Assembly: GCA_023374045.1 (NCBI GenBank)
Contig: CM041782.1
Coordinates: forward strand, 247,409,882-247,473,881
Direction: 5' to 3'
Length of the DNA stretch: 64,000 nucleotides
From: Limonium bicolor
Taxonomy: Eukaryota > Streptophyta > Magnoliopsida > Caryophyllales > Plumbaginaceae
The notes under the pieces are model-generated. The model was not told where the DNA came from, did no database searches, and saw only the letters and a list, made by a program, of their open reading frames with translations. This document shows, piece by piece, positions 1 to 64,000 of this stretch. Both the position numbers and the translations under genes were made by a program. Position 1 is the stretch's first letter. Each line of letters starts with the position of its first letter.

Positions 1-1031
1 GTAATAAATATTTATTTAAGTACAGACATTAATTATAATCCTAATTTGCTCTATTTGTCTGTTTAAGAATTTGGCTTGTGACCTTCCTAAATCATAGATA
101 AGGACAACTCTTAATTAATTCAATAGACTTTTTACAATCAGAAAAAGTCTAAAATCATTAATTAGCATTAAGCAAGAATTCTTTTAATAACAGCGATGGA
201 TTTTATCTGCTAATCAAGGAGAATAATATCTAACGTTTGTCTTTCTTTGTGGTCTATTCTCAGATTTACAAAATCATTGAAATTAGAGAAACCGTAAATG
301 CATAAAAATGATCAGTTCTTAAGCATTTAATAATTTAGAGAGACAAAACAAATATTTATAAGCAAACTTGGTATTAATAATAAGTCTGAATTATTTGGGG
401 TTAAACCCCATCCTAGGATACGAATAAAAATCACTGAGACATTAATAGAAATAAAAAGAAAGCAGAGATAGCCATTATTTTGGAGACTGCCGGAGGACAC
501 GGGACTGTGATTCGCTTCTGCTCCTGCTCCTTTCTTCTCTTCTTCTTATCGTGCTTCTGCTGAGTGGTGGAATGAAGAATGAAAATAAAATGGAGAAGTG
601 GGGGATAAGAGGATGGAATGGATCGTAGGTGTGGCTTGTGTTTTGGTCGATGGTCGTGGTTTGATGAACGGTGGTGAAGGATGGTGAACGATGGTGAATG
701 ATTGTGAACTTTGGATTCAGAGGGAGGGATGATTTATTTGAGCAGAAGGAGCGTGGGTTTTATAGAAGAAAGGAGGAGGAAGAAGACAGGCTGAAGACAG
801 GCTGGAACACGCGTGAGCAATTTGAGTGGGGCGGCGCCTGATATTGACGATGGAGTAGATAGATATGTTTTCAGGCGCCGTAGATATGTTTGCAGGGCCG
901 AAGAAAATTGGGGAGGACGGTCGGCGTAGTTGCAGCTCTATTTGTTGTCCGGTCTTTTTTCCACGGACAACACACAAACATTTCTTTCTGTCAGAGAAAA
1001 TATCCACGGGCACATTGTGTCCTTCTTCTCT
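1..1031 (-). mobile_element. Family-4 LTR, left fragment (minus strand)
   Basis: This is the distal part of an LTR whose TG terminus is at 36764; it was split by E1 and E3. It matches, on the opposite strand, the solo LTR at 21065-22654: both share an ATCCTAGGATA-type motif (about 410 here, about 22040 there) and a GC-rich tract of GTCCG/CGGAC or CCGCC/GGCGG palindromes (about 830-1010 here). The match is patchy, so the two are different subfamilies. Whether it is a solo LTR or one end of a complete element cannot be told, because the other terminus lies left of the window. No coding region is convincing here; two short opposed frames at 717-1131 are palindrome-driven. Confidence 0.7.
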
Positions 1032-1463
1032 TGAAATACCCCAAACCTTGATATATTGTTTAAATACTAAACTATGGTATTTAAAGGCTAAAAAGTGCCT
1101 TAGAAACATCTGTGAACAATATAAACCATAGTAAAATGCAATAAAGCACTAAGATACAGTTTGAGCAAAAACATGCTCTAAGCTAGGAGTGAACTTGGAT
1201 AGGACCCAAAGAGCCGACCAAGACTTAATAATATTCAATTATGATTTAATAAGGGTAACTAAGTCCTTAGGAAACTTTGGTAGACAGTTAAACCAAACAA
1301 AACACAAGAAAATACCTTAAAGTCAATAAGAGCAAAAATGTGCTCTAAGCTTGGGATAAATTTGTATAAGACCTAATGGTCATACCTACACCTTATAAAT
1401 ATGTTAATGAACATATTAAACCAATTACCAAAGAAAGCCAAGCTTGAAAACAAGTTAAAACAC

Positions 1464-1497
1464 AAAATGTGCTTTAAGGAGTCTTAAAGCACATTTT
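1464..1497. repeat. Perfect 15-bp inverted repeat in E1 5' LTR
   Basis: Arms AAAATGTGCTTTAAG (1464-1478) and CTTAAAGCACATTTT (1483-1497) with a 4-nt loop GAGT. The same structure stands at 12064-12097, 23846-23879, 51292-51325, 61052-61085 and 62619-62652. The loop is GAGT or AAGT (element orientation) while the arms do not change. It is absent from the E1 3' LTR, where about 57 bp are deleted near 10759. Related single-arm motifs recur upstream at about 1163 and 1332. Confidence 0.9.
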
Positions 1498-1816
1498 TGA
1501 AAAATTGTCTTGTAAATGAGTTTTGAATGGCTAAATGTCCATCATTACTCTTTAATTAACATGTGTACTACTTAGTATCACATTTGGAGGTCTAAATCAA
1601 TGGGAAATCAAAAATTTCACAATGTGCCTTGTTTTTGTGAATAGTAACAAAAAAATGCTAGTTTATGACATAAGTCAATATGTAAGTTAATTGGTCAACA
1701 AAGACCATTACTTGGCCTAAAACATTAAGGGGTCGGTTTTTCATGTGTGACTCACCACACTTGACCAATCAAATAAACAAGAAAAGTAATAAAGCAAGGT
1801 TACTAATTACTTTAAG

Positions 1817-1824
1817 TATAAATA
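1817..1824 (+). promoter_or_regulatory. Candidate TATA box of the E1 5' LTR
   Basis: TATAAATA lies about 785 bp into the LTR and is followed by a long CT-rich stretch typical of plant LTR transcription starts and leaders. The 3' LTR copy has the same box near 11076, and E7 has a TATACATAAATA relative near 62983. The start of transcription is inferred only. Confidence 0.45.
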
Positions 1825-3292
1825 TCTCCAAAAGTAAGCTTCCTCCTCATTTCCTTCCTTCCTTCCTTCTTCATTTCACACGGTCTTCAATCTTCTCCTC
1901 CCTTCTTCTTTGGTGATGCTACAGCACAAACACCATCTTCAAGCTTTGAACCTTTATATCTCCTAGCTCCCTTTGCCAAATCAAAAACTAAGACCCCCAT
2001 CCTCTTAGTTTAGTCAAGCTCTACAATCTTGTCTTTTGAAATCTTCAAAAGCCTCATTTCGGTGCCACGAAGTTCCACCATTGAAGGAGCTTGAGCTTAT
2101 ATTTCTACATATTATTGATCTCCTTTGCTTCTAGGTAAGGAATCTCAAAGAAAAATAATGTTTCCTCCATGTTTTTATCATGACCGGAAATCACCATTGA
2201 TGGTGCTCATTATATTGCTTTGTTCTAGCTTCATTCCAACCTTTCAAGGACTAGGTGGAGTCTTCTCTTGATAGATATTCAAACTCTCTTCAAATACCAA
2301 GGTAAAACAATTACCTTAATGTGTTAAGACAATATATGTGCCTAGGGTTTACAATGAGATGAAGCATAATGCTTGAATACTCATTCTATTATTTGTACAT
2401 TGTTTAGAAGTTGACAAACAACCAAACAACCTTACCGGTTTTACAGGAAACAAGAAAGAAGTTTGTGAGGAAAAAGAGGTAAACAAATTATCTCAATGTA
2501 GTTTAAATGCCTTAGGAAAATGAGCTTGATTTGCTTAATGAAATACCTAAGGAGCCAATGGTAAATGAGCTAGTGAAATGCTCTCAAGGAGTTTATTAAG
2601 GGCATATGTATTGTTGGTTGTATTTGCAGGTCAAAGGCATTATTTATGTGGGAAATTCAGTGTTTAAGGTTCATGCAATTTAAGGGCCTAAGAGCCATGT
2701 TATTTAAGGGCCTAAGTGCCAAGCATTTTAAGTTTATGCACTATATTATGATGTAGTGTAAAATTTGGTGTATGTTGTGTGTGAGAATACTCTTGATGGA
2801 TTTTAGGTGTTCTTGAAAGAAATAAGGTAAAAACCTAAGTGTTTGGATGTGAGAATATACAAGAGAAGCTATAGCAAAATTTGGAAAATGTATAAGAAGT
2901 TCTAAGTGTTTTAAATAAGTTTTGGTGAACTAGGAAGTGTTAAAGGTGAACAAGTGTTTTACTAGGGAAGAAAACATGTACTAAGGCGATTTAGAGTGAT
3001 ACAAGGATTTAGGTATTATCTTGGGAGTTCTAGGAATTCAATGTGTGTTTTTGAGAATGTTGATGTACAAGGAAGGAATGATGTTTAGGTAAGATGTCAA
3101 AAAGGAGAAAACATTCCAAGTGCTAGGAATTTTGTAAGAAATATGTGAATGATAAAATGGTTTTGGTGTGTGATTTAAAGAGTTTAGTACATGGCTAAAG
3201 GTGTGTTTGATGTGCCAAATGATGTTAGAACACATTAGGAGGCTTGAGGAAAAATTTGGAGAAAGTTTGACAATGTATGGGAAGTTTCTGCA

Positions 3293-3413
3293 GCCGACCT
3301 ACCCAGGGGACCGACCCCAGTCTGGGTCGGTCGGGCTAAAACTGTGAACTTGGATGCTCTCTGCAGCCGACCTACCCAGGGGGTGGATCGGTCGGTGGGT
3401 CGGTCGGACCTTA
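3293..3413. repeat. GC-rich palindrome island in E1 5' LTR
   Basis: A short island in AT-rich surroundings made of CCGACC and GGTCGG repeats, including two copies of GCAGCCGACCTACCCAGG about 70 bp apart with inverse GGTCGGTCGG partners, so it can fold into several alternative hairpins. The matching copy in the 3' LTR is at about 28052-28171. Confidence 0.75.
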
Positions 3414-5027
3414 AAAAAATATATATTAATTTTAAGAATGTTAAGTGGTATTAGTGGTATGCCATTAAGAGAGTATTGATGGTTAGAAAGATAAATATAT
3501 ATGGACTTGAGAGATTAAGTTAAGTAAGATGATTTAAATGTTAAGGTTATAAAATGATATGTAATGATGGGGATTGATTAGTAATGATGTTATAAGGTTG
3601 TTTAAGACATGTTAGGTGAGTTATAAGGACAATTAAGTAGGTGGAAAGTTGGAGAAAAATGTGAAATGTAAAACAAGTTAAAAATGTGAAGTTATTTAAC
3701 TAGTTAACAGGGTTAACTATGAGCTTTAGACTTTAAACAATCATGTTACCCGGATGTTAATGAAAGTAATTGTAATATTACCAGTTGTTCGAGAATTGCT
3801 CGAGGAACATAAGTGGACATGATAAAGTGGACTCCGGTGACAGGTATGGTTTTCTTGCAACCTGTGTCCTACCGGATTACACCGGCTTGTATGCCAATGT
3901 GTTTTTCTGTATGTTTGCCACGTTATAAGATAAATCATGAAACGAGTTTACAGTCGTTATTGTTGTTGTATGTTTACGTGCTGATACCGGTAACCTCCAA
4001 TGCGCTTGAAGGGCTAGTTAACCACTATTAGGTAAACGTAAGAGAACGGTATCCGGTGATAACGTTTCCGACCTAAGGAACGTTCTAACCACGACTATGC
4101 GTGAGTTAGTTATGTGATGTTTGTGTGTGATGTTTGTGTGTGAATGTATGACTCTCCCTTCCCTTGTGTGTGTCTAACAAGACTTAACCCAATGTTGTGA
4201 TTGTTTAATTAAGTTCAATGTTGAACTTCTAACAAGTACTAACGGGGGAAGTGAGGAGTCCGGTCTGTTCCGGCCACGCGTGTGAGTATGGGGGTCGTTG
4301 TCATATCAGGTTCGATCCTCTCTGTATGTTATGGTTGTTTTCCAATTTGGTTTCCAACCTTCCCTTTAGCTTAACCAAGGCTATTTTACTGACTCACGTC
4401 GGGCCACAGGGGCATACTATGTTATGTTTGTTCGGTGTGCTTGGATCACTATATCCGAGACACCTTGTGTTAAGTTATCCGTTCATTTAACGAGACGGTA
4501 ACGAGTTATGTAATGAGCTTATCATGAGACTGGCAACATTCTCTAGGCTACAAGTGAACTGACTATGTTTGGGCCGGTTCATAAAAGGGAACCGTACCCG
4601 TTACGTTATGTATTGTTGTTATGATGCAATATCTATTGCGATGTTATTATGTGCACGTTGAAACGTGGAAAGTGTTGTTATGTGTTGTTATGTGATGAAT
4701 GTTAAATGTTGTAAAATGTGGAGTATGGGGATCATGGATATGAATCCCAGTTTGTGATAAGAGGCGATTAAGGATAACCCGATTAATGGGTAAGTGTCGT
4801 CTATTAAGGAAGTAGCTCCATTAGAGGAGAACACCGTAGGGGTAATGAATACCATGAGTGACTTATCAAGTAAGGATGTGTCATCTGTTTGTTGAGCCCA
4901 CTGAGGCGAAAGGTTGTGTGTTGTGTGTTTATAGTTGTTTGCATGATTTAAATATAATCAACCGCATGCTAAGACGACAATTAGTTGTGCGTGGCCCGGT
5001 AGCATGCGGGCTGCGGGATTACCATAC

Positions 5028-5083
5028 CAGCAAAGGTGCTGAGCCCCTTGGGGGCCACCCTTTCTCTTCTTTTCCTATTTCAG
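5028..5083 (+). promoter_or_regulatory. Tandem hairpins and pyrimidine tract ending in CAG (E1)
   Basis: Stem-loop 1 is CAGCA-AAGG-TGCTG (5028-5041), directly followed by a CCCC/GGGG stem (5043-5056), then a pyrimidine tract ending in CAG at 5081-5083. E2 (15131-15179) and E5 (57125-57168, minus strand) have the same order, with different loop bases. It resembles a 3' splice site next to structured RNA; function not shown. Confidence 0.5.
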
Positions 5084-5443
5084 GTACAAAGAGCAGGAAG
5101 CCGTTCGAGAGTAGGATGGGGTAGTCGTTGTACATGGGTAATCATTTAAGTTGTATATGTACAGTAGGTGTAGTAAGACTGAGATTGTTATCGGCATCAG
5201 TTTGTGAATACTCGGTACAGTTGAAAGGTGTATGTTGTTGTTGTGTTAATGGAAAGGGATAGTAATGCGTAGTCGCTCGGGAGTCTAGTCCATCAGACCG
5301 GTACAATTGTATATGTAATAGCCTTGTTAGCCACGTGGGTGGTTAACGGCGTGTAACACCAACGAGTAAGTAATGTGGTGAAGTATAATTTCCGCTGCAG
5401 ATTGTTGTTATGTGTTGGTTGTTGGATGGGGTGTTACAAAAAG

Positions 5444-5470
5444 TGGTATCAGAGCGAAGTATCGCTCTGA
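5444..5470 (+). promoter_or_regulatory. E1 primer-binding site with overlapping hairpin
   Basis: TGGTATCAGAGC (5444-5455), 5 bp after the LTR end, is the usual initiator-Met tRNA primer site of plant Ty3/gypsy and Ty1/copia elements. It overlaps a perfect hairpin with arms ATCAGAGCGA and TCGCTCTGAT and loop AGTA. E2 is identical; E5 has a compensating pair change in the same stem. Confidence 0.85.
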
Positions 5471-8400
5471 TGACTGAATTACCGAGCTTAGGAAGTACCG
5501 AGTTAGGATCTTAGTACTTTGGGTTAAGGGTTGAGTGATAGCGTGAGAGATACGCTACTTAGGAATTACCAGTGTACATTGGAAACCTACAATGTCCATC
5601 CCGCCCTCCACAATCCCTGTTTATAACTTGGGGAAACAACGCCAGAGAGATGGAAGTCCTCTCTTACTCGGAATACCCGACCTAGCTGTTATTAAATACC
5701 TCTAAAGGTACGGAGAACCTGTCATACGGTAGATTCCAAAAACTGGGAATCCCGGAGACGGTCTCCATCTGAACAATGTTAACCGCATTTAATAGCGAAG
5801 AATGAAGAATCTTGTGTAGAGAAGAATAGAATTTCCGGCAACCTGGGTCGACATGCAGAGCAGTCGAGAATAACCAGCTTGCAACGCACCAACCGTACAA
5901 CAGGCAAGAAGTGGATTAATGAAACCCGAGACGAGTGTCTACGAAACCATAGTTGTTAAGTGATACACCAACGGTATGCCAACCGACAAAGGAACTACAA
6001 TGTAGTGCCCAAACAAGAGACAAGTCTCAGTAACCACGACAATGCATGGAACGGGCTACGAAGAGGAAACAATAAAAAAAAGGGTCTTCCAGAATGGGAA
6101 ACACCCTAGTTAGTGATTATCATGTAAAGACAGTGAGAAGTCATCCGGAGGAATTATTATCAAGACTGTAAGATCAAGTGAGGGCCAACAAGGCCACTGA
6201 TGACAGTGCGGGTAAAAACAATACCACAACCGGTATGTGTTGAACCGATAGCCAGTTAGCATGGCGCACTTGCCATAGCAAGTGCTGCTATAACAGGGCT
6301 GTTCGGGAAATTTATAACCACTACAAAGTACTTGGTAAAGTACCATAAAGTTAAATGTGATCGTCATAACAGTGGAAGGGCCTGTTAGCCTAACCTCTGT
6401 AATTGTAAGTACACCAGTCAGCAAGAAGCTAGACTTGGTTAAGGTAAGAAGATGTTGTGAAACCATGAAAATTTTCTTTCAAACTCAGATTTATTTCAAC
6501 TCTTTTCCTTCAAAACCAGATTTTCTTTCAAACCAATACTTCTTTCTAACCTTCTTCCAAACCAAACCAGTAAAACCAAGGGCAATTGATAAAGGTACAA
6601 CAGTGGATAAACTTTCCCTCGATTAAGTTCGGGAAGCATGGAATGAATATTGTCACGGGACAATATAAGGGAGTTGACAACAGAATACTTCACCTAGGCG
6701 TGTGACGGACACTACGAGTGTACCAACTGAATTGTGGGACGACCGCACTCCGATAGGAGCTTGTGGGCCTGACAGACCTACTTATGGGTTAGTTGGGTAA
6801 GTAGTAATGTATCAGTATGGTACCCCACATACGTATACAAGTAGAGTCCGAAACACGGGAAGTAGTCGACTCCGTACTACGGTCAGCAGTATAAGTCAAA
6901 CAAGAACTAAGGATTACCATGAATGGTTGAAGTTAAGGAAATCAGTTAAGTTAACGAGACTAAAGGAATTAGTGAATTCCTTTCAACGAAATGCTTAAGA
7001 GTCAGGAGGTGTGAAGTGCACTAACTATAATGTAAAGACATCGTATACGTCTTAAGGATCCTTAGGGATAAACATGATAACTGGAATGGAGACCCAGCCT
7101 GTACATGACGAGGCAAATGCCTAATGTGGACACATCAGTGTGCAACAAACGAGATGAAACTTCCGGAATGAGTTCCTACACTACCAGGATAGGTTGATCT
7201 TCATCGAAGGAGATAATAAGCCTGTTAAGAACGTAAAACGGCGTGGCTAACGGAATATACCAATAAGTGTAAACCAGATGTAAAGGCATAACTTAGTAAC
7301 ACCCAGGAGCAATCCTTAAAGGGTGTTCGCATCAATAATTGTTGCACGAAATGGCATGACAGAAGCACAAGGGTTGAAACTAACACCCAGTTTAGACATA
7401 AGTTGTCAGGAGACGGACTGACAAGCCTAAGGGGCATCCCATGAAAGGAACCTTGTCATGGAGCTTAATATAATATCCAAACCATGTAATGTTGTACAGA
7501 GAAGTACATGTGTGTGGACAACCTACAATGAGCGCAGCTCAAGGCAGTAAGGCTTATAAGCCACAAATAAAATGTGTTATGTAAATTAGATTGATTGCAG
7601 AAGTTTATGTTAAATAAGTGAATAGAGTGGAGAACGAACCACTGCACTAAGAGTGGGGATACCTCTCGATGCTGTGAAACCGCTGGAGCGGTAGTTATGT
7701 GAACCAAGCTCAAGAAATATGTTAAGGATGGATGATGTTATTATTGAAAGAGAGCAGTTAGCTTAGTAGTATGTGTGTATAAAGTGAAACACCGAGCCGA
7801 ATAATGCCGGCTTGTGACTCAAATGATCAATGCTCAAGGAGCATTCAGTAGTCATCCAAATGAGTGATGAACCATAATACGTATGATGTAAGTATATGTG
7901 TGGAAGTTAATGTGACAGTAAATACCATGTAAGTTAGTGTTATACAATAAGCACGGTGCGCAGTAAGCGACCGTTGTATAAGTGTTGTTGAATAATAATG
8001 TGGCAGATAAGACCAGTTATGAGTTAAACTCAGTGGAGATGCATAGTAAGTGATACCAAACAAACTAGGCAGTAAGCTAGTGGCCAGTATTACGAGATCG
8101 GAATCTCAATGAAACACAGTGTGAATTCCATGGCGAATTGCATAAGAGATTTACTGTCAAGAGTTTACGCCTCTGCACTCTGTATGTCTGAGTGTTTTGG
8201 TATTGCACTTGCGCAGTAATGATCGAATGGGATAGCTAGGAATTGGAAACATGTTAATTGTGGAGGAATAATGTTATAATGGCCGATGCATAGGAAATGC
8301 AAGACCGCACCAATAAAAGAGTACTTGTACAAAACCAAATGTGGAGACATGATAAACAGTAAGTGACTACAGTAGCACTAACTGCCAAATATCGGTATGG

Positions 8401-8984
8401 AATATACCCCAAATGTTGTAAATAGCTAAGAGAGCACTACACACTAGGTAGTAGCTCAATCTCAACTGACAGTAAGTCGGAAGGGAACAAGTCAATCATT
8501 GTGAAATACACAGCTGTATACACAGTAAATTGTTATGGAAGTGGATAGAAAGTTTATAACTCACCGAATTCGCTAACGGTAAGAGATACCACGCGTCGGT
8601 TGAGAAACCATTGTTACCAAGATGAAGGTGACAATTGGGGATGTACAATACAGTAAGAATAACAAATGGGGCAATTAAGCTCTACAGTTATTAGAGTTTC
8701 GCAGCAGAAACTAGTGAGCCAATGATTCAAGTGTTGAATGTACATGGTGAACATGAGTGAATGGCTAATTATTAACGCCTAGAAGCCTAACAGGCCAGAA
8801 TCGAAACCAACTAAGAGTTTAAATAAACTCCAATGAGAATTCTTGGTTTAGGTACTAGACCGCCAATATGGTAAGATCCTCTAATAAGAATCCATTGTGT
8901 AATAGACCACGTGGAAGTTAAAACACTTCACGACGGCAGAACATTTTAAGCCAATGTTTAGTGATTGATTACGTGGGCGTAATC

Positions 8985-9003
8985 CCTTTTAAGGGGGGTA
9001 GAG
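8985..9003 (+). other. Internal polypurine-tract copy of E1
   Basis: CTTTTAAGGGGGGTAGAG repeats the terminal polypurine tract (TTTTAAGGGGGGTAGAT at 10316-10332) about 1.33 kb upstream of the 3' LTR. Counterparts occur in E2 (23284-23298) and E5 (about 52748-52766, minus strand). Confidence 0.7.
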
Positions 9004-9959
9004 CGCAAAACCACTTAGTGTGTATTACCGTACAAGTGTACGTGATTTATGTTGTGCATAGCACAAAATAATTTGTTTTGATGATTGGTGTGTGTGTTAT
9101 GTAAACATACGCATTCATTCATGGTTTAATTGTGGTAATTGCGCACAGAAGATGCGAATACCATTGTGATAAGTGTATTTGTTTGTTAACAATTGTGTGT
9201 GATAGTACAAGTGTGGGGAGTAGAGAAACTCCCGGGGAACAAAAAAAAACCCCGACAGTGTATAAATGTGAAACTGTGTGTGGTATTTTGGATAAAATAT
9301 ATGTGTATATATACTATATAGTGATTCACGAAAGGGTATGAAACCGACATAGAACCTAGTGAGAATAAGATTCCCTAGGTAACAACATTAAAGTGTATGG
9401 AAATAACTAATAGACGAAGTTCTATCCCTTGGAGATGTTATGATCATGACTAGAATGATTTAAAAGATAGAAAATTGGAAATGAGTGATTTAATTGATGC
9501 TTGAAAATGAAGTGGGAGGTGGAACTTGATTTGCATGCAATCAAGGGAAGCCTAACACAAATTGGAGTGGAAGGATAGTTCAACACTGATGCTGATCACA
9601 TCAGGGTTGGATGATTCTTGAAGCTCCCTATAAGTGGTCACAAATAACCACGCTAAGAAAAGAAGCAAAGAGCATAAGTTGGACTTGGAGTTGTATTTGT
9701 TTTCAAAAAGGATTTTGGATTGGTATTTATAAAGCGTCGATAAATACTTTACATAATTAAAGTTTTCTTACTTAACCTCACAAAAAAAATTCAAATTTAA
9801 GTGATTGTTTTGATCTCCCAAAGGCACGGGGACGGAAGGTGTCCATCACGACCGGGTTCTGCGGGATCACAGTGTATATCAAAGATATTTTTGATTGCTA
9901 TACATGCTATGACATGTTGTGTGGTAGGTGTAATAAATATTATTTTGACCTTGAGTTCC

Positions 9960-10215
9960 TAAAGTGTATGCTATTAAGACCTATGAGTCTAAATGTGTTG
10001 TGTTACATAGACCTATGTGTCTAAAGGCTGTTATGTTATCAAGACCTATGTGTCTAAATGTTGTTATGTTACCCAAGACCAGAGAGTCTAAGGGTTGTTA
10101 TGTATGTGTAAATGTTGTTAAGATACCCGGACCATTGAGTCCGAGGTTATCAGGTGATATGTTATGTTATGTATGGATGTGATTGTGTTACCCGGACCAT
10201 CAAGTCCGAGCGGGT
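9960..10215 (+). repeat. Degenerate mini-hairpin tandem repeats of E1
   Basis: About six degenerate units of roughly 35-40 bp, each with a short inverted pair such as AGACCTATGTGTCT or CGGACCATCAAGTCCG, followed by AATGTTGTTATGTTACC-like sequence. E2 has a shorter version (about 23400-23465, with TTGTGTCCAATGTTATG twice) and E5 has GTCACCGGTCCG units at about 51840-51960. Confidence 0.6.
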
Positions 10216-10319
10216 GTGTTGTAAAATATGTTTGGGTTATGGAAGTTTATTTCCAAGTGATTCATGTGTTCTAATCTATGATGTGTGGGAAGTGTGAACT
10301 TCGGGGACGAAGTTCTTTT

Positions 10320-10332
10320 AAGGGGGGTAGAT
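10320..10332 (+). other. E1 terminal polypurine tract
   Basis: AAGGGGGGTAGAT abuts the first base of the 3' LTR (10333), the position expected for the primer of plus-strand DNA synthesis. Confidence 0.85.
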
Positions 10333-11799
10333 TGAAATACCCCAAACCTTGATATATTGTTTAAATACTAAACTATGGTATGTAAAGGCTAAAAAGTGCC
10401 TTAGAAACATCAGTGAACAATATAAACCATAGTAAAATGCAATAAAGCACTAAGATACAGTTTGAGCAAAAACATGCTCTAAGCTAGGAGTGAACTTGGA
10501 TAGGACCCAAAGAGCCTACCAAGACTTAATAAAATTCAATTATGATTTAATAAGGCTAATTAAGTCCTTAGGAAACTTTGGTAGACAGTTAAACCAAACA
10601 AAACACAAGAAAATACCTTAAAGTCAATAAGAGCAAAAATGTGCTCTAAGCTTGGAAAAAATTTGTATAAGACCTAATGGTCATACTTACACCTTATAAA
10701 TATGTTAATGAACATATTAAACCAATTACCAAAGAAAACCAAGCTTGAAAACAAGTTAAATTTGTAAATGAGTTTTGAATGGCTAAATGTCCATCATTAC
10801 TCTTTAATTAACATATGTACTACTTAGTATCACATTTGGAGGTCTAAATCAATGGGAAATCAAAAATTTCACAAGAATGTGCCTTGTTTTTGTGAATAGT
10901 AACAAAAAAATGCTAGTTTATGACATAAGTCAATATAAGTAAGTTAATTGGTCAACAAACACCATGACTTGGCCTAAAACATTAAGGGGCCGGTTTTTCA
11001 TGTGTGACTCACCACACTTGACCAATCAAAATAAACAAGAAAAGTAATAAAGCAAGGTTACTATTTACTTTAAGTATAAATATCTCCAAAAGTAAGCTTC
11101 CTCCTCATTTCCTTCCTTCCTTCTCATTTCACACGGTCTTCAATCTTCTCCTCCCTTCTTCTTCGGTGATGCTACAGCACAAACACCATCTTCAAGCTTT
11201 GAACCTTTATATCTCCTAGCTCCCTTTGCCAAATCAAAAACTAAGAACACCATCCTCTTAGTTTAGTCAAGCTCTACAATCTTGTCTATTCAAATCTTCA
11301 AAAGCCTCATTTCGGTGCCATGGAGTTCCACCATTGAAGGAGCTTGAGCTTATATTTCTACATATTATTGATCTCCTTTGCTTCTAGGTAAGGAATCTCA
11401 AAGAAAAATAATGTTTCCTCCATGTTTTTATCATGACCGGAAATCACCTTTGATGGTGCTCATTATATTGCTTTGTTCTAGCTTCATTCCAACCTTTCAA
11501 GGACTAGGTGGAGTCTTCTCTTGATAGATATTCAAACTCTCTTCAAATACCAAGGTAAAACAATTACCTTAATGTGTTAAGACAATATATGTGCCTAGGG
11601 TTTACAATGAGATGAAGCATAATGCTTGAATACTCATTCTATTATTGTACATTGTTTAGTAGTTGACAAACAACCAAACAACCTTACCGGTTTTACAAGG
11701 AAACAAGAAAGAAGTTTGTGAGGAAAAAGAGGTAAACAAACTATCTCAATGTAGTTTAAATGCCTTAGGAAAATGAGCTTGATTTCCTTAATGAAATAC
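10333..11799 (+). repeat. E1 3' LTR, first part (before E2)
   Basis: First 1467 bp of the 3' LTR, matching the 5' LTR with few substitutions. Compared with the 5' LTR it lacks about 57 bp at about 10759, a deletion that removes the conserved 15-bp hairpin. It ends with the E2 TSD AATAC (11795-11799) and resumes at 27336. Confidence 0.88.
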
Positions 11800-13884
11800 T
11801 GAAATACTCCAAACCTAGTTATGTTGTTTAAACATTTAAATATGGTATATTAAGACTAAAAAGAGTCTTAGAAGCATTAGTAAGCAATTTAAACAATAGA
11901 AAACACAAAATGTGCTTTAAGGTCAATAAAGGCCAAAATGTGCTCTAAGCTTGGGATAAGCTTGGTTAAGACCTAATGAACTTACCAAGACCTTATTTAT
12001 ATACTAATGAACATATTAAACCAATTACCAAAGAAAACCAAGCTTGAAAACAAGTTAAAACACAAAATGTGCTTTAAGGAGTCTTAAAGCACATTTTCGA
12101 ATAATTGTCTTGTAAATGAGTTTTGAATGGCTAAATGTCCATCATTACTCTTTAATTAACATTTGTACTATATAGTATCACATTTGGAAGTCTATATCAA
12201 TGGAAAATAAAAAATTTCACTTCTATGTGCCTTGTTTTTATGAATAGTGATTTTAATAAGCTAGTTTGTAACATATGTTTGCATAAGTAATTAAATTGAC
12301 AAATAAAGACTATAATACCCCTAAGTACTATTGGGGGCCGGTTTTCTTAAGTGTGGTGACTCACCACTCTCTTGTTAACATGTTAAGTAAATAAATATGA
12401 CTAACTAAAGTACTTTTTACTTTATAACTACAAATATCTTCTAAAAGCAAGTTTATCTTCATTTCTCCTTTCTTCCTTGCATTCCCACGGTTCCAAGCTC
12501 TCTTCAACCTCTCTTCTTCCTCTCTTTCACGGTAATACCACACCACCACCATTAAACTCCATCTTTGATCTCTTGTAACTTCTAGCTCACTTAACCAAAT
12601 CAAAAACAAACACCACCATTCTCTTAGTCTCATCAAGCTCTTCATTCCTATCTTCTCAAAGCTTCAAGATCACCATTTCGGTGCCATGGAGTTCCACCAT
12701 TAATGGAGCTTGAGCTTATATTTCTACATATTATTGATCTCCTTTGCTTCTAGGTAAGGAATCTCAAATAAAAACTTTATTTCCTCCATGTTTTGTTGTT
12801 GACCGAAAATGCCCATTGAAGGTGCTCTTTATATGGCTTTGTTTTAGCTTCATTCCAACCTTTCAAGGACTAGGTGGAGTCCTCTCTTGATAGATATTCA
12901 AACTCTCTTCAAAGACCAAGGTAAAACAACTACATTAATGTTTTTAAAATAATGTAAACCTAGGGTTTACAATGAGATGAAGCATTAAGCTTGTATACTC
13001 ATTACATTGCTTGTATATTGTTTAGTAGTTGACAAGGAATCAAGTACCTAGCCGATTTTAAACAAGAGAGAAGTTTGTGTGAAAAGAGGTAAACATGCTA
13101 ACCTAATGTGTTTAATGCCTTAGGAGAAATGAGCTTATAATGCTTGTTAAAACTACCTAAAGAGCAAATGGTAAATGACCTAGTGAGATGTTCTCAAGGA
13201 GACTCGTAAAAGGACATATGTGTTGTTGTATGTATTTGCAGGTCAAAGGCATATATATTATGGAAATTCAGTGTTTAAGAGTTATGCACTTTAAGGGCCT
13301 AAGAGCCATGCATTTTAAGGGCCTAAGTGCCATGCAATTTAAATTATGCACTATATTGTAATGTAGTGTGATTTGGGTGAAACTTTGTGTGTGAGAGTGT
13401 TCTTAGTGAATTTAGGTGTTCTTGTGTGCTTAATGGATAAAACAAAGTGTTTTGGCTTAGTAATGTTCTAGGAGAATCCATGTCAAAATTTAGGTAAGAA
13501 GCAAGAAGTTCTAAGTGTTTACATAAGGTTTGGTGAACTAGAAATGTTGGAAGTGCTTAAGTATTTTACAAGAGAAAATATGTCTTAAGGTGTTCTAGGT
13601 AAACAAAGGGACTTAGACATCAACTAGGGTTTAAGTGGTGAGAAATGATGCTTGGGAGATGATGTTAAAATGAGGAGAAAGCATTTTGGGATAGTAGTTA
13701 TCATAGGTGTTAGGAATTTTGGTATGAAATGAGTAAGTGTTTAAGGTGATAGATAATGAGTTTCATGGATGTTGTATGTGGATGTAAGTGTAGCAAATGA
13801 TGTTAGAAAATATTATAAGTGTTAGAGGTTTGGGGGGGAATTGGTTAAGTATTTAAAGGCTTAGAAAATGAGTGTTTTGCCTTG

Positions 13885-14135
13885 TCCGAACATCCGTCCG
13901 GACATGGACGTTCGGACAGGCCTGTTGCGTAAAAAATTTTCAGAGTCTCGACTTGTGTCCGACCTTGGGAGGTCTGGACACAAGTTCGGACGTGCCTGCT
14001 TCTACTTTGAAATTCTCTCGACCCATGTCCGAACTTCCGAAGTCCGGACACAAGTTCGGACAGGCGTCTGTTTTCAGTTTTGAGTCTCGACTTGTGTCCG
14101 AACTTGGGAAGTCCGGACACAAATTCGGACAGGCC
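13885..14135. repeat. GTCCG/CGGAC palindrome island in E2 5' LTR
   Basis: Repeated units of the form TGTCCGAACTT...AAGTCCGGACACAAGTTCGGACA spaced by about 70-80 bp, so every unit is an inverted repeat. The symmetry creates open frames on both strands with similar peptides, which are artefacts. The 3' LTR copy is at about 25668-25920. Confidence 0.75.
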
Positions 14136-15130
14136 ACTGTATGGACCAAAAACTTTGTTTTAAAGAAGAGAAAGTTGTCTAAAAATGGTGATTAGTTAGT
14201 AATGATGATATGAGGTTAATTAAGACATGTTAGGAGTGTTATAATGGCAATTAAAATGGTGAAGAGTTATAACAAGTGTGAAAATAAAATAAAATAGATA
14301 TGTGAAGTAACAAGTTAACAATGGACTAGTGCGTTAATTAACCGACGTTACTAATGTGTTTAGGATTCTCTCAAGGTGGAAACCAGTCGAAGCAAGGACC
14401 AAGGTATGGTTTTCTTGCAGTCTGTTGCCTACCGGTTTACACCGGCTTGTGTGTTGTTTGTTTTTCTGTGTGTTTATGACCTTGTAAGATTAAACCATGT
14501 AAAGAGTTTACAGTTGTTAAATATTATTATGTTGTTAAGTATGACTCTCTCTTCCCTTGTGTGTGTCTAACAAGACTCGACCTATATTTGTGAATTGTGT
14601 ATTGGGTTCATTAATGAACTACTAACAAGTGCTAACGGGGGAAGTGAGGAGTCTGGTCTGTTCCGGCCACGTGTGTGAGTATAGGAGTCGATGTCATAAC
14701 CGGTTCGATTCTCTTTGTATGTTATGGTTGTTTTCCAATTTGGTTTCCAACCTTCCCTTTAGCTTAACCAAGGGTATTTTACTGACTCACGTCGGGCCAC
14801 AAGGGCATACTATGTGTTATTTCGGTGTGCTTGGATCACTATATCCGAGGCACCTTGTGTTAAGTTATCCGTTCAATCTAACAGGACGGAAACGAGTTAT
14901 GTAACGAGCTTAGCATGAGCATGGCAACATTCTCTATGCTCTCTATGGGGACTAACTGTGTTGGTTCTCTTCCTAAAAGGAATTGTTCTTGTGTGATGTG
15001 TGTGATGTTGTGTACAATACCCATGTTATGATATATGCATAAGTTGTGTATTTTAAAATGAATGCCATGTCATCATGACAAATAGTTGCGCGCATCCCGG
15101 TAGCCGATGGGCTGCGCGTTAACCATACCA

Positions 15131-15179
15131 GCCAAGGGTTGCTGACCCCCTCGGGGGCTCCATATTTCTTTTACTGCAG
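15131..15179 (+). promoter_or_regulatory. Hairpin and 3' splice-like site (E2)
   Basis: An ACCCCC-TC-GGGGG stem at 15144-15156 is followed by a T-rich tract and CAG (15177-15179). Same arrangement as E1 (5028-5083) and E5. Confidence 0.45.
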
Positions 15180-15552
15180 GATGAGGATCGAAGAAGCGGA
15201 ATGGCTTTAGATTCTAGGATGCAGGTTTACTTTTGATTACTTTTGGATGTTGGGCCCGGGATGCGCCTGTGCTCCCGTGGCCTTATATATTTTGGTTGTG
15301 AACAGTTTACAGTGACAGTATACAGTAAAGGATGTAAGTAAACACTCGGTATTATGTTAATGTATATATGGTTATTAGTTCTATGCTCGGGAGTCTGATC
15401 ATCAGACCGGTACACTTGTATTTATTCAGCCTTGTTAACCACGTGGGTGGTTGACGGCGTTGTAGCACCAATCGTTTAGTTACTGTTTAGTTGTTTAAAT
15501 TCTGCTGCGATTTCAAGTAATGTTATATGGGTAATAGGGGTGTTACAAAAAG

Positions 15553-15579
15553 TGGTATCAGAGCGAAGTATCGCTCTGA
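15553..15579 (+). promoter_or_regulatory. E2 primer-binding site with hairpin
   Basis: TGGTATCAGAGC at 15553-15564, 5 bp after the LTR, matches initiator-Met tRNA. The overlapping stem ATCAGAGCGA/TCGCTCTGAT with loop AGTA is as in E1. Confidence 0.88.
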
Positions 15580-16439
15580 TGACTAGAATACCGAGCTTAG
15601 GAATCTACCGAGTTAGGAAACCTAACTACAGTTACCTAAGTGAACAGTTATGGAAAGGTTAACCACTAACTAAGTGTGGAGATACCTTATTATCGGGAAG
15701 CGTTACAACCGTTGGACCGATAAGTGTGCAAGCATGTTGCTAATGAATGTTCATGTGAATTCAGATGTCAGGTCGACCGAGAGGTAGAGGCCGTGGACAC
15801 GGTACTGGAGATACGGATGACCATGGAGAGAATACTACGGCCCAGGTTATGGCCGAAGCTGTAGTGGCCGCCGTAGCTCAAATGGTCCCACAACTTGTAG
15901 CTGCGATTCAGCAGGGGCAACAGCCCGGAGTTCAACCACCACCGCCACCGCCACGAGAGAACAACTGGGTCAAGGCGTTGGCTGATCTGAGGCCACTATC
16001 ATTCAGTGGGGAGACCGACCCTCGTAAGCTGGAGGCATACATCTCCGAGATGGAGACTGCCTTCGAGACCTTAGCGGTACCTGATGAGGTCAAGGTTCGA
16101 CTTGCCGCATACTATTTGAAGGGTTCGGCATAGAGCTGGTGGAAGCTAGTATGGGAGGGCAGAGTTGCTGACCCGACCTTTCAGTGGAGGGAGTACACGG
16201 CTCTGCTGCGAGCCAAGTACTACCCGATACACGTGCAAGAGGCCAAGCGCCTGGAGTTGGACAATCTGAGGCAAGGGGATAAGATGACGGTAGATGAGTA
16301 CTACTCAGCCTTCATCGGACTTATCCACCTGCTACCGGATCTGGGTTACTCAGACCGGATTCTTGTGAACCGTTTCTACAACGGACTGAGCTACCGCCTA
16401 CGCTATGGCATGGGGCCAACTGGATATACTACTTTGCAG

Positions 16440-16534
16440 GTAATGGGACTACAGTGTGATGTGAATAAGTATGTACAATGTGTTAATGTGATGTGAATTT
16501 ATTTGGCGGGGCATAACTGACACCCTAAATATAG
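16440..16534 (+). other. Predicted intron 1 of E2 gag
   Basis: 95 bp, GTAATG donor after CAG and ATATAG acceptor. Without removal the frame ends at 16494-16496. With removal, gag continues in phase 0 into a segment with typical gag character (YHAAAIVEITVRLRDEE). Confidence 0.6.
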
Positions 16535-16790
16535 GAGTGCTACCATGCCGCTGCAATTGTGGAGATCACCGTCCGTCTGAGGGACGAGGAGAGTGCGCTT
16601 AAGCGCAAGGCCATGAACGAGGGCCAAGGCACGCAAGGGCAATGGGGAGGAAAGAAGAAGTCATACCCCCAGTCCCAGAAAGGACAGTAACAGGGTGGCA
16701 AGGGCCAAACCCAGACCACCACTACTGAGGAGCCTTTGCAGCTCACCTATGCGTATGCGGCCAAGCCCCTACGTTCTTACCCACCCAAGG

Positions 16791-16872
16791 GTAATTAACA
16801 AATTTCCATACCGAAATCTAGTGTGTGTTATTAACTTGTGAAGTATGTACTGAGTGTGTGATGTGTTAGCAG
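16791..16872 (+). other. Predicted intron 2 of E2 gag
   Basis: 82 bp, GTAATT donor and TTAGCAG acceptor, phase 1. Its removal joins the Pro/Tyr/Lys end of exon 2 to the zinc-knuckle exon in frame. Confidence 0.6.
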
Positions 16873-17214
16873 CTAGCACGGGCTCTAGACCGGAGCGCCA
16901 CTATTACTGCAAGTGGTGTAACGGAGACCACCCCGGCAAGGACTGCAAGGGTAATGATGTGCAGTGCCGATACTGCAAGAAGATGGGGCACCACGACTAT
17001 GAGTGCTGGCAGAACCCGAACAGTAGAAACTACAGGCCCAAGGGGCAATGGAAGGGTAAGGCCACTGCGACCACCGATGGCCCGAAGACGGCGAATCAGC
17101 CACCCCCAGATCAGAGGTACACAGATTCCCAGAAGGGGAAGGGGTCGGGGTCCGGCAAGGCCGCCCTGAATGTGGTGGACTGGTCTGAAGCGCCAGGGCC
17201 CTCTTCTAGACCAG

Positions 17215-18281
17215 GTACCGCCTAAACTATTGAGTGAAATAAGTGTTTGCATACCGCATTTCATGCATGTGTGTTAGTGAGTTTAAGTAAACAACCATGT
17301 GAGTAAACAATTAAAGAATAGTGTGAAAGTCACCTAATTAGGTAATTCTAAACTTAAAGGAACCTTCAATATATGTTATCCAATCCTACCCACACCAAAC
17401 CCTGAAGAAACTACCATCGACATCACCGACTTTCCAATGGAGCAATGTCAGGTCATCCAACCAGGTATGGTACTCTTAAATGGATACCTGACACCGGAAG
17501 CACAAATCCATATCATCAGATGATGTGATGAACTTAGAGCAAAACCTAGAGGTTTCTACACACCCGAATACCCAAATGGATCAAGAATGCAACTGAAGAT
17601 GATGTGCATGGGTAAGGACTGGAACCCTTACACCAAGACATATCAAGAAGTGCGAGCTGAAGACGGAGCAACAGTACCAAGTATACCTGAGGAGTTCCTT
17701 GCGGTCGTTAACCACGCCGTGGGAATTGCTCAACAAGTTGAAAAGGATTCAATTCCAAATGTGAAAGCAGATCTATGCATTGTGAACTTCTACCAGAAAG
17801 GTGGACGGTTAGGTTTACACCAAGACAAGGACGAGTCACCCAAGTCTCTAAGTAAGGGAGTACCCGTGGTGTCTTGGTCCATTGGTGATACCGCAGTGTT
17901 TGTGTATGGTGAGCAGAAGCATGCTGATCTCGCAAAGAAGCTAGTGTTGAAATCAGGAGACGTGTTAATCATGGGTGGGCAGTCAAGGATGCTATATCAT
18001 GGCATCAAAAAGATCAAACTGAATACCGCGCCGTCGGCAGTGATCAATGCCACACACATGAAACCCGGACGTTTGAATTTGACCTTCAGACAGTTTTAAG
18101 CCTTGTATAAATATGTGATGTGATAAACTAGTGTATGACAAGAATGTTGTAAGTGTTAATCATGGCGACAGTATGAGCCAACGAATGTTGTAAAAAGAGT
18201 GTGTTAATGAATAAAGTGGAGTTGTTTGAAGTATGTCAACCGTGTTGTTACCGAATACTTATTAATTTGCCAATGAATTAG
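17215..18281 (+). other. Predicted intron 3 of E2, containing the AlkB frame
   Basis: Donor CAG|GTACCG at 17214/17215; acceptor AATTAG|G at 18281/18282. Removal joins the last gag codon phase (one leftover base) to pol in frame. A second acceptor AATTAG|G at 17341/17342 opens the AlkB frame in the same phase, so either AlkB or pol could be spliced to gag. AlkB ends with TAA at 18097-18099. The piece 18100-18281 is AT-rich and contains ACTTATTAAT, a fair branch-point candidate. Confidence 0.55.
17342..18099 (+). CDS. AlkB-type 2-oxoglutarate/Fe(II) dioxygenase inside the retrotransposon
   Basis: Predicted nucleic-acid demethylase: AlkB proteins oxidise N-methyl groups on DNA or RNA bases using Fe(II) and 2-oxoglutarate. 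Seen: frame open from the acceptor AATTAG|G at 17342, with PGMVLLNGYLTPEAQIHII, GFYTPEYPNGSRMQLKMMC, GKDWNP, then NFY, the iron ligands of LHQDKDES (H and D, about 17818-17826), LKSGDVLIMGG, the distal His of MLYHGI (about 17998) and RLNLTFRQF, the R-x5-R 2-oxoglutarate motif. The stretch from ATG 17587 (170 codons) holds the complete catalytic core; a TGA at 17521-17523 interrupts the N-terminal part. Family knowledge: GKDWNP...LHQDKDES...RLNLTFRQ(Y/F) is the plant ALKBH1-like type. Intron-free here, which suggests capture as cDNA. It lies between the gag zinc knuckles and protease, same strand. Activity and substrate unknown. Confidence 0.88.
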
Positions 18282-20460
18282 GCTGTGCACTCGGAACGGG
18301 AGGTATACTGAGTGTCTGCAATGAGGCAGAAGCCGGCAGGAGCGGCATAATCCTCACCGGTACCTTTCCAGTCAATGGCGTGGACGCTTCGATCTTGTTC
18401 GACTCCGGAGCCTCTCATACATTTATTTCGCTATCCTTTGCGAAGAGGCTGGGGTTAGACGGTGATGAGATGCCAGACTTCCTAGTCACTCTCCCGTCGA
18501 AAGAGCGGATCAGGTGTACCCGCTACCACCAAGATGTTGTTGTGAGAATCAGAGGTGAAGAGTTTCCGATCGACTTGATAGAGTTTGACGGACTCGGTTT
18601 TGATGTGATTGTTGGGATGAACTGGTTGGAGCGGTACAAGGGCAGAATCCTGTGTGCCGAGCATCGTCTGCTTCTTCGGAGTCCATCTGGGGTTACCATA
18701 TCTTACCGCCAGAGGCCCAGGGAGCCTTCGACTCAGATCATCACCGCCATGGCTATGTATCGTGAACTACGACGAGGGAGTGATGTATACCTCTGCTATG
18801 TCCAGGACATAGAGAGAGATCCAGAGTTTAGTCCTGATGTGTCGGTAGTGTCGGAGTTTCCTGATGTATTTCCTAAGGAACTGCCGGGCATGCCGCCAGC
18901 ACGGGAAGTGGAGTTTGAGATTGATTTGGTTCCGGGCACCGGACCAATTGCGAAGGCGCCCTATCATATGGCTCCAGCAGAGATGACTGAGCTCAAGGAG
19001 CAGCTGAGAGACTTACTCGACAAGGGGTTTATCCGCCCTAGTGTTTCACCATGGGGAGCGCCGGTCCTCTTCGTGAAGAAGAAGGACGGTAGCCTCCGCC
19101 TGTGTATTGACTATCGAGAGCTGAATGCAGTTACGGTGAAGAACCGTTACCCTTTACCACGCATCGACGATCTATTTGATCAGTTGAGGGGAGCATCAGT
19201 ATTCTCCAAGATAGATCTACGATCCGGATACCATCAGATTGCCATCCGTGACAGTGATATCGAAAAGACAGCATTCAGAACTAGGTATGGGCATTATGAG
19301 TTTACAGTTATGCCGTTTGGGTTATCCAATGCACCCGCTAAGTTCATGGACTTAATGAACCGCTTGTTCCAAGATCAGTTGGACAAGTCAGTGGTAGTCT
19401 TCATCGATGATATTCTTATGTACTCAAAATTGAGAGGTGATCATGAAAGCCACCTGAGAAATGTGTTACAAACATTGAGGAAGAATCAGTTATATGCTAA
19501 ATTTTCAAAGTGTGAATTCTGGCTGAACCAAGTATCCTTTCTTGGTCATGTGATTTATGAGGTCGGGATCGCTGTTGATCCGGCAAAGATTGATGCAGTG
19601 CGCACCTGGCCTAGGCCGAAGACAGTTACCGATATCAGGAGCTTCCTCGGTCTGGCAGGTTATTATAGGAGGTTTGTGAAGGACTTCTCCAGTGTCTCGA
19701 AGCCGATGACTTCCTTGATGAAAAAGGATGCACCATTCGAGTGGACAGTCGACTGTGAGAGTTTTTCAGAGTCTCAAGGATGCTCTGACATCTGCACCGG
19801 TCCTGACTTTACCAGACGGTCCAGATGGTTTTGAGGTCTATTGCGACACATCAGGCAGAGGTATGGGTTGGTGTTGATGCAACACGGGAAGGTCGTAGCT
19901 TACGCCTCCCGACAGCTGAAAAAGCATGAAGAGAACTACCCTACCCACGACTTAGAATTGCGGGCCATTGTCTTCGCACTGAAGATATGGCAACATCACT
20001 TGTATGGGGTAAGTGTGACGATTTATTCTGACCACAAGAGTTTAAGGTACTTGTTCACTCAGAAGGAGTTGAACATGAGACAAAGAAGGTGGGTTGAATT
20101 TCTGAATGACTACGACATTAATCTGCAATATAAGGAGGGTAAGGCAAATGTGGTAGCTGACGCACTGAGTCGCCGAGCACACTCTCTCCATTCGCTAGTC
20201 TCTCATTCTAGCTTGGTTGAAGAGGTGCGGAGTGCTCAGATGATGGATCAGTATATGATGGAGATTAGACAGAAGCTTATTGATGGCACATTCGAGGGTC
20301 AGAAGTACGACTTCAGACTCCACGATGATGACCTGATTAGGCTTAATGGCCGATTGTGTATACCGAGGAGTAGCGTAGATTTGAAGGAGCGCATATTGAG
20401 TGAATCCCATTGTTCTACTACTTCGATTCACCCCGGAGCTTCAAAGATGTATAAAGATAG
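18282..20460 (+). pseudogene. pol: E2 pol: protease, reverse transcriptase, RNase H
   Basis: Aspartic protease motif [10 protein letters not shown] (about 18398), then a Ty3/gypsy reverse transcriptase: [51 protein letters not shown] and the catalytic [12 protein letters not shown] (about 19393-19428), a thumb with FLGHV, and RNase H with [28 protein letters not shown] and [10 protein letters not shown], ending in [13 protein letters not shown] single extra T in the T-run 19762-19766 and one missing G near 19868-19871 shift and restore the frame; a third shift occurs near 20446-20500. Usual start is by splicing at 18282; no good ATG precedes the protease. Typical of the chromovirus branch. 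Confidence 0.93.
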
Positions 20461-21064
20461 AAAGATATTTTTGGGACTGGAATGAAAAAGATGTGAATGA
20501 CTATGTGTTGAGGTGTCTCACTTGTCAGAAGGTCAAGTTTGAGCACCGAGGCCGGTGGTGGTATGGTACAGCCAATGCCAGTGCCTGAGTGGAAGTTCCA
20601 TGACATTTCTATGGACTTCGTAGTAGGGCTTCCGCCTGCAAGGGGAGGTCTGAATATGATTTGGGTTGTTGTTGACCGACTGACCAAGGTGGCCCGATTC
20701 ATTCCGATGAAGGACACTTGGAAAGTGGCAAAATTGGCAGAACTCTTCGACAGAGAGATTGTAAGACACCATGGGGTACCGAAAATGATTGTATCTGACA
20801 GAGATACCAGATTCTTATCGAGATATTGGAAGTCTACACGAGAAGCATTGGGTACCAAACTGAAATTGAGTATTGCGTTTCACCCACAGACCGATGGTCA
20901 GAGTGAGCGCACCATCCAGACACTTGAGGATATGTTACGTGCATGTGCACTTGACTTTCAGACCAGCTGGATTGACAAGTTACATCTGATCGAGTTTAGC
21001 TACAACAACAGTTACCATGCTTCGATCAAGATGTCTCCCTTCCAGGCATTATACGGTAGACCAT
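20461..21064 (+). pseudogene. int: E2 integrase: zinc-binding and DDE catalytic core
   Basis: The HHCC zinc-binding part straddles a frameshift: [18 protein letters not shown] lies just upstream and VLRCLTCQKVKF downstream. From about 20539 the core is open, with the DDE residues in DISMDFVVGLP, IVSDRDTRF and the E of RTIQTLEDMLRAC. It ends at the conserved ALYGRP, where the family-4 solo LTR was inserted (TSD ACCAT 21060-21064). A further frameshift lies near 20545-20560. Integrase inserts the cDNA into chromatin. Confidence 0.92.
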
Positions 21065-22654
21065 TGATAAGTGTCCAAATGAGCATGATTTATAGGTGTA
21101 TTTCATATATAATATTAGCACTTTTCTTGCTCATTTCTCCACTTCGGTTAGTTTTCCTCTAGTTTATGTTTTATTGTTTATCTCACAAATTTATTGGTTT
21201 AACATGAGGAAAACCAAGCTGGGAGTAAAGTAGATTAAGAGACAAACGCATTGACGCAAACGGCTCAGAAAACGGACTTATAACGAAGAATGTAGAGCCG
21301 GTCAAAAGAGTCACGCGAGAGTCACGCGGTGGACTGGTGCAACCGCCCCTAAGTGGCGGACGTCACACGGACAACCGCCAGGCGGACAGGGCTGAGGCAA
21401 CCGCCTCTTAACGGGCGGTTAAGGAGGCGGACGAGGCACAAGCAACCGCCTCGCGGTCAACATAGAGGCTACCGCCTCTAAACTCGCGGTCACCACACAG
21501 GCAACCGCCTCGAGGTCAACATAGAGGCTACCGCCTCTTAATCTCGCGGACAACACAGGAGTTACCGCCACTTAGCAGGCGGACACCAATAACCGTGACT
21601 AATTATCAGTCGCGACCAGTATCTTCTTCGCGCCGTCGTCGTCTGCAACTCGCCCGACTCGCCCGCAACTTATCCATCTACTCCGCACGCGTATTCAGTC
21701 TGTTCCCTGCGCAATCAATGAAGCAATCAATGCTCTTCTTCATCTGCAATCAAATTTGTACGGATCCAAACCTCTATATAAACCCACCACCTTAACTGCA
21801 TAAAGACACACCACGCACGACGGGAGTCTGAAGAAACCATTCACCACACTCACCCATTCGCTTCCACTTATATTTCCTCCCGTATCACCACATCGTTCCA
21901 CACTCACGCAGTAACAAAAGAAATAGAAGAACAGCAGTGAGAGCGAGAACAGACCAGTTCTTCCTCTGAATTAATGTCAAAATCTATCTGTGTAATCTTC
22001 TTATCTCCGTTAATGTCTGAGTAATTTTCTTTTGTATCCTAGGATGGGGGTTTGATTTCTAATATTACGTAATTAATATTTATCACCTGTTTCTCTCATT
22101 TAATTTTTTAATTCCTTTCAACTAATATTGCTAAATGCTTTGCGCGACAAACGACTGCATTTATTTGGTAATTATCAACATATGATTTTGAGATAGTCTA
22201 GGTACCACAAAGGAATTAATCTTAGTATTACACTCCGGACTGAGCAGGAAAATATTAAGGCTTTTATTAAGAGTTCGTAACTGACAATTATTAACTCTAA
22301 TAGGCAATAAATAATTGAGACATGGTTATAAATATGGTTAAGTAATTTAGGAAATTCCCCCGCTATCCTAGGATACATTTTTCCATTCACATCACTTAAT
22401 TCACCTTTTAACTGTTTTTATTATTTCTGTATTAATTTAACAACAAATCAAGCTTGCCTCCGGCTAAACCCCTTTTTACAGTTTTTAAGTAACTACCAAG
22501 GCTAGGGTAAATTGAACAATCTCCCTGTGGATACGACACTCGTTATACTACTACGACCGGGATTTGTTTGCAGCCCGACGTTTATAATTTGAGTTTTTAA
22601 TTTCCTTTCTTTTAATTTTACACCATTTCAACCACTCAGAAATAACAGTCTGCA
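21065..22654 (+). mobile_element. Family-4 solo LTR inside E2 integrase
   Basis: 1590 bp from TGATAAGTGTCC to ACAGTCTGCA, with perfect TSD ACCAT at 21060-21064 and 22655-22659. No internal region or second LTR, so it is a solo LTR left by recombination. It is the opposite-strand relative of the LTR at 1-1031/36267-36764. It contains a GC-rich CCGCC/GGCGG palindrome island (about 21250-21590), a TATATAAA box (about 21775) and CTCCCTGTGGATACGAC (about 22521), the latter typical of Athila/Tat-like U5 regions. A small frame at 21595-21795 is not a gene. Confidence 0.9.
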
Positions 22655-23249
22655 ACCATGCCGCACACCATTATGCTGGGATGAGTCGAGTGAGACGGTC
22701 ATTATAGGACCAGAGTATCTGGAACAAGTTCAGGCAGAAGTTCGCCAGATCCGGGCTAACATGAAGACAGCTCAGGATAGACAGAAGTCGTACGCAGATG
22801 TGCGCAGACGTGACCTGGAGTTCACCGTGGGCGATCAGGTATTTTTGAGAGTATCCCCCATGAAGGGAGTGTTTCGTTTTGGCCAGAAAGGCAAGTTGAG
22901 CCCAAAATATGTGGGGCCATATGTTGTGACGGAGCAGATCGGCCCGGTAGCCTACAGACTTGATTTACCCGCCGAGCTGGGCAAGGTACATGATGTATTT
23001 CATGTGTCCCAGTTGAAGAAGTATATGTCTCATCCGTCTCATGTGCTTCAGCCTGAAAGGCTAACCTTAGAGCCGACCATGCGATCAGTGGAGACTCCAG
23101 TACGGATTCTGGATACTAAGACTCGAGACACTCGCCATAAGTCTGTGAGACTGGTGAAAGTTCTTTGGTCTAACCAGGACGTTGAGGAGGCCACTTGGGA
23201 GCTGGAAGATAAGATGAAGGCGAAGTACCCGTCATTGTTTACTTCTTAG
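22655..23249 (+). pseudogene. int: E2 integrase C-terminus with GPY/F module and chromodomain
   Basis: Continuation of the integrase after the solo LTR, resuming within the same codon context (TPLCWDE). It contains VRQIRANMKTAQDRQKSYAD, GDQVFLRVSP, the GPY/F module in KLSPKYVGPYVV, and HDVFHVSQLKKY. The last about 50 residues (TPVRILDTKTRD, VRLVKVLW, EEATWELEDKM) form a group II-like chromodomain, which in chromoviruses can target integration to histone-marked heterochromatin. Stop at 23247-23249. This part is undamaged. Confidence 0.9.
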
Positions 23250-23581
23250 TGTTTGTATGTATAGGGTACGGGGTGTACCCCTATTTAAGGGGGGTAGAGC
23301 CATTTCGGTTATATGAGTACGACGTGTATTTAAATACATCGTCTATGTTATGTTGTCATATTACAGACCGTTGTGCCTGAATGATGTGGATGATGTTGTA
23401 TGGATCTTGTGTCCAATGTTATGTACCCGATGTTATGTTGTACGGACCTTGTGTCCAATGTTATGTAAGTGTGTTGTTAATATAATTATGGAAGTATTGT
23501 TTATATGTATTCCCGTGTTCTAACGTTAGGATATGAGGAAGTGTGAACCTTGAGGACAAAGTTCTTTTAAGGGGGGTAGAT
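23250..23581 (+). other. E2 3' untranslated region with two polypurine tracts
   Basis: About 330 bp without coding. An internal copy TTTAAGGGGGGTAGAG stands at 23284-23298 just after the stop; the terminal tract TTTTAAGGGGGGTAGAT is at 23565-23581, abutting the 3' LTR. Between them is a short repeat of TTGTGTCCAATGTTATG. Confidence 0.8.
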
Positions 23582-26500
23582 TGAAATACCCCAAACCTAG
23601 TTATGTTGTTTAAACATTTAAATATGGTATATTAAGACTAAAAAGAGTCTTAGAAGCATTAGTAAGCAATTTAAACAATAGAAAACACAAAATGTGCTTT
23701 AAGGTCAATAATGGCCACAATGTGCGCTAAGCTTGGGATAAGCTTGGTTAAGACCTAATGAACTTACGAAGACCTTATTTATATACTAATGAACATATTA
23801 AACCAATTACCAAAGAAAACCAAGCTTGAAAACAAGTTAAAACACAAAATGTGCTTTAAGGAGTCTTAAAGCACATTTTCGAAAAATTGTCTTGTAATGA
23901 GTTTTGAATGGCTAAATGTCCATCATTACTATTTAATTAACATGTGTACTATATAGTATCACATTTGGAAGTCTATATCAATGGGAAATCAAAAATTTCA
24001 CTTCTATGTGCCTGGTTTTTATGAATAGTGATTTTAATAAGCTAGTTTGTAACATATGTTTGTATAAGTAATCAAATTGACAAATAAAGACTATAATACC
24101 CCTAAGTACTATTGGGGTCCGGTTTTCTTAAGTGTGGTGACTCACCACTCTCTTGTTAACATGTTAAGTAAATAAAATGACTAACTAAAGTACTTTTTAC
24201 TTTATAACTACAAATATCTTCTAAAAGCAAGTTTATCTTCATTTCTCCTTTCTTCCTTGCATTCCCACGGTTCCAAGCTCTCTTCAACCTCTCTTCTTCC
24301 TCTCTTTCACGGTAATACCACACCACCACCATTAAACTCCATCTTTGATCTCTTGTAACTTCTAGCTCACTTAACCAAATCAAAAACAAACACCACCATT
24401 CTCTTAGTCTCATCAAGCTCTTCATTCCTATCTTCTCAAAGCTTCAAGATCACCATTTCGGTGCCATGGAGTTCCACCATTGATGGAGCTTGAGCTTATA
24501 TTTCTACATATTATTGATCTCCTTTGCTTCTAGGTAAGGAATCTCAAATAAAAACTTCATTTCCTCCATGTTTTGTTGTTGACCGAAAATGCCCATTGAA
24601 GGTGCTCTTTATATGGCTTTGTTTTAGCTTCATTCAAACCTTTCAAGGACTAGGTGGAGTCCTCTCTTGATAGATATTCAAACTCTCTTCAAAGACCAAG
24701 GTAAAACAACTACATTAATGTTTTTGAAATAATGTAAACCTAGGGTTTACAATGAGATGAAGCATTATGCGTGTATACTCATTACATTGCTTGTATATTG
24801 TTTAGTAGTTGACAAGGAATCAAGTACCTAGCCGATTTTAAACAAGAGAGAAGCTTGTGTGAAAAGAGGTAAACATGCTAACCTAATGTGTTTAATGCCT
24901 TAGGAGAAATGAGCTTATAATGCTTGTTAAAACTACCTATAGAGCAAATGGTAAATGACCTAGTGAGATGTTCTCAAGGAGACTAGTAAAAGGACATATG
25001 TGTTGTTGTATGTATTTGCAGGTCAAAGGCATATATATTGTGGAAATTCAGTGTTTAAGAGTTATGCACTTTAAGGGCCTAAGAGCCATGCATTTTAAGG
25101 GCCTAAGTGCCATGCAATTTAAATTATGCACTATATTGTAATGTAGTGTGATTTGGGTGAAACTTTGTGTGTGAGAGTGTTCTTGGTGAATTTAGGTGTT
25201 CTTGTGTGCTTAATGGAGAAAACAAAGTGTTTTGGCTTAGTAATGTTCTAGGAGAATCCATGTCAAAATTTAGGTAAGAAGCAAGAAGTTCTAAGTGTTT
25301 ACATAAGGTTTGGTGAACTAGAAATGTTGGAAGTGCTTAAGTATTTTACAAGAGGAGAAATAATGTCTTAAGGTGTTCTAGGTAAACAAAGGGACTTAGA
25401 CATCAACTAGGGTTTAAGTGGTGAGAAATGATGCTTGGGAGATGATGTTAAAATGAGGAGAAAGCATTTTGGGATAGTAGTTATCATAGGTGTTAGGAAT
25501 TTCGGTATGAAATGAGTAAGTGTTTAAGGTGATAGATAATGAGTTTCATGGATGTTGTATGTGGATGTAAGTGTAGCAAATGATGTTAGAAAATATTATA
25601 AGTGTTAGAGTTTTGGGGGGGAATTGGTTAAGTATTTAAAGGCTTAGAAAATGAGTGTTTTGCCTTGTCTGAACATCCGTCCGGACATGGACGTTCGGAC
25701 AGGCCTGTTGCGTAAAAAATTTTCAGAGTCTCGACTTGTGTCCGACCTTGGGAAGTCCGGACACAAGTTCGGACGTGCCTGCTTCTACTTTGAAATTCTC
25801 TCGACCCATGTCCGAACTTCCGAAGTCCAGACACAAGTTCGGACAGGCGTCTGTTTTCAGTTTTGAGTCTCGACTTGTGTCCGAACTTGGGAAGTCCGGA
25901 CACAAGTTCGGACAGGCCACTGTATGGACCAAAAAATTTGTTTTAAAGAAGAGAAAGTTGTCTAAAAATGGGGATTAGTTAGTAATGATGATATGAGGTT
26001 AATTAAGACATGTTAGGAGTGTTATAATGGCAATTAAAATGGTGAAGAGTTATAACAAGTGTGAAAATAAAATAAAATAGATATGTGAAGTAACAAGTTA
26101 ACAATGGACTAGTGCGTTAATTAACCGACGTTACTAATGTGTTTAGGATTCTCTCAAGGTGGAAACCAGTCGAAGCAAGGGCCAAGGTATGGTTTTCTTG
26201 CAGTCTGTTGCCTACCGGTTTACACCGGCTTGTGTGTTGTTTGTTTTTCTGTGTGTTTATGACCTTGTAAGATTAAACCATGTAAAGAGTTTACAGTTGT
26301 TAAATATTATTATGTTGTTAAGTATGACTCTCTCTTCCCTTGTGTGTGTCTAACAAGACTCGACCTATATTTGTGAATTGTGTATTGGGTTCATTAATGA
26401 ACTGCTAACAAGTGCTAACGGGGGAAGTGAGGAGTCCAGTCTGTTCCGGCCACGCGTGTGAGTATGGGAGTCGATGTCATAACCGGTTCGATTCTCTTTG

Positions 26501-27330
26501 TACGTTATGGTTGTTTTCCAATTCGGTTTCCAACCTTCCCTTTAGCTTAACCAAGGCTATTTTACTGACTCACATCGGGCCACAGGGGCATACTATGTGT
26601 TATTTCGGTGTGCTTGGATCACTATATCCGAGGCACCTTGTGTTAAGTTATCCGTTCAATCAAACAGGATGGAAACGAGTTATGTAACGAGCTTAGCATG
26701 AGCATGGCAACATTCTCTAGGCTCTCTATGGGGACTAACTGTGTTGGTTCTCTTCCTAAAAGGAATTGTTCTTGTGTGATGTGTGTGATGTTGTGTACAA
26801 TACCCATGTTATGATATATGTATAAGTTATGTGTTTTAAAATGAATGCCATGTCATCATGACAAATAGTTGCGCGCATCCCGGTAGCCGATGGGCTGCGC
26901 GTTCACCATACCAGCCAAGGGTTGCTGACCCCCTCGGGGGCTCCATATTTCTTTTACTGCAGGATGAGGATCGAAGAAGCGGAATGGCTTTAGATTCTAG
27001 GATGCAGGTTTACTTTTGATTACTTTTGGATGTTGGGCCCGGGATGCGCCTGTGCTCCCGTGGCGTTATATATTTTGGTTGTGAACAGTTTACAGTGACA
27101 GTATACAGTAAAGGATGTAAGTAAACACTCGGTATTATGTTAATGTATATATGGTTATTAGTTCTATGCTCGGGAGTCTGATCATCAGACCGGTACACTT
27201 GTATTTATTCAGCCTTGTTAACCACGTGGGTGGTTGACGGCGTTGTAGCACCAATCGTTTAGTTACTGTTTAGTTGTTTAAATTCTGCTGCGATTTTAAG
27301 TAATGTTATGTGCGTAATAGGGGTGTTACA
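23582..27330 (+). repeat. E2 3' LTR
   Basis: 3749 bp, only sparse differences from the 5' LTR over its length. Hairpin 23846-23879, GC island about 25668-25920, tandem hairpin and CAG about 26915-26962. Followed by TSD AATAC (27331-27335). Confidence 0.9.
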
Positions 27331-27335
27331 AATAC

Positions 27336-30186
27336 CTAAGGAGCCAATGGTAAATGAGCTAGTGAAATGCTCTCAAGGAGTTTATTAAGGGCATATGTAT
27401 TGTTGGTCGTATTTACAGGTCAAAGGCATTATTTATATGGGAAATTCAGTGTTTAAGGTTCTTGCAATTTAAGGGCCTAAGTGCCAAGCATTTTAAGTTT
27501 ATGCACTATATTGTGATGTAGTGTAAAATTTGGTGTATGTTGTGTGTGAGAATACTCTTGATGGATTTTAGGTGTTCTTGAAAGAAATAAGGTAAAAACC
27601 TAAGTGTTTGGATGTGAGAATATACAAGAGAAGCTATGGCAAAATTTGGAAAATGTTAAGAAGTTCTAAGTGTTTTAAATAAGTTTTGGTGAACTAGGAA
27701 GTGTTAAAGGTGAACAAGTGTTTTACTAGGGAAGAAAACATGTACTAAGGCGATTTAGAGTGATACAAGGATTTAGGTATTATCTTGGGAGTTCTAGGAA
27801 TTCAATGTGTGTTTTTGAGAATGTTGATGTACAAGGAAGGAATGATGTTTAGGTAAGATGTCAAAAAGGAGAAAACATTCCAAGTGCTAGGAATTTTGTA
27901 AGAAATCTGTGAATGATAAAATGGTTTTGGTGTGTGATTTAAAGAGTTTAGTACATGGCTAAAGGTGTGTTTGATGTGCCAAATGATGTTAGAACACATT
28001 AGAGGCTTGAGGAAAAATTTGGAGAAAGTTGACAATGTATGGGAAGTTTTGCAGCCGACCTACCCAGGGGACCGACCCCAGTCTGGGTCGGTCGGGCTAA
28101 AACTGTGAACTTGGATGCTCTCTGCAGCCGACCTACCCAGGGGGTGGATCGGTCGGTGGGTCGGTCGGACCTTAAAAAAAATATATTAATTTTAAGAATG
28201 TTAAGTGGTATTAGTGGTATGCCATTAAGAGAGTATTGATGGTTAGAAAGATAAATATATATGGACTTGAGAGATTAAGTTAAGTAAGATGATTTAATGT
28301 TAAGGTTATAAAATGATATGTAATGATGGGGATGATTAGTAATGATGTTATAAGGTTGTTTAAGACATGTTAGGTGAGTTATAGGACAATTAAGTAGGTG
28401 GAAAGTTGGAGAAAAATGTGAAATGTAAAACAAGTTAAAAATGTGAAGTTATTTAACTAGTTAACAGGGTTAACTATGAGCTTTAGACTTTAAACAATCA
28501 TGTTACCCCGATGTAGCCGGTTAATGAAGTAATTGTAATAATATACCAGTTGTTCGAGAATTGCTCGGGGAAACATAAGTGGACATGATAAGTGGACTCC
28601 GGTGACAGGTATGGTTTTCTTGCAACCTGTTGTCCTACGGATTACATCGGCTTGATGCCAAATGTTTTTCTGTATGTTTGCCACGTTATAAGATAAATCA
28701 TGAACGAGTTTACAGTCGTTATTGTTGTGTATGTTTACGTGCCGATACGTAACCTCGAATGCGCTTGAAGGGCTAGTTAACCACTATTAGGGTAAACGTA
28801 AGAGAACGGTATCCGGTGATAACGTTTCCGACTAAGGAACGTTTAACCACGACTATGCGTGATTAGTTATGTGATGTTTGTGTGTGATGTTGTGTGTGAA
28901 TGTCTGACTCTCCCTTCCTTGTGTGTGCTAACAAGACTTAACCCAATGTTGTGATGTTTAAATTAAGTTCAATGTGAACTTCAACAAGTATACGAGGGAA
29001 GTGCAGGAGTCCGGTCTGTTCGGCACGCGTGTGAGTATGGGGGTCGTGTCATATCAGGTTCGATCCTCTCTGTATGTTATGGTTGTTTCCAATTCGGTTT
29101 CCAACCTTCCCTTTAGCTTAACCAAGGCTATTTTACTGACTCACGTGCGGGCCACAGGGGCATACTATGTTATGTTGTTCGGTGTGCTTGGATCACTATA
29201 TCCGAGACACCTTGTGTAAGTTATCCGTTCATTTAACTGAGACGGTAACGAGTTATGTAATGAGCTGATCATGAGTCTGGCAACATTCTCTAGGCTACAA
29301 GTGAACTGACTATGTTTGGGCCGGTTCATAAAAGGGAACCGTACCCGTTACGTTATGTATGTGTTATGATGCAATATCTATTGCGGATGTTATATTATGT
29401 GCACGTTGAAACGTGGGAAAATGTTTGTTATGTGTTGTTATGTGATGAATGTTAAATGTTGTAAATGTGGAGTATGGGGATCATGGATATGAATCCCAGT
29501 TGTGATAGAGGCAATAAGATAACCCGATTAATGGGAAGTGTCATCTATTAAGGAAGTAGCTCCATTAGAGGAGAACACCCTAGGGGTAATGAATACCATG
29601 AGTGACTTATCAAGTAAGGATGTGTCATCTGTTGGTTGAGCCCACTGAGGCGAAAGTTGGTTGTGTGTTTGCTGTGTGTTTATAGTTGTGTAGATTTAAA
29701 TATAATCAACCGCATGCTAAGACGACAATAGTTGTGCGTGGCCCGGGTAGCATGCGGGCTGCGGGATTACCATACCAGCAAAGGTGCTGAGCCCCTTGGG
29801 GGCCACCCTTTCTCTTCTTTTCCTATTTCAGGTACAAAGAGCAGGAAGCCATTCGAGAGTAGGACGGGGTAGTCGTTGTACATGGGTAATCATTTAAGTT
29901 GTATATGTACAGTAGGTGTAGTAAGACCGAGATTGTTATCGGCATCAGTTTGTGAATACTCGGTACAGTTGAAAGGTGTATGTTGTTGTTGTGTTAATGG
30001 AAAGGGATAGTAATGTGTAGTCGCTCGGGAGTCTAGTCCATCAGACCGGTACAATTGTATATGTAATAGCCTTGTTAGCCACGTGGGTGGTTAACGGCGT
30101 GTAACACCAACGAGTAAGTAATGTGATGAAGTATAATTTCCGCTGCAGATTGTTGTTATGTGTTGGTTGTTGGATGGGGTGTTACA
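27336..30186 (+). repeat. E1 3' LTR, second part
   Basis: Resumes the E1 LTR after the E2 TSD. Compared with the 5' LTR, one about 28-bp repeat unit of GGGCCTAAG is missing near 27475. The stretch about 28490-29750 differs from the 5' LTR by many single-base indels and few substitutions, whereas the flanks match almost perfectly. Ends GGGGTGTTACA, then TSD TCTCT (30187-30191). Confidence 0.88.
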
Positions 30187-30191
30187 TCTCT

Positions 30192-30210
30192 TGTCCGCCC
30201 CTTGTCCGCC
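30192..30210 (-). mobile_element. Family-4 LTR sliver between E1 and E3
   Basis: About 19 bp of the host LTR between the E1 TSD (30187-30191) and the start of E3; its last five bases CCGCC (30206-30210) are the E3 TSD. The LTR continues at 36267. Confidence 0.7.
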
Positions 30211-31672
30211 TATTAGCAGAAATATATGACTATCTCTACCTAGGCAGTGTACCTATCGTTTTGCGGAATAGTGAATTGAGTGGGGTTGTCGATCTCAGGG
30301 ACCTCGTTCAATTAACTGACAATTTATTTACTAACCGAGAAAACTAAACTAACAAAACAGGAAATGTCACTTTTTTTTCAGGTTTTACTTAATTTAATAA
30401 AAAGAATGACTAAACAAACTAACATAAAATAATGAAACAGTAAAAAGATAAAAATAAACTAAATAAAGAAATAAAGATTGAATCTAAAGAAGCACCCCGG
30501 ATTGTTCTGCAAACCTTCACTTTATTAATCTATCAATAAACTCTTCCCTAATTCTGCAATAAACTCAAGAATTATAAATAGTTCGTTGACCGGTCCCTGT
30601 ACAACGAACCCTAACTAACTGAAATAACAAGCCGCAAACCATGCCCAAGTTATCAAGTTAATAGCATTAAACACAATTCCTATTGAAGACAGATTAACCT
30701 ATAGGCAAACCATGCTTCTAGTCGTTAATCCGGTTTAACTTCCTATGTCTTGTTAACTAATCTCAGCGCCGCATTTTGATTAGAAAACTAATATTGCTTT
30801 AATAATTAGCTAGAGAATTAAAGCGCATGAAGAACAGGAATTAAACTATTGTAATTATAATCAGAGAAAAAGATTACAAAATAACTATAAAGATCCGTTT
30901 TACTACCCCAACCCGGGGAGCTAAACTAACTACGCTAACATGACTATAAACATAACAAAAACAACAAAGGAATAACACATTGAACAGATTAGATAAAAAG
31001 GGAAGAAAAAAACTCTGTTTGAAGAACTTCACTCCGCCTTCCGTCATCATGTGTCTCTGCATTAATCCTCTGCTAGAAGTGTGGGTGTAACAATGACAAG
31101 TTGGTATGATGGTGGTGGTGTGAGATTGAACTACTGGTACGATGAAGATGATGATGGTGGCGTTCTGTTGAGTTCGAAGAGAATTCAGAGGCGCAGGCCT
31201 CTGGCCTCTCGTGGGGCGCCCCTGTATGGTCGAACCCTAACTTGTTTATGTACGCAGCGGCGATAGAAAATAAATTTATCTTCAATCCTTCTCTTCATTA
31301 GTCACGTGCAGACTAATATAGTTTTCCTGAATATAAACAAGAGTAACGTAAATATTAATCCATGACATGCAACCGACAATATTTATCACATTCATAATCA
31401 CGTGTGGCTGTTATTAATACAAAAGAGAATGCGTGAGATTTGAAGTCCACGTGAATAACTTTTGTGAAAGTATAATAATGACGATGAAAGTGATATTAAA
31501 ATAATGGTGTTGACTTTACAATGAATATCGTAATTTGACACATAAAATGTATCAATTGACATCAAAACATAAATCTAAGGGAAAACATATGATAAGTGAG
31601 AAATACGACATGAATTGTTATGAAAATAGGAAGAATTGAAACCCTAAAAATAGATGTATTTCGCACCTATCA
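30211..31672 (-). repeat. E3 3' LTR (left copy)
   Basis: 1462 bp. In element orientation it starts TGATAGGTGCG and carries GGTCCCTGAGATCGACA near its end, a U5-like motif comparable to family 4. It holds an AGGCCTCTGGCCTC palindromic tract near 31195. Small frames here (30874-31285) are not conserved genes. Confidence 0.87.
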
Positions 31673-33088
31673 AACTTCCTCACACTTAGCTTTTGCTTGT
31701 CCTCAAGCAAATACAGAATATGATTACTCTTAAGTACCATAGTATTGAAACTCAGGATCAAACAACTGCTGATGAAAACAAGCAAAATGACAATCAAAGG
31801 AAAAGTTCTGCTACTAGCTGTAGGTTTTCGCAAACAGTGAAAAAGATAGTGGAGTTAAAAGCATGGAGAAGTTAGATTATAGAAACTGAAACTGAATAGT
31901 TTGGGATCTTCCACCATTTCTTTCCTCTAACCTTTGGATGACAAGGGGTGTGAAGTAACACCTTATTCCGTGATACCTTTCAACACCACATACTCATGAT
32001 CAGAATAAGCAGAATTGAATTACACATTTAACTTTTCAAAGTTTCTTTTTTTCTTAATATTCTATTCTGTCATTTGCATATTTAATTTATCCCCTCAGAC
32101 TTTTCTCTTCACCCATGTAGCGGTGTTGGGCCTTCTATCCCAGATCACAAGACCTTAGGTAGATGGGTGATGAAGCACCCCAAGGACTTAATAACCGAAT
32201 GAAGAGGCCTGTTTTGGTTCAGAAATAAATTCCAATTCAGATCAGCGGAGTACCTTGCCTTATCCTTTCATACCAAACTTTCTTATCATTCCCAAAATCC
32301 CAAACTAGACTAATTCAGTTTTCATAATCAGCTAATCCACCAAATTTCAGTGAAAATAGATTCAATTTGGATAAAACTATACATACAAACAGCCAAAAGA
32401 AGAAAGATTCTTGAGGTGGCCATCAGGCTTGTTTTCAAAACCTCAACAAAAATTTTCACCTGAATATTCAATATTGATTGGCACCTAAAAGAAGCAATTC
32501 TTTCAAAATAAGAGGACAACCAAAAACAAATGTGGCATTAAGTGCAATTGTCAATATTTAGAAAGTACCTCTACTTCCTCACACTTAAGAGGAGCAATGT
32601 CCTCATTGTTCACAAATTAAAACCAAGAAAAGGACTTTCTAAATATTGCAAACTCATCAAGGATTTCATTCAGGACAATAATGACTGATATAAAAATAAT
32701 CTTTAAGCATAAAAGTCATGATAGGCTGAACATAAACATTAAAAATAAGGAGAAACTGAAACTCCCCTGATATCGTAGATTGAGGAAGGTTCCCTTCCTC
32801 ACGCTTAACCTTGAACAAGGGGGTAGCGTTCCTCACACTTGTGTTCCAGCAAGTGTCCAGCCGTGGGGTACATCAACCACCATAATAAAAATTTCACCTA
32901 CACACACTCACAACTACCACAAAAACGCCGAAAGCGTTGCATTAAAGCACATGCACCATTGCCACTTCTGAATGAAAGAAAAATAAAAATAAAACCAGAA
33001 AAAACAAAAATAAAACATAAATTTAACCACTGGGTTGCCTCCCAGTAAGCTGCCCGTCTTTATAGTCTTTGGCTAGACTTTCGCTTTG
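31673..33088 (-). other. E3 3' internal region, non-coding, with repeated polypurine tract
   Basis: 1.4 kb without a gene. The terminal polypurine tract (reverse complement of CTTCCTCACACTTA at 31675-31688) recurs at 32574-32587, 32794-32807 and 32828-32840. GGGTTGCCTCCCAGTAA (about 33030) is a sequence I associate with Athila-type elements. Confidence 0.7.
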
Positions 33089-34198
33089 TTATCCTGGATC
33101 AAAAATAAAAGTAGACAACAGCTTTGCCAGGAAAACAAAATAGACAATAATTAAAAGCAAACCACCTGGATCAAAACAAAACGTTATCTTGGCAAATAAA
33201 ATAGGAAAGTAAATACTCCACAAAACCTGGTGTTTAAGGAGATATTGTCGGTAACGTTGTTCCATTAGAAGACCAAGTGTGAATGGCTCTTCTTCCTCAA
33301 ATTCGAGGACGTAAACATCCTCGTCCTGTTGGTGAGGCTCCTTGGAATGATTGTGAAGTTGATGACTAGTTGGAGGTGGCTCTTCCTTCTGAAATTTGAG
33401 GATGCAGAAATCTTCCTCAAGTGTTAAAGGCTCAATGGAAGATTCTTGTTGGCAGACAATTGTTGAGGAAGCTTCAACTTCTTCAATGTCTCTGGGATCA
33501 ACCACATTAGGTACCTTCACTGGTTCACAGATAGGTGCAGACAGAATATCTTCAAATATTGGTTGCTCTATTTGAGTTGAGGTTGAAGGAGGAGGGCAAT
33601 AGAACTCTTCAGCATGTCGCTCAACCTCTTCATCAGACTCCTCTTCAGCTTCAGAAATTATAGGCTTGGAATGGCCTTCACCCATCAAAGTCTCTACTTG
33701 AGATTGGTCCACTAGGTCCGAATAACTTTGGCTATGGGAGAATTCCACTTGCTCCTGTGCTAGCTGCTCAGCAAGCTGACTCATCTGTCTCTCCAAATTC
33801 TGATTAATGGATGCCTGATCAGCATATCTGGCTGCCTGCTCTGCAAACTTAGTATCATACCTAGATTCAATTTCAGCCAATTTAGCATTAGTGGCTTTTC
33901 TTTGCTCTAGGAGCTCCTCCAGCATACTCTCTATTCTGCTCGTATCCTCCTTAGGAGGCTCCTGATAGGTGTAGAATTGCTCGTCCTCCATCTGCATTCT
34001 TGTCTGCTCACTTTCCCACCAATAAGGTTGTCGATAAGACGGTTGTTGTGGTTGGTAATAATCTTGTCGCCTGAACTGGTTGTAACTTTGAGTACCCGGC
34101 TGATTATACCCGTTCAAATTCTGCTCTATGTTCATTATCGCAACTGTTGTCTCCAACTGTGTCAGCAGTCTCCTCAATTCATTCATGTTATCCTCCAT
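33089..34198 (-). CDS. E3 Gag-like protein, Athila type (C-terminal part)
   Basis: Intact 369-residue frame. Gln/Tyr-rich N-terminus (YNQFRRQDYYQPQQPSYRQ), a helical/coiled-coil stretch at about 90-160 (IESMLEELLEQRKATNAKLAEIE and NLERQMSQLAEQLAQEQ), then an acidic part with repeated EEEEP and EEDFCIL-type blocks, and a hydrophobic C-terminus (about 325-369) containing FDPG twice. The N-L-x-x-Q-M/V-x-Q-L-A pattern is like the tail of Athila Gag; no zinc knuckle or capsid core is seen, so the protein is truncated or divergent. It starts 572 bp from the primer site in the element's own direction. The hydrophobic end may be read-through of non-coding DNA. Function as Gag is inferred. Confidence 0.6.
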   Translation of the reverse strand: MEDNMNELRRLLTQLETTVAIMNIEQNLNGYNQPGTQSYNQFRRQDYYQPQQPSYRQPYWWESEQTRMQMEDEQFYTYQEPPKEDTSRIESMLEELLEQRKATNAKLAEIESRYDTKFAEQAARYADQASINQNLERQMSQLAEQLAQEQVEFSHSQSYSDLVDQSQVETLMGEGHSKPIISEAEEESDEEVERHAEEFYCPPPSTSTQIEQPIFEDILSAPICEPVKVPNVVDPRDIEEVEASSTIVCQQESSIEPLTLEEDFCILKFQKEEPPPTSHQLHNHSKEPHQQDEDVYVLEFEEEEPFTLGLLMEQRYRQYLLKHQVLWSIYFPILFAKITFCFDPGGLLLIIVYFVFLAKLLSTFIFDPG

Positions 34199-34794
34199 CT
34201 TTGCCTATCAAAAACAAAAACAAAAATAAAAAGTAAAATAGAACTAAAAATAGAAAAGAAACACAAAAACAAAATTGACTAAACAAAATAATAAAGAGAA
34301 ATGAAATATAAATAATGAAAAGAAAAAAAAAATCACACAAACAAAATAACTGAATTGAACAAAAGTATAACTGACGTAGTATAACCGTACTCTAATCTAG
34401 AATAAACAATTAAATCCTAATTAAACTAAACTAAACGAAATTAGTAAACAAAATAAAAATAAATCTAAATTAAAAAAAACATGGAACTAAACAAAATGCT
34501 ATACGTGCACAAAAGTGAACTCTTATAAACAAACACGAAATTAATGACCGTAAAGAAAAGGAACATAACAGAAGGTCGATTTGGAAGGGAAAAAAACGAA
34601 CACTATCGTAATAAAAATTAAAACAAGAAGAAAATTAAAGAAAAATATCTAATTCAAACTTCACGTACTAACTCCAAATCAACTGAAATACGAAAAGATA
34701 AAAATAAAAGAAAAGTAAATCCAAAAATCTCAAATAGATAAATAAAATTGTCAACTAACCGTGTCAGAGGTCCCCGGCAACGGCGCCAAAAACT
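34199..34794 (-). other. E3 leader, A-rich, with Asp-type primer-binding site
   Basis: An A-rich (on the plus strand), non-coding leader. The primer site, TGGCGCCGTTGCCGGGGA on the minus strand, is at 34771-34788, six bases from the LTR, and complements plant Asp tRNA. Confidence 0.8.
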
Positions 34795-36261
34795 TATTAG
34801 CAGAAATATATGACTATCTCTACCTAGGCAGTGTACCTATCGTTTTGCGGAATAGTGAATTGAGTGGGGTTGTCGATCTCAGGGACCTCGTTCAATTAAC
34901 TGACAATTTATTTACTAACCGAGAAAACTAAACTAACAAAACAGGAAATGTCACTTTTTTTTCAGGTTTTACTTAATTTAATAAAAAGAATGACTAAACA
35001 AACTAACATAAAATAATGAAACAGTAAAAAGATAAAAATAAACTAAATAAAGAAATAAAGATTGAATCTAAAGAAGCACCCCGGATTGTTCTGCAAACCT
35101 TCACTTTATTAATCTATCAATAAACTCTTCCCTAATTCTGCAATAAACTCAAGAATTATAAATAGTTCGTTGACCGGTCCCTGTACAACGAACCCTAACT
35201 AACTGAAATAACAAGCCGCAAACCATGCCCAAGTTATCAAGTTAATAGCATTAAACACAATTCCTATTGAAGACAGATTAACCTATAGGCAAACCATGCT
35301 TCTAGTCGTTAATCCGGTTTAACTTCCTATGTCTTGTTAACTAATCTCAGCGCCGCATTTTGATTAGAAAACTACAAATATTGCTTTAATAATTAGCTAG
35401 AGAATTAAAGCGCATGAAGAACAGGAATTAAACTATTGTAATTATAATCAGAGAAAAAGATTACAAAATAACTATAAAGATCCGTTTTACTACCCCAACC
35501 CGGGGAGCTAAACTAACTACGCTAACATGACTATAAACATAACAAAAACAACAAAGGAATAACACATTGAACAGATTAGATAAAAAGGGAAGAAAAAACT
35601 CTGTTTGAAGAACTTCACTCCGCCTTCCGTCATCATGTGTCTCTGCATTAATCCTCTGCTAGAAGTGTGGGGTGTAACAATGACAAGTTGGTATGATGGT
35701 GGTGGTGTGAGATTGAACTACTGGTACGATGAAGATGATGATGGTGGCGTTCTGTTGAGTTCGAAGAGAATTCAGAGGCGCAGGCCTCTGGCCTCTCGTG
35801 TGGGGCGCCCCTGTATGGTCGAACCCTAACTTGTTTATGTACGCAGCGGCGATAGAAAATAAATTTATCTTCAATCCTTCTCTTCATTAGTCACGTGCAG
35901 ACTAATATAGTTTTCCTGAATATAAACAAGAGTAACGTAAATATTAATCCATGACATGCAACCGACAATATTTATCACATTCATAATCACGTGTGGCTGT
36001 TATTAATACAAAAGAGAATGCGTGAGATTTGAAGTCCACGTGAATAACTTTTGTGAAAGTATAATAATGACGATGAAAGTGATATTAAAATAATGGTGTT
36101 GACTTTACAATGAATATCGTAATTTGACACATAAAATGTATCAATTGACATCAAAACATAAATCTAAGGGAAAACATATGATAAGTGAGAAATACGACAT
36201 GAATTGTTATGAAAATAGGAAGAATTGAAACCCTAAAAATAGATGTATTTCGCACCTATCA
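34795..36261 (-). repeat. E3 5' LTR (right copy)
   Basis: 1467 bp, nearly identical to the left copy; visible differences are small indels (for example 3 bp near 35373, 1 bp in the A-run near 35595, 2 bp near 35800). Confidence 0.87.
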
Positions 36262-36266
36262 CCGCC

Positions 36267-36764
36267 CCTTTATCACCGGACATGTTTATGTCCTTGTCTT
36301 CTGTCCGTGCTTATTTTTACGGACGTACCACGGTTTCCATTTTTGTTGCGTCCGAACCGGCGTCCGGACCACCCTGGTTCGGACTGTGCGATTGTGTCCG
36401 CCCTTTTCTCCGCGGACGCGCAACGGACAGCTTCTTGTCCGGCCTTATTCACCCGGTTATGCCACGGATGGGTTTTTGTACTGTCCGAACCACCGTCCGG
36501 ACCACACTGGTCCGGACGAAAACTGGTTTTCTTCTAAAATGTTCGTTTCAGCTCCGATTTGAGGTCCGTCTGCGCCTATGCGTTCGTCTCTTCGTCTACT
36601 TTGCTCCTAGCTTGGTTTTCCTCATGTTTAACCAATAAATATGTAAGATAACCAATAAAACATAAACTAGAGGAAAATTAACCAAAGTGGAGAAATGAGC
36701 AAGAAAAGTGCTAATAAAATATATGAAATACACCCATAAAACATGCTCATTTGGACACTTATCA
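36267..36764 (-). mobile_element. Family-4 LTR, TG-terminal fragment
   Basis: In minus orientation it begins TGATAAGTGTCCAAATGAGC at 36764, the same terminus as the solo LTR at 21065. It includes a GTCCG/CGGAC palindrome island (about 36262-36520). Beyond 36764 the satellite starts at once (CACTT, likely TSD), so the LTR was inserted into the satellite. Confidence 0.8.
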
Positions 36765-38224
36765 CACTTGTTGCACAATAGCTGCCTAGCAGATTTGAAA
36801 CAAAAAAGTCTTGCACTAGCAGCACAATAGCTGCCTAGGGAAGAAAAAACGGTACATCACTAGTAGCACAATAGTTGCCAAGTGAAGACAAAACGGTATG
36901 GCATAAGTGGCGCAATAGCTGCCTAGCGGGTTTGAAACGAAAAAGTCTTGCACTAGTAGTGTAATAGCTGTCAAGCGGATTTGAAACGAGAAATATTTAA
37001 GCACTAGTAGCACAATAGTTGTCGAGTAAAGAAAAAATGCGACCGGACTAGTAGCGCAATAGCTGTCTAGTGGGTTTGCAATGAGAAAATTTCTTGCACT
37101 AGTTGGACAATAGCTGCCTAGTGAAGAAAAAATATAACCACACTAGTGGCACAATAGCTACCTAGCAGATTTCAAATAAGAAAATTATGGCACTTGTTAC
37201 GCAATAGCTACCTAATGAAGAAAAAATGTAACCATACTAGTAGCACAATAGCTGCCTAGCGGGTTTGAAACGAAAATGCCTTACACTAAGCGCAATAGCT
37301 GCCTAGTGAAGAAAAAAAGATAACCGCACTAGTAGCGGAGCAGCATCCTAGCGGGTTTGAAACGAGAAAATTCTTGCACTAGTAGCACAATAGCTGCCTA
37401 GTGAAGAAAAAATGGTTTCGAACTAGCAGTACAATAGCTGTCTAGCGGGTTTAAAACGCAAAAGTCTAGCACTAATAGCGGAATCGCTGCCTAGCGGGTG
37501 CGTAGCGAAAAATCTTACACATGTAACACAATAGCTGCCTAGTGAAGAAAACACACGAATGCACTAGTAATGCAATAGCTACCTAGCCGGTTTGAAATTA
37601 AAAAGTTTGGTAATAGTAGAGTAATAGTTGTCTAGTGGATTCGAAATGAGAAAATTGCACTAGTAGCACAACAGCTACCTAGTGAAGAAAAATTATGACC
37701 GCACTGCTAGCACAATAGCTGCCTAGCGGGTTTGAAACGAAAAAGTCTTACACTAGTAGCGCAATAGCTGCCAAGTGAAGACAAAATGGTATGGCCCAAG
37801 TAGCGCGATAGCTGCGTAGCGGGTTTGAAACGAAAAAGACTTGCACTAGCAGTGCAATAGCTGTCAAGTGGGCTTGAAACAAGAAATTGTTTTGCATTAG
37901 TAACACAATAGCTACCTAGTGAAGAACAAATGCGACCGCACTAGTAGCACAATAAGTGTCTAGCAGGTTTGAAACGAGAAATGTTTTTTCACTAGTAGCA
38001 CAATAGCTACCAAGTGAAGAAAAAATGCGACCACACTAGTAGCGTAATAGCTGCCTATCGGATTTAAAACAAGAGAATTCTTGCACCAGTAGCGCTATAG
38101 CAGCCTAAAGAAGAAAAAATGTGACCGCACTAGTAGTGCAATAGCTGCCTAGTGGGTTTGAAATGAAAAGGTCTTGCACTAGTAACACAATAGCTGCTTA
38201 GTGAAGAAAAAACATAACCGCACT
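36765..38224. repeat. Satellite array, left segment
   Basis: Tandem repeat with a shared half GCACTAGTAGCGCAATAGCT + GCCTAG followed alternately by TGAAGAAAAAATGCGACC (about 44 bp in all) or CGGGTTTGAAACGAAAAAGTCTT (about 48 bp), so a dimeric unit of about 90-93 bp. About 16 dimers, with diverged copies. No coding. Interrupted by E5 at 38224. Confidence 0.92.
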
Positions 38225-38811
38225 TGTAACACCCCAACTCAATCCAAATGTGGTCTCGCAACTTAACATCATACATATAACATGTCACAGCGGAATTCTT
38301 TACACTCTAGGACCTTGCCACGGTCTGACTACAGAATATACCGAACATTAGTACATAACAACCTTAGCCAAATACATATTCTTCTTACAATCCCCTCACA
38401 TCCTATACATCTTACTAACTCAATTGCCATATGAGTGTACATGCACAACTCGTAGGCCACACTTAACCCGTAACACTTGTACCCCTTCTTACTCTCGCGA
38501 CGGCCGCCTCCTGATGTTCACCTGTGTAGTAAAAACAGCCCCCAAAGGGGGTCAGCACGAATGCTGGTACGATCCTCTCATGGCCCCCAAGCTAACGTGG
38601 CTACGACGACTAATTGTCGATAGCATGGAGGTTGATTAGATGCACAACATAATAGAAGGTGCAGTAAACAACAACTCAGATATGAACAATCAAAGTTCAC
38701 ACACAATGAACGACTTAAATGCGTTCCCTTAATTAGAGAGTTAATTATTTAACTCCTTAAGTAATGTTCCCTCTTAATCTTAGTCCATCCTTATCTCAAC
38801 TCAATCTTAGT

Positions 38812-39045
38812 CTTATCTTAATCTTAGAAACAACCATCCTTTAATAAGGAGTGGATGTAGCTTACCTTAATCTTAGAAACAACCATTCTTTAATAAGGAG
38901 TGGATGTAGCTTATCTTAATCTTAATAATACAAACCATCCTTTAAAGAGGAATGGTTGCAACTCATCTTAACCTTACCTTAATCTTAATCTCAACTTAAT
39001 CTCAGTATACAAACCATTCCTGGAAGGGAATGGTTGTAGCTTAAT
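38812..39045 (-). repeat. Hairpin-bearing tandem repeats in E5 LTR
   Basis: Four degenerate units of about 50-75 bp, each with an inverted pair: ACCATCC..GGAGTGG, ACCATTC..GGAGTGG, ACCATCC..GGAATGGT and ACCATTCC-TGGAAG-GGAATGGT. Some base changes in the arms compensate. The right LTR copy is at 57416-57642. Confidence 0.7.
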
Positions 39046-39867
39046 TCGAACCTAGGATTTAGGTGATCCCACCGCACCATCTTAATGCCACCTACTCTGG
39101 ACGGGAGTCCAGCGTAGCTGAGCCGGCAACCGGCCCTAGGCTACAAGTCCGAAGACAAGTCCTTAAGCGGAGGGCGGATCTGATTCAGATACCGTCCCCC
39201 TTTTTCCTTAGCATGCATGACCGGAGATCGGTCCCGTGTTTCCTCACTCAAGTTCCAGTTAGTAGTAGTCTCAAGACCATGTTTGTTTGTTAACCTCTTT
39301 CGGTTTATATCAACCCATATTAGGGAGCGTTCTTTAGTCTCACTCATTTCCTTACTAAACGTTAGTTAGTAAGTTCTCACGGTAAGTTGTGTTAGTTTTC
39401 AAACATCACACAACAATACAATAAACATAATATCCCGGTTGCATGCTTTATCTTGTTTAGTGAGCACACAAAAACAAATAGCACACAAGCCGAGGGACAC
39501 CTCGTTAGCAAGCAGGTCACAAGAAGAACTGTACCGTTCACCGTTGGCCGTTCGGTTGCTTAATCTCTTCCGGAGTCCAATTTCCAAGTCCTAAAACATT
39601 CTTTCAGTTTTAGGTTGTTAATCACTTAACTCAATTCAACTTACTTATCTTACTTAACTTACTTAACCCTTAATGATTCCAACCTAACACCTCTTAAGTC
39701 TTACAACTTAATCTTACAAACTTAATCTTAAACTTTTAAGTTTATTCTTAACTTAATCCCTTAGGTCTTTATACCACTAATCATCATTGCCCCCTTAATG
39801 GGGGTACCATTAATACCACTAAACTCTCTTAGGGTTTCTTTTTTTTTCTTTTTTTTAAATCTTAAGG

Positions 39868-40057
39868 GCCGTCCGACCCACCGTCCGACCCACCGATTGG
39901 GTCGGACCATGCCAGAGACTCTCCCGTCTTTTAAAACCCCTCCGTCCGACCCACCGTCCGACCCACCAACTGGGTCGGACCATTACAAAAACTCTTATGG
40001 CGGCTTAACAGAGGTCCGTCCGACCCAAACTTGGGTCAGACCCCTGGGTCGGACGCC
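39868..40057. repeat. GTCCGACCC/GGGTCGGAC island in E5 3' LTR
   Basis: CGTCCGACCCACCGTCCGAC occurs twice about 70 bp apart, each followed by an inverse TGGGTCGGACC, then GTCCGTCCGACCC with a GGGTCGGAC partner. The right LTR copy is at 58446-58651. Confidence 0.75.
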
Positions 40058-42112
40058 ACCAAAACATGTCCAAAATTTGTTAAATCTTCACCAAACTTCT
40101 CCTTAAGCCTTCTAATGTGTTCTAACATTATTTAGACCCTTAAACCCACCTTTAATCATCCTCCAAACTCATGAAAATCACCTCCAAAGATCATTCCAAC
40201 CTTTAGCTCAAATCTTGCAAGAAATTCCCAACACTTGTCAATTAATTCCTTATATTTCTAACATGTACATTTTGTCTAAAACTTCAACTAACCAAAGTGT
40301 TTCTTTTCTACCCATATAACTCCTCCTTAACATCATTGCACTCCATCTTTGCTTGTTTAACCTTTCAAGGTCATCTTGCATGTCCATGCACAATTTCTCT
40401 TCTTTTCACTTGTTACTCATCACTCTTAAACTCTTAAGCTTGCTTATACATTTCTTTCCATTACCTTAATACCTTGACATTGTTCTTCATTTATCTTAAC
40501 CATGCAACACCCTCCTCAGGAATTTCCACTTCTTTTATGCAACTTACTCACCATTCTCATGATCATAACCTCTTATACGTTTCTAGTCATTCCCTTGACG
40601 ACTTACAACATTCTCCTACCATTTTCACTTCCATCACCCAAGTCCACACATTACCATTCAACCAAACCTTACTAGTCCACCACTAACATCACCACCTCTT
40701 ACACAAACTTCCCGAACTCTCATTGTTCTTCTCTTAGTTCATACCTAAATCATCTCAAAGCATTATACATCATTTCCTTCAGATTTGCACAAGTCTTACC
40801 ATTCCTCATACCATGACTTTGGTGTGTTCAATGCACCCATCTAAACTCTAATTTCCTCATAGACCATTCTAGGTCATTCTAAACCTCAAGAGCTCCTTAG
40901 TTAACTCATTTCCACTCAAATTCCTTTTATGACTCCTAGTAAATCCTAGGTCATATTAGTTCACCACCATCACTTAAACACTTATTTTCTACTCAAATTT
41001 CGCCATAGGTTCTCTAGTATCTTATCATGCCCACGCACATTGTTTTCCTCATTCAACCATCTCACACACATCAAGTTCTTTCTCATCACATCTCATCACC
41101 AAACCAACTCATTCACAACAACTCATTATATTGCAATAGTCTTAAATTGCATAGCACCAAGGCTCTTAAATGACATGGCTCTTAGGCCCTTAAATGACTT
41201 AAACTTAAACACTGAATTTCCCACATATAAAAGCTTTCAACCTGCAAATACACCCATCAATCTCATAGTAATTATAATGCTCTTAAAATCCACCTTAAAC
41301 TTATATTACTAACTCATTCTCATTGGCTCCTTAGTCACAAGTTCATAGCTTGTTTAAGTTCTTTTTCTTAGGTTACATACCCATTACCTAATGTAAGCCC
41401 TAGGCTACATTGGTACTCATCTAAACTCATTCCTTAAACCTTAAACCACCATTAGGTAAATAATTTACCTTGTTTTCTCAAGCTTATCTTAACTTCCTCC
41501 TTAGACCTTCTTCTTGCATGAATCTCGGCCACCACTTAAATTCCCCTTGCCAATGTTCTAATCAATATTCAATGACTCATATGAGTACTAAACAATACAC
41601 TAACCTCAAGGAATGAAAACCTAGGTTAGAAATGTGTTCTAAGGCATAAAAGTGGATGATTACCTTTAAAGTCTCAAAGTAGACTTGGGCATTGAATGAA
41701 ATAGGACCTCCACTAGTCCTTGGTGAATAAATCAAGCTAGAACACGGCATAAAAACAAGGCCTCGTGAGTAGTAATTTTCGGCCATGTGGAAGGAATGAT
41801 GGAAACATGGTTTTTCTAACATTTTCTTTACCTTAAGAGAATGGAGAAGCTAATGAGCTCTTCAAACTTGATTTTCCTCCATCAATGGAGTTTTCTCTTG
41901 GCACCAAAATGGAGCTTTGAAAGATTTGAAAAGATAGAAAGGAGGGCCTTGACTTAACTAAGACAAATATGCAATTTGTTTTGGATTTGGAGCTTGGAGT
42001 TGCACTTGGCAAGTGAATGAAGGTGAGGAGCCATGAATGGAGCTCTCTCTCGGTTTGGAGCAGGAGAGGAGAAAGAGAAATCGTGGAAGGAAGGAGAAAT
42101 GAAGACAGAGAG

Positions 42113-43908
42113 TGTGAGCCTCGATTTTAAACCCTATCCTATGTTGATTAAAGTTGATTAGGATCTAACCGGGTTTTAGGTCCACTTATAGTCTAAGATT
42201 AATAACTATGTCATATAACAATAATTATTAAAACCTAAGCTAGCTCACTGGAACCTATTATGAGTCGCCACCTAATTTTAACCTAGATCAAATTAGGAAA
42301 GGAGAGTTCGGGTTCGGGGGCTCGATATTCGACTTAATTAGGGTTCAATTACTTTCATTACCCCTCCTAGGTCGTTTTTCCTCTACTTGGTTTGATTACG
42401 GCTTTTTACAAAGTTGCTTTTTAACCTAAGTGCGCGCTTCTGTTTTTTTGTGTTTTTTTAGCATTTTTTGACAGAAAATTAAAGTGGAAATTAAAATTAC
42501 CTAAACTAGGGTTTCGGAGGCAGAATTAGGTCAAATTTTGTTTCTGTCCGTGGCCACGGACCTAATGTCCGAGACCACGGACCCTAGTTAACCTATATGA
42601 AAAATAAAAGTCGAATTAAATGAAAACAGAAAATTGTAAAGTCCGGGGCCACGGACAGGCCGTCCGTGGGCCCGGACATTATTAGAAAAACCTAATTTTT
42701 TTTTTAAATTTAAAAAACTCGCCGCCGTCCGTGGGCGTCCGGGCTTACGGACAAGGAGTCCGGGACCCCGGACATGACGTCCGTGGGTGCGGACCGCCCT
42801 CGGACAGCGGCGTTAAGGCTGTTCCCGAAGGTGTTTTTGGCTCAAATTTTATGGGTGCGTAGCCTGAAGATGTACAATGCGTTAGTGATCGAAAGTTCTC
42901 AATTTGAATTCGAATTATGCACGAAACTTGGTAAACAAAGTTATTGGACAGAAGCTTGAATAAACAGCAATACAGAAGCGTACGAAGGTTAGTTTGAGCC
43001 CAAATTTTGAGGCAGGACAGATAATACCGTGGAGAATTAGGGAAGTGGAGTTTCTACCTGTTTTACCTTCGGATTCACAACGTTTCTTCACACCGGGATT
43101 CGTCGAGTGCTCCGTTGATGGCAGACCCGAGAGGATTTCGACCCAAGCTTCTGGTTGTTGGTTGTCCTTGCTGTTCTTCACGTTTTGGTGGTGTTTTGTG
43201 GGGTTTTGATGACTATTGATGCTTTGGGGATTGGAAAACGTGTTTAGATGGTGATTTCGGGGGATTTTCGGTATGATTTGGGTGGCCGGGTGTTGGAAAA
43301 CGTGAGAGAGAGTGAGGAGGCTGTGTTTTCTGACTCTCTAGGGTTCTTGAGCATATGAGGTTCTGATTTTATCCAAAAACCTATCCCCTTATATAGACTT
43401 TCTTAAAGATAAAGAAAATCTAGTAAAAGTAAGATATTTCGATATTTTAGTTAAGTGACTTCCCAAAGGAATTTTGCTGTGAAATTTTAACCACATGTCA
43501 AGGATGGATATTATGAATTTTCTGAGGTGGAACCGAATTTTTTGAATATTGGAATATTTTTAAATTGAATTTCTCGTCAGATTCAGTCAGAAATTGCTAG
43601 AAAATTATTGGAAATTCGAAAAATCAAAATTCCAACGCCATTATGCTTAAAATGTCATCCTCTATCATGGGTTAAAATATCAAAGCGTTTCAAGCTGATT
43701 TGGGCATCCTTTGGAGGAGAGAGAAAGCTTACAAGAGGTCTTAGGAGCCTTTAAAGATTACCAAAACGCCCCTGAAAGTGACGAAGCTGCTCCCCATGCC
43801 ATGGAACGTGCCGATCGGACCGGGATCGCTCACCGCTTGATTAAAATGCCTCTCACACACCAGTACCACGTAGACCCTAACCAGGGGGTCAAAATTTTGG
43901 GTATAACA
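42113..43908 (-). repeat. E6 3' LTR (left copy)
   Basis: 1796 bp. Includes a GTCCGTGG/CCACGGAC island (42546-42804). Ends GGGTATAACA next to the polypurine tract (reverse complement of GATTGCCCCCCGT, 43909-43921). Confidence 0.87.
42546..42804. repeat. GTCCGTGG/CCACGGAC palindrome island in E6 LTR
   Basis: Repeated GTCCGTGG...CCACGGAC and GTCCGGG...CCCGGAC pairs, GC-rich in AT-rich DNA. The right LTR copy is at about 49577-49838. Confidence 0.75.
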
Positions 43909-45650
43909 GATTGCCCCCCGTCAACTAGACTTTGTAATGAAAGTGAGAAGGCTAGTTGATGCCTGAGTGATACCCCAAAATTTCAAATGTTTCCAAGACC
44001 CTGCATGTTATCAGAAAACTGATAAGTTGTGTCGAGCTATTCTAAGGCGCTGACTACCTACAATGCATGAGATGTTGTCAAGCGGTTCTAAGGCGTTGAC
44101 TACCTATGACGAATGAGATGATGTCAAGCGATTCTAAGGCGTTGACTACCTATAATGAATGTGATGATGTCAAGCGATTCTAAGGCGTTGACAACCTAAA
44201 GTGTGAAAATGAGATAGTGTCAAGCGATTCTAAGGCGTTGACAACCTAAAGTGTGAAAATGAGATAGTGTCAAGCGATTCTAAGGCGTTGACAACCTAAA
44301 ATGTGATAACTGGGTGGTATGCAAATGCAAGAATGCTGAGATGTTGATGATGCTAATGATGCTGATAATGTTGATGATGCTGATGATGTTGATGATGTTG
44401 ATGATGATGATGATGTTGATGATGCTGATGATGCTCGGATGCTTCTGGGGACCGAAACCCGTGCCAATGCTCCTGGCTGGACCCAATGTGGACTTATTGC
44501 CATCGCCCCCCAAGCCGGTGTGCAGGGATAACTCCTGGTAAAAACCTTGGGGACTTATTGCCTTCGCCCACCATTCGTTGATCCCGAAAATAAGTTGACA
44601 TCGCAAAAGGAGGATTTATTGCCATCACCTCGCCAACTTTTCTGTCGCCAGGTCTTGTGACGCGCCTGGATAATGCAACTAGGTCTTACGACGAGCCTAT
44701 ATGAATGAGATGAATGCAATGTGTTTGATAAGAGTGGGTACGCTAAAGGGTAACGCTAGGTCTTACTACGAGCCTAAGGGAATGCAGCTAGGTCTTATGG
44801 CGAGCCTAAAAATGGTTCTAGGTCTTATGGCGAGCCTAAAAATGGTTCTCAGTCTTATGACGAGCCTAAAAATGGTTCTAGGTCTTATGACGAGCCTAAG
44901 GGATGCAACTAGGTCTTACTACGAGCCTAAGGGAACGTGACTAGGTCTTACGGCGAGCCTAAAAATGGTTCTAGGTCTTATGACGAGCCTAAAGGGATGC
45001 AACTAGGTCTTACTACGAGCCTAAGGGAATGTGACTAGGTCTTATGGCGAGCCTAAAATGGTTCTAGGTCTTATGGCGAGCCTAAGGATGGATCTAGGTC
45101 TTATGACGAGCCTAAGGATGGATCTAGGTCTTATGACGAGCCTAAGAATGGATCTAGGTCTTATGACGAGCCTAAGGATGGATCTAGGTCTTATGACGAG
45201 CCTAAGGATGGATCTAGGTCTTATGACGAGCCTAAGGATGGATCTAGGTCTTATGACGAGCCTAAGGGTTGTTCTAAGTGAAAGTGAGTAAAATGTATGA
45301 TGGGTCTAAATGGATGTAGAAGGATTAGGGTTTATGTCAAATCTGGAGATGGTGGGGCTCATGATGGGCCTATGAATGTTTGAGTGTGAAGATAGGGCTT
45401 AGGACGGGCCTGAGGGATTTTGATGTGGAGGTAGGGCTTACGACGGGCCTGAAGGTGTTTGAATGTGGAGATAGGGCCTAGGTCGGGCCTGCGGGTATTT
45501 TGATGTGGAGGTAGGGCTTAGGACGGGCCTGAGGTGTTTGATGTGGATGTAGGGCTTAGGACGGGCCTGAGGAAATTTGATGTGGAGGTAGGAGCTTATG
45601 CCTGTGGTGGGATGGTGGTGCTCAAGCTTTAGGTTTCAATTGGTGTTGTC
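43909..45650 (-). repeat. E6 3' untranslated region: several unrelated tandem-repeat arrays
   Basis: In element orientation this lies between the coding region and the 3' LTR. It holds: units of about 46-50 bp with CAAGCGATTCTAAGGCGTTGAC (about 44030-44310), a GAT/GCT/GTT microsatellite (44341-44440), three about 60-bp units with GGACTTATTGCC (44487-44640), a 30-bp array with AGGTCTTATGACGAGCCTAA (44650-45275) and about 40-bp units with TAGGGCTTAGGACGGGCCTGA (about 45395-45590). A hypervariable, repeat-rich 3' untranslated region is known for Tat/Ogre elements. The repetitive frames here (for example MTSLRMDLGL units) are not genes. Confidence 0.85.
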
Positions 45651-45652
45651 AT

Positions 45653-45745
45653 GGCAATTGTTGGAACCAACAATTGCCCCCAATATTCTTCCTTAGGACA
45701 ATCTGAGCTAGAGTTCATGGCAATTGATCGGAACGATCAATTGCC
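45653..45745. repeat. Two covarying perfect hairpins in E6
   Basis: 45653-45678: arms GGCAATTGTTGG and CCAACAATTGCC. 45719-45745: arms GGCAATTGATCG and CGATCAATTGCC. Both are preceded by CAT and followed by CCC(A)ATATT/CCCAGTATT. Four arm positions differ and all keep pairing. Confidence 0.8.
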
Positions 45746-47287
45746 CCCAGTATTTTCTTTGATTAAACGTGCGAACAAGTCTCACCCTCACAGGGTCGAG
45801 GCTTATGCTTTGATGTGGTGCTTCTTATCCTACACTCGACGTGTTTTGTGTTTGCACTCGTTTTTCACTTACGGTCATAACTTCTCAACCATTGAATTTG
45901 ACATTTGTTAGATTTACGTGTTTAACCTGTTACCTTCACTCGATTGGATACACAACTACTAAGTCGGAAGTCTTTTGAGCTTATAACGTGGCCATGGGGT
46001 GTGATGAATGACAATAGGATAATGGCGGAATGTTTAGGATATGTGGAGCTTTAAGGGTGACCAAAGCTGCAACTTGCACCGTCTCTCGGACTTATCTTCT
46101 TTGCCTTGGAGTCATTTGGCTACTTCATGATGACTTCGCTTGTGAACTTGGGGCTTGGAACTTTTGGATTGTTCCTTGCATCTTCTTTCTTTTTTCCGAT
46201 TTTGGATTTCTTCGAGGCTTTTCAGGTTCGCCTTTCTTTGAATTTCCTTTCCTTCGGGGTTCTTGTGTTTCCCGGTTTTGAACTTCGAGAGCTGTTTTTA
46301 ATGTTAGCTCATTTGGATCCTGTGTCACCTTGGGACCATTTGCGGATCGTTTCGTCATGCTGGTAGCGGTTTTGCTTCTTTGTGAGGTTGTAGTTCGGGA
46401 GTCGGGCTCCTTGCTTCCTTTGGTCACCGGGTCGGTTATTCATCATTGGTTGGCTTGTTTGTGGAGCTTGTAGTGTTGTAAAAGAGGTCATACATGAAAA
46501 GCTCAGTGGGGGTGCCTAGGGTGTAATGTCAGTTTCACAAGCTTTTTGCTGTGTGGTGCTGTTTCCTAGGTGCTTCGTCATCCCTAATAGTTGTGTATCC
46601 GTTCTTTGCTACTTTTCACAGGTTTAAGCGTAAATTTACAAATTATCTCCTTCGGTCTGAGTCATGCCGTTTACCTCACCTTTGAATGTGGCCTCTCTGG
46701 AGTCGTGTAAAAGTGACACGCTCTTTCGCTCTTGGTTTCACCGCTCAAGGCACTCTCGCGAAGTGTACACTCAGAGACTTGTTTGCACATTTAAACAAAA
46801 AATAAACAAACGTTATCGTTCCTTAACTCAGATTGCCCCCAGTATTGATTTGGGGTTTGTGACAAGCCTTTTGAATACCCAAGTTATTTGTGGAAAGTGG
46901 TTGTGTGGAATAACAATGGTGAGTGGTGATGGGGTGATCTAGTGGAGCAAATTTTTGGTTTTATGTATTCGGTGAAATGTTAAGAAAGTGGAGTGGTGAG
47001 ACACATGGGGTGTATATGTTGAAGGTGGTATTTGTACGAGGAGTTGTAGTGAGTATGGACGGAGCGATGAGGTTGCCTTTTTTTGTTTTGATTGGAAAAT
47101 GCTTTGCATGGAAATTGTGAAAATGGAACCATGTATTATTCAATGTAAAAATAACGTTGGAAACTACAAACTCGGGAGAGCTACCAAGAATAGTAAAGGG
47201 GACTAACTACTATGAAAGCCAAAAGGTGACTAATAAAAAGAAATCTACCTAATTGAAAAGCAAAACAGTACTTAAAGACTACAAACT
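45746..47287 (-). other. E6 internal non-coding stretch
   Basis: No recognised protein. It is AT-rich with short, unconvincing frames on both strands. A further copy of the polypurine motif, GATTGCCCCCAGTATTGATT on the plus strand, is at about 46830-46849. Ogre/Tat pol would be expected here in a complete element and is missing. Confidence 0.6.
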
Positions 47288-48118
47288 CTAATAAGACTCG
47301 GGCATGGATGCCCTGCCTACACCCCCATGTCCTTGAAATTGATGCCCTTGATCGATGAGATCTTGGATTGCGTGTCTCAAAGCCTTGCAAGCATTGGTAT
47401 CATGGCCGGGTAATTGGTGGTACCAACAGAACTGACTTAGATTCCTTCCTTTTTGAGGGTCCCCAGGTCGGGGAGTGAGAGGCTGTAGCATGTTTCGTTC
47501 CTGGAGCATTGCAAATGTCTGGCTTAATGGTTGGCCAATGTCTGAAAATTCTCTCCGACGGTAGCTCTGTCGGGGTGGTTCAACTGCTCCAATGATCCAA
47601 CCTGGTTCTCTTTGACCGGCATTCGCCTCATGCTGCCTAGACCTTTTCCGGGTGCAACTTTGGATGCAAGCTGTTGTCTCATTGTCCGGTTCTATCTTCT
47701 CAATTGTCGTTCTGAGTTCTGCGGCAATCTCCTCGACATTCCCTTGCAATCCTTGGGCTCCACAGGAGCCGATTTTAATGTGGTCGTGAAGAGAGCCAAG
47801 AAGCCTACCCACTAGTGCATCCTGAGCTTGACGTCTGGCCTCCAGGGAAAGGGCCTTTGCCTTCATTTCCTCGATTGCTGCGACGTAGTTCGACTCCATG
47901 GCATCCCTGACAGCACCATGTCTCCGTTCCATAGCAGCCATCATGGCCTCTAGTTCAGCTCGACCATTCTCTCTTGTATTAGCGGCTCCATGAAAGTCCG
48001 CATCCCGAGAGTTGATCCTGTTTCTCAACTCTTCTACGGCTTCCTCCATGGCTTTTAGCCTAAGCGCTATCTCTGCCATTCTATCCTCCGTTGTAACTGG
48101 CCTTCCTTTTCCCTCCAT
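47288..48118 (-). CDS. gag: E6 Gag, Tat/Ogre type, with variant zinc knuckle
   Basis: Intact 276-residue frame. N-terminal half is helical and coiled-coil-like (MAEIALRLKAMEEAVEEL; MMAAMERRHGAVRDAMES; IEEMKAKALSLEARRQAQ). The C-terminal part has PLSQTFAMLQERNMLQPL, then FCWYHQLPGHDTNACKAL, a C-x2-H-x3-G-H-x4-C variant of the CCHC knuckle in which the second Cys is His, followed by RHAIQDLIDQG. The CxYH...GH...C and L+..IQDLID signature is that of Tat/Ogre Gag. The central capsid part seems absent, so it is shorter than a full Gag. It is about 1 kb from the primer site. Packaging role is inferred; no nonsense codon is present. Confidence 0.78.
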   Translation of the reverse strand: MEGKGRPVTTEDRMAEIALRLKAMEEAVEELRNRINSRDADFHGAANTRENGRAELEAMMAAMERRHGAVRDAMESNYVAAIEEMKAKALSLEARRQAQDALVGRLLGSLHDHIKIGSCGAQGLQGNVEEIAAELRTTIEKIEPDNETTACIQSCTRKRSRQHEANAGQREPGWIIGAVEPPRQSYRRREFSDIGQPLSQTFAMLQERNMLQPLTPRPGDPQKGRNLSQFCWYHQLPGHDTNACKALRHAIQDLIDQGHQFQGHGGVGRASMPESY

Positions 48119-49152
48119 GCTTGTGATGACAGTTTACCTGTTTTCAAAATACCATCTGTCAGAAAATAAAAGAGGAACGGACTGAAGTTCTGGGCCGAGA
48201 AGGAGTACTTGGTAAGATGGCGTTCTAATTTAGAGCTTGTTTGGGTCAAGTAATTCTGATTAGGCCTAAAAGATGACACCTAAACCTAGAAAATTGGGCC
48301 AAAGCCCGAGTTAAAAGCTTTCCTACACCAGAATGGGCCTTGAAACGAAGAGGCCTGATGGAATTTCATGGAATGCTTTAGGTGGATTTATTTTTCATGG
48401 GCCTAGAACTAAATTGATAATTCAAGTTGGGCCGAAAGAGAAATCACCTAAGTCTAGGCTTTTGGGCCAAAGCCCAAACGACTCACAAATTAAACTAAAC
48501 GGGGCCTCTGGGCCGCAAACACATAGTGCTGCCGATTCGGGTTGGGCTAGGTTGACGTAGGAGAAGTTCCTATCAATCTCTAGGCTGGGAAGTGGGCCGA
48601 TGATACAAGCAGACAAGGCCCACACAAATTCAACATGTCCTCACTTGACGGTTAAATCAATATGGGTATGGATCGATCCGGAGAGGTGCTTGGGGCTTGG
48701 GCCCAGGTCACCACAAAGGAATAGGGCTTGCACGCTATTCTCTTTGGGCTTCCCCACTTTTTTCACATCACTATTAAGTGTGCGTCTACGGCCGGGTCTT
48801 TGAATGACCAAACATTGGGCTTGGTAAGGACACTGCCAGGAAAACGCTTGGGGCTAAAGCCCAGGTATTAAGGGGATGTGGTTAGACGACATCCTCCTCT
48901 TTTCCCCCGCTTATTCACATCACCTAAAAGGTGTGAGTCCCTGACAGGGGACCCTCAAACGGGTCCCGGGGTGAAATCGGTTTGCGTGGACCCTCGCTCT
49001 CATATGATGCAAAGGTGCAAAAATTAAAGTGCGCACGCAAGTAAACAGACAGAGTAAATAAAGCCATAAATAAACATTTTCAAGTTAAGCCCTCTTTCTT
49101 AAAATTAAACAGGTTAAAATTAAGAAGTTTGTCCCCAGCAGAGTCGCCAGTC
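48119..49152 (-). other. E6 5' leader with clustered TGGGCC/TGGGCT motifs and primer site
   Basis: Non-coding leader. Between about 48230 and 48870 there are at least fifteen GGGCC/GGGCT/AGCCC motifs, some in inverted pairs such as TTGGGCCAAAGCCCAA. TGGGCY is the plant 'site II' element. The primer site is at 49131-49149. Confidence 0.65.
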
Positions 49153-50922
49153 TGTGAGCCTCGATTTTAAACCCTATCCTATGTTGATTAAAGTTGATTA
49201 GGATCTAACGGGTTTTAGGTCCACTTATAGCCTAAGATTAATAACTATGTCATATAACAATAATTATTAAAACCTAAGCTAGCTCACTGGAACCTATTAT
49301 GAGTCGCCACCTAATTTTAACCTAGATCAAATTAGGAAAGGAGAGTTCGGGTTCGGGGGCTCGATATTCGACTTAATTAGGGTTCAATTACTTTCATTAC
49401 CCTCCTAGGTCGTTTTTCCTCTACTTGGTTTATTACGGCTTTTACAAAGTTGTTTTTAACCTAAGTGCGCGCTTCTGTTTTTTTGTGTTTTTTTAGCATT
49501 TTTTGACAGAAAATTAAAGTGGAAATTAAAATACCTAAACTAGGGTTTCGGAGGCAGAATTAGGTCAAATTTTGTTTCCGTCCGTAGCCACGGACCTAAT
49601 GTCCGAGACCACGGACCCCAGTTAACCTATATAAAATAAAAGTCGAATTAAATAGAAAACAAAAATTGTAAAGTCCGGGGCCACGGACAGGCTGTCCGTG
49701 GGCCCGGACATTATTAGAAAAACCTAAATTTTTTTAAATTTAAAAATCGCCGCCGTCCGTGGGCGTCCGGGCTTACGGACAGGAGTCCGGGACCCCGGAC
49801 ATGACGTCCGTGGGTGCGGACCGCCCTCGGACAGCGGCGTTAGGCTGTTCCCGAAGGTGTTTTGGCTCAAATTTTATGGGTGCGTAGCCTGAAAGATGTA
49901 CAATCGTTAGTGATCGAAAGTTCTCAATTTGAATTCGAATTATGCACGAAACTTGGTAAACAAGTTATTGGACAGAAGCTTGAATAAACAGCAATACAGA
50001 AGCGTACGAAGGTTAGTTTGAGCCCAAATTTTGAGGCAAGACAGATAATACCGTGGAGAATTAGGGAAGTGGAGTTTCTACCTGTTTTACCTTCGGATTC
50101 ACAACGTTTCTTCACACCGGGATTCGTCGAGTGCTCCGTTGATGGCAGACCCGAGAGGATTTCGACCCAAGCTTCTGGTTGTTGTTCTTGCTGTTCTTCA
50201 CGTTTTGGTGGTGTTTTTGTGGGTTTTGATGATTATTGGTGCTTTGGGGATTGGAAAACGTGTTTAGATGGTGATTTCGGGGGATTTTCGGTATGATTTG
50301 GGTGGCCGGGTGTTGGAAAACGTGAGAGAGAGAGAGGAGGCTGTTTTCTGACTCTCTAGGGTTCTTGAGCATATGAGGTTCTGATTTTATCCAAAAACCT
50401 ATCCCCTTATATAGACTTTCTTAAAGATAAAGAAAATCTAGTAAAAGTAAGATTTTCGATATTTTAGTTAAGTACTTCCCAAAGGAATTTTGCTGTGAAA
50501 TTTTAACCACATGTCAAGGATGGATATTATGAATTTTCTGAGGTGGAACGAATTTTTTAAATTGGAATATTTTTAAATTGAATTTCTCGTCAGATTCAGT
50601 CAGAAATTGCTAGAAAATTATTGGAAATTCGAAAAATCAAAATTCCAACGCCATTATGCTTAAAATGTCATCCTCTATCATGGGTTAAAATATCAAAGCG
50701 TTTCAAGCTGATTTGGGCATCCTTTGGAGGAGAGAGAAAGCTTACAAGAGGTCTTAGGAGCCTTTAAAGATTACCAAAACGCCCCTGAAAGTGACGAAGC
50801 TGCTCCCCATGCCATGGAACGTGCCGATCGGACCGGGATCCCTCACCGCTTGATTAAAATGCCTCTCACAACACCAGTACCACGTAGACCCTAACCAGGG
50901 GGTCAAAATTTTGGGTATATCA
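49153..50922 (-). repeat. E6 5' LTR (right copy)
   Basis: 1770 bp. Differences from the left copy are mainly single-base losses in homopolymers and dinucleotides (for example near 49440, 49515, 49735, 49840, 49905, 50180), with few substitutions. Confidence 0.87.
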
Positions 50923-50927
50923 GAGAG

Positions 50928-51590
50928 GAAGAAAGGTAACTTAAGTGATGAAGATATTTGTTATAAAAAGGTGAATAGTCTTTGCTTTTACTTTCCTTCC
51001 CTTTTTCTTTCTTAATTGATGAAGTCTTTAATGACTCATCCCTTAGAAACCGGCCCCCATCATAAATAAGGCTAGTCATGGTCTTTTTTGACCAACTAAT
51101 TAGCTTATATTGATTAAAACTTAAACTAGTTACTATTTGGCACTATTCACTAAATAATGCACATATTTCTGAAATTTTTGATTTCCCATTGATTTAGACT
51201 TACTAATGTGATACTAATTAGTACACATGTTGATTAAAGAGTAATGATGGACATTTAGCAACTCAAAACCCATTTCTAAGACAATTTCTCAAAAATGTGC
51301 TTTAAGACTTCTTAAAGCACATTTTGTGTTTTAACTTGTTTTCAAGCTTGGTTTTCTTTGCTAATTGATTTAAAACGTCCATTAGCATATTACTAAAGTC
51401 TTATAATGGTATTTGGGTGCTAATCAAAGTCACACCAAGCTTAGAGCACGTTTTTGCCCAAATTGTCCTTAAGGCACTTTCTTGTGTTTTCCTTGGTTTA
51501 AATTGTCTACCAATCTTTCTAAGGAATATTCTAGCCTTACTACATCATAATTTTATGTTTACTTAGCACACTTAGGTTTGGGATATTTCA
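50928..51590 (-). repeat. E5 3' LTR, second segment
   Basis: Resumes the E5 LTR after the E6 TSD and ends GGGATATTTCA at 51590. Includes the conserved 15-bp hairpin (51292-51325). Confidence 0.87.
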
Positions 51591-54500
51591 ATCTACCCCC
51601 CTTAAAAGAACTTTGTCCCCAATGTTCCCATGCACCATATCTTATTAGGATACATATCTTACCTCATTCCTCAGATCATATAGATCATACTTATGTATAC
51701 TTAAACTCATTGGATCATTAGATCCGCCATATTCTTATACTCAAATATCACACAACATGCTTAAGCATGTATAGCACTCAAAATTCTCTTTGTTTCTTTT
51801 GATGATTAAAACATTCACATAATTTCCAACGTATTCTCCTGTCACCGGTCCGTAGACAATGGCTCATTCGTCCTCGTCACCATGGGCCAGAATACAAACA
51901 CTCTGCTCTCCCCATGTCACCGGTCCGAAGACAAAGGCTCGTGCGTCCTCGACTTCATGGGTGAGACTCAGTAAAAAGGTAATCCTTTTTACGAGGTCAT
52001 GTGAGGAATAATTCCTCTAATTAAAAATACAATCAACTCCAATTTCATTTTATCCTAAGGCCTCTATCCATAGTGTGATTTAATTGTGACCACTGCTAGG
52101 GAGTTTCAGGAATCATCCAACCCTGATGTGATCAGCATCAGTGTAGAACTATCCTTCCACCCCAATTTGTGTTCGGTTTCCCTTGATCCCTAGAAAATCA
52201 AGTTCCACCTCCCACGTCATTTTCAAACATCCAAATAATTCACTCATGTCCAATTTTCTATCTTTTTAGTTCTTCTAATCATAATCAATACATCTCCCAA
52301 GTGTGGACTCAGTCCATCAAACATTCCCAATTCATCTCTTAGTAATTACCTCAAGACTTAAATTCCTACTAAGTTCTATAACTGTCCCACACCAATTCTC
52401 ACCATCTTATATCTCATAGAATTACAATTTCCTTCCTCATACTCATATCAAATTGTATCTCATAATGTTATCTTATTCTTATCTCACACATAGTCTCATA
52501 TCGACTCATACCTCATATATTCCTTATTTCTTAAGTCTCCTTAATCCTCTTCCTTAATTCTCTTAAATTGTACTCACACCGGAGTTAACAAGATAGGTAC
52601 TTAATATGTATGGTATTCACATCTTCTGTGTGCAATAACCATAATTTATCTCAGAATGTTTATGTAAAACATATTCTCAAATTATTTTGTGCTATGCACA
52701 CCGTAGTTTATGTACTCAGTACACAAACATACGCTAAGCGGTTTTCGCTCTACCCCCCTTAAAATGGATTACGCCCACGTAATCAGCATTATATCATCCT
52801 TGAACATAAGTTCAAGATGTCTAATTCTCACCAAGCATTCTAGCTTCCACGTCATCTATCTTACTTATAATTCGATCAGAAATGACTTAGTCTCTGTATC
52901 GAGGATTCTTAACGGTACTTATACCGTTTCCTTAACTTAGTTCGGTCTAATCTCAAAGGTAGTGATCTGCTAGCTTCCGCTGCACGACTCTGATAGTTTT
53001 AGGTTTATTTGCCTCTCTTATCCTTTTTACAGTATCAGATATCTTTCTCTTGCGTGCTTATGGTTTAGCACTAAAGGTCCCTCAATGGTCACGTGTTATC
53101 TTTATATATACACGGCCTTGATGGGTTATAGCTCGTCTATCCAGTCTCCCTGGAGATCTAATGTTCATACTCTTAGTGTTTTCTCGAATGTCTAAATCGT
53201 TCTCTCCAACTGACCTTTGGTCTGAGGATGATTCCTAATCTGAAACTACTGTTTAGTGCTTATTGCACTTTACAGTTTAATCTTATTCATCTTAAGACAT
53301 GTCCTATGTCTATACTTAACAATCCGTGCTTCTCGCACTTCATAGTCCTTAATTATTTGTTCTCTGATTCCTTTGCGTTGCTGGTTCAACTGAATTCTTC
53401 TCTTCGACTGTTTGTGGTAATGGCTGCTCTTGTCTGATCTTGTGTCATTGTCCGTGGTACGGAGTCGACTACCTCCCGTGTTCCTTACACCACTCGTCTA
53501 CATGCATGGGGTACCTTACTGGTACATTACTACTTACCCAACTAACTCATAAATGAGCTTGTCAGGCCTGCAAGCCCCTGTGGGGTGCAGTCGTCCCACG
53601 TCTCGTTTTAGTAAACTCATAGTGTCCATCACACGTTTAGCTATTGCTAATTATGAAGTATTCTGTTGTCGATCTCCTCTTTCACCGTTCCATAATAACA
53701 TTTATTGTTCTTCTTGAAGTTAATCAAGGGAAGTCCATTTACTGTGTTCTTGGGTATGGTATGCTCCAGCTCCTTTCTGTATTCCGTATTGATTCTATTT
53801 CTTAGTAGCTTAGGTCTCTTTCCATAGAGCCTCTTATCTTCTTTCTCATATTCATTCTATTAGGGATGCACTTCCAGTTCCTTAAGGAATGGGTTGTGTG
53901 CTTCCTGTGTAATCTTACCAAACCAGGTCCAGACTACAGGCATCAATGCACAGTTCGTCTACCATCTTATTTCCTTACTTATATTGGTCTTAACTCATAA
54001 ATCTCATTGCCTCTGTGTCAATATTTGACGGCTCATACCTAACGGTCGCTTTACCGCGCACCACGACTTAATTCCCCTTATATAACTATTGTACTCACGA
54101 CCACTACTACCGTGGTAGTTGGCCCTTACCATGTTGCCCATTGATGGTGCAACCTCTTACTCACTTATTCTAATGTCTTACCTTATACTCAATCCCTTCT
54201 TGGTGTATGGTGGTTGTCATACCGTGCTATAAAATAGTTAACTCTTACCACGAAGGTGTTCTGCTTCAATCTCAGATTTGTAAGTAGGCTAATTTCTCTC
54301 GCTTTCTTTCATCCTTAGTGATGTTATCTACCATGTAACTTAACTGGTTCCTGAAGAAGTCATCCGCTGAGTCACAAGCTCTTCTGAGCATTGGTCACTT
54401 GACGTGCCATAATGTGCACTCACAATGTCTATCTCTGACAATTACTAATCCTTACATCCTGGTGTTGAATATGGGGTCTATCTGTGGAACCTTCCTTATT

Positions 54501-56829
54501 ACTCAAGTGTATCTGATATGTTCTAAAGTAATCTCAAGTTTACAGTTTCCATTCTCTAACAAAAGCGTATTGCATCTCTAATAAGTGAAAGCCCTTTTGA
54601 GGGTTCATTCCCCTCATGGCCTCACAACAAGGAGAGGTATCCCCACCCTAAAGGCATGGTTCGTTCTCCGCCCCTGTCCTTAGCATTATTTCAATATTCT
54701 CATTGGTCCCCTTTCTTGGTAATATTCTTCCCAACCTAAGTTATAGGTTTGTAATCGTTCACATCTACACATTGTAGTTCATTCGTGGCTTAAACAAGCT
54801 CTCTTACAACTTACTGCACCTCGGGCTCTGATGTGGTTAACATCCTTGGCACGTAGGCTCTTAATGCTTAATGTCTCAGTTCATTATTTGTACTCTTACT
54901 CATCTGTAGGTCATCCTTATAAGATTCTGGTTCTTTGAGCACTATCCACCGTTAGGTTACATACTAAATGTAGTATCGGGTTTCATGGTAAGTTGCTGCA
55001 TCCTGCTTCCTGCTATGGAAGTTGTTCAGGTGATCTGAGGTTACTTAATGTCTTTGACAATACTGTCATTTTATTAGACCTACGTCTTTTAGTAATTAAG
55101 GATAAGTTCGTATTAGGCGTTTGCCTTAAGGTGTCCAAGTTGGATATCATCCTGACATCTTATACTTCCATCTCAACGCTTCGTTCAACTTCCGTTGACT
55201 ATGCCACCCGTTGATGATCAATCATACTTGGGTGTTAATGAGTTAAACAAACAGTATTAACTGTCATTCATCAGTTTGCTCGGCTCGACTATGCCCGCTC
55301 TGTGGGGGTAGTCCTCCGGGCTTTCCTTTTCCAGGGTGGTACATCTTTAGTCCTTAGTAGGTTATAGCTTATGTTCATTTCTTTTACCCTTATTTTCTGG
55401 GTTTTCCAACATCTTATTGAAAAATGTTGTTATTAGTACTCTTAGTGGTCACTTTGGGAGTCTTATCCCGTTTTCGTTGGAAGTCATTGCGTCAACCGTC
55501 TCAATCGTATCTTATAATACATCCCTTGTATATTATTGCTTATTTAGTGTTTTTGCTCGGATTGTTGAGCGATCTCTCAGGTTCCTCTCCCTGAGGTTCG
55601 GGATTGATGTCCTTACCATACTGTCGGTTGTTGTTGTAGTAGGTTATACCGTTGCTATTATTAATTTCATTTAGTATTCTGTCCAAATTCAACTCCCTGC
55701 TGACTGGAGTGTCACCTAACCTCATCATGGTCAGGCCGTCGGGCCTTTCCAAGGTCTTATTCTTCCGTTCATAAGGACTTACAATCCGGTATTAATATGT
55801 GTTGCAACTGTAGAGTTTTCCTATCTTGCCATGATGGCTCTCCGTGTAGTTTAACCGTGGTAGCACTTGCTATGGCAAGTGCGCCATGCAGGATGGGCTA
55901 TTGGTGTAAGGTACATTGGAAGTGATACTTCCTTCTAATTTCCATGGAATTAGTATTTCTCGGGACTCCTTCGATAATCTCTTATTTTGGATAACTAATC
56001 ATCCGGCAGTTTCCTTGTTGTTTGACAGTACTGTCATTCATCAGGGCGTACCTCTTTCTGAGGGAACCCCTTAATATTTTCTTATGTCTTAATCCTCACT
56101 CCAACCTCCACACATTTTGCTATGGTTACTCAGTAATGATTCTCCTTTAGGCACTACATCGTAGTCCTATTTCGGTATACAATTTATATGTGTTTCCACT
56201 GTTGTTCGCATTGTGTCGGCCAGGTTTGTAACCTTTTTCATTGTATGGGGTTTGGAGTTCCCGTTTCTAACTGGACTTTCCAGTAATCTCAATCCTCATG
56301 CTTGGTATTATCCTTCTGTCATGCTCCTTCGGACCACTGTCCGATACTCATGTGCTTCCCTTTTCCTTTCTATTGCACCCGTAGTGCTTTCCTTATCATT
56401 AGTATTGGGTTAATTCGACTGCGTAGCATGTCGACCCATGTTGCCGGTAATTACCGTTCCCTTATTGGTAGAAATCCCTTGATAGCGCCTGTTTCACCGC
56501 TGCGCCCCAGTTAAAACGTTCAAGTTCTCATAAACGGTTGTTCAACAAGATGTTTCTCGTATTGCTTACTGTTAACTAACTGCCAGATCGGGTTTCCCTT
56601 GTAGAGAAGGCTTTCTTCTCTCTGGCGTTTGTTGTCCACATATTCAGGGTTAGGGATGTGGAGGGCGGGTCTAGGTACTATGGATATCCGGCAAACACCG
56701 GGAAGTCCTGACTAACGCACCTCTCACTCTATCCCTCAACCCTTAACCCATAATCAAACTCAACCTCATATTCACCTAAGTTCGGTATTTCTTGTCTTCA
56801 GAGCGTAACTACGCTCTGATACCACTTTT
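51591..56829 (-). other. E5 internal region, non-coding
   Basis: 5.2 kb. The terminal polypurine tract is the reverse complement of ATCTACCCCCCTTAAAAG (51591-51608), with an internal copy at 52748-52766. Two GTCACCGGTCCG-containing units lie at about 51840-51960. No gag or pol on either strand; homologous throughout to the E1 internal region. Small frames such as 52710-52940 or 55417-55674 lack family resemblance. Confidence 0.8.
56798..56824 (-). promoter_or_regulatory. E5 primer-binding site with hairpin
   Basis: TGGTATCAGAGC on the minus strand at 56813-56824. The overlapping stem is ATCAGAGCGT/ACGCTCTGA with loop AGTT, in which an A-T pair of E1/E2 is replaced by T-A. Confidence 0.85.
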
Positions 56830-59800
56830 TGTAACACCCCAACTCAATCCAAATGTGGTCTCGCAACTTAACATCATACATATAACATGTCACACGGAAT
56901 TCTTTACACTCCAGGACCTTGCCACGGTCTGACTACAGAATATACCGAACATTAGTACATAACAGCCTTAGCCAATATATATCCTTCTTACAATCCCCTC
57001 ACATCCTATACCTCTTACTAACTCAATTGCCATACGAGTGTACATGCACAACTCGTAGGCCACACTTAACCCGTAACACTTGTACCCCTTCTTACTCTCG
57101 CGACGGCCGCCTCCTGATGTTCACCTGTGTAGTAAAACAGCCCCCAAAGGGGGTCAGCACGAATGCTGGTACGATCCTCTCATGGCCCCCAAGCTAACGT
57201 GCTACGACGACTAATTGTCGATAGCATGGAGGTTGATTAGATGCACAACATAATAGAAGGTGCAGTAAAAACAACTCAGATATGAACAATCAAAGTTCAC
57301 ACACAATGAACGACTTAAATGCGTTCCCTTAATTAGAGAGTTAATTATTTAACTCCTTAAGTAATGTTCCCTCTTAATCTTAGTCCATCCTTATCTCAAC
57401 TCAATCTTAGTCTTATCTTAATCTTAGAAACAACCATCCTTTAATAAGGAGTGGATGTAGCTTACCTTAATCTTAGAAACAACCATCCTTTAATAAGGAG
57501 TGGATGTAGCTTATCTTAATCTTAATAATACAAACCATCCTTGAAAGAGGAATGGTTGCAACTCATCTTAACCTTACCTTAATCTTAATCTCAACTTAAT
57601 CTCAGTATACAAACCGTTCCTGGAAGGGAATGGTTGTAGCTTAATTCAAACCTGGGATTTAGGTGATCCCACTGCACCATCTTAATGCCACCTACTCTGG
57701 ACGGGAGTCCAGCGTAGCTGAGCCGGCAACCGGCCCTAGGCTACTAGTCCGAAGACAAGTCCTTAAGCGGAGGGCGGATCTGATTCATATACCGTCCCCC
57801 TTTTTCCTTAGCATGCATGACCGGAGATCGGTCCCGGGTTTCCTCACTCAAGTTCCAGTTAGTAGTAGTCTCAAGACCATGTTTGTTGGTTAACCTCTTT
57901 CGGTTTATATCAACCCATATTAGGGAGCGTTCCTTAGTCTCACTCATTTCCTTACTAAACGTTAGTTAGTAAGTTCTCACGGTATGTTGTTAGTTTTCAA
58001 ACATCACACAACAATACAATAAACATAATATCCCGGTTGCATGCTTCATCTTGTTTAGTGAGCACAAAAACAAATAGCACACAAGCCGAGGGACACCTCG
58101 TTAGCAAGCAGGTCACAAGAAGAACTGTAACCGCACCGTTGGCCGTTCGTTGCTTAATCTCTTCCGGAGTCCAATTTCCAAGTCCTAAAACATTCATTCA
58201 GTTTTAGGTTGTTAATCACTTAACTCAATTCAACTTACTTATCTTACTTAACTTACTTAACCCTTAATGATTCCAACCTAACACCTCTAAGTCTTACAAC
58301 TTAATCTTACAACTTAATCTTAAACTTTTAAGTTTATTCTTAACTTAATCCCTTAGGTCTTTATACCACTAATCATCATTGCCCCTTAATGGGGGTACCA
58401 TTAATACCACTAAACTCTCTTAGGGTTTCTTTTTTTTTTTTTTAAATCTTAAGGGTCGTCCGACCCACCGTCCGACCCACCGACTGGGTCGGACCATGCC
58501 AGAGACTCTCCCGTCTTTTAAAACCCCTCCGTCCGACCCACCGTCCGACCCACCAACTGGGTCGGACCATTACAGAAACTCTTATGGCGGCTTAACAGAG
58601 GTCCGTCCGACCCAAACTTGGGTCGGACCCTTGGGTCGGACGCCACCAGAACATGTCCAAAATTTGTTAAATCTTGACCAAACTTCTCCTTAAGCCTTCT
58701 AATGTGTTCTAACATCATTTAGACCCTTAAACCCACCTTTAATCATCCTCCAAACTCATGAAAATCACCTCCAAAGATCATTCCAACCTTTAGCTCAATT
58801 CTTGCAAGAAATTCCCAACACTTGTCAATTAATTCCTTATATTTCTAACATGTACATTTTGTCTAAAACTTCAACTAACCAAAGTGTTTCTTTTCTACCC
58901 ATATAACTCCTCCTTAACATCATTGCACTCCATCTTTGCTTGTTTAACCTTTCAAGGTCATCTTGCATGTCCATGCACAATTTCTCTTCTTTTCACTTGT
59001 TACTCATCACTCTTAAACTCTTAAGCTTGCTTATACATTTCTTTCCATTACCTTAATACCTTGACATTGTTCTTCATTTATTAACCATGCAACGCCCTCC
59101 TTAGGCATTTCCACTTCTTTTATGCAACTTACTCACCATTCTCATGATCATAACCTCTTATACGTTTCTAGTCATTCCCTTGACGACTTACAACATTCTC
59201 CTACCATTTCACTTCCATCACCCAAGTCCACACATACCATTCAACCAAACCTTACTAGTCCACCACTAACATCACCACCTCTTACACAAACTTCCCGAAC
59301 TCTCATTGTTCTTTCTTAGTTCATACCTAAATCATCACAAAGCATTATCATCATTTCCTCAGATTTGCACAAGTCTTACCATTCCTCATACCATGACTTT
59401 GGTGTGTTCAATGCACCCATCTAAACTCTAATTTCCTCATAGACCATTCTAGGTCATTCTAAACCTCAAGAGCTCCTTAGTTAACTCATTTCCACTCAAA
59501 TTCCTTTTTATGACTCCTAGTAATCCTAGGTCATATTAGTTCACCACCATCACCTAAACACTTATTTTCTACTCAAATTTCGCCATAGGTTCTCTAGTAT
59601 CTTATCATGCCCACGCACATTGTTTTCCTCATTCAACCATCTCACACACATCAAGTTCTTTCTCATCACATCTCATCACCAAACCAACTCATTCACAACA
59701 ACTCATTATATTGCAATAGTCTTAAATTGCATAGCACCAAGGCTCTTAAATGACATGGCTCTTAGGCCCTTAAATGACTTAAACTTAAACACTGAATTTC

Positions 59801-61350
59801 CCACATAAAAGCTTCAACCTGCAAATACACCCATCAATCTCATAGTAATTAAATGCTCTTAAAATCCACCTTAAACTTATATTACTAACTCATTCTCATT
59901 GGCTCCTTAGTCACAAGTTCATAAGCTTGTTTAAGTTCTTTTTCTTAGGTTACATACCCATTACCTAATGTAAGCCCTAGGCTACATTGGTACTCATCTA
60001 AACTCATTCCTTAAACCTTAAACCACCATTAGGTAAATAATTTACCTTGTTTTCTCAAGCTTATCTTAACTTCCTCCTTAGACCTTCTTCTTGCATGAAT
60101 CTCGGCCACCACTTAAATTCCCCTTGCCAATGTTCTAATCAATATTCAATGACTCATATGAGTACTAAACAATACAATAACCTCAAGGAATGAAAACCTA
60201 GGTTAGAAATGTGTTCTAAGGCATAAAAGTGGATGATTACCTTTAAAGTCTCAAAGTAAACTTGGGCATTGAATGAAATAGGACCTCCACTAGTCCTTGG
60301 TGAATAAATCAAGCTAGAACAAGGCATAAAAACAAGGCCCCATGAGTAGTAATTTTCGGCCATGTGGAAGGAATGATGGAAACATGGTTTTTCTTACATT
60401 TTCTTTACCTTAAGAGAATGGAGAAGCTAATGAGCTCTTTAAAATTGATTTTCCTCCATCAATGGAGTTTTCTCTTGGCACCAATATGGATCTTTGAAAG
60501 ATTTGAAAAGATAGAAAGGAGGGCCTTGACTTAACTAAGACAAATATGCAATTTGTTTTGGATTTGGAGCTTGGAGTTGCACTTGGCAAGTGAATGAAGG
60601 TGAGGAGCCATGAATGGAGCTCTCTCTCAGTTTGGAGCAGGAGAGGAGAAAGAGAAATCGTGGAAGGAAGGCGAAATGAAGAGAGAGAGGAAGAAAGGTA
60701 ACTTAAGTGAAGATATTTGTTATAAAAAGGTGAATAGTCTTTGCTTTTACTTTCCTTCCCTTTTTCTTTCTTAATTTGATGAAGTCTTTAATGACTCATC
60801 CCTTAGAAACCGGCCCCCATCATAAATAAGGCTAGTCATGGTCTTTGTTTACCAACTAATTATCTTATATTGATTAAAACTTAAACTAGTTACTATTTGG
60901 CACTATTCACTAATTAGTGCACATATTTCTGAAATTTTTGATTTCCCATTGATTTAGACTTCCTAATGTGATACTAATTAGTACACATGTTGATTAAAGA
61001 GTAATGATGGACATTTAGCCACTCAAAACCCATTTCTAAGACAATTTCTCAAAAATGTGCTTTAAGACTTCTTAAAGCACATTTTGTGTTTTAACTTGTT
61101 TTCAAGCTTGGTTTTCTTTGCTAATTGATTTAAAATGTCCATTAGCATATTACTAAAGTCTTATAATGGTATTTGGGTGCTAATCAAATTCACTCCAAGC
61201 TTAGAGCACGTTTTTGCCCAAATTGCCCTTAAGGCACTTTCTTGTGTTTTCCTTGGTTTAAATTGTCTACCAATCTTTCTAAGGCATATTCTAGCCTTAC
61301 AACATCATAATTTGATGTTTACTTAGCATACTTAGGTTTGGGGTATTTCA
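56830..61350 (-). repeat. E5 5' LTR (right copy)
   Basis: 4521 bp from TGTAACACCCC to GGGGTATTTCA on the plus strand. Contains tandem hairpins (CAGCA/TGCTG at 57155-57168; CCCCC/GGGGG at 57141-57153) next to a splice-like CAG (reverse complement at 57125-57127), the hairpin repeats 57416-57642, the GTCCGACCC island 58446-58651 and the 15-bp hairpin 61052-61085. Confidence 0.88.
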
Positions 61351-62353
61351 GTACTAGTAGCACAGCAGCATCCTAGTGGGTTTGAAACGAGTAAAGTCTT
61401 ACACTAGTAGCACAATAGCTGCCTAGTGAAGAAGAAATGGTACCGCACTTGTAGCGCAATAGCTGCCTAGCAGGTGTAAAACGAAAAAGTAATACACTAG
61501 TAGCGCAATAGCTTCCTAGTGAAGAAAAAACACAACCACACTATTAGCACAATAGCTGCCTAGCGGGTTTGAAACGAAAAAGTAATGCACTAGTAGCGCA
61601 ATAGCTGCCAAGTGAAGAAAAAATGGTACCAAACTAGCAGCACAATAGCTATCTAGCGGGTTTGAAATTAAAAAGTGTTGTACTAGTAGCGTAATAGCTG
61701 TCTATAGGATTTGAAATGAGAAAAATTCTTGCACTAGTGGCGCAACAGCTACCTGGTGAAGAAAAATTACGACCGCACTGGTAGCACAATAGCTGCCTAG
61801 CGGATTTGAAACGAAAAAATCTTGCACTAGTAGCACAAATAGCTGCCTAGTGAAGAAAAAATGGTACAACACTAGCAGCGCAATAGCTGCCAAGTGAAGA
61901 CAAAACGGTATGGCACAAGTAGCGCAATAGCTGCCTAGCGGGTTTGAAACGAAAAAGTGTTGCACTAGTAGCGTAATATTTGTCTAGCGGATTTGAAACG
62001 AGAAATATTCTTGCACTAGTAGCATAATAGTTGTCGAGTAAAGAAAAAATGCGACCGGACTAGTAGCCAATAGCTGTCTAGCGGGTTTGAAACGAGAAAA
62101 TTTCTTGCAGTAGTTGCACAATAGCTGCCTTGTGAAGAAAAAATGCGACCACACTAGAGGCGCAATAGCTGCCTAGCAGATTTCAAACAAGAAAATTCTT
62201 GCACTTGTTACGCAATAGATGCTTAATGAATAAAAAATGCGACCGTACTAGTAGGACAATAGCTGCCTAGCGGGTTTGAAACGAAAATGTCTTGCACTAG
62301 TAGCGCAATAGCTGCCTAGTGAAGAAAAAATATAACAGCACTAGTAGCGCAGC
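61351..62353. repeat. Satellite array, right segment
   Basis: Direct continuation of the array at 36765-38224, same phase once the E5 TSD is removed. About 11 dimers of about 90 bp. Interrupted by E7 at 62353. Confidence 0.92.
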
Positions 62354-64000
62354 TGAAATACCCCAAACCTAGATATGGTGTTTAAATGATAAACTAAGAT
62401 ATAAGGAGGCTAAATAATGCCTTAGAAACATTAAGAAACATTTCTAATCAAAGAAAACATAAGGAAACACCAAAAGAGCAGTTTAAGCAAAAACGTGCTC
62501 TAAGCTTGGAGAGACTTGGGTGAGTACCCAAATATTGTTCTAAGACCTTAGTAATATCCTAATGGTCATTTTAAATCAATTACCAAAGAAAACCAAGCTT
62601 GGAAACAAGTTAAAACACAAAATGTGCTTTAAGGAGTCTTAAAGCACATTTTTGAAAAATTGTCTTGTAAATGAGTTTTGAATGGCTAAATGTCCATCAT
62701 TACTCTTTAATTAACATGTGTACTATATAGTATCACATTTGGATGTCTATATCAATGGGAAATAAAAAATTTCACAACAATGTGCCTTGTTTTGTGAATA
62801 GTAATTTAATTAAGCTAGTTTATAACATAAGTTAATATAAGTGAGATATTTGGTCAACAAAGACTTAAGTACCCCTTGTTACTAATGGGGGCCGGTTTTT
62901 ATAAGGTGAGTCACCACCTTTATTAGTCATTAAGCAAATAAGAAAGGAAAATTATAGGATAAAGTAGAAACTACTATTCACTTTATACATAAATATCTTA
63001 TTTTACTCACCTCTCTCCTCACCTCTTCATTCTCTCTTGTTCCCACGATTTTCTCAAGCTCTCTCCCTTCTCCATTAATGTGAAGAGCAACCCCATGCTA
63101 GCTCCTCCTTCTCTTGCACACTACTTACTCATTTTAGCTCCAAAACCAAAATAAATTACATATTCCTCTTAGTTAGCTCAAGCTCTCTCTTTCTATCTTT
63201 TCAAAACTTCAAGAGCTTTGATTTGGTGCAAAGCCAAACCACCATTAGAGGAGGAAATTCAAGTTTGGAGACTCCATTGGCTTCTCCATTCTCTTAAGGT
63301 AAAGAAAGTGTAAGAAAATCTAGGTTTCCATCACTTTCCTTCTTGACCGAAAATGTATGCTCATGAGGCTTCATTTTAATGCCTTGTTCTAGCTTGTTTT
63401 CTACTCTTCAAAGGATTGAGGAGGTCCTTCTTGCTTCATATCCAAGCTTGTCTTGAGAAACCAAGGTAAAACAATCACCTTAATACCTTAAAAGCACATT
63501 TTTAACCTAGGGTTTGTTCCTTAGGGTTAATGTATTATCTAGTACTCATTGGAGTCATTGGATATTGGTTAGAACATTGGCAAGGAGATATATATTGGTG
63601 ACCGAGATTGAGCAAGGAAAAACCTAAGGAAGAAAGTTTTTAAAGCTTGTAAAAGAACAAGGTAAATTACTTACCTTAAGGTGTTTTATTGTTTAAGGGA
63701 ATGGGATTTAGATATGTGGTGAGTTTAGTGTAGAGTTTACATTAGAAAAGGGTTATATATGACCTAGGAGAAACAATGATCATGATTGTGAACTTGTGAC
63801 TAAGGAGCAAATGAGGAAAAACGGATAGTTTAAGAATATCAAGGTGAATTACAAGAAGCATTTTATTTCAATGGGAGCCTTGTTGTGTGTATTCGCAGGT
63901 AGAAGGCAAATATATGTCGAAATTCAGTGGTTAAGATTATTGTCATTTAAGGGCCTAAGTGCCAAGCATTTAAGTTTGTGCACTATATGATGATGTGGTG
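62354..64000 (+). mobile_element. E7: 5' end of another Tekay-type LTR, cut by the window edge
   Basis: Begins TGAAATACCCCAAACCTAG directly after satellite sequence GCAGC and runs 1647 bp to the window end. It has the 15-bp hairpin (62619-62652), a TATA-like box near 62983 with a CT-rich leader, and a TTCGCAGGT acceptor-like site near 63893. It is closest to the E5 LTR in the leader (for example the segment near 63285-63310). No coding. Confidence 0.85.

What the first reader, a model, noticed from the sequence alone, without database searches (positions are those of the whole stretch)
17342..18099. A Tekay-type chromovirus carries an AlkB dioxygenase between gag and pol
Seen: intact H-x-D, distal His and R-x5-R motifs in a frame of about 250 codons placed between the gag zinc knuckles and the protease. 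Known: AlkB domains occur in host demethylases and in some plant RNA viruses; the sequence type here (GKDWNP, LHQDKDES, RLNLTFRQ) is the plant ALKBH1-like type. Inference: the element captured a host cDNA and may use it to remove methyl marks from its RNA or DNA, escaping m6A/m1A-based control or repairing cDNA. I know of no description of this for Tekay, but could not search.
Basis: partly seen in the sequence, partly recalled or inferred. Interest (0 to 1): 0.95.

Follow-up and report, generated by a model that had tools for sequence, protein, structure and literature searches.

The report
Retrotransposon splices demethylase onto its Gag
In a sea-lavender (Limonium) genome, an abundant jumping element carries a plant-type AlkB demethylase gene inside an intron between its two usual genes, and copies frozen in the genome show that RNA splicing can join the enzyme to the element's coat protein, which suggests the element may carry its own enzyme for cleaning nucleic acid.

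Summary
Window 17360-18099 encodes an AlkB-type 2OG-Fe(II) dioxygenase (Pfam 1e-40; closest solved structure rice ALKBH1) inside a Ty3/gypsy chromovirus with definable ends. This copy is damaged, but the family is large: 7,031 genome places match the 21-base splice-donor motif next to the AlkB segment (control 0). Of 30 copies chosen by polymerase DNA rather than by AlkB (one is the window copy), 30 carry AlkB. On 28 of them dN/dS is 0.17 for the AlkB core and 0.20 for the exon (shifted frames 0.9-1.4). The gag region has three introns. AlkB lies inside the third, whose donor has two in-frame acceptors: one fuses AlkB to Gag, the other Pol. Patterns written from this model found copies of both spliced forms: 15 Gag|Pol and 11 genuine Gag|AlkB (of 12 matches; controls 0). 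So AlkB is kept by selection and reached by alternative splicing as a Gag fusion. Its substrate is not shown; I favour nascent cDNA or genomic RNA in the particle. AlkB in an LTR retrotransposon is known from Phalaenopsis Ogre elements (PMC9289625), there as a separate ALKBH5-type ORF. This is a different case.

The parts
11795..11799 (.). target-site duplication AATAC (left)
   Evidence: the uninterrupted site is visible inside a related LTR at 1031-5438
11800..15547 (+). 5' LTR (TG...CA)
   Evidence: 98.3% identical to 23582-27330 over 3751 columns
15553..15564 (+). primer binding site TGGTATCAGAGC (tRNA-Met type)
   Evidence: tRNA assignment recalled
15765..16439 (+). gag exon 1 (capsid part); stop at 16131 in this copy
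   Evidence: (Ty3_capsid, under cut-off)
16440..16534 (+). intron I1 (GT-AG, 95 bases, phase 0)
   Evidence: exactly absent in L061, L064, L065, L070, L072, L027 and L086
16535..16790 (+). gag exon 2; stop at 16688 in this copy
16791..16872 (+). intron I2 (GT-AG, 82 bases, phase 1)
   Evidence: exactly absent in L020, L022, L056, L061, L064, L070, L072, L080, L081, L083-L086
16873..17214 (+). gag exon 3, CCHC zinc knuckles
   Evidence: zf-CCHC_3, under cut-off; dN/dS 0.30
17215..18281 (+). intron I3 that contains the AlkB exon; donor CAG|GTACCG, distal acceptor AATTAG|G, phase 1
   Evidence: exactly absent in 15 places, L061-L075
17223..17225 (+). stop codon met when I3 is retained (would give Gag alone)
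   Evidence: TAA aligned in 30 of 30 and 25 of 30 copies
17215..17359 (+). short form of I3 removed for the Gag-AlkB splice (acceptor AAAG|G, phase 1)
   Evidence: absent in 11 places
17360..18099 (+). AlkB exon, ALKBH1-like 2OG-Fe(II) dioxygenase; premature stop at 17521-17523 in this copy
   Evidence: dN/dS 0.20
18282..19831 (+). start of pol exon: aspartic protease and reverse transcriptase
   Evidence: RVP_2 5.9e-22, RVT_1 5.9e-35
19841..20485 (+). RNase H part of pol
   Evidence: RT_RNaseH 8.4e-27
20539..21162 (+). integrase core, frame ends early; the next pol frame starts at 22761
   Evidence: rve 5.5e-06, under cut-off; 21065-21296 repeats elsewhere in the window
22761..23249 (+). integrase C-terminus and chromodomain (chromodomain about 23100-23231)
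   Evidence: SH3_Tf2-1 5.7e-27; Chromo 9.3e-05, under cut-off
23569..23581 (+). polypurine tract
23582..27330 (+). 3' LTR
27331..27335 (.). target-site duplication AATAC (right)

Best explanation
A chromovirus (probably Tekay clade) family in Limonium carries an ALKBH1-type demethylase as an alternative 3'-terminal exon of gag. From one transcript three products can be made: with intron I3 retained, Gag alone, because a stop lies eight bases into the intron; with splicing of 17214 to 17360, Gag with AlkB at its C-terminus; with splicing of 17214 to 18282, Gag-Pol. Shown: the exon, its copy number, selection on it, the in-frame junctions, and genomic copies from which exactly these introns are missing. 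The missing introns are best read as reverse-transcribed spliced RNA. Inferred: the Gag part takes the enzyme into the virus-like particle, where it removes methyl groups from the element's genomic RNA or single-stranded cDNA (oxidative demethylation with Fe(II) and 2-oxoglutarate) and so protects the replication intermediate.
For: Domain and fold: model pLDDT 91.6; OsALKBH1 TM 0.94/0.92; E. coli AlkB up to 0.79; ALKBH5 0.53-0.54. Scale: 150 of 150 scored AlkB places at 94-100% identity, 144 without a stop in the 170-residue core (only the best 150 of 46,759 candidates scored); 7,031 donor-motif places, control 0 (AlkB not checked at each). Gag exon 3 before and protease/RT after AlkB in 30 of 30. 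In 30 copies chosen by protease/RT DNA, AlkB in 30 of 30; on 28 of these dN/dS is 0.169 (0.138-0.211) for the core and 0.200 for the exon, against 0.145 for protease and 0.081 for RT; shifted frames of AlkB 0.87-1.41. Seven catalytic or cofactor positions kept in 28 of 28. Splice sites: donor GT 30/30, AlkB acceptor AG 30/30, Pol acceptor AG 29/30; in the second set 27/30, 29/30 and 30/30. Junction patterns written from the model: Gag|Pol 15 places, 15 lacking the whole intron; Gag|AlkB 12 places, 11 real; controls (pattern read backwards) 0. Four Gag|Pol copies and one Gag|AlkB copy also lack I1 and I2. Rice ALKBH1 acts on 6mA in single-stranded DNA and R-loops (PMC10469495, abstract and passages).
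Against: No transcript, protein or enzyme data. In the protein database search with a Gag-AlkB query, the 120 listed of 2,587 hits show PF13532 and no zinc-knuckle domain in their precomputed column (the two with 88% query coverage, P0144 and P0159, were not inspected). Spliced copies are few (26 places, fewer events, against 7,031 donor-motif places). The AlkB acceptor (AAAG) looks weak in most copies (judgement from recall). Only 7 of 30 copies not chosen by AlkB have the whole AlkB exon open. Most Gag|AlkB copies are themselves decayed, and two (L080, L083) keep only the first 50 or so bases of the AlkB exon. Some Gag|Pol-junction copies may be older AlkB-less forms: holding the 14 in the tree together is not rejected (p-AU 0.093). 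The packaging and substrate steps rest on analogy.
Confidence: 0.6

Rival explanations
1. The AlkB enzyme acts after translation on host or element RNA in the cytoplasm as an m6A eraser, as proposed for the Phalaenopsis element, and the Gag fusion is incidental.
For: PMC9289625 (parts 1-5 of 7 read) shows m6A demethylation in vitro for the orchid enzyme; passages of a review (PMC12786077) state that Arabidopsis ALKBH9B removes m6A from ONSEN RNA.
Against: The orchid and ONSEN enzymes are ALKBH5/9B type. This one is ALKBH1 type by structure and branches next to plant ALKBH1C/D; in the passages read (PMC10469495), rice ALKBH1 acts on 6mA in ssDNA, while human ALKBH1 is said there to act on DNA and RNA. 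The junction puts it on Gag rather than in a separate ORF.
Confidence: 0.3
2. The copies with a Gag|Pol junction are the ancestral AlkB-less element, and AlkB with its flanks was inserted later at this place; the missing intron is then not evidence of splicing.
For: L065 and L075 branch outside the AlkB carriers and L067, L062 and L066 near the base (midpoint root); 10 of 15 keep I1 and I2; a single AlkB-less clade is not rejected (p-AU 0.093).
Against: L064 is nested beside an AlkB carrier (99/93) and lacks I1, I2 and I3; L061, L070 and L072 also lack these three. The 11 Gag|AlkB copies cannot be ancestral forms of this kind. I1 or I2 is lost exactly, and alone, in AlkB-bearing copies (L027; L020, L022, L056).
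Confidence: 0.2
3. AlkB is a passenger: a captured exon hitch-hiking in a successful family, without benefit to the element.
For: AlkB-less copies exist, eight of them in one clade; most sampled copies not chosen by AlkB have a broken AlkB frame (23 of 30).
Against: dN/dS 0.17-0.20 with shifted-frame controls of 0.87-1.41, similar to the protease; seven catalytic or cofactor positions kept in 28 of 28.
Confidence: 0.05

Closest known systems
Gypsy_Pa_2799 of Phalaenopsis aphrodite (Alvarado-Marchena et al. 2022, PMC9289625; parts 1-5 of 7 read)
   Same: A plant Ty3/gypsy element of high copy number that carries a 2OG-Fe(II) AlkB domain with intact HxD...H and RxxxxxR; the authors propose benefit to the element.
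   Different: The paper puts it in the Tat/Ogre lineage with a primer site against tRNA-Arg and a dual RNase H; its AlkB is ALKBH5-like (9B/10B), in a separate 565-aa ORF2. Here: chromodomain element, tRNA-Met-type primer site, ALKBH1-like enzyme, an exon inside an intron, joined to Gag by alternative splicing. The paper detected the domain in no other plant of its 121 assemblies.
Plant ALKBH1 (OsALKBH1, ALKBH1C/D), PDB 5xeg/5xoi
   Same: Same fold (TM 0.92-0.94) and 48-49% identity; the FDIC-like start of the exon matches host proteins.
   Different: The element's AlkB, with six unnamed relatives (P0001-P0005, P0009), forms its own group (95/87) outside the plant rows sampled; the longer N-terminus of ALKBH1D proteins such as P0139 is absent, with Gag in its place after splicing.
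Spliced plant LTR retrotransposons: Ogre (gag-pol intron), EVADE and BARE1 (short Gag by splicing)
   Same: One transcript, alternative splicing sets Gag against Gag-Pol (passages of PMC12786077, and of PMC6317226).
   Different: No captured enzyme in the intron is mentioned in the passages read; here the intron contains an alternative exon giving a third product, and two more gag introns exist.
AlkB domains of plant RNA viruses (Alpha-, Betaflexiviridae, Closteroviridae)
   Same: A mobile genome uses an AlkB domain, thought to repair or demethylate its nucleic acid (stated in PMC9289625).
   Different: Those are RNA viruses with AlkB in the replicase polyprotein (recalled); not compared by sequence here.
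Tekay elements with an additional 5' ORF (sunflower and others, PMC11728184, passages)
   Same: Tekay elements can carry a conserved extra protein.
   Different: The sunflower Tekay protein is described as not similar to known domains and lies at the 5' side of gag-pol; it is not an enzyme exon.

Membership tests
AlkB 2OG-Fe(II) dioxygenase superfamily | Pfam 2OG-FeII_Oxy_2 above cut-off | tested here: met
   140.5 bits against a cut-off of 31.2
AlkB 2OG-Fe(II) dioxygenase superfamily | HxD...H iron ligands and RxxxxxR for 2-oxoglutarate | tested here: met
   window copy; 28 of 28 copies
AlkB 2OG-Fe(II) dioxygenase superfamily | double-stranded beta-helix fold | tested here: met
   predicted model pLDDT 91.6; OsALKBH1 TM 0.94
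AlkB 2OG-Fe(II) dioxygenase superfamily | demethylase activity | not testable with these tools
   needs an enzyme assay
plant ALKBH1C/D | falls within the plant ALKBH1 clade | tested here: not met
   branches beside the 41 plant-side rows (92/91; own group 95/87). It resembles ALKBH1 but is not nested in it; the Limonium host gene was not in the tree
Chromovirus (Ty3/gypsy) | order PR-RT-RH-INT with C-terminal chromodomain | tested here: met
   but the Chromo match (22.7 bits) is under Pfam's cut-off of 25.1
Chromovirus (Ty3/gypsy) | tRNA-Met primer binding site | tested here: met
   TGGTATCAGAGC at 15553 (match to tRNA-Met recalled); PMC6317226 passages say most chromoviruses use tRNA-Met
Tekay clade | RT-RH-INT phylogeny within Tekay | not tested
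   no reference set of the chromovirus clades was at hand; the label rests on recalled motifs and long LTRs
Orchid Ogre-AlkB elements (Gypsy_Pa_2799) | ALKBH5-type 2-ODD in a separate ORF, Tat/Ogre lineage, tRNA-Arg primer site | tested here: not met
   ALKBH1-like; chromodomain; tRNA-Met-type site; AlkB joins the gag frame
Alternatively spliced LTR retrotransposon | precise loss of the introns in genomic copies | tested here: met
   I1, I2, I3 and the short form of I3 each seen removed
Alternatively spliced LTR retrotransposon | spliced transcripts in RNA | not testable with these tools
   no RNA data at hand

The most novel reading that the evidence does not exclude
A retrotransposon has evolved alternative splicing to load a demethylase into its own particle as a Gag fusion, so that its genomic RNA and growing single-stranded cDNA are stripped of methyl marks or alkyl damage during reverse transcription: an on-board nucleic-acid cleaning enzyme, in the way some retroviruses carry a dUTPase (comparison recalled). 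Gag alone, Gag-AlkB and Gag-Pol are set by retention, proximal or distal use of one intron.
Probability: 0.35. Interest if true: 0.93.

Novelty: new variant of a known kind. Interest (0 to 1): 0.8.

Why it matters
It is a second AlkB-carrying plant LTR-retrotransposon lineage, with a different enzyme type in a different element clade, so independent acquisition is likely and demethylation of element nucleic acid looks like a recurrent theme. It also offers a way of expression that I did not find in the papers searched here: an enzyme exon inside the gag-pol intron, chosen by alternative splicing and attached to Gag. That makes 'where does the enzyme act' directly testable, because a Gag fusion predicts the particle. 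The splice model was tested without RNA: two junction sequences predicted from it were then found in the genome.

Tried and rejected
Chance processed pseudogene or single insertion: rejected by copy number and dN/dS. Host: the assembly has 2.92 Gb in 2,686 contigs, and its matK fragment is 96% identical to the Limonium carolinianum cluster, 93% to another Limonium cluster and 79% to Plumbago; the species itself is not proven. Viral relatives: the search for related loci on viral contigs, 18 pattern matches, none confirmed. A Gag-AlkB fusion in the protein database: none seen among the 120 listed of 2,587. Host ALKBH1 gene of Limonium and its intron places: not obtained, the genome search stayed busy, so whether the AlkB acceptor came from a host intron is open. 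Other AlkB families in the genome by P0002: not answered. The first 30-locus alignment had eight minus-strand loci unturned and was discarded; one search replaces it. One of 12 Gag|AlkB pattern matches (L082) keeps the intron and was taken out. Rows dropped: one search left out L031 (the window copy) and L044 (rearranged); one search left out five repeats of elements already present and L074 (short match); one search's tree kept the 64 rows with more than 600 bases of AlkB. The bootstrap of that tree had not settled, so I use it only loosely. In-print searches that listed no AlkB in a chromovirus: (open-licence PMC only). Rfam at gathering threshold: 0 matches in the window.

Full report
What was claimed.

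The element. LTRs lie at 11800-15547 and 23582-27330 (98.3% identical over 3751 columns), bounded by AATAC duplications, with TGGTATCAGAGC at 15553 and a polypurine tract before the 3' LTR. It sits inside an LTR of a related element whose uninterrupted counterpart lies at 1031-5438. Pfam finds protease, RT, RNase H and the integrase C-terminal part clearly, and capsid, zinc knuckle, integrase core and chromodomain under their cut-offs. This copy is damaged: stops in gag exons 1 and 2 and in the AlkB exon, a frame break after RT, and split integrase frames. That the clade is Tekay is likely but was not tested by an RT tree.

The enzyme. Window 17587-18096 matches PF13532 at 1e-40 and rice ALKBH1 5xeg at 1.2e-52. 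A model from a 30-row alignment has pLDDT 91.6; its best solved matches are OsALKBH1 (TM 0.94, 0.92), then E. coli AlkB (up to 0.79); ALKBH5 reaches 0.53-0.54. In trees of 37 and 53 rows the element's AlkB groups with six unnamed database proteins, P0001-P0005 and P0009 (94/83 and 95/87), next to but outside the plant ALKBH1C/D rows (roots at the midpoint). Whether those six also sit in retrotransposons could not be seen. The capture is therefore either old or followed by fast change; a recent Limonium origin is not indicated, though the Limonium host gene was not obtained.

The host. The window lies in an assembly of 2.92 Gb, eight of whose contigs are 136-540 Mb long. A matK fragment from it is 96% identical to the Limonium carolinianum cluster. 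I call the host Limonium (Plumbaginaceae), species open.

Copies. A protein search of the own genome scored the best 150 of 46,759 first-look candidates: 150 of 150 at 94-100% identity, 144 with no stop in the core. These are chosen by AlkB likeness, so I took a second set by 700 bases of protease/RT DNA: 40 places scored of 4,887 candidates, 30 loci held. An AlkB stretch is present in 30 of 30 of these, one being the window copy and one (L044) rearranged; 7 of 30 have the whole exon open, against 18 of 30 in the first set. The 21-base motif at the exon 3 donor occurs at 7,031 places with up to 2 mismatches, against 0 for the reversed pattern; AlkB was not checked at each.

Selection. On 28 copies of the second set, Nei-Gojobori dN/dS is 0.169 for the AlkB core (bootstrap 0.138-0.211), 0.265 for its N-terminal part, 0.200 overall, 0.145 for protease, 0.081 for RT and 0.296 for the zinc-knuckle exon. 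Shifting the frame gives 1.13 and 1.20 for AlkB overall, 1.36 and 1.41 for the core, 0.87 and 0.93 for the N-terminal part. Protease and RT values may be biased down in this set because copies were chosen there by DNA likeness; AlkB was not part of the choice. Third codon positions vary about two- to five-fold more than the others in the exons, while the introns show no clear pattern of three. The first set gives 0.126 overall, biased by its choice.

Introns. Reading frames suggested that the zinc-knuckle exon ends at 17214 (CAG|GTACCG) and can join in phase 1 to 17360 (AlkB) or to 18282 (protease), both in frame. In the first 30 loci the donor GT is kept in 30, AG before AlkB in 30, AG before protease in 29; in the second 30, 27, 29 and 30. 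Two loci lacked an 82-base intron (16791-16872, I2) exactly, in different sequence backgrounds. I then searched the genome for sequences that should exist only if RNAs spliced as proposed had been reverse transcribed. Gag|Pol: 15 places, control 0; 15 of 15 lack 17215-18281; L061, L064, L070 and L072 also lack I2 and a third intron I1 (16440-16534), L065 lacks I1 and I3, and ten keep I1 and I2. Gag|AlkB: 12 places, control 0; 11 lack 17215-17359, one (L082) is a look-alike that keeps it. Of the 11, L086 lacks I1 and I2 as well; L080, L081, L083, L084 and L085 lack I2; L076, L077, L078 and L088 keep I1 and I2; L087 keeps I2 and differs by one base at the junction. L080 and L083 hold only the start of the AlkB exon. 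There are pairs of close copies (L076/L077, L084/L085 in the tree; L080/L083 by their shared layout), so events are fewer than places. Single exact losses also occur in AlkB-bearing copies: I1 in L027, I2 in L020, L022 and L056.

Retrocopies or ancestors? In the protease-RT tree (69 rows: 55 with AlkB, 14 without) L064 is nested beside an AlkB carrier (99/93), eight AlkB-less copies form one clade beside two carriers, three lie near the base and two outside. A single AlkB-less clade is not rejected (p-AU 0.093). So some Gag|Pol copies may be older or secondarily AlkB-free lineages; the fully intronless ones and the Gag|AlkB ones are best read as retrocopies of spliced RNA.

How it most likely works. 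Retained I3 lets Gag read three more codons to a stop at 17223-17225 (GGT ACC GCC TAA; the TAA aligned in 30 of 30, and 25 of 30). Proximal splicing gives Gag-AlkB, distal splicing Gag-Pol. Short-Gag control by splicing is known for EVADE and BARE1, and intron control for Ogre (passages of PMC12786077; PMC6317226). A Gag fusion is expected to enter the particle (inference). Rice ALKBH1 demethylates 6mA on single-stranded DNA and is needed to remove it from R-loops (PMC10469495, abstract and passages), which resembles the cDNA and RNA-DNA hybrids of reverse transcription (inference). The rival is RNA m6A erasure, as for the orchid element.

What is known. PMC9289625 (parts 1-5 of 7 read) reports an AlkB-bearing Ogre/Tat element in Phalaenopsis with an ALKBH5-like separate ORF active on m6A RNA, and no such domain detected in the other plants of its 121 assemblies. 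I found no report of AlkB in a chromovirus, nor of a Gag-AlkB splice, in the listings, which cover open-licence PMC papers only. The case is a new variant of a known kind, with an unusual way of expression.

Limits. No RNA, protein or enzyme evidence; one genome; copies sampled near the window copy; host ALKBH1 genes not found because the genome search was mostly busy.

Noticed in passing
window 1031-5438 and 10332-11799 plus 27330-30186: A related LTR pair (94-95% identical) encloses the AlkB element, which inserted into its right-hand LTR; no pol-like sequence was found between (tblastn of this element's pol at 1e-3 hits only itself), so the outer element may be non-autonomous.
   Followed up: partly
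window 38224-42112 and 56829-60689: Another long LTR pair (97.9% identical) encloses about 14.7 kb whose only frame of 140 codons or more is a 276-aa ORF at 47288-48118 (-), gag-like by eye.
   Followed up: no
window 30211-31672 and 34795-36261: A young LTR pair (99.5% identical) with a 369-aa ORF at 33089-34198 (-) and no other frame of 140 codons, perhaps a gag-only element.
   Followed up: no
window 36765-38232 and 61353-62353: Many overlapping self-matches at 67-90% identity suggest old tandem duplications around the LTRs.
   Followed up: no
G000 C1:497439589-497469850 and C1:18345765-18386470: AlkB copies or donor motifs spaced at regular steps of about 10.1 kb suggest tandem elements sharing LTRs, or a segmental array.
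   Followed up: no
P0001 and P0002: Two unnamed proteins, 71% and 64% identical, on contigs of about 26.6 kb; P0002 keeps the same FDICY start after what may be intron sequence, so related elements may exist elsewhere.
   Followed up: partly
window 17521-17523; same place in L003, L004, L076, L077: The same in-frame stop recurs in several AlkB copies, by shared descent or by recurrent mutation.
   Followed up: no
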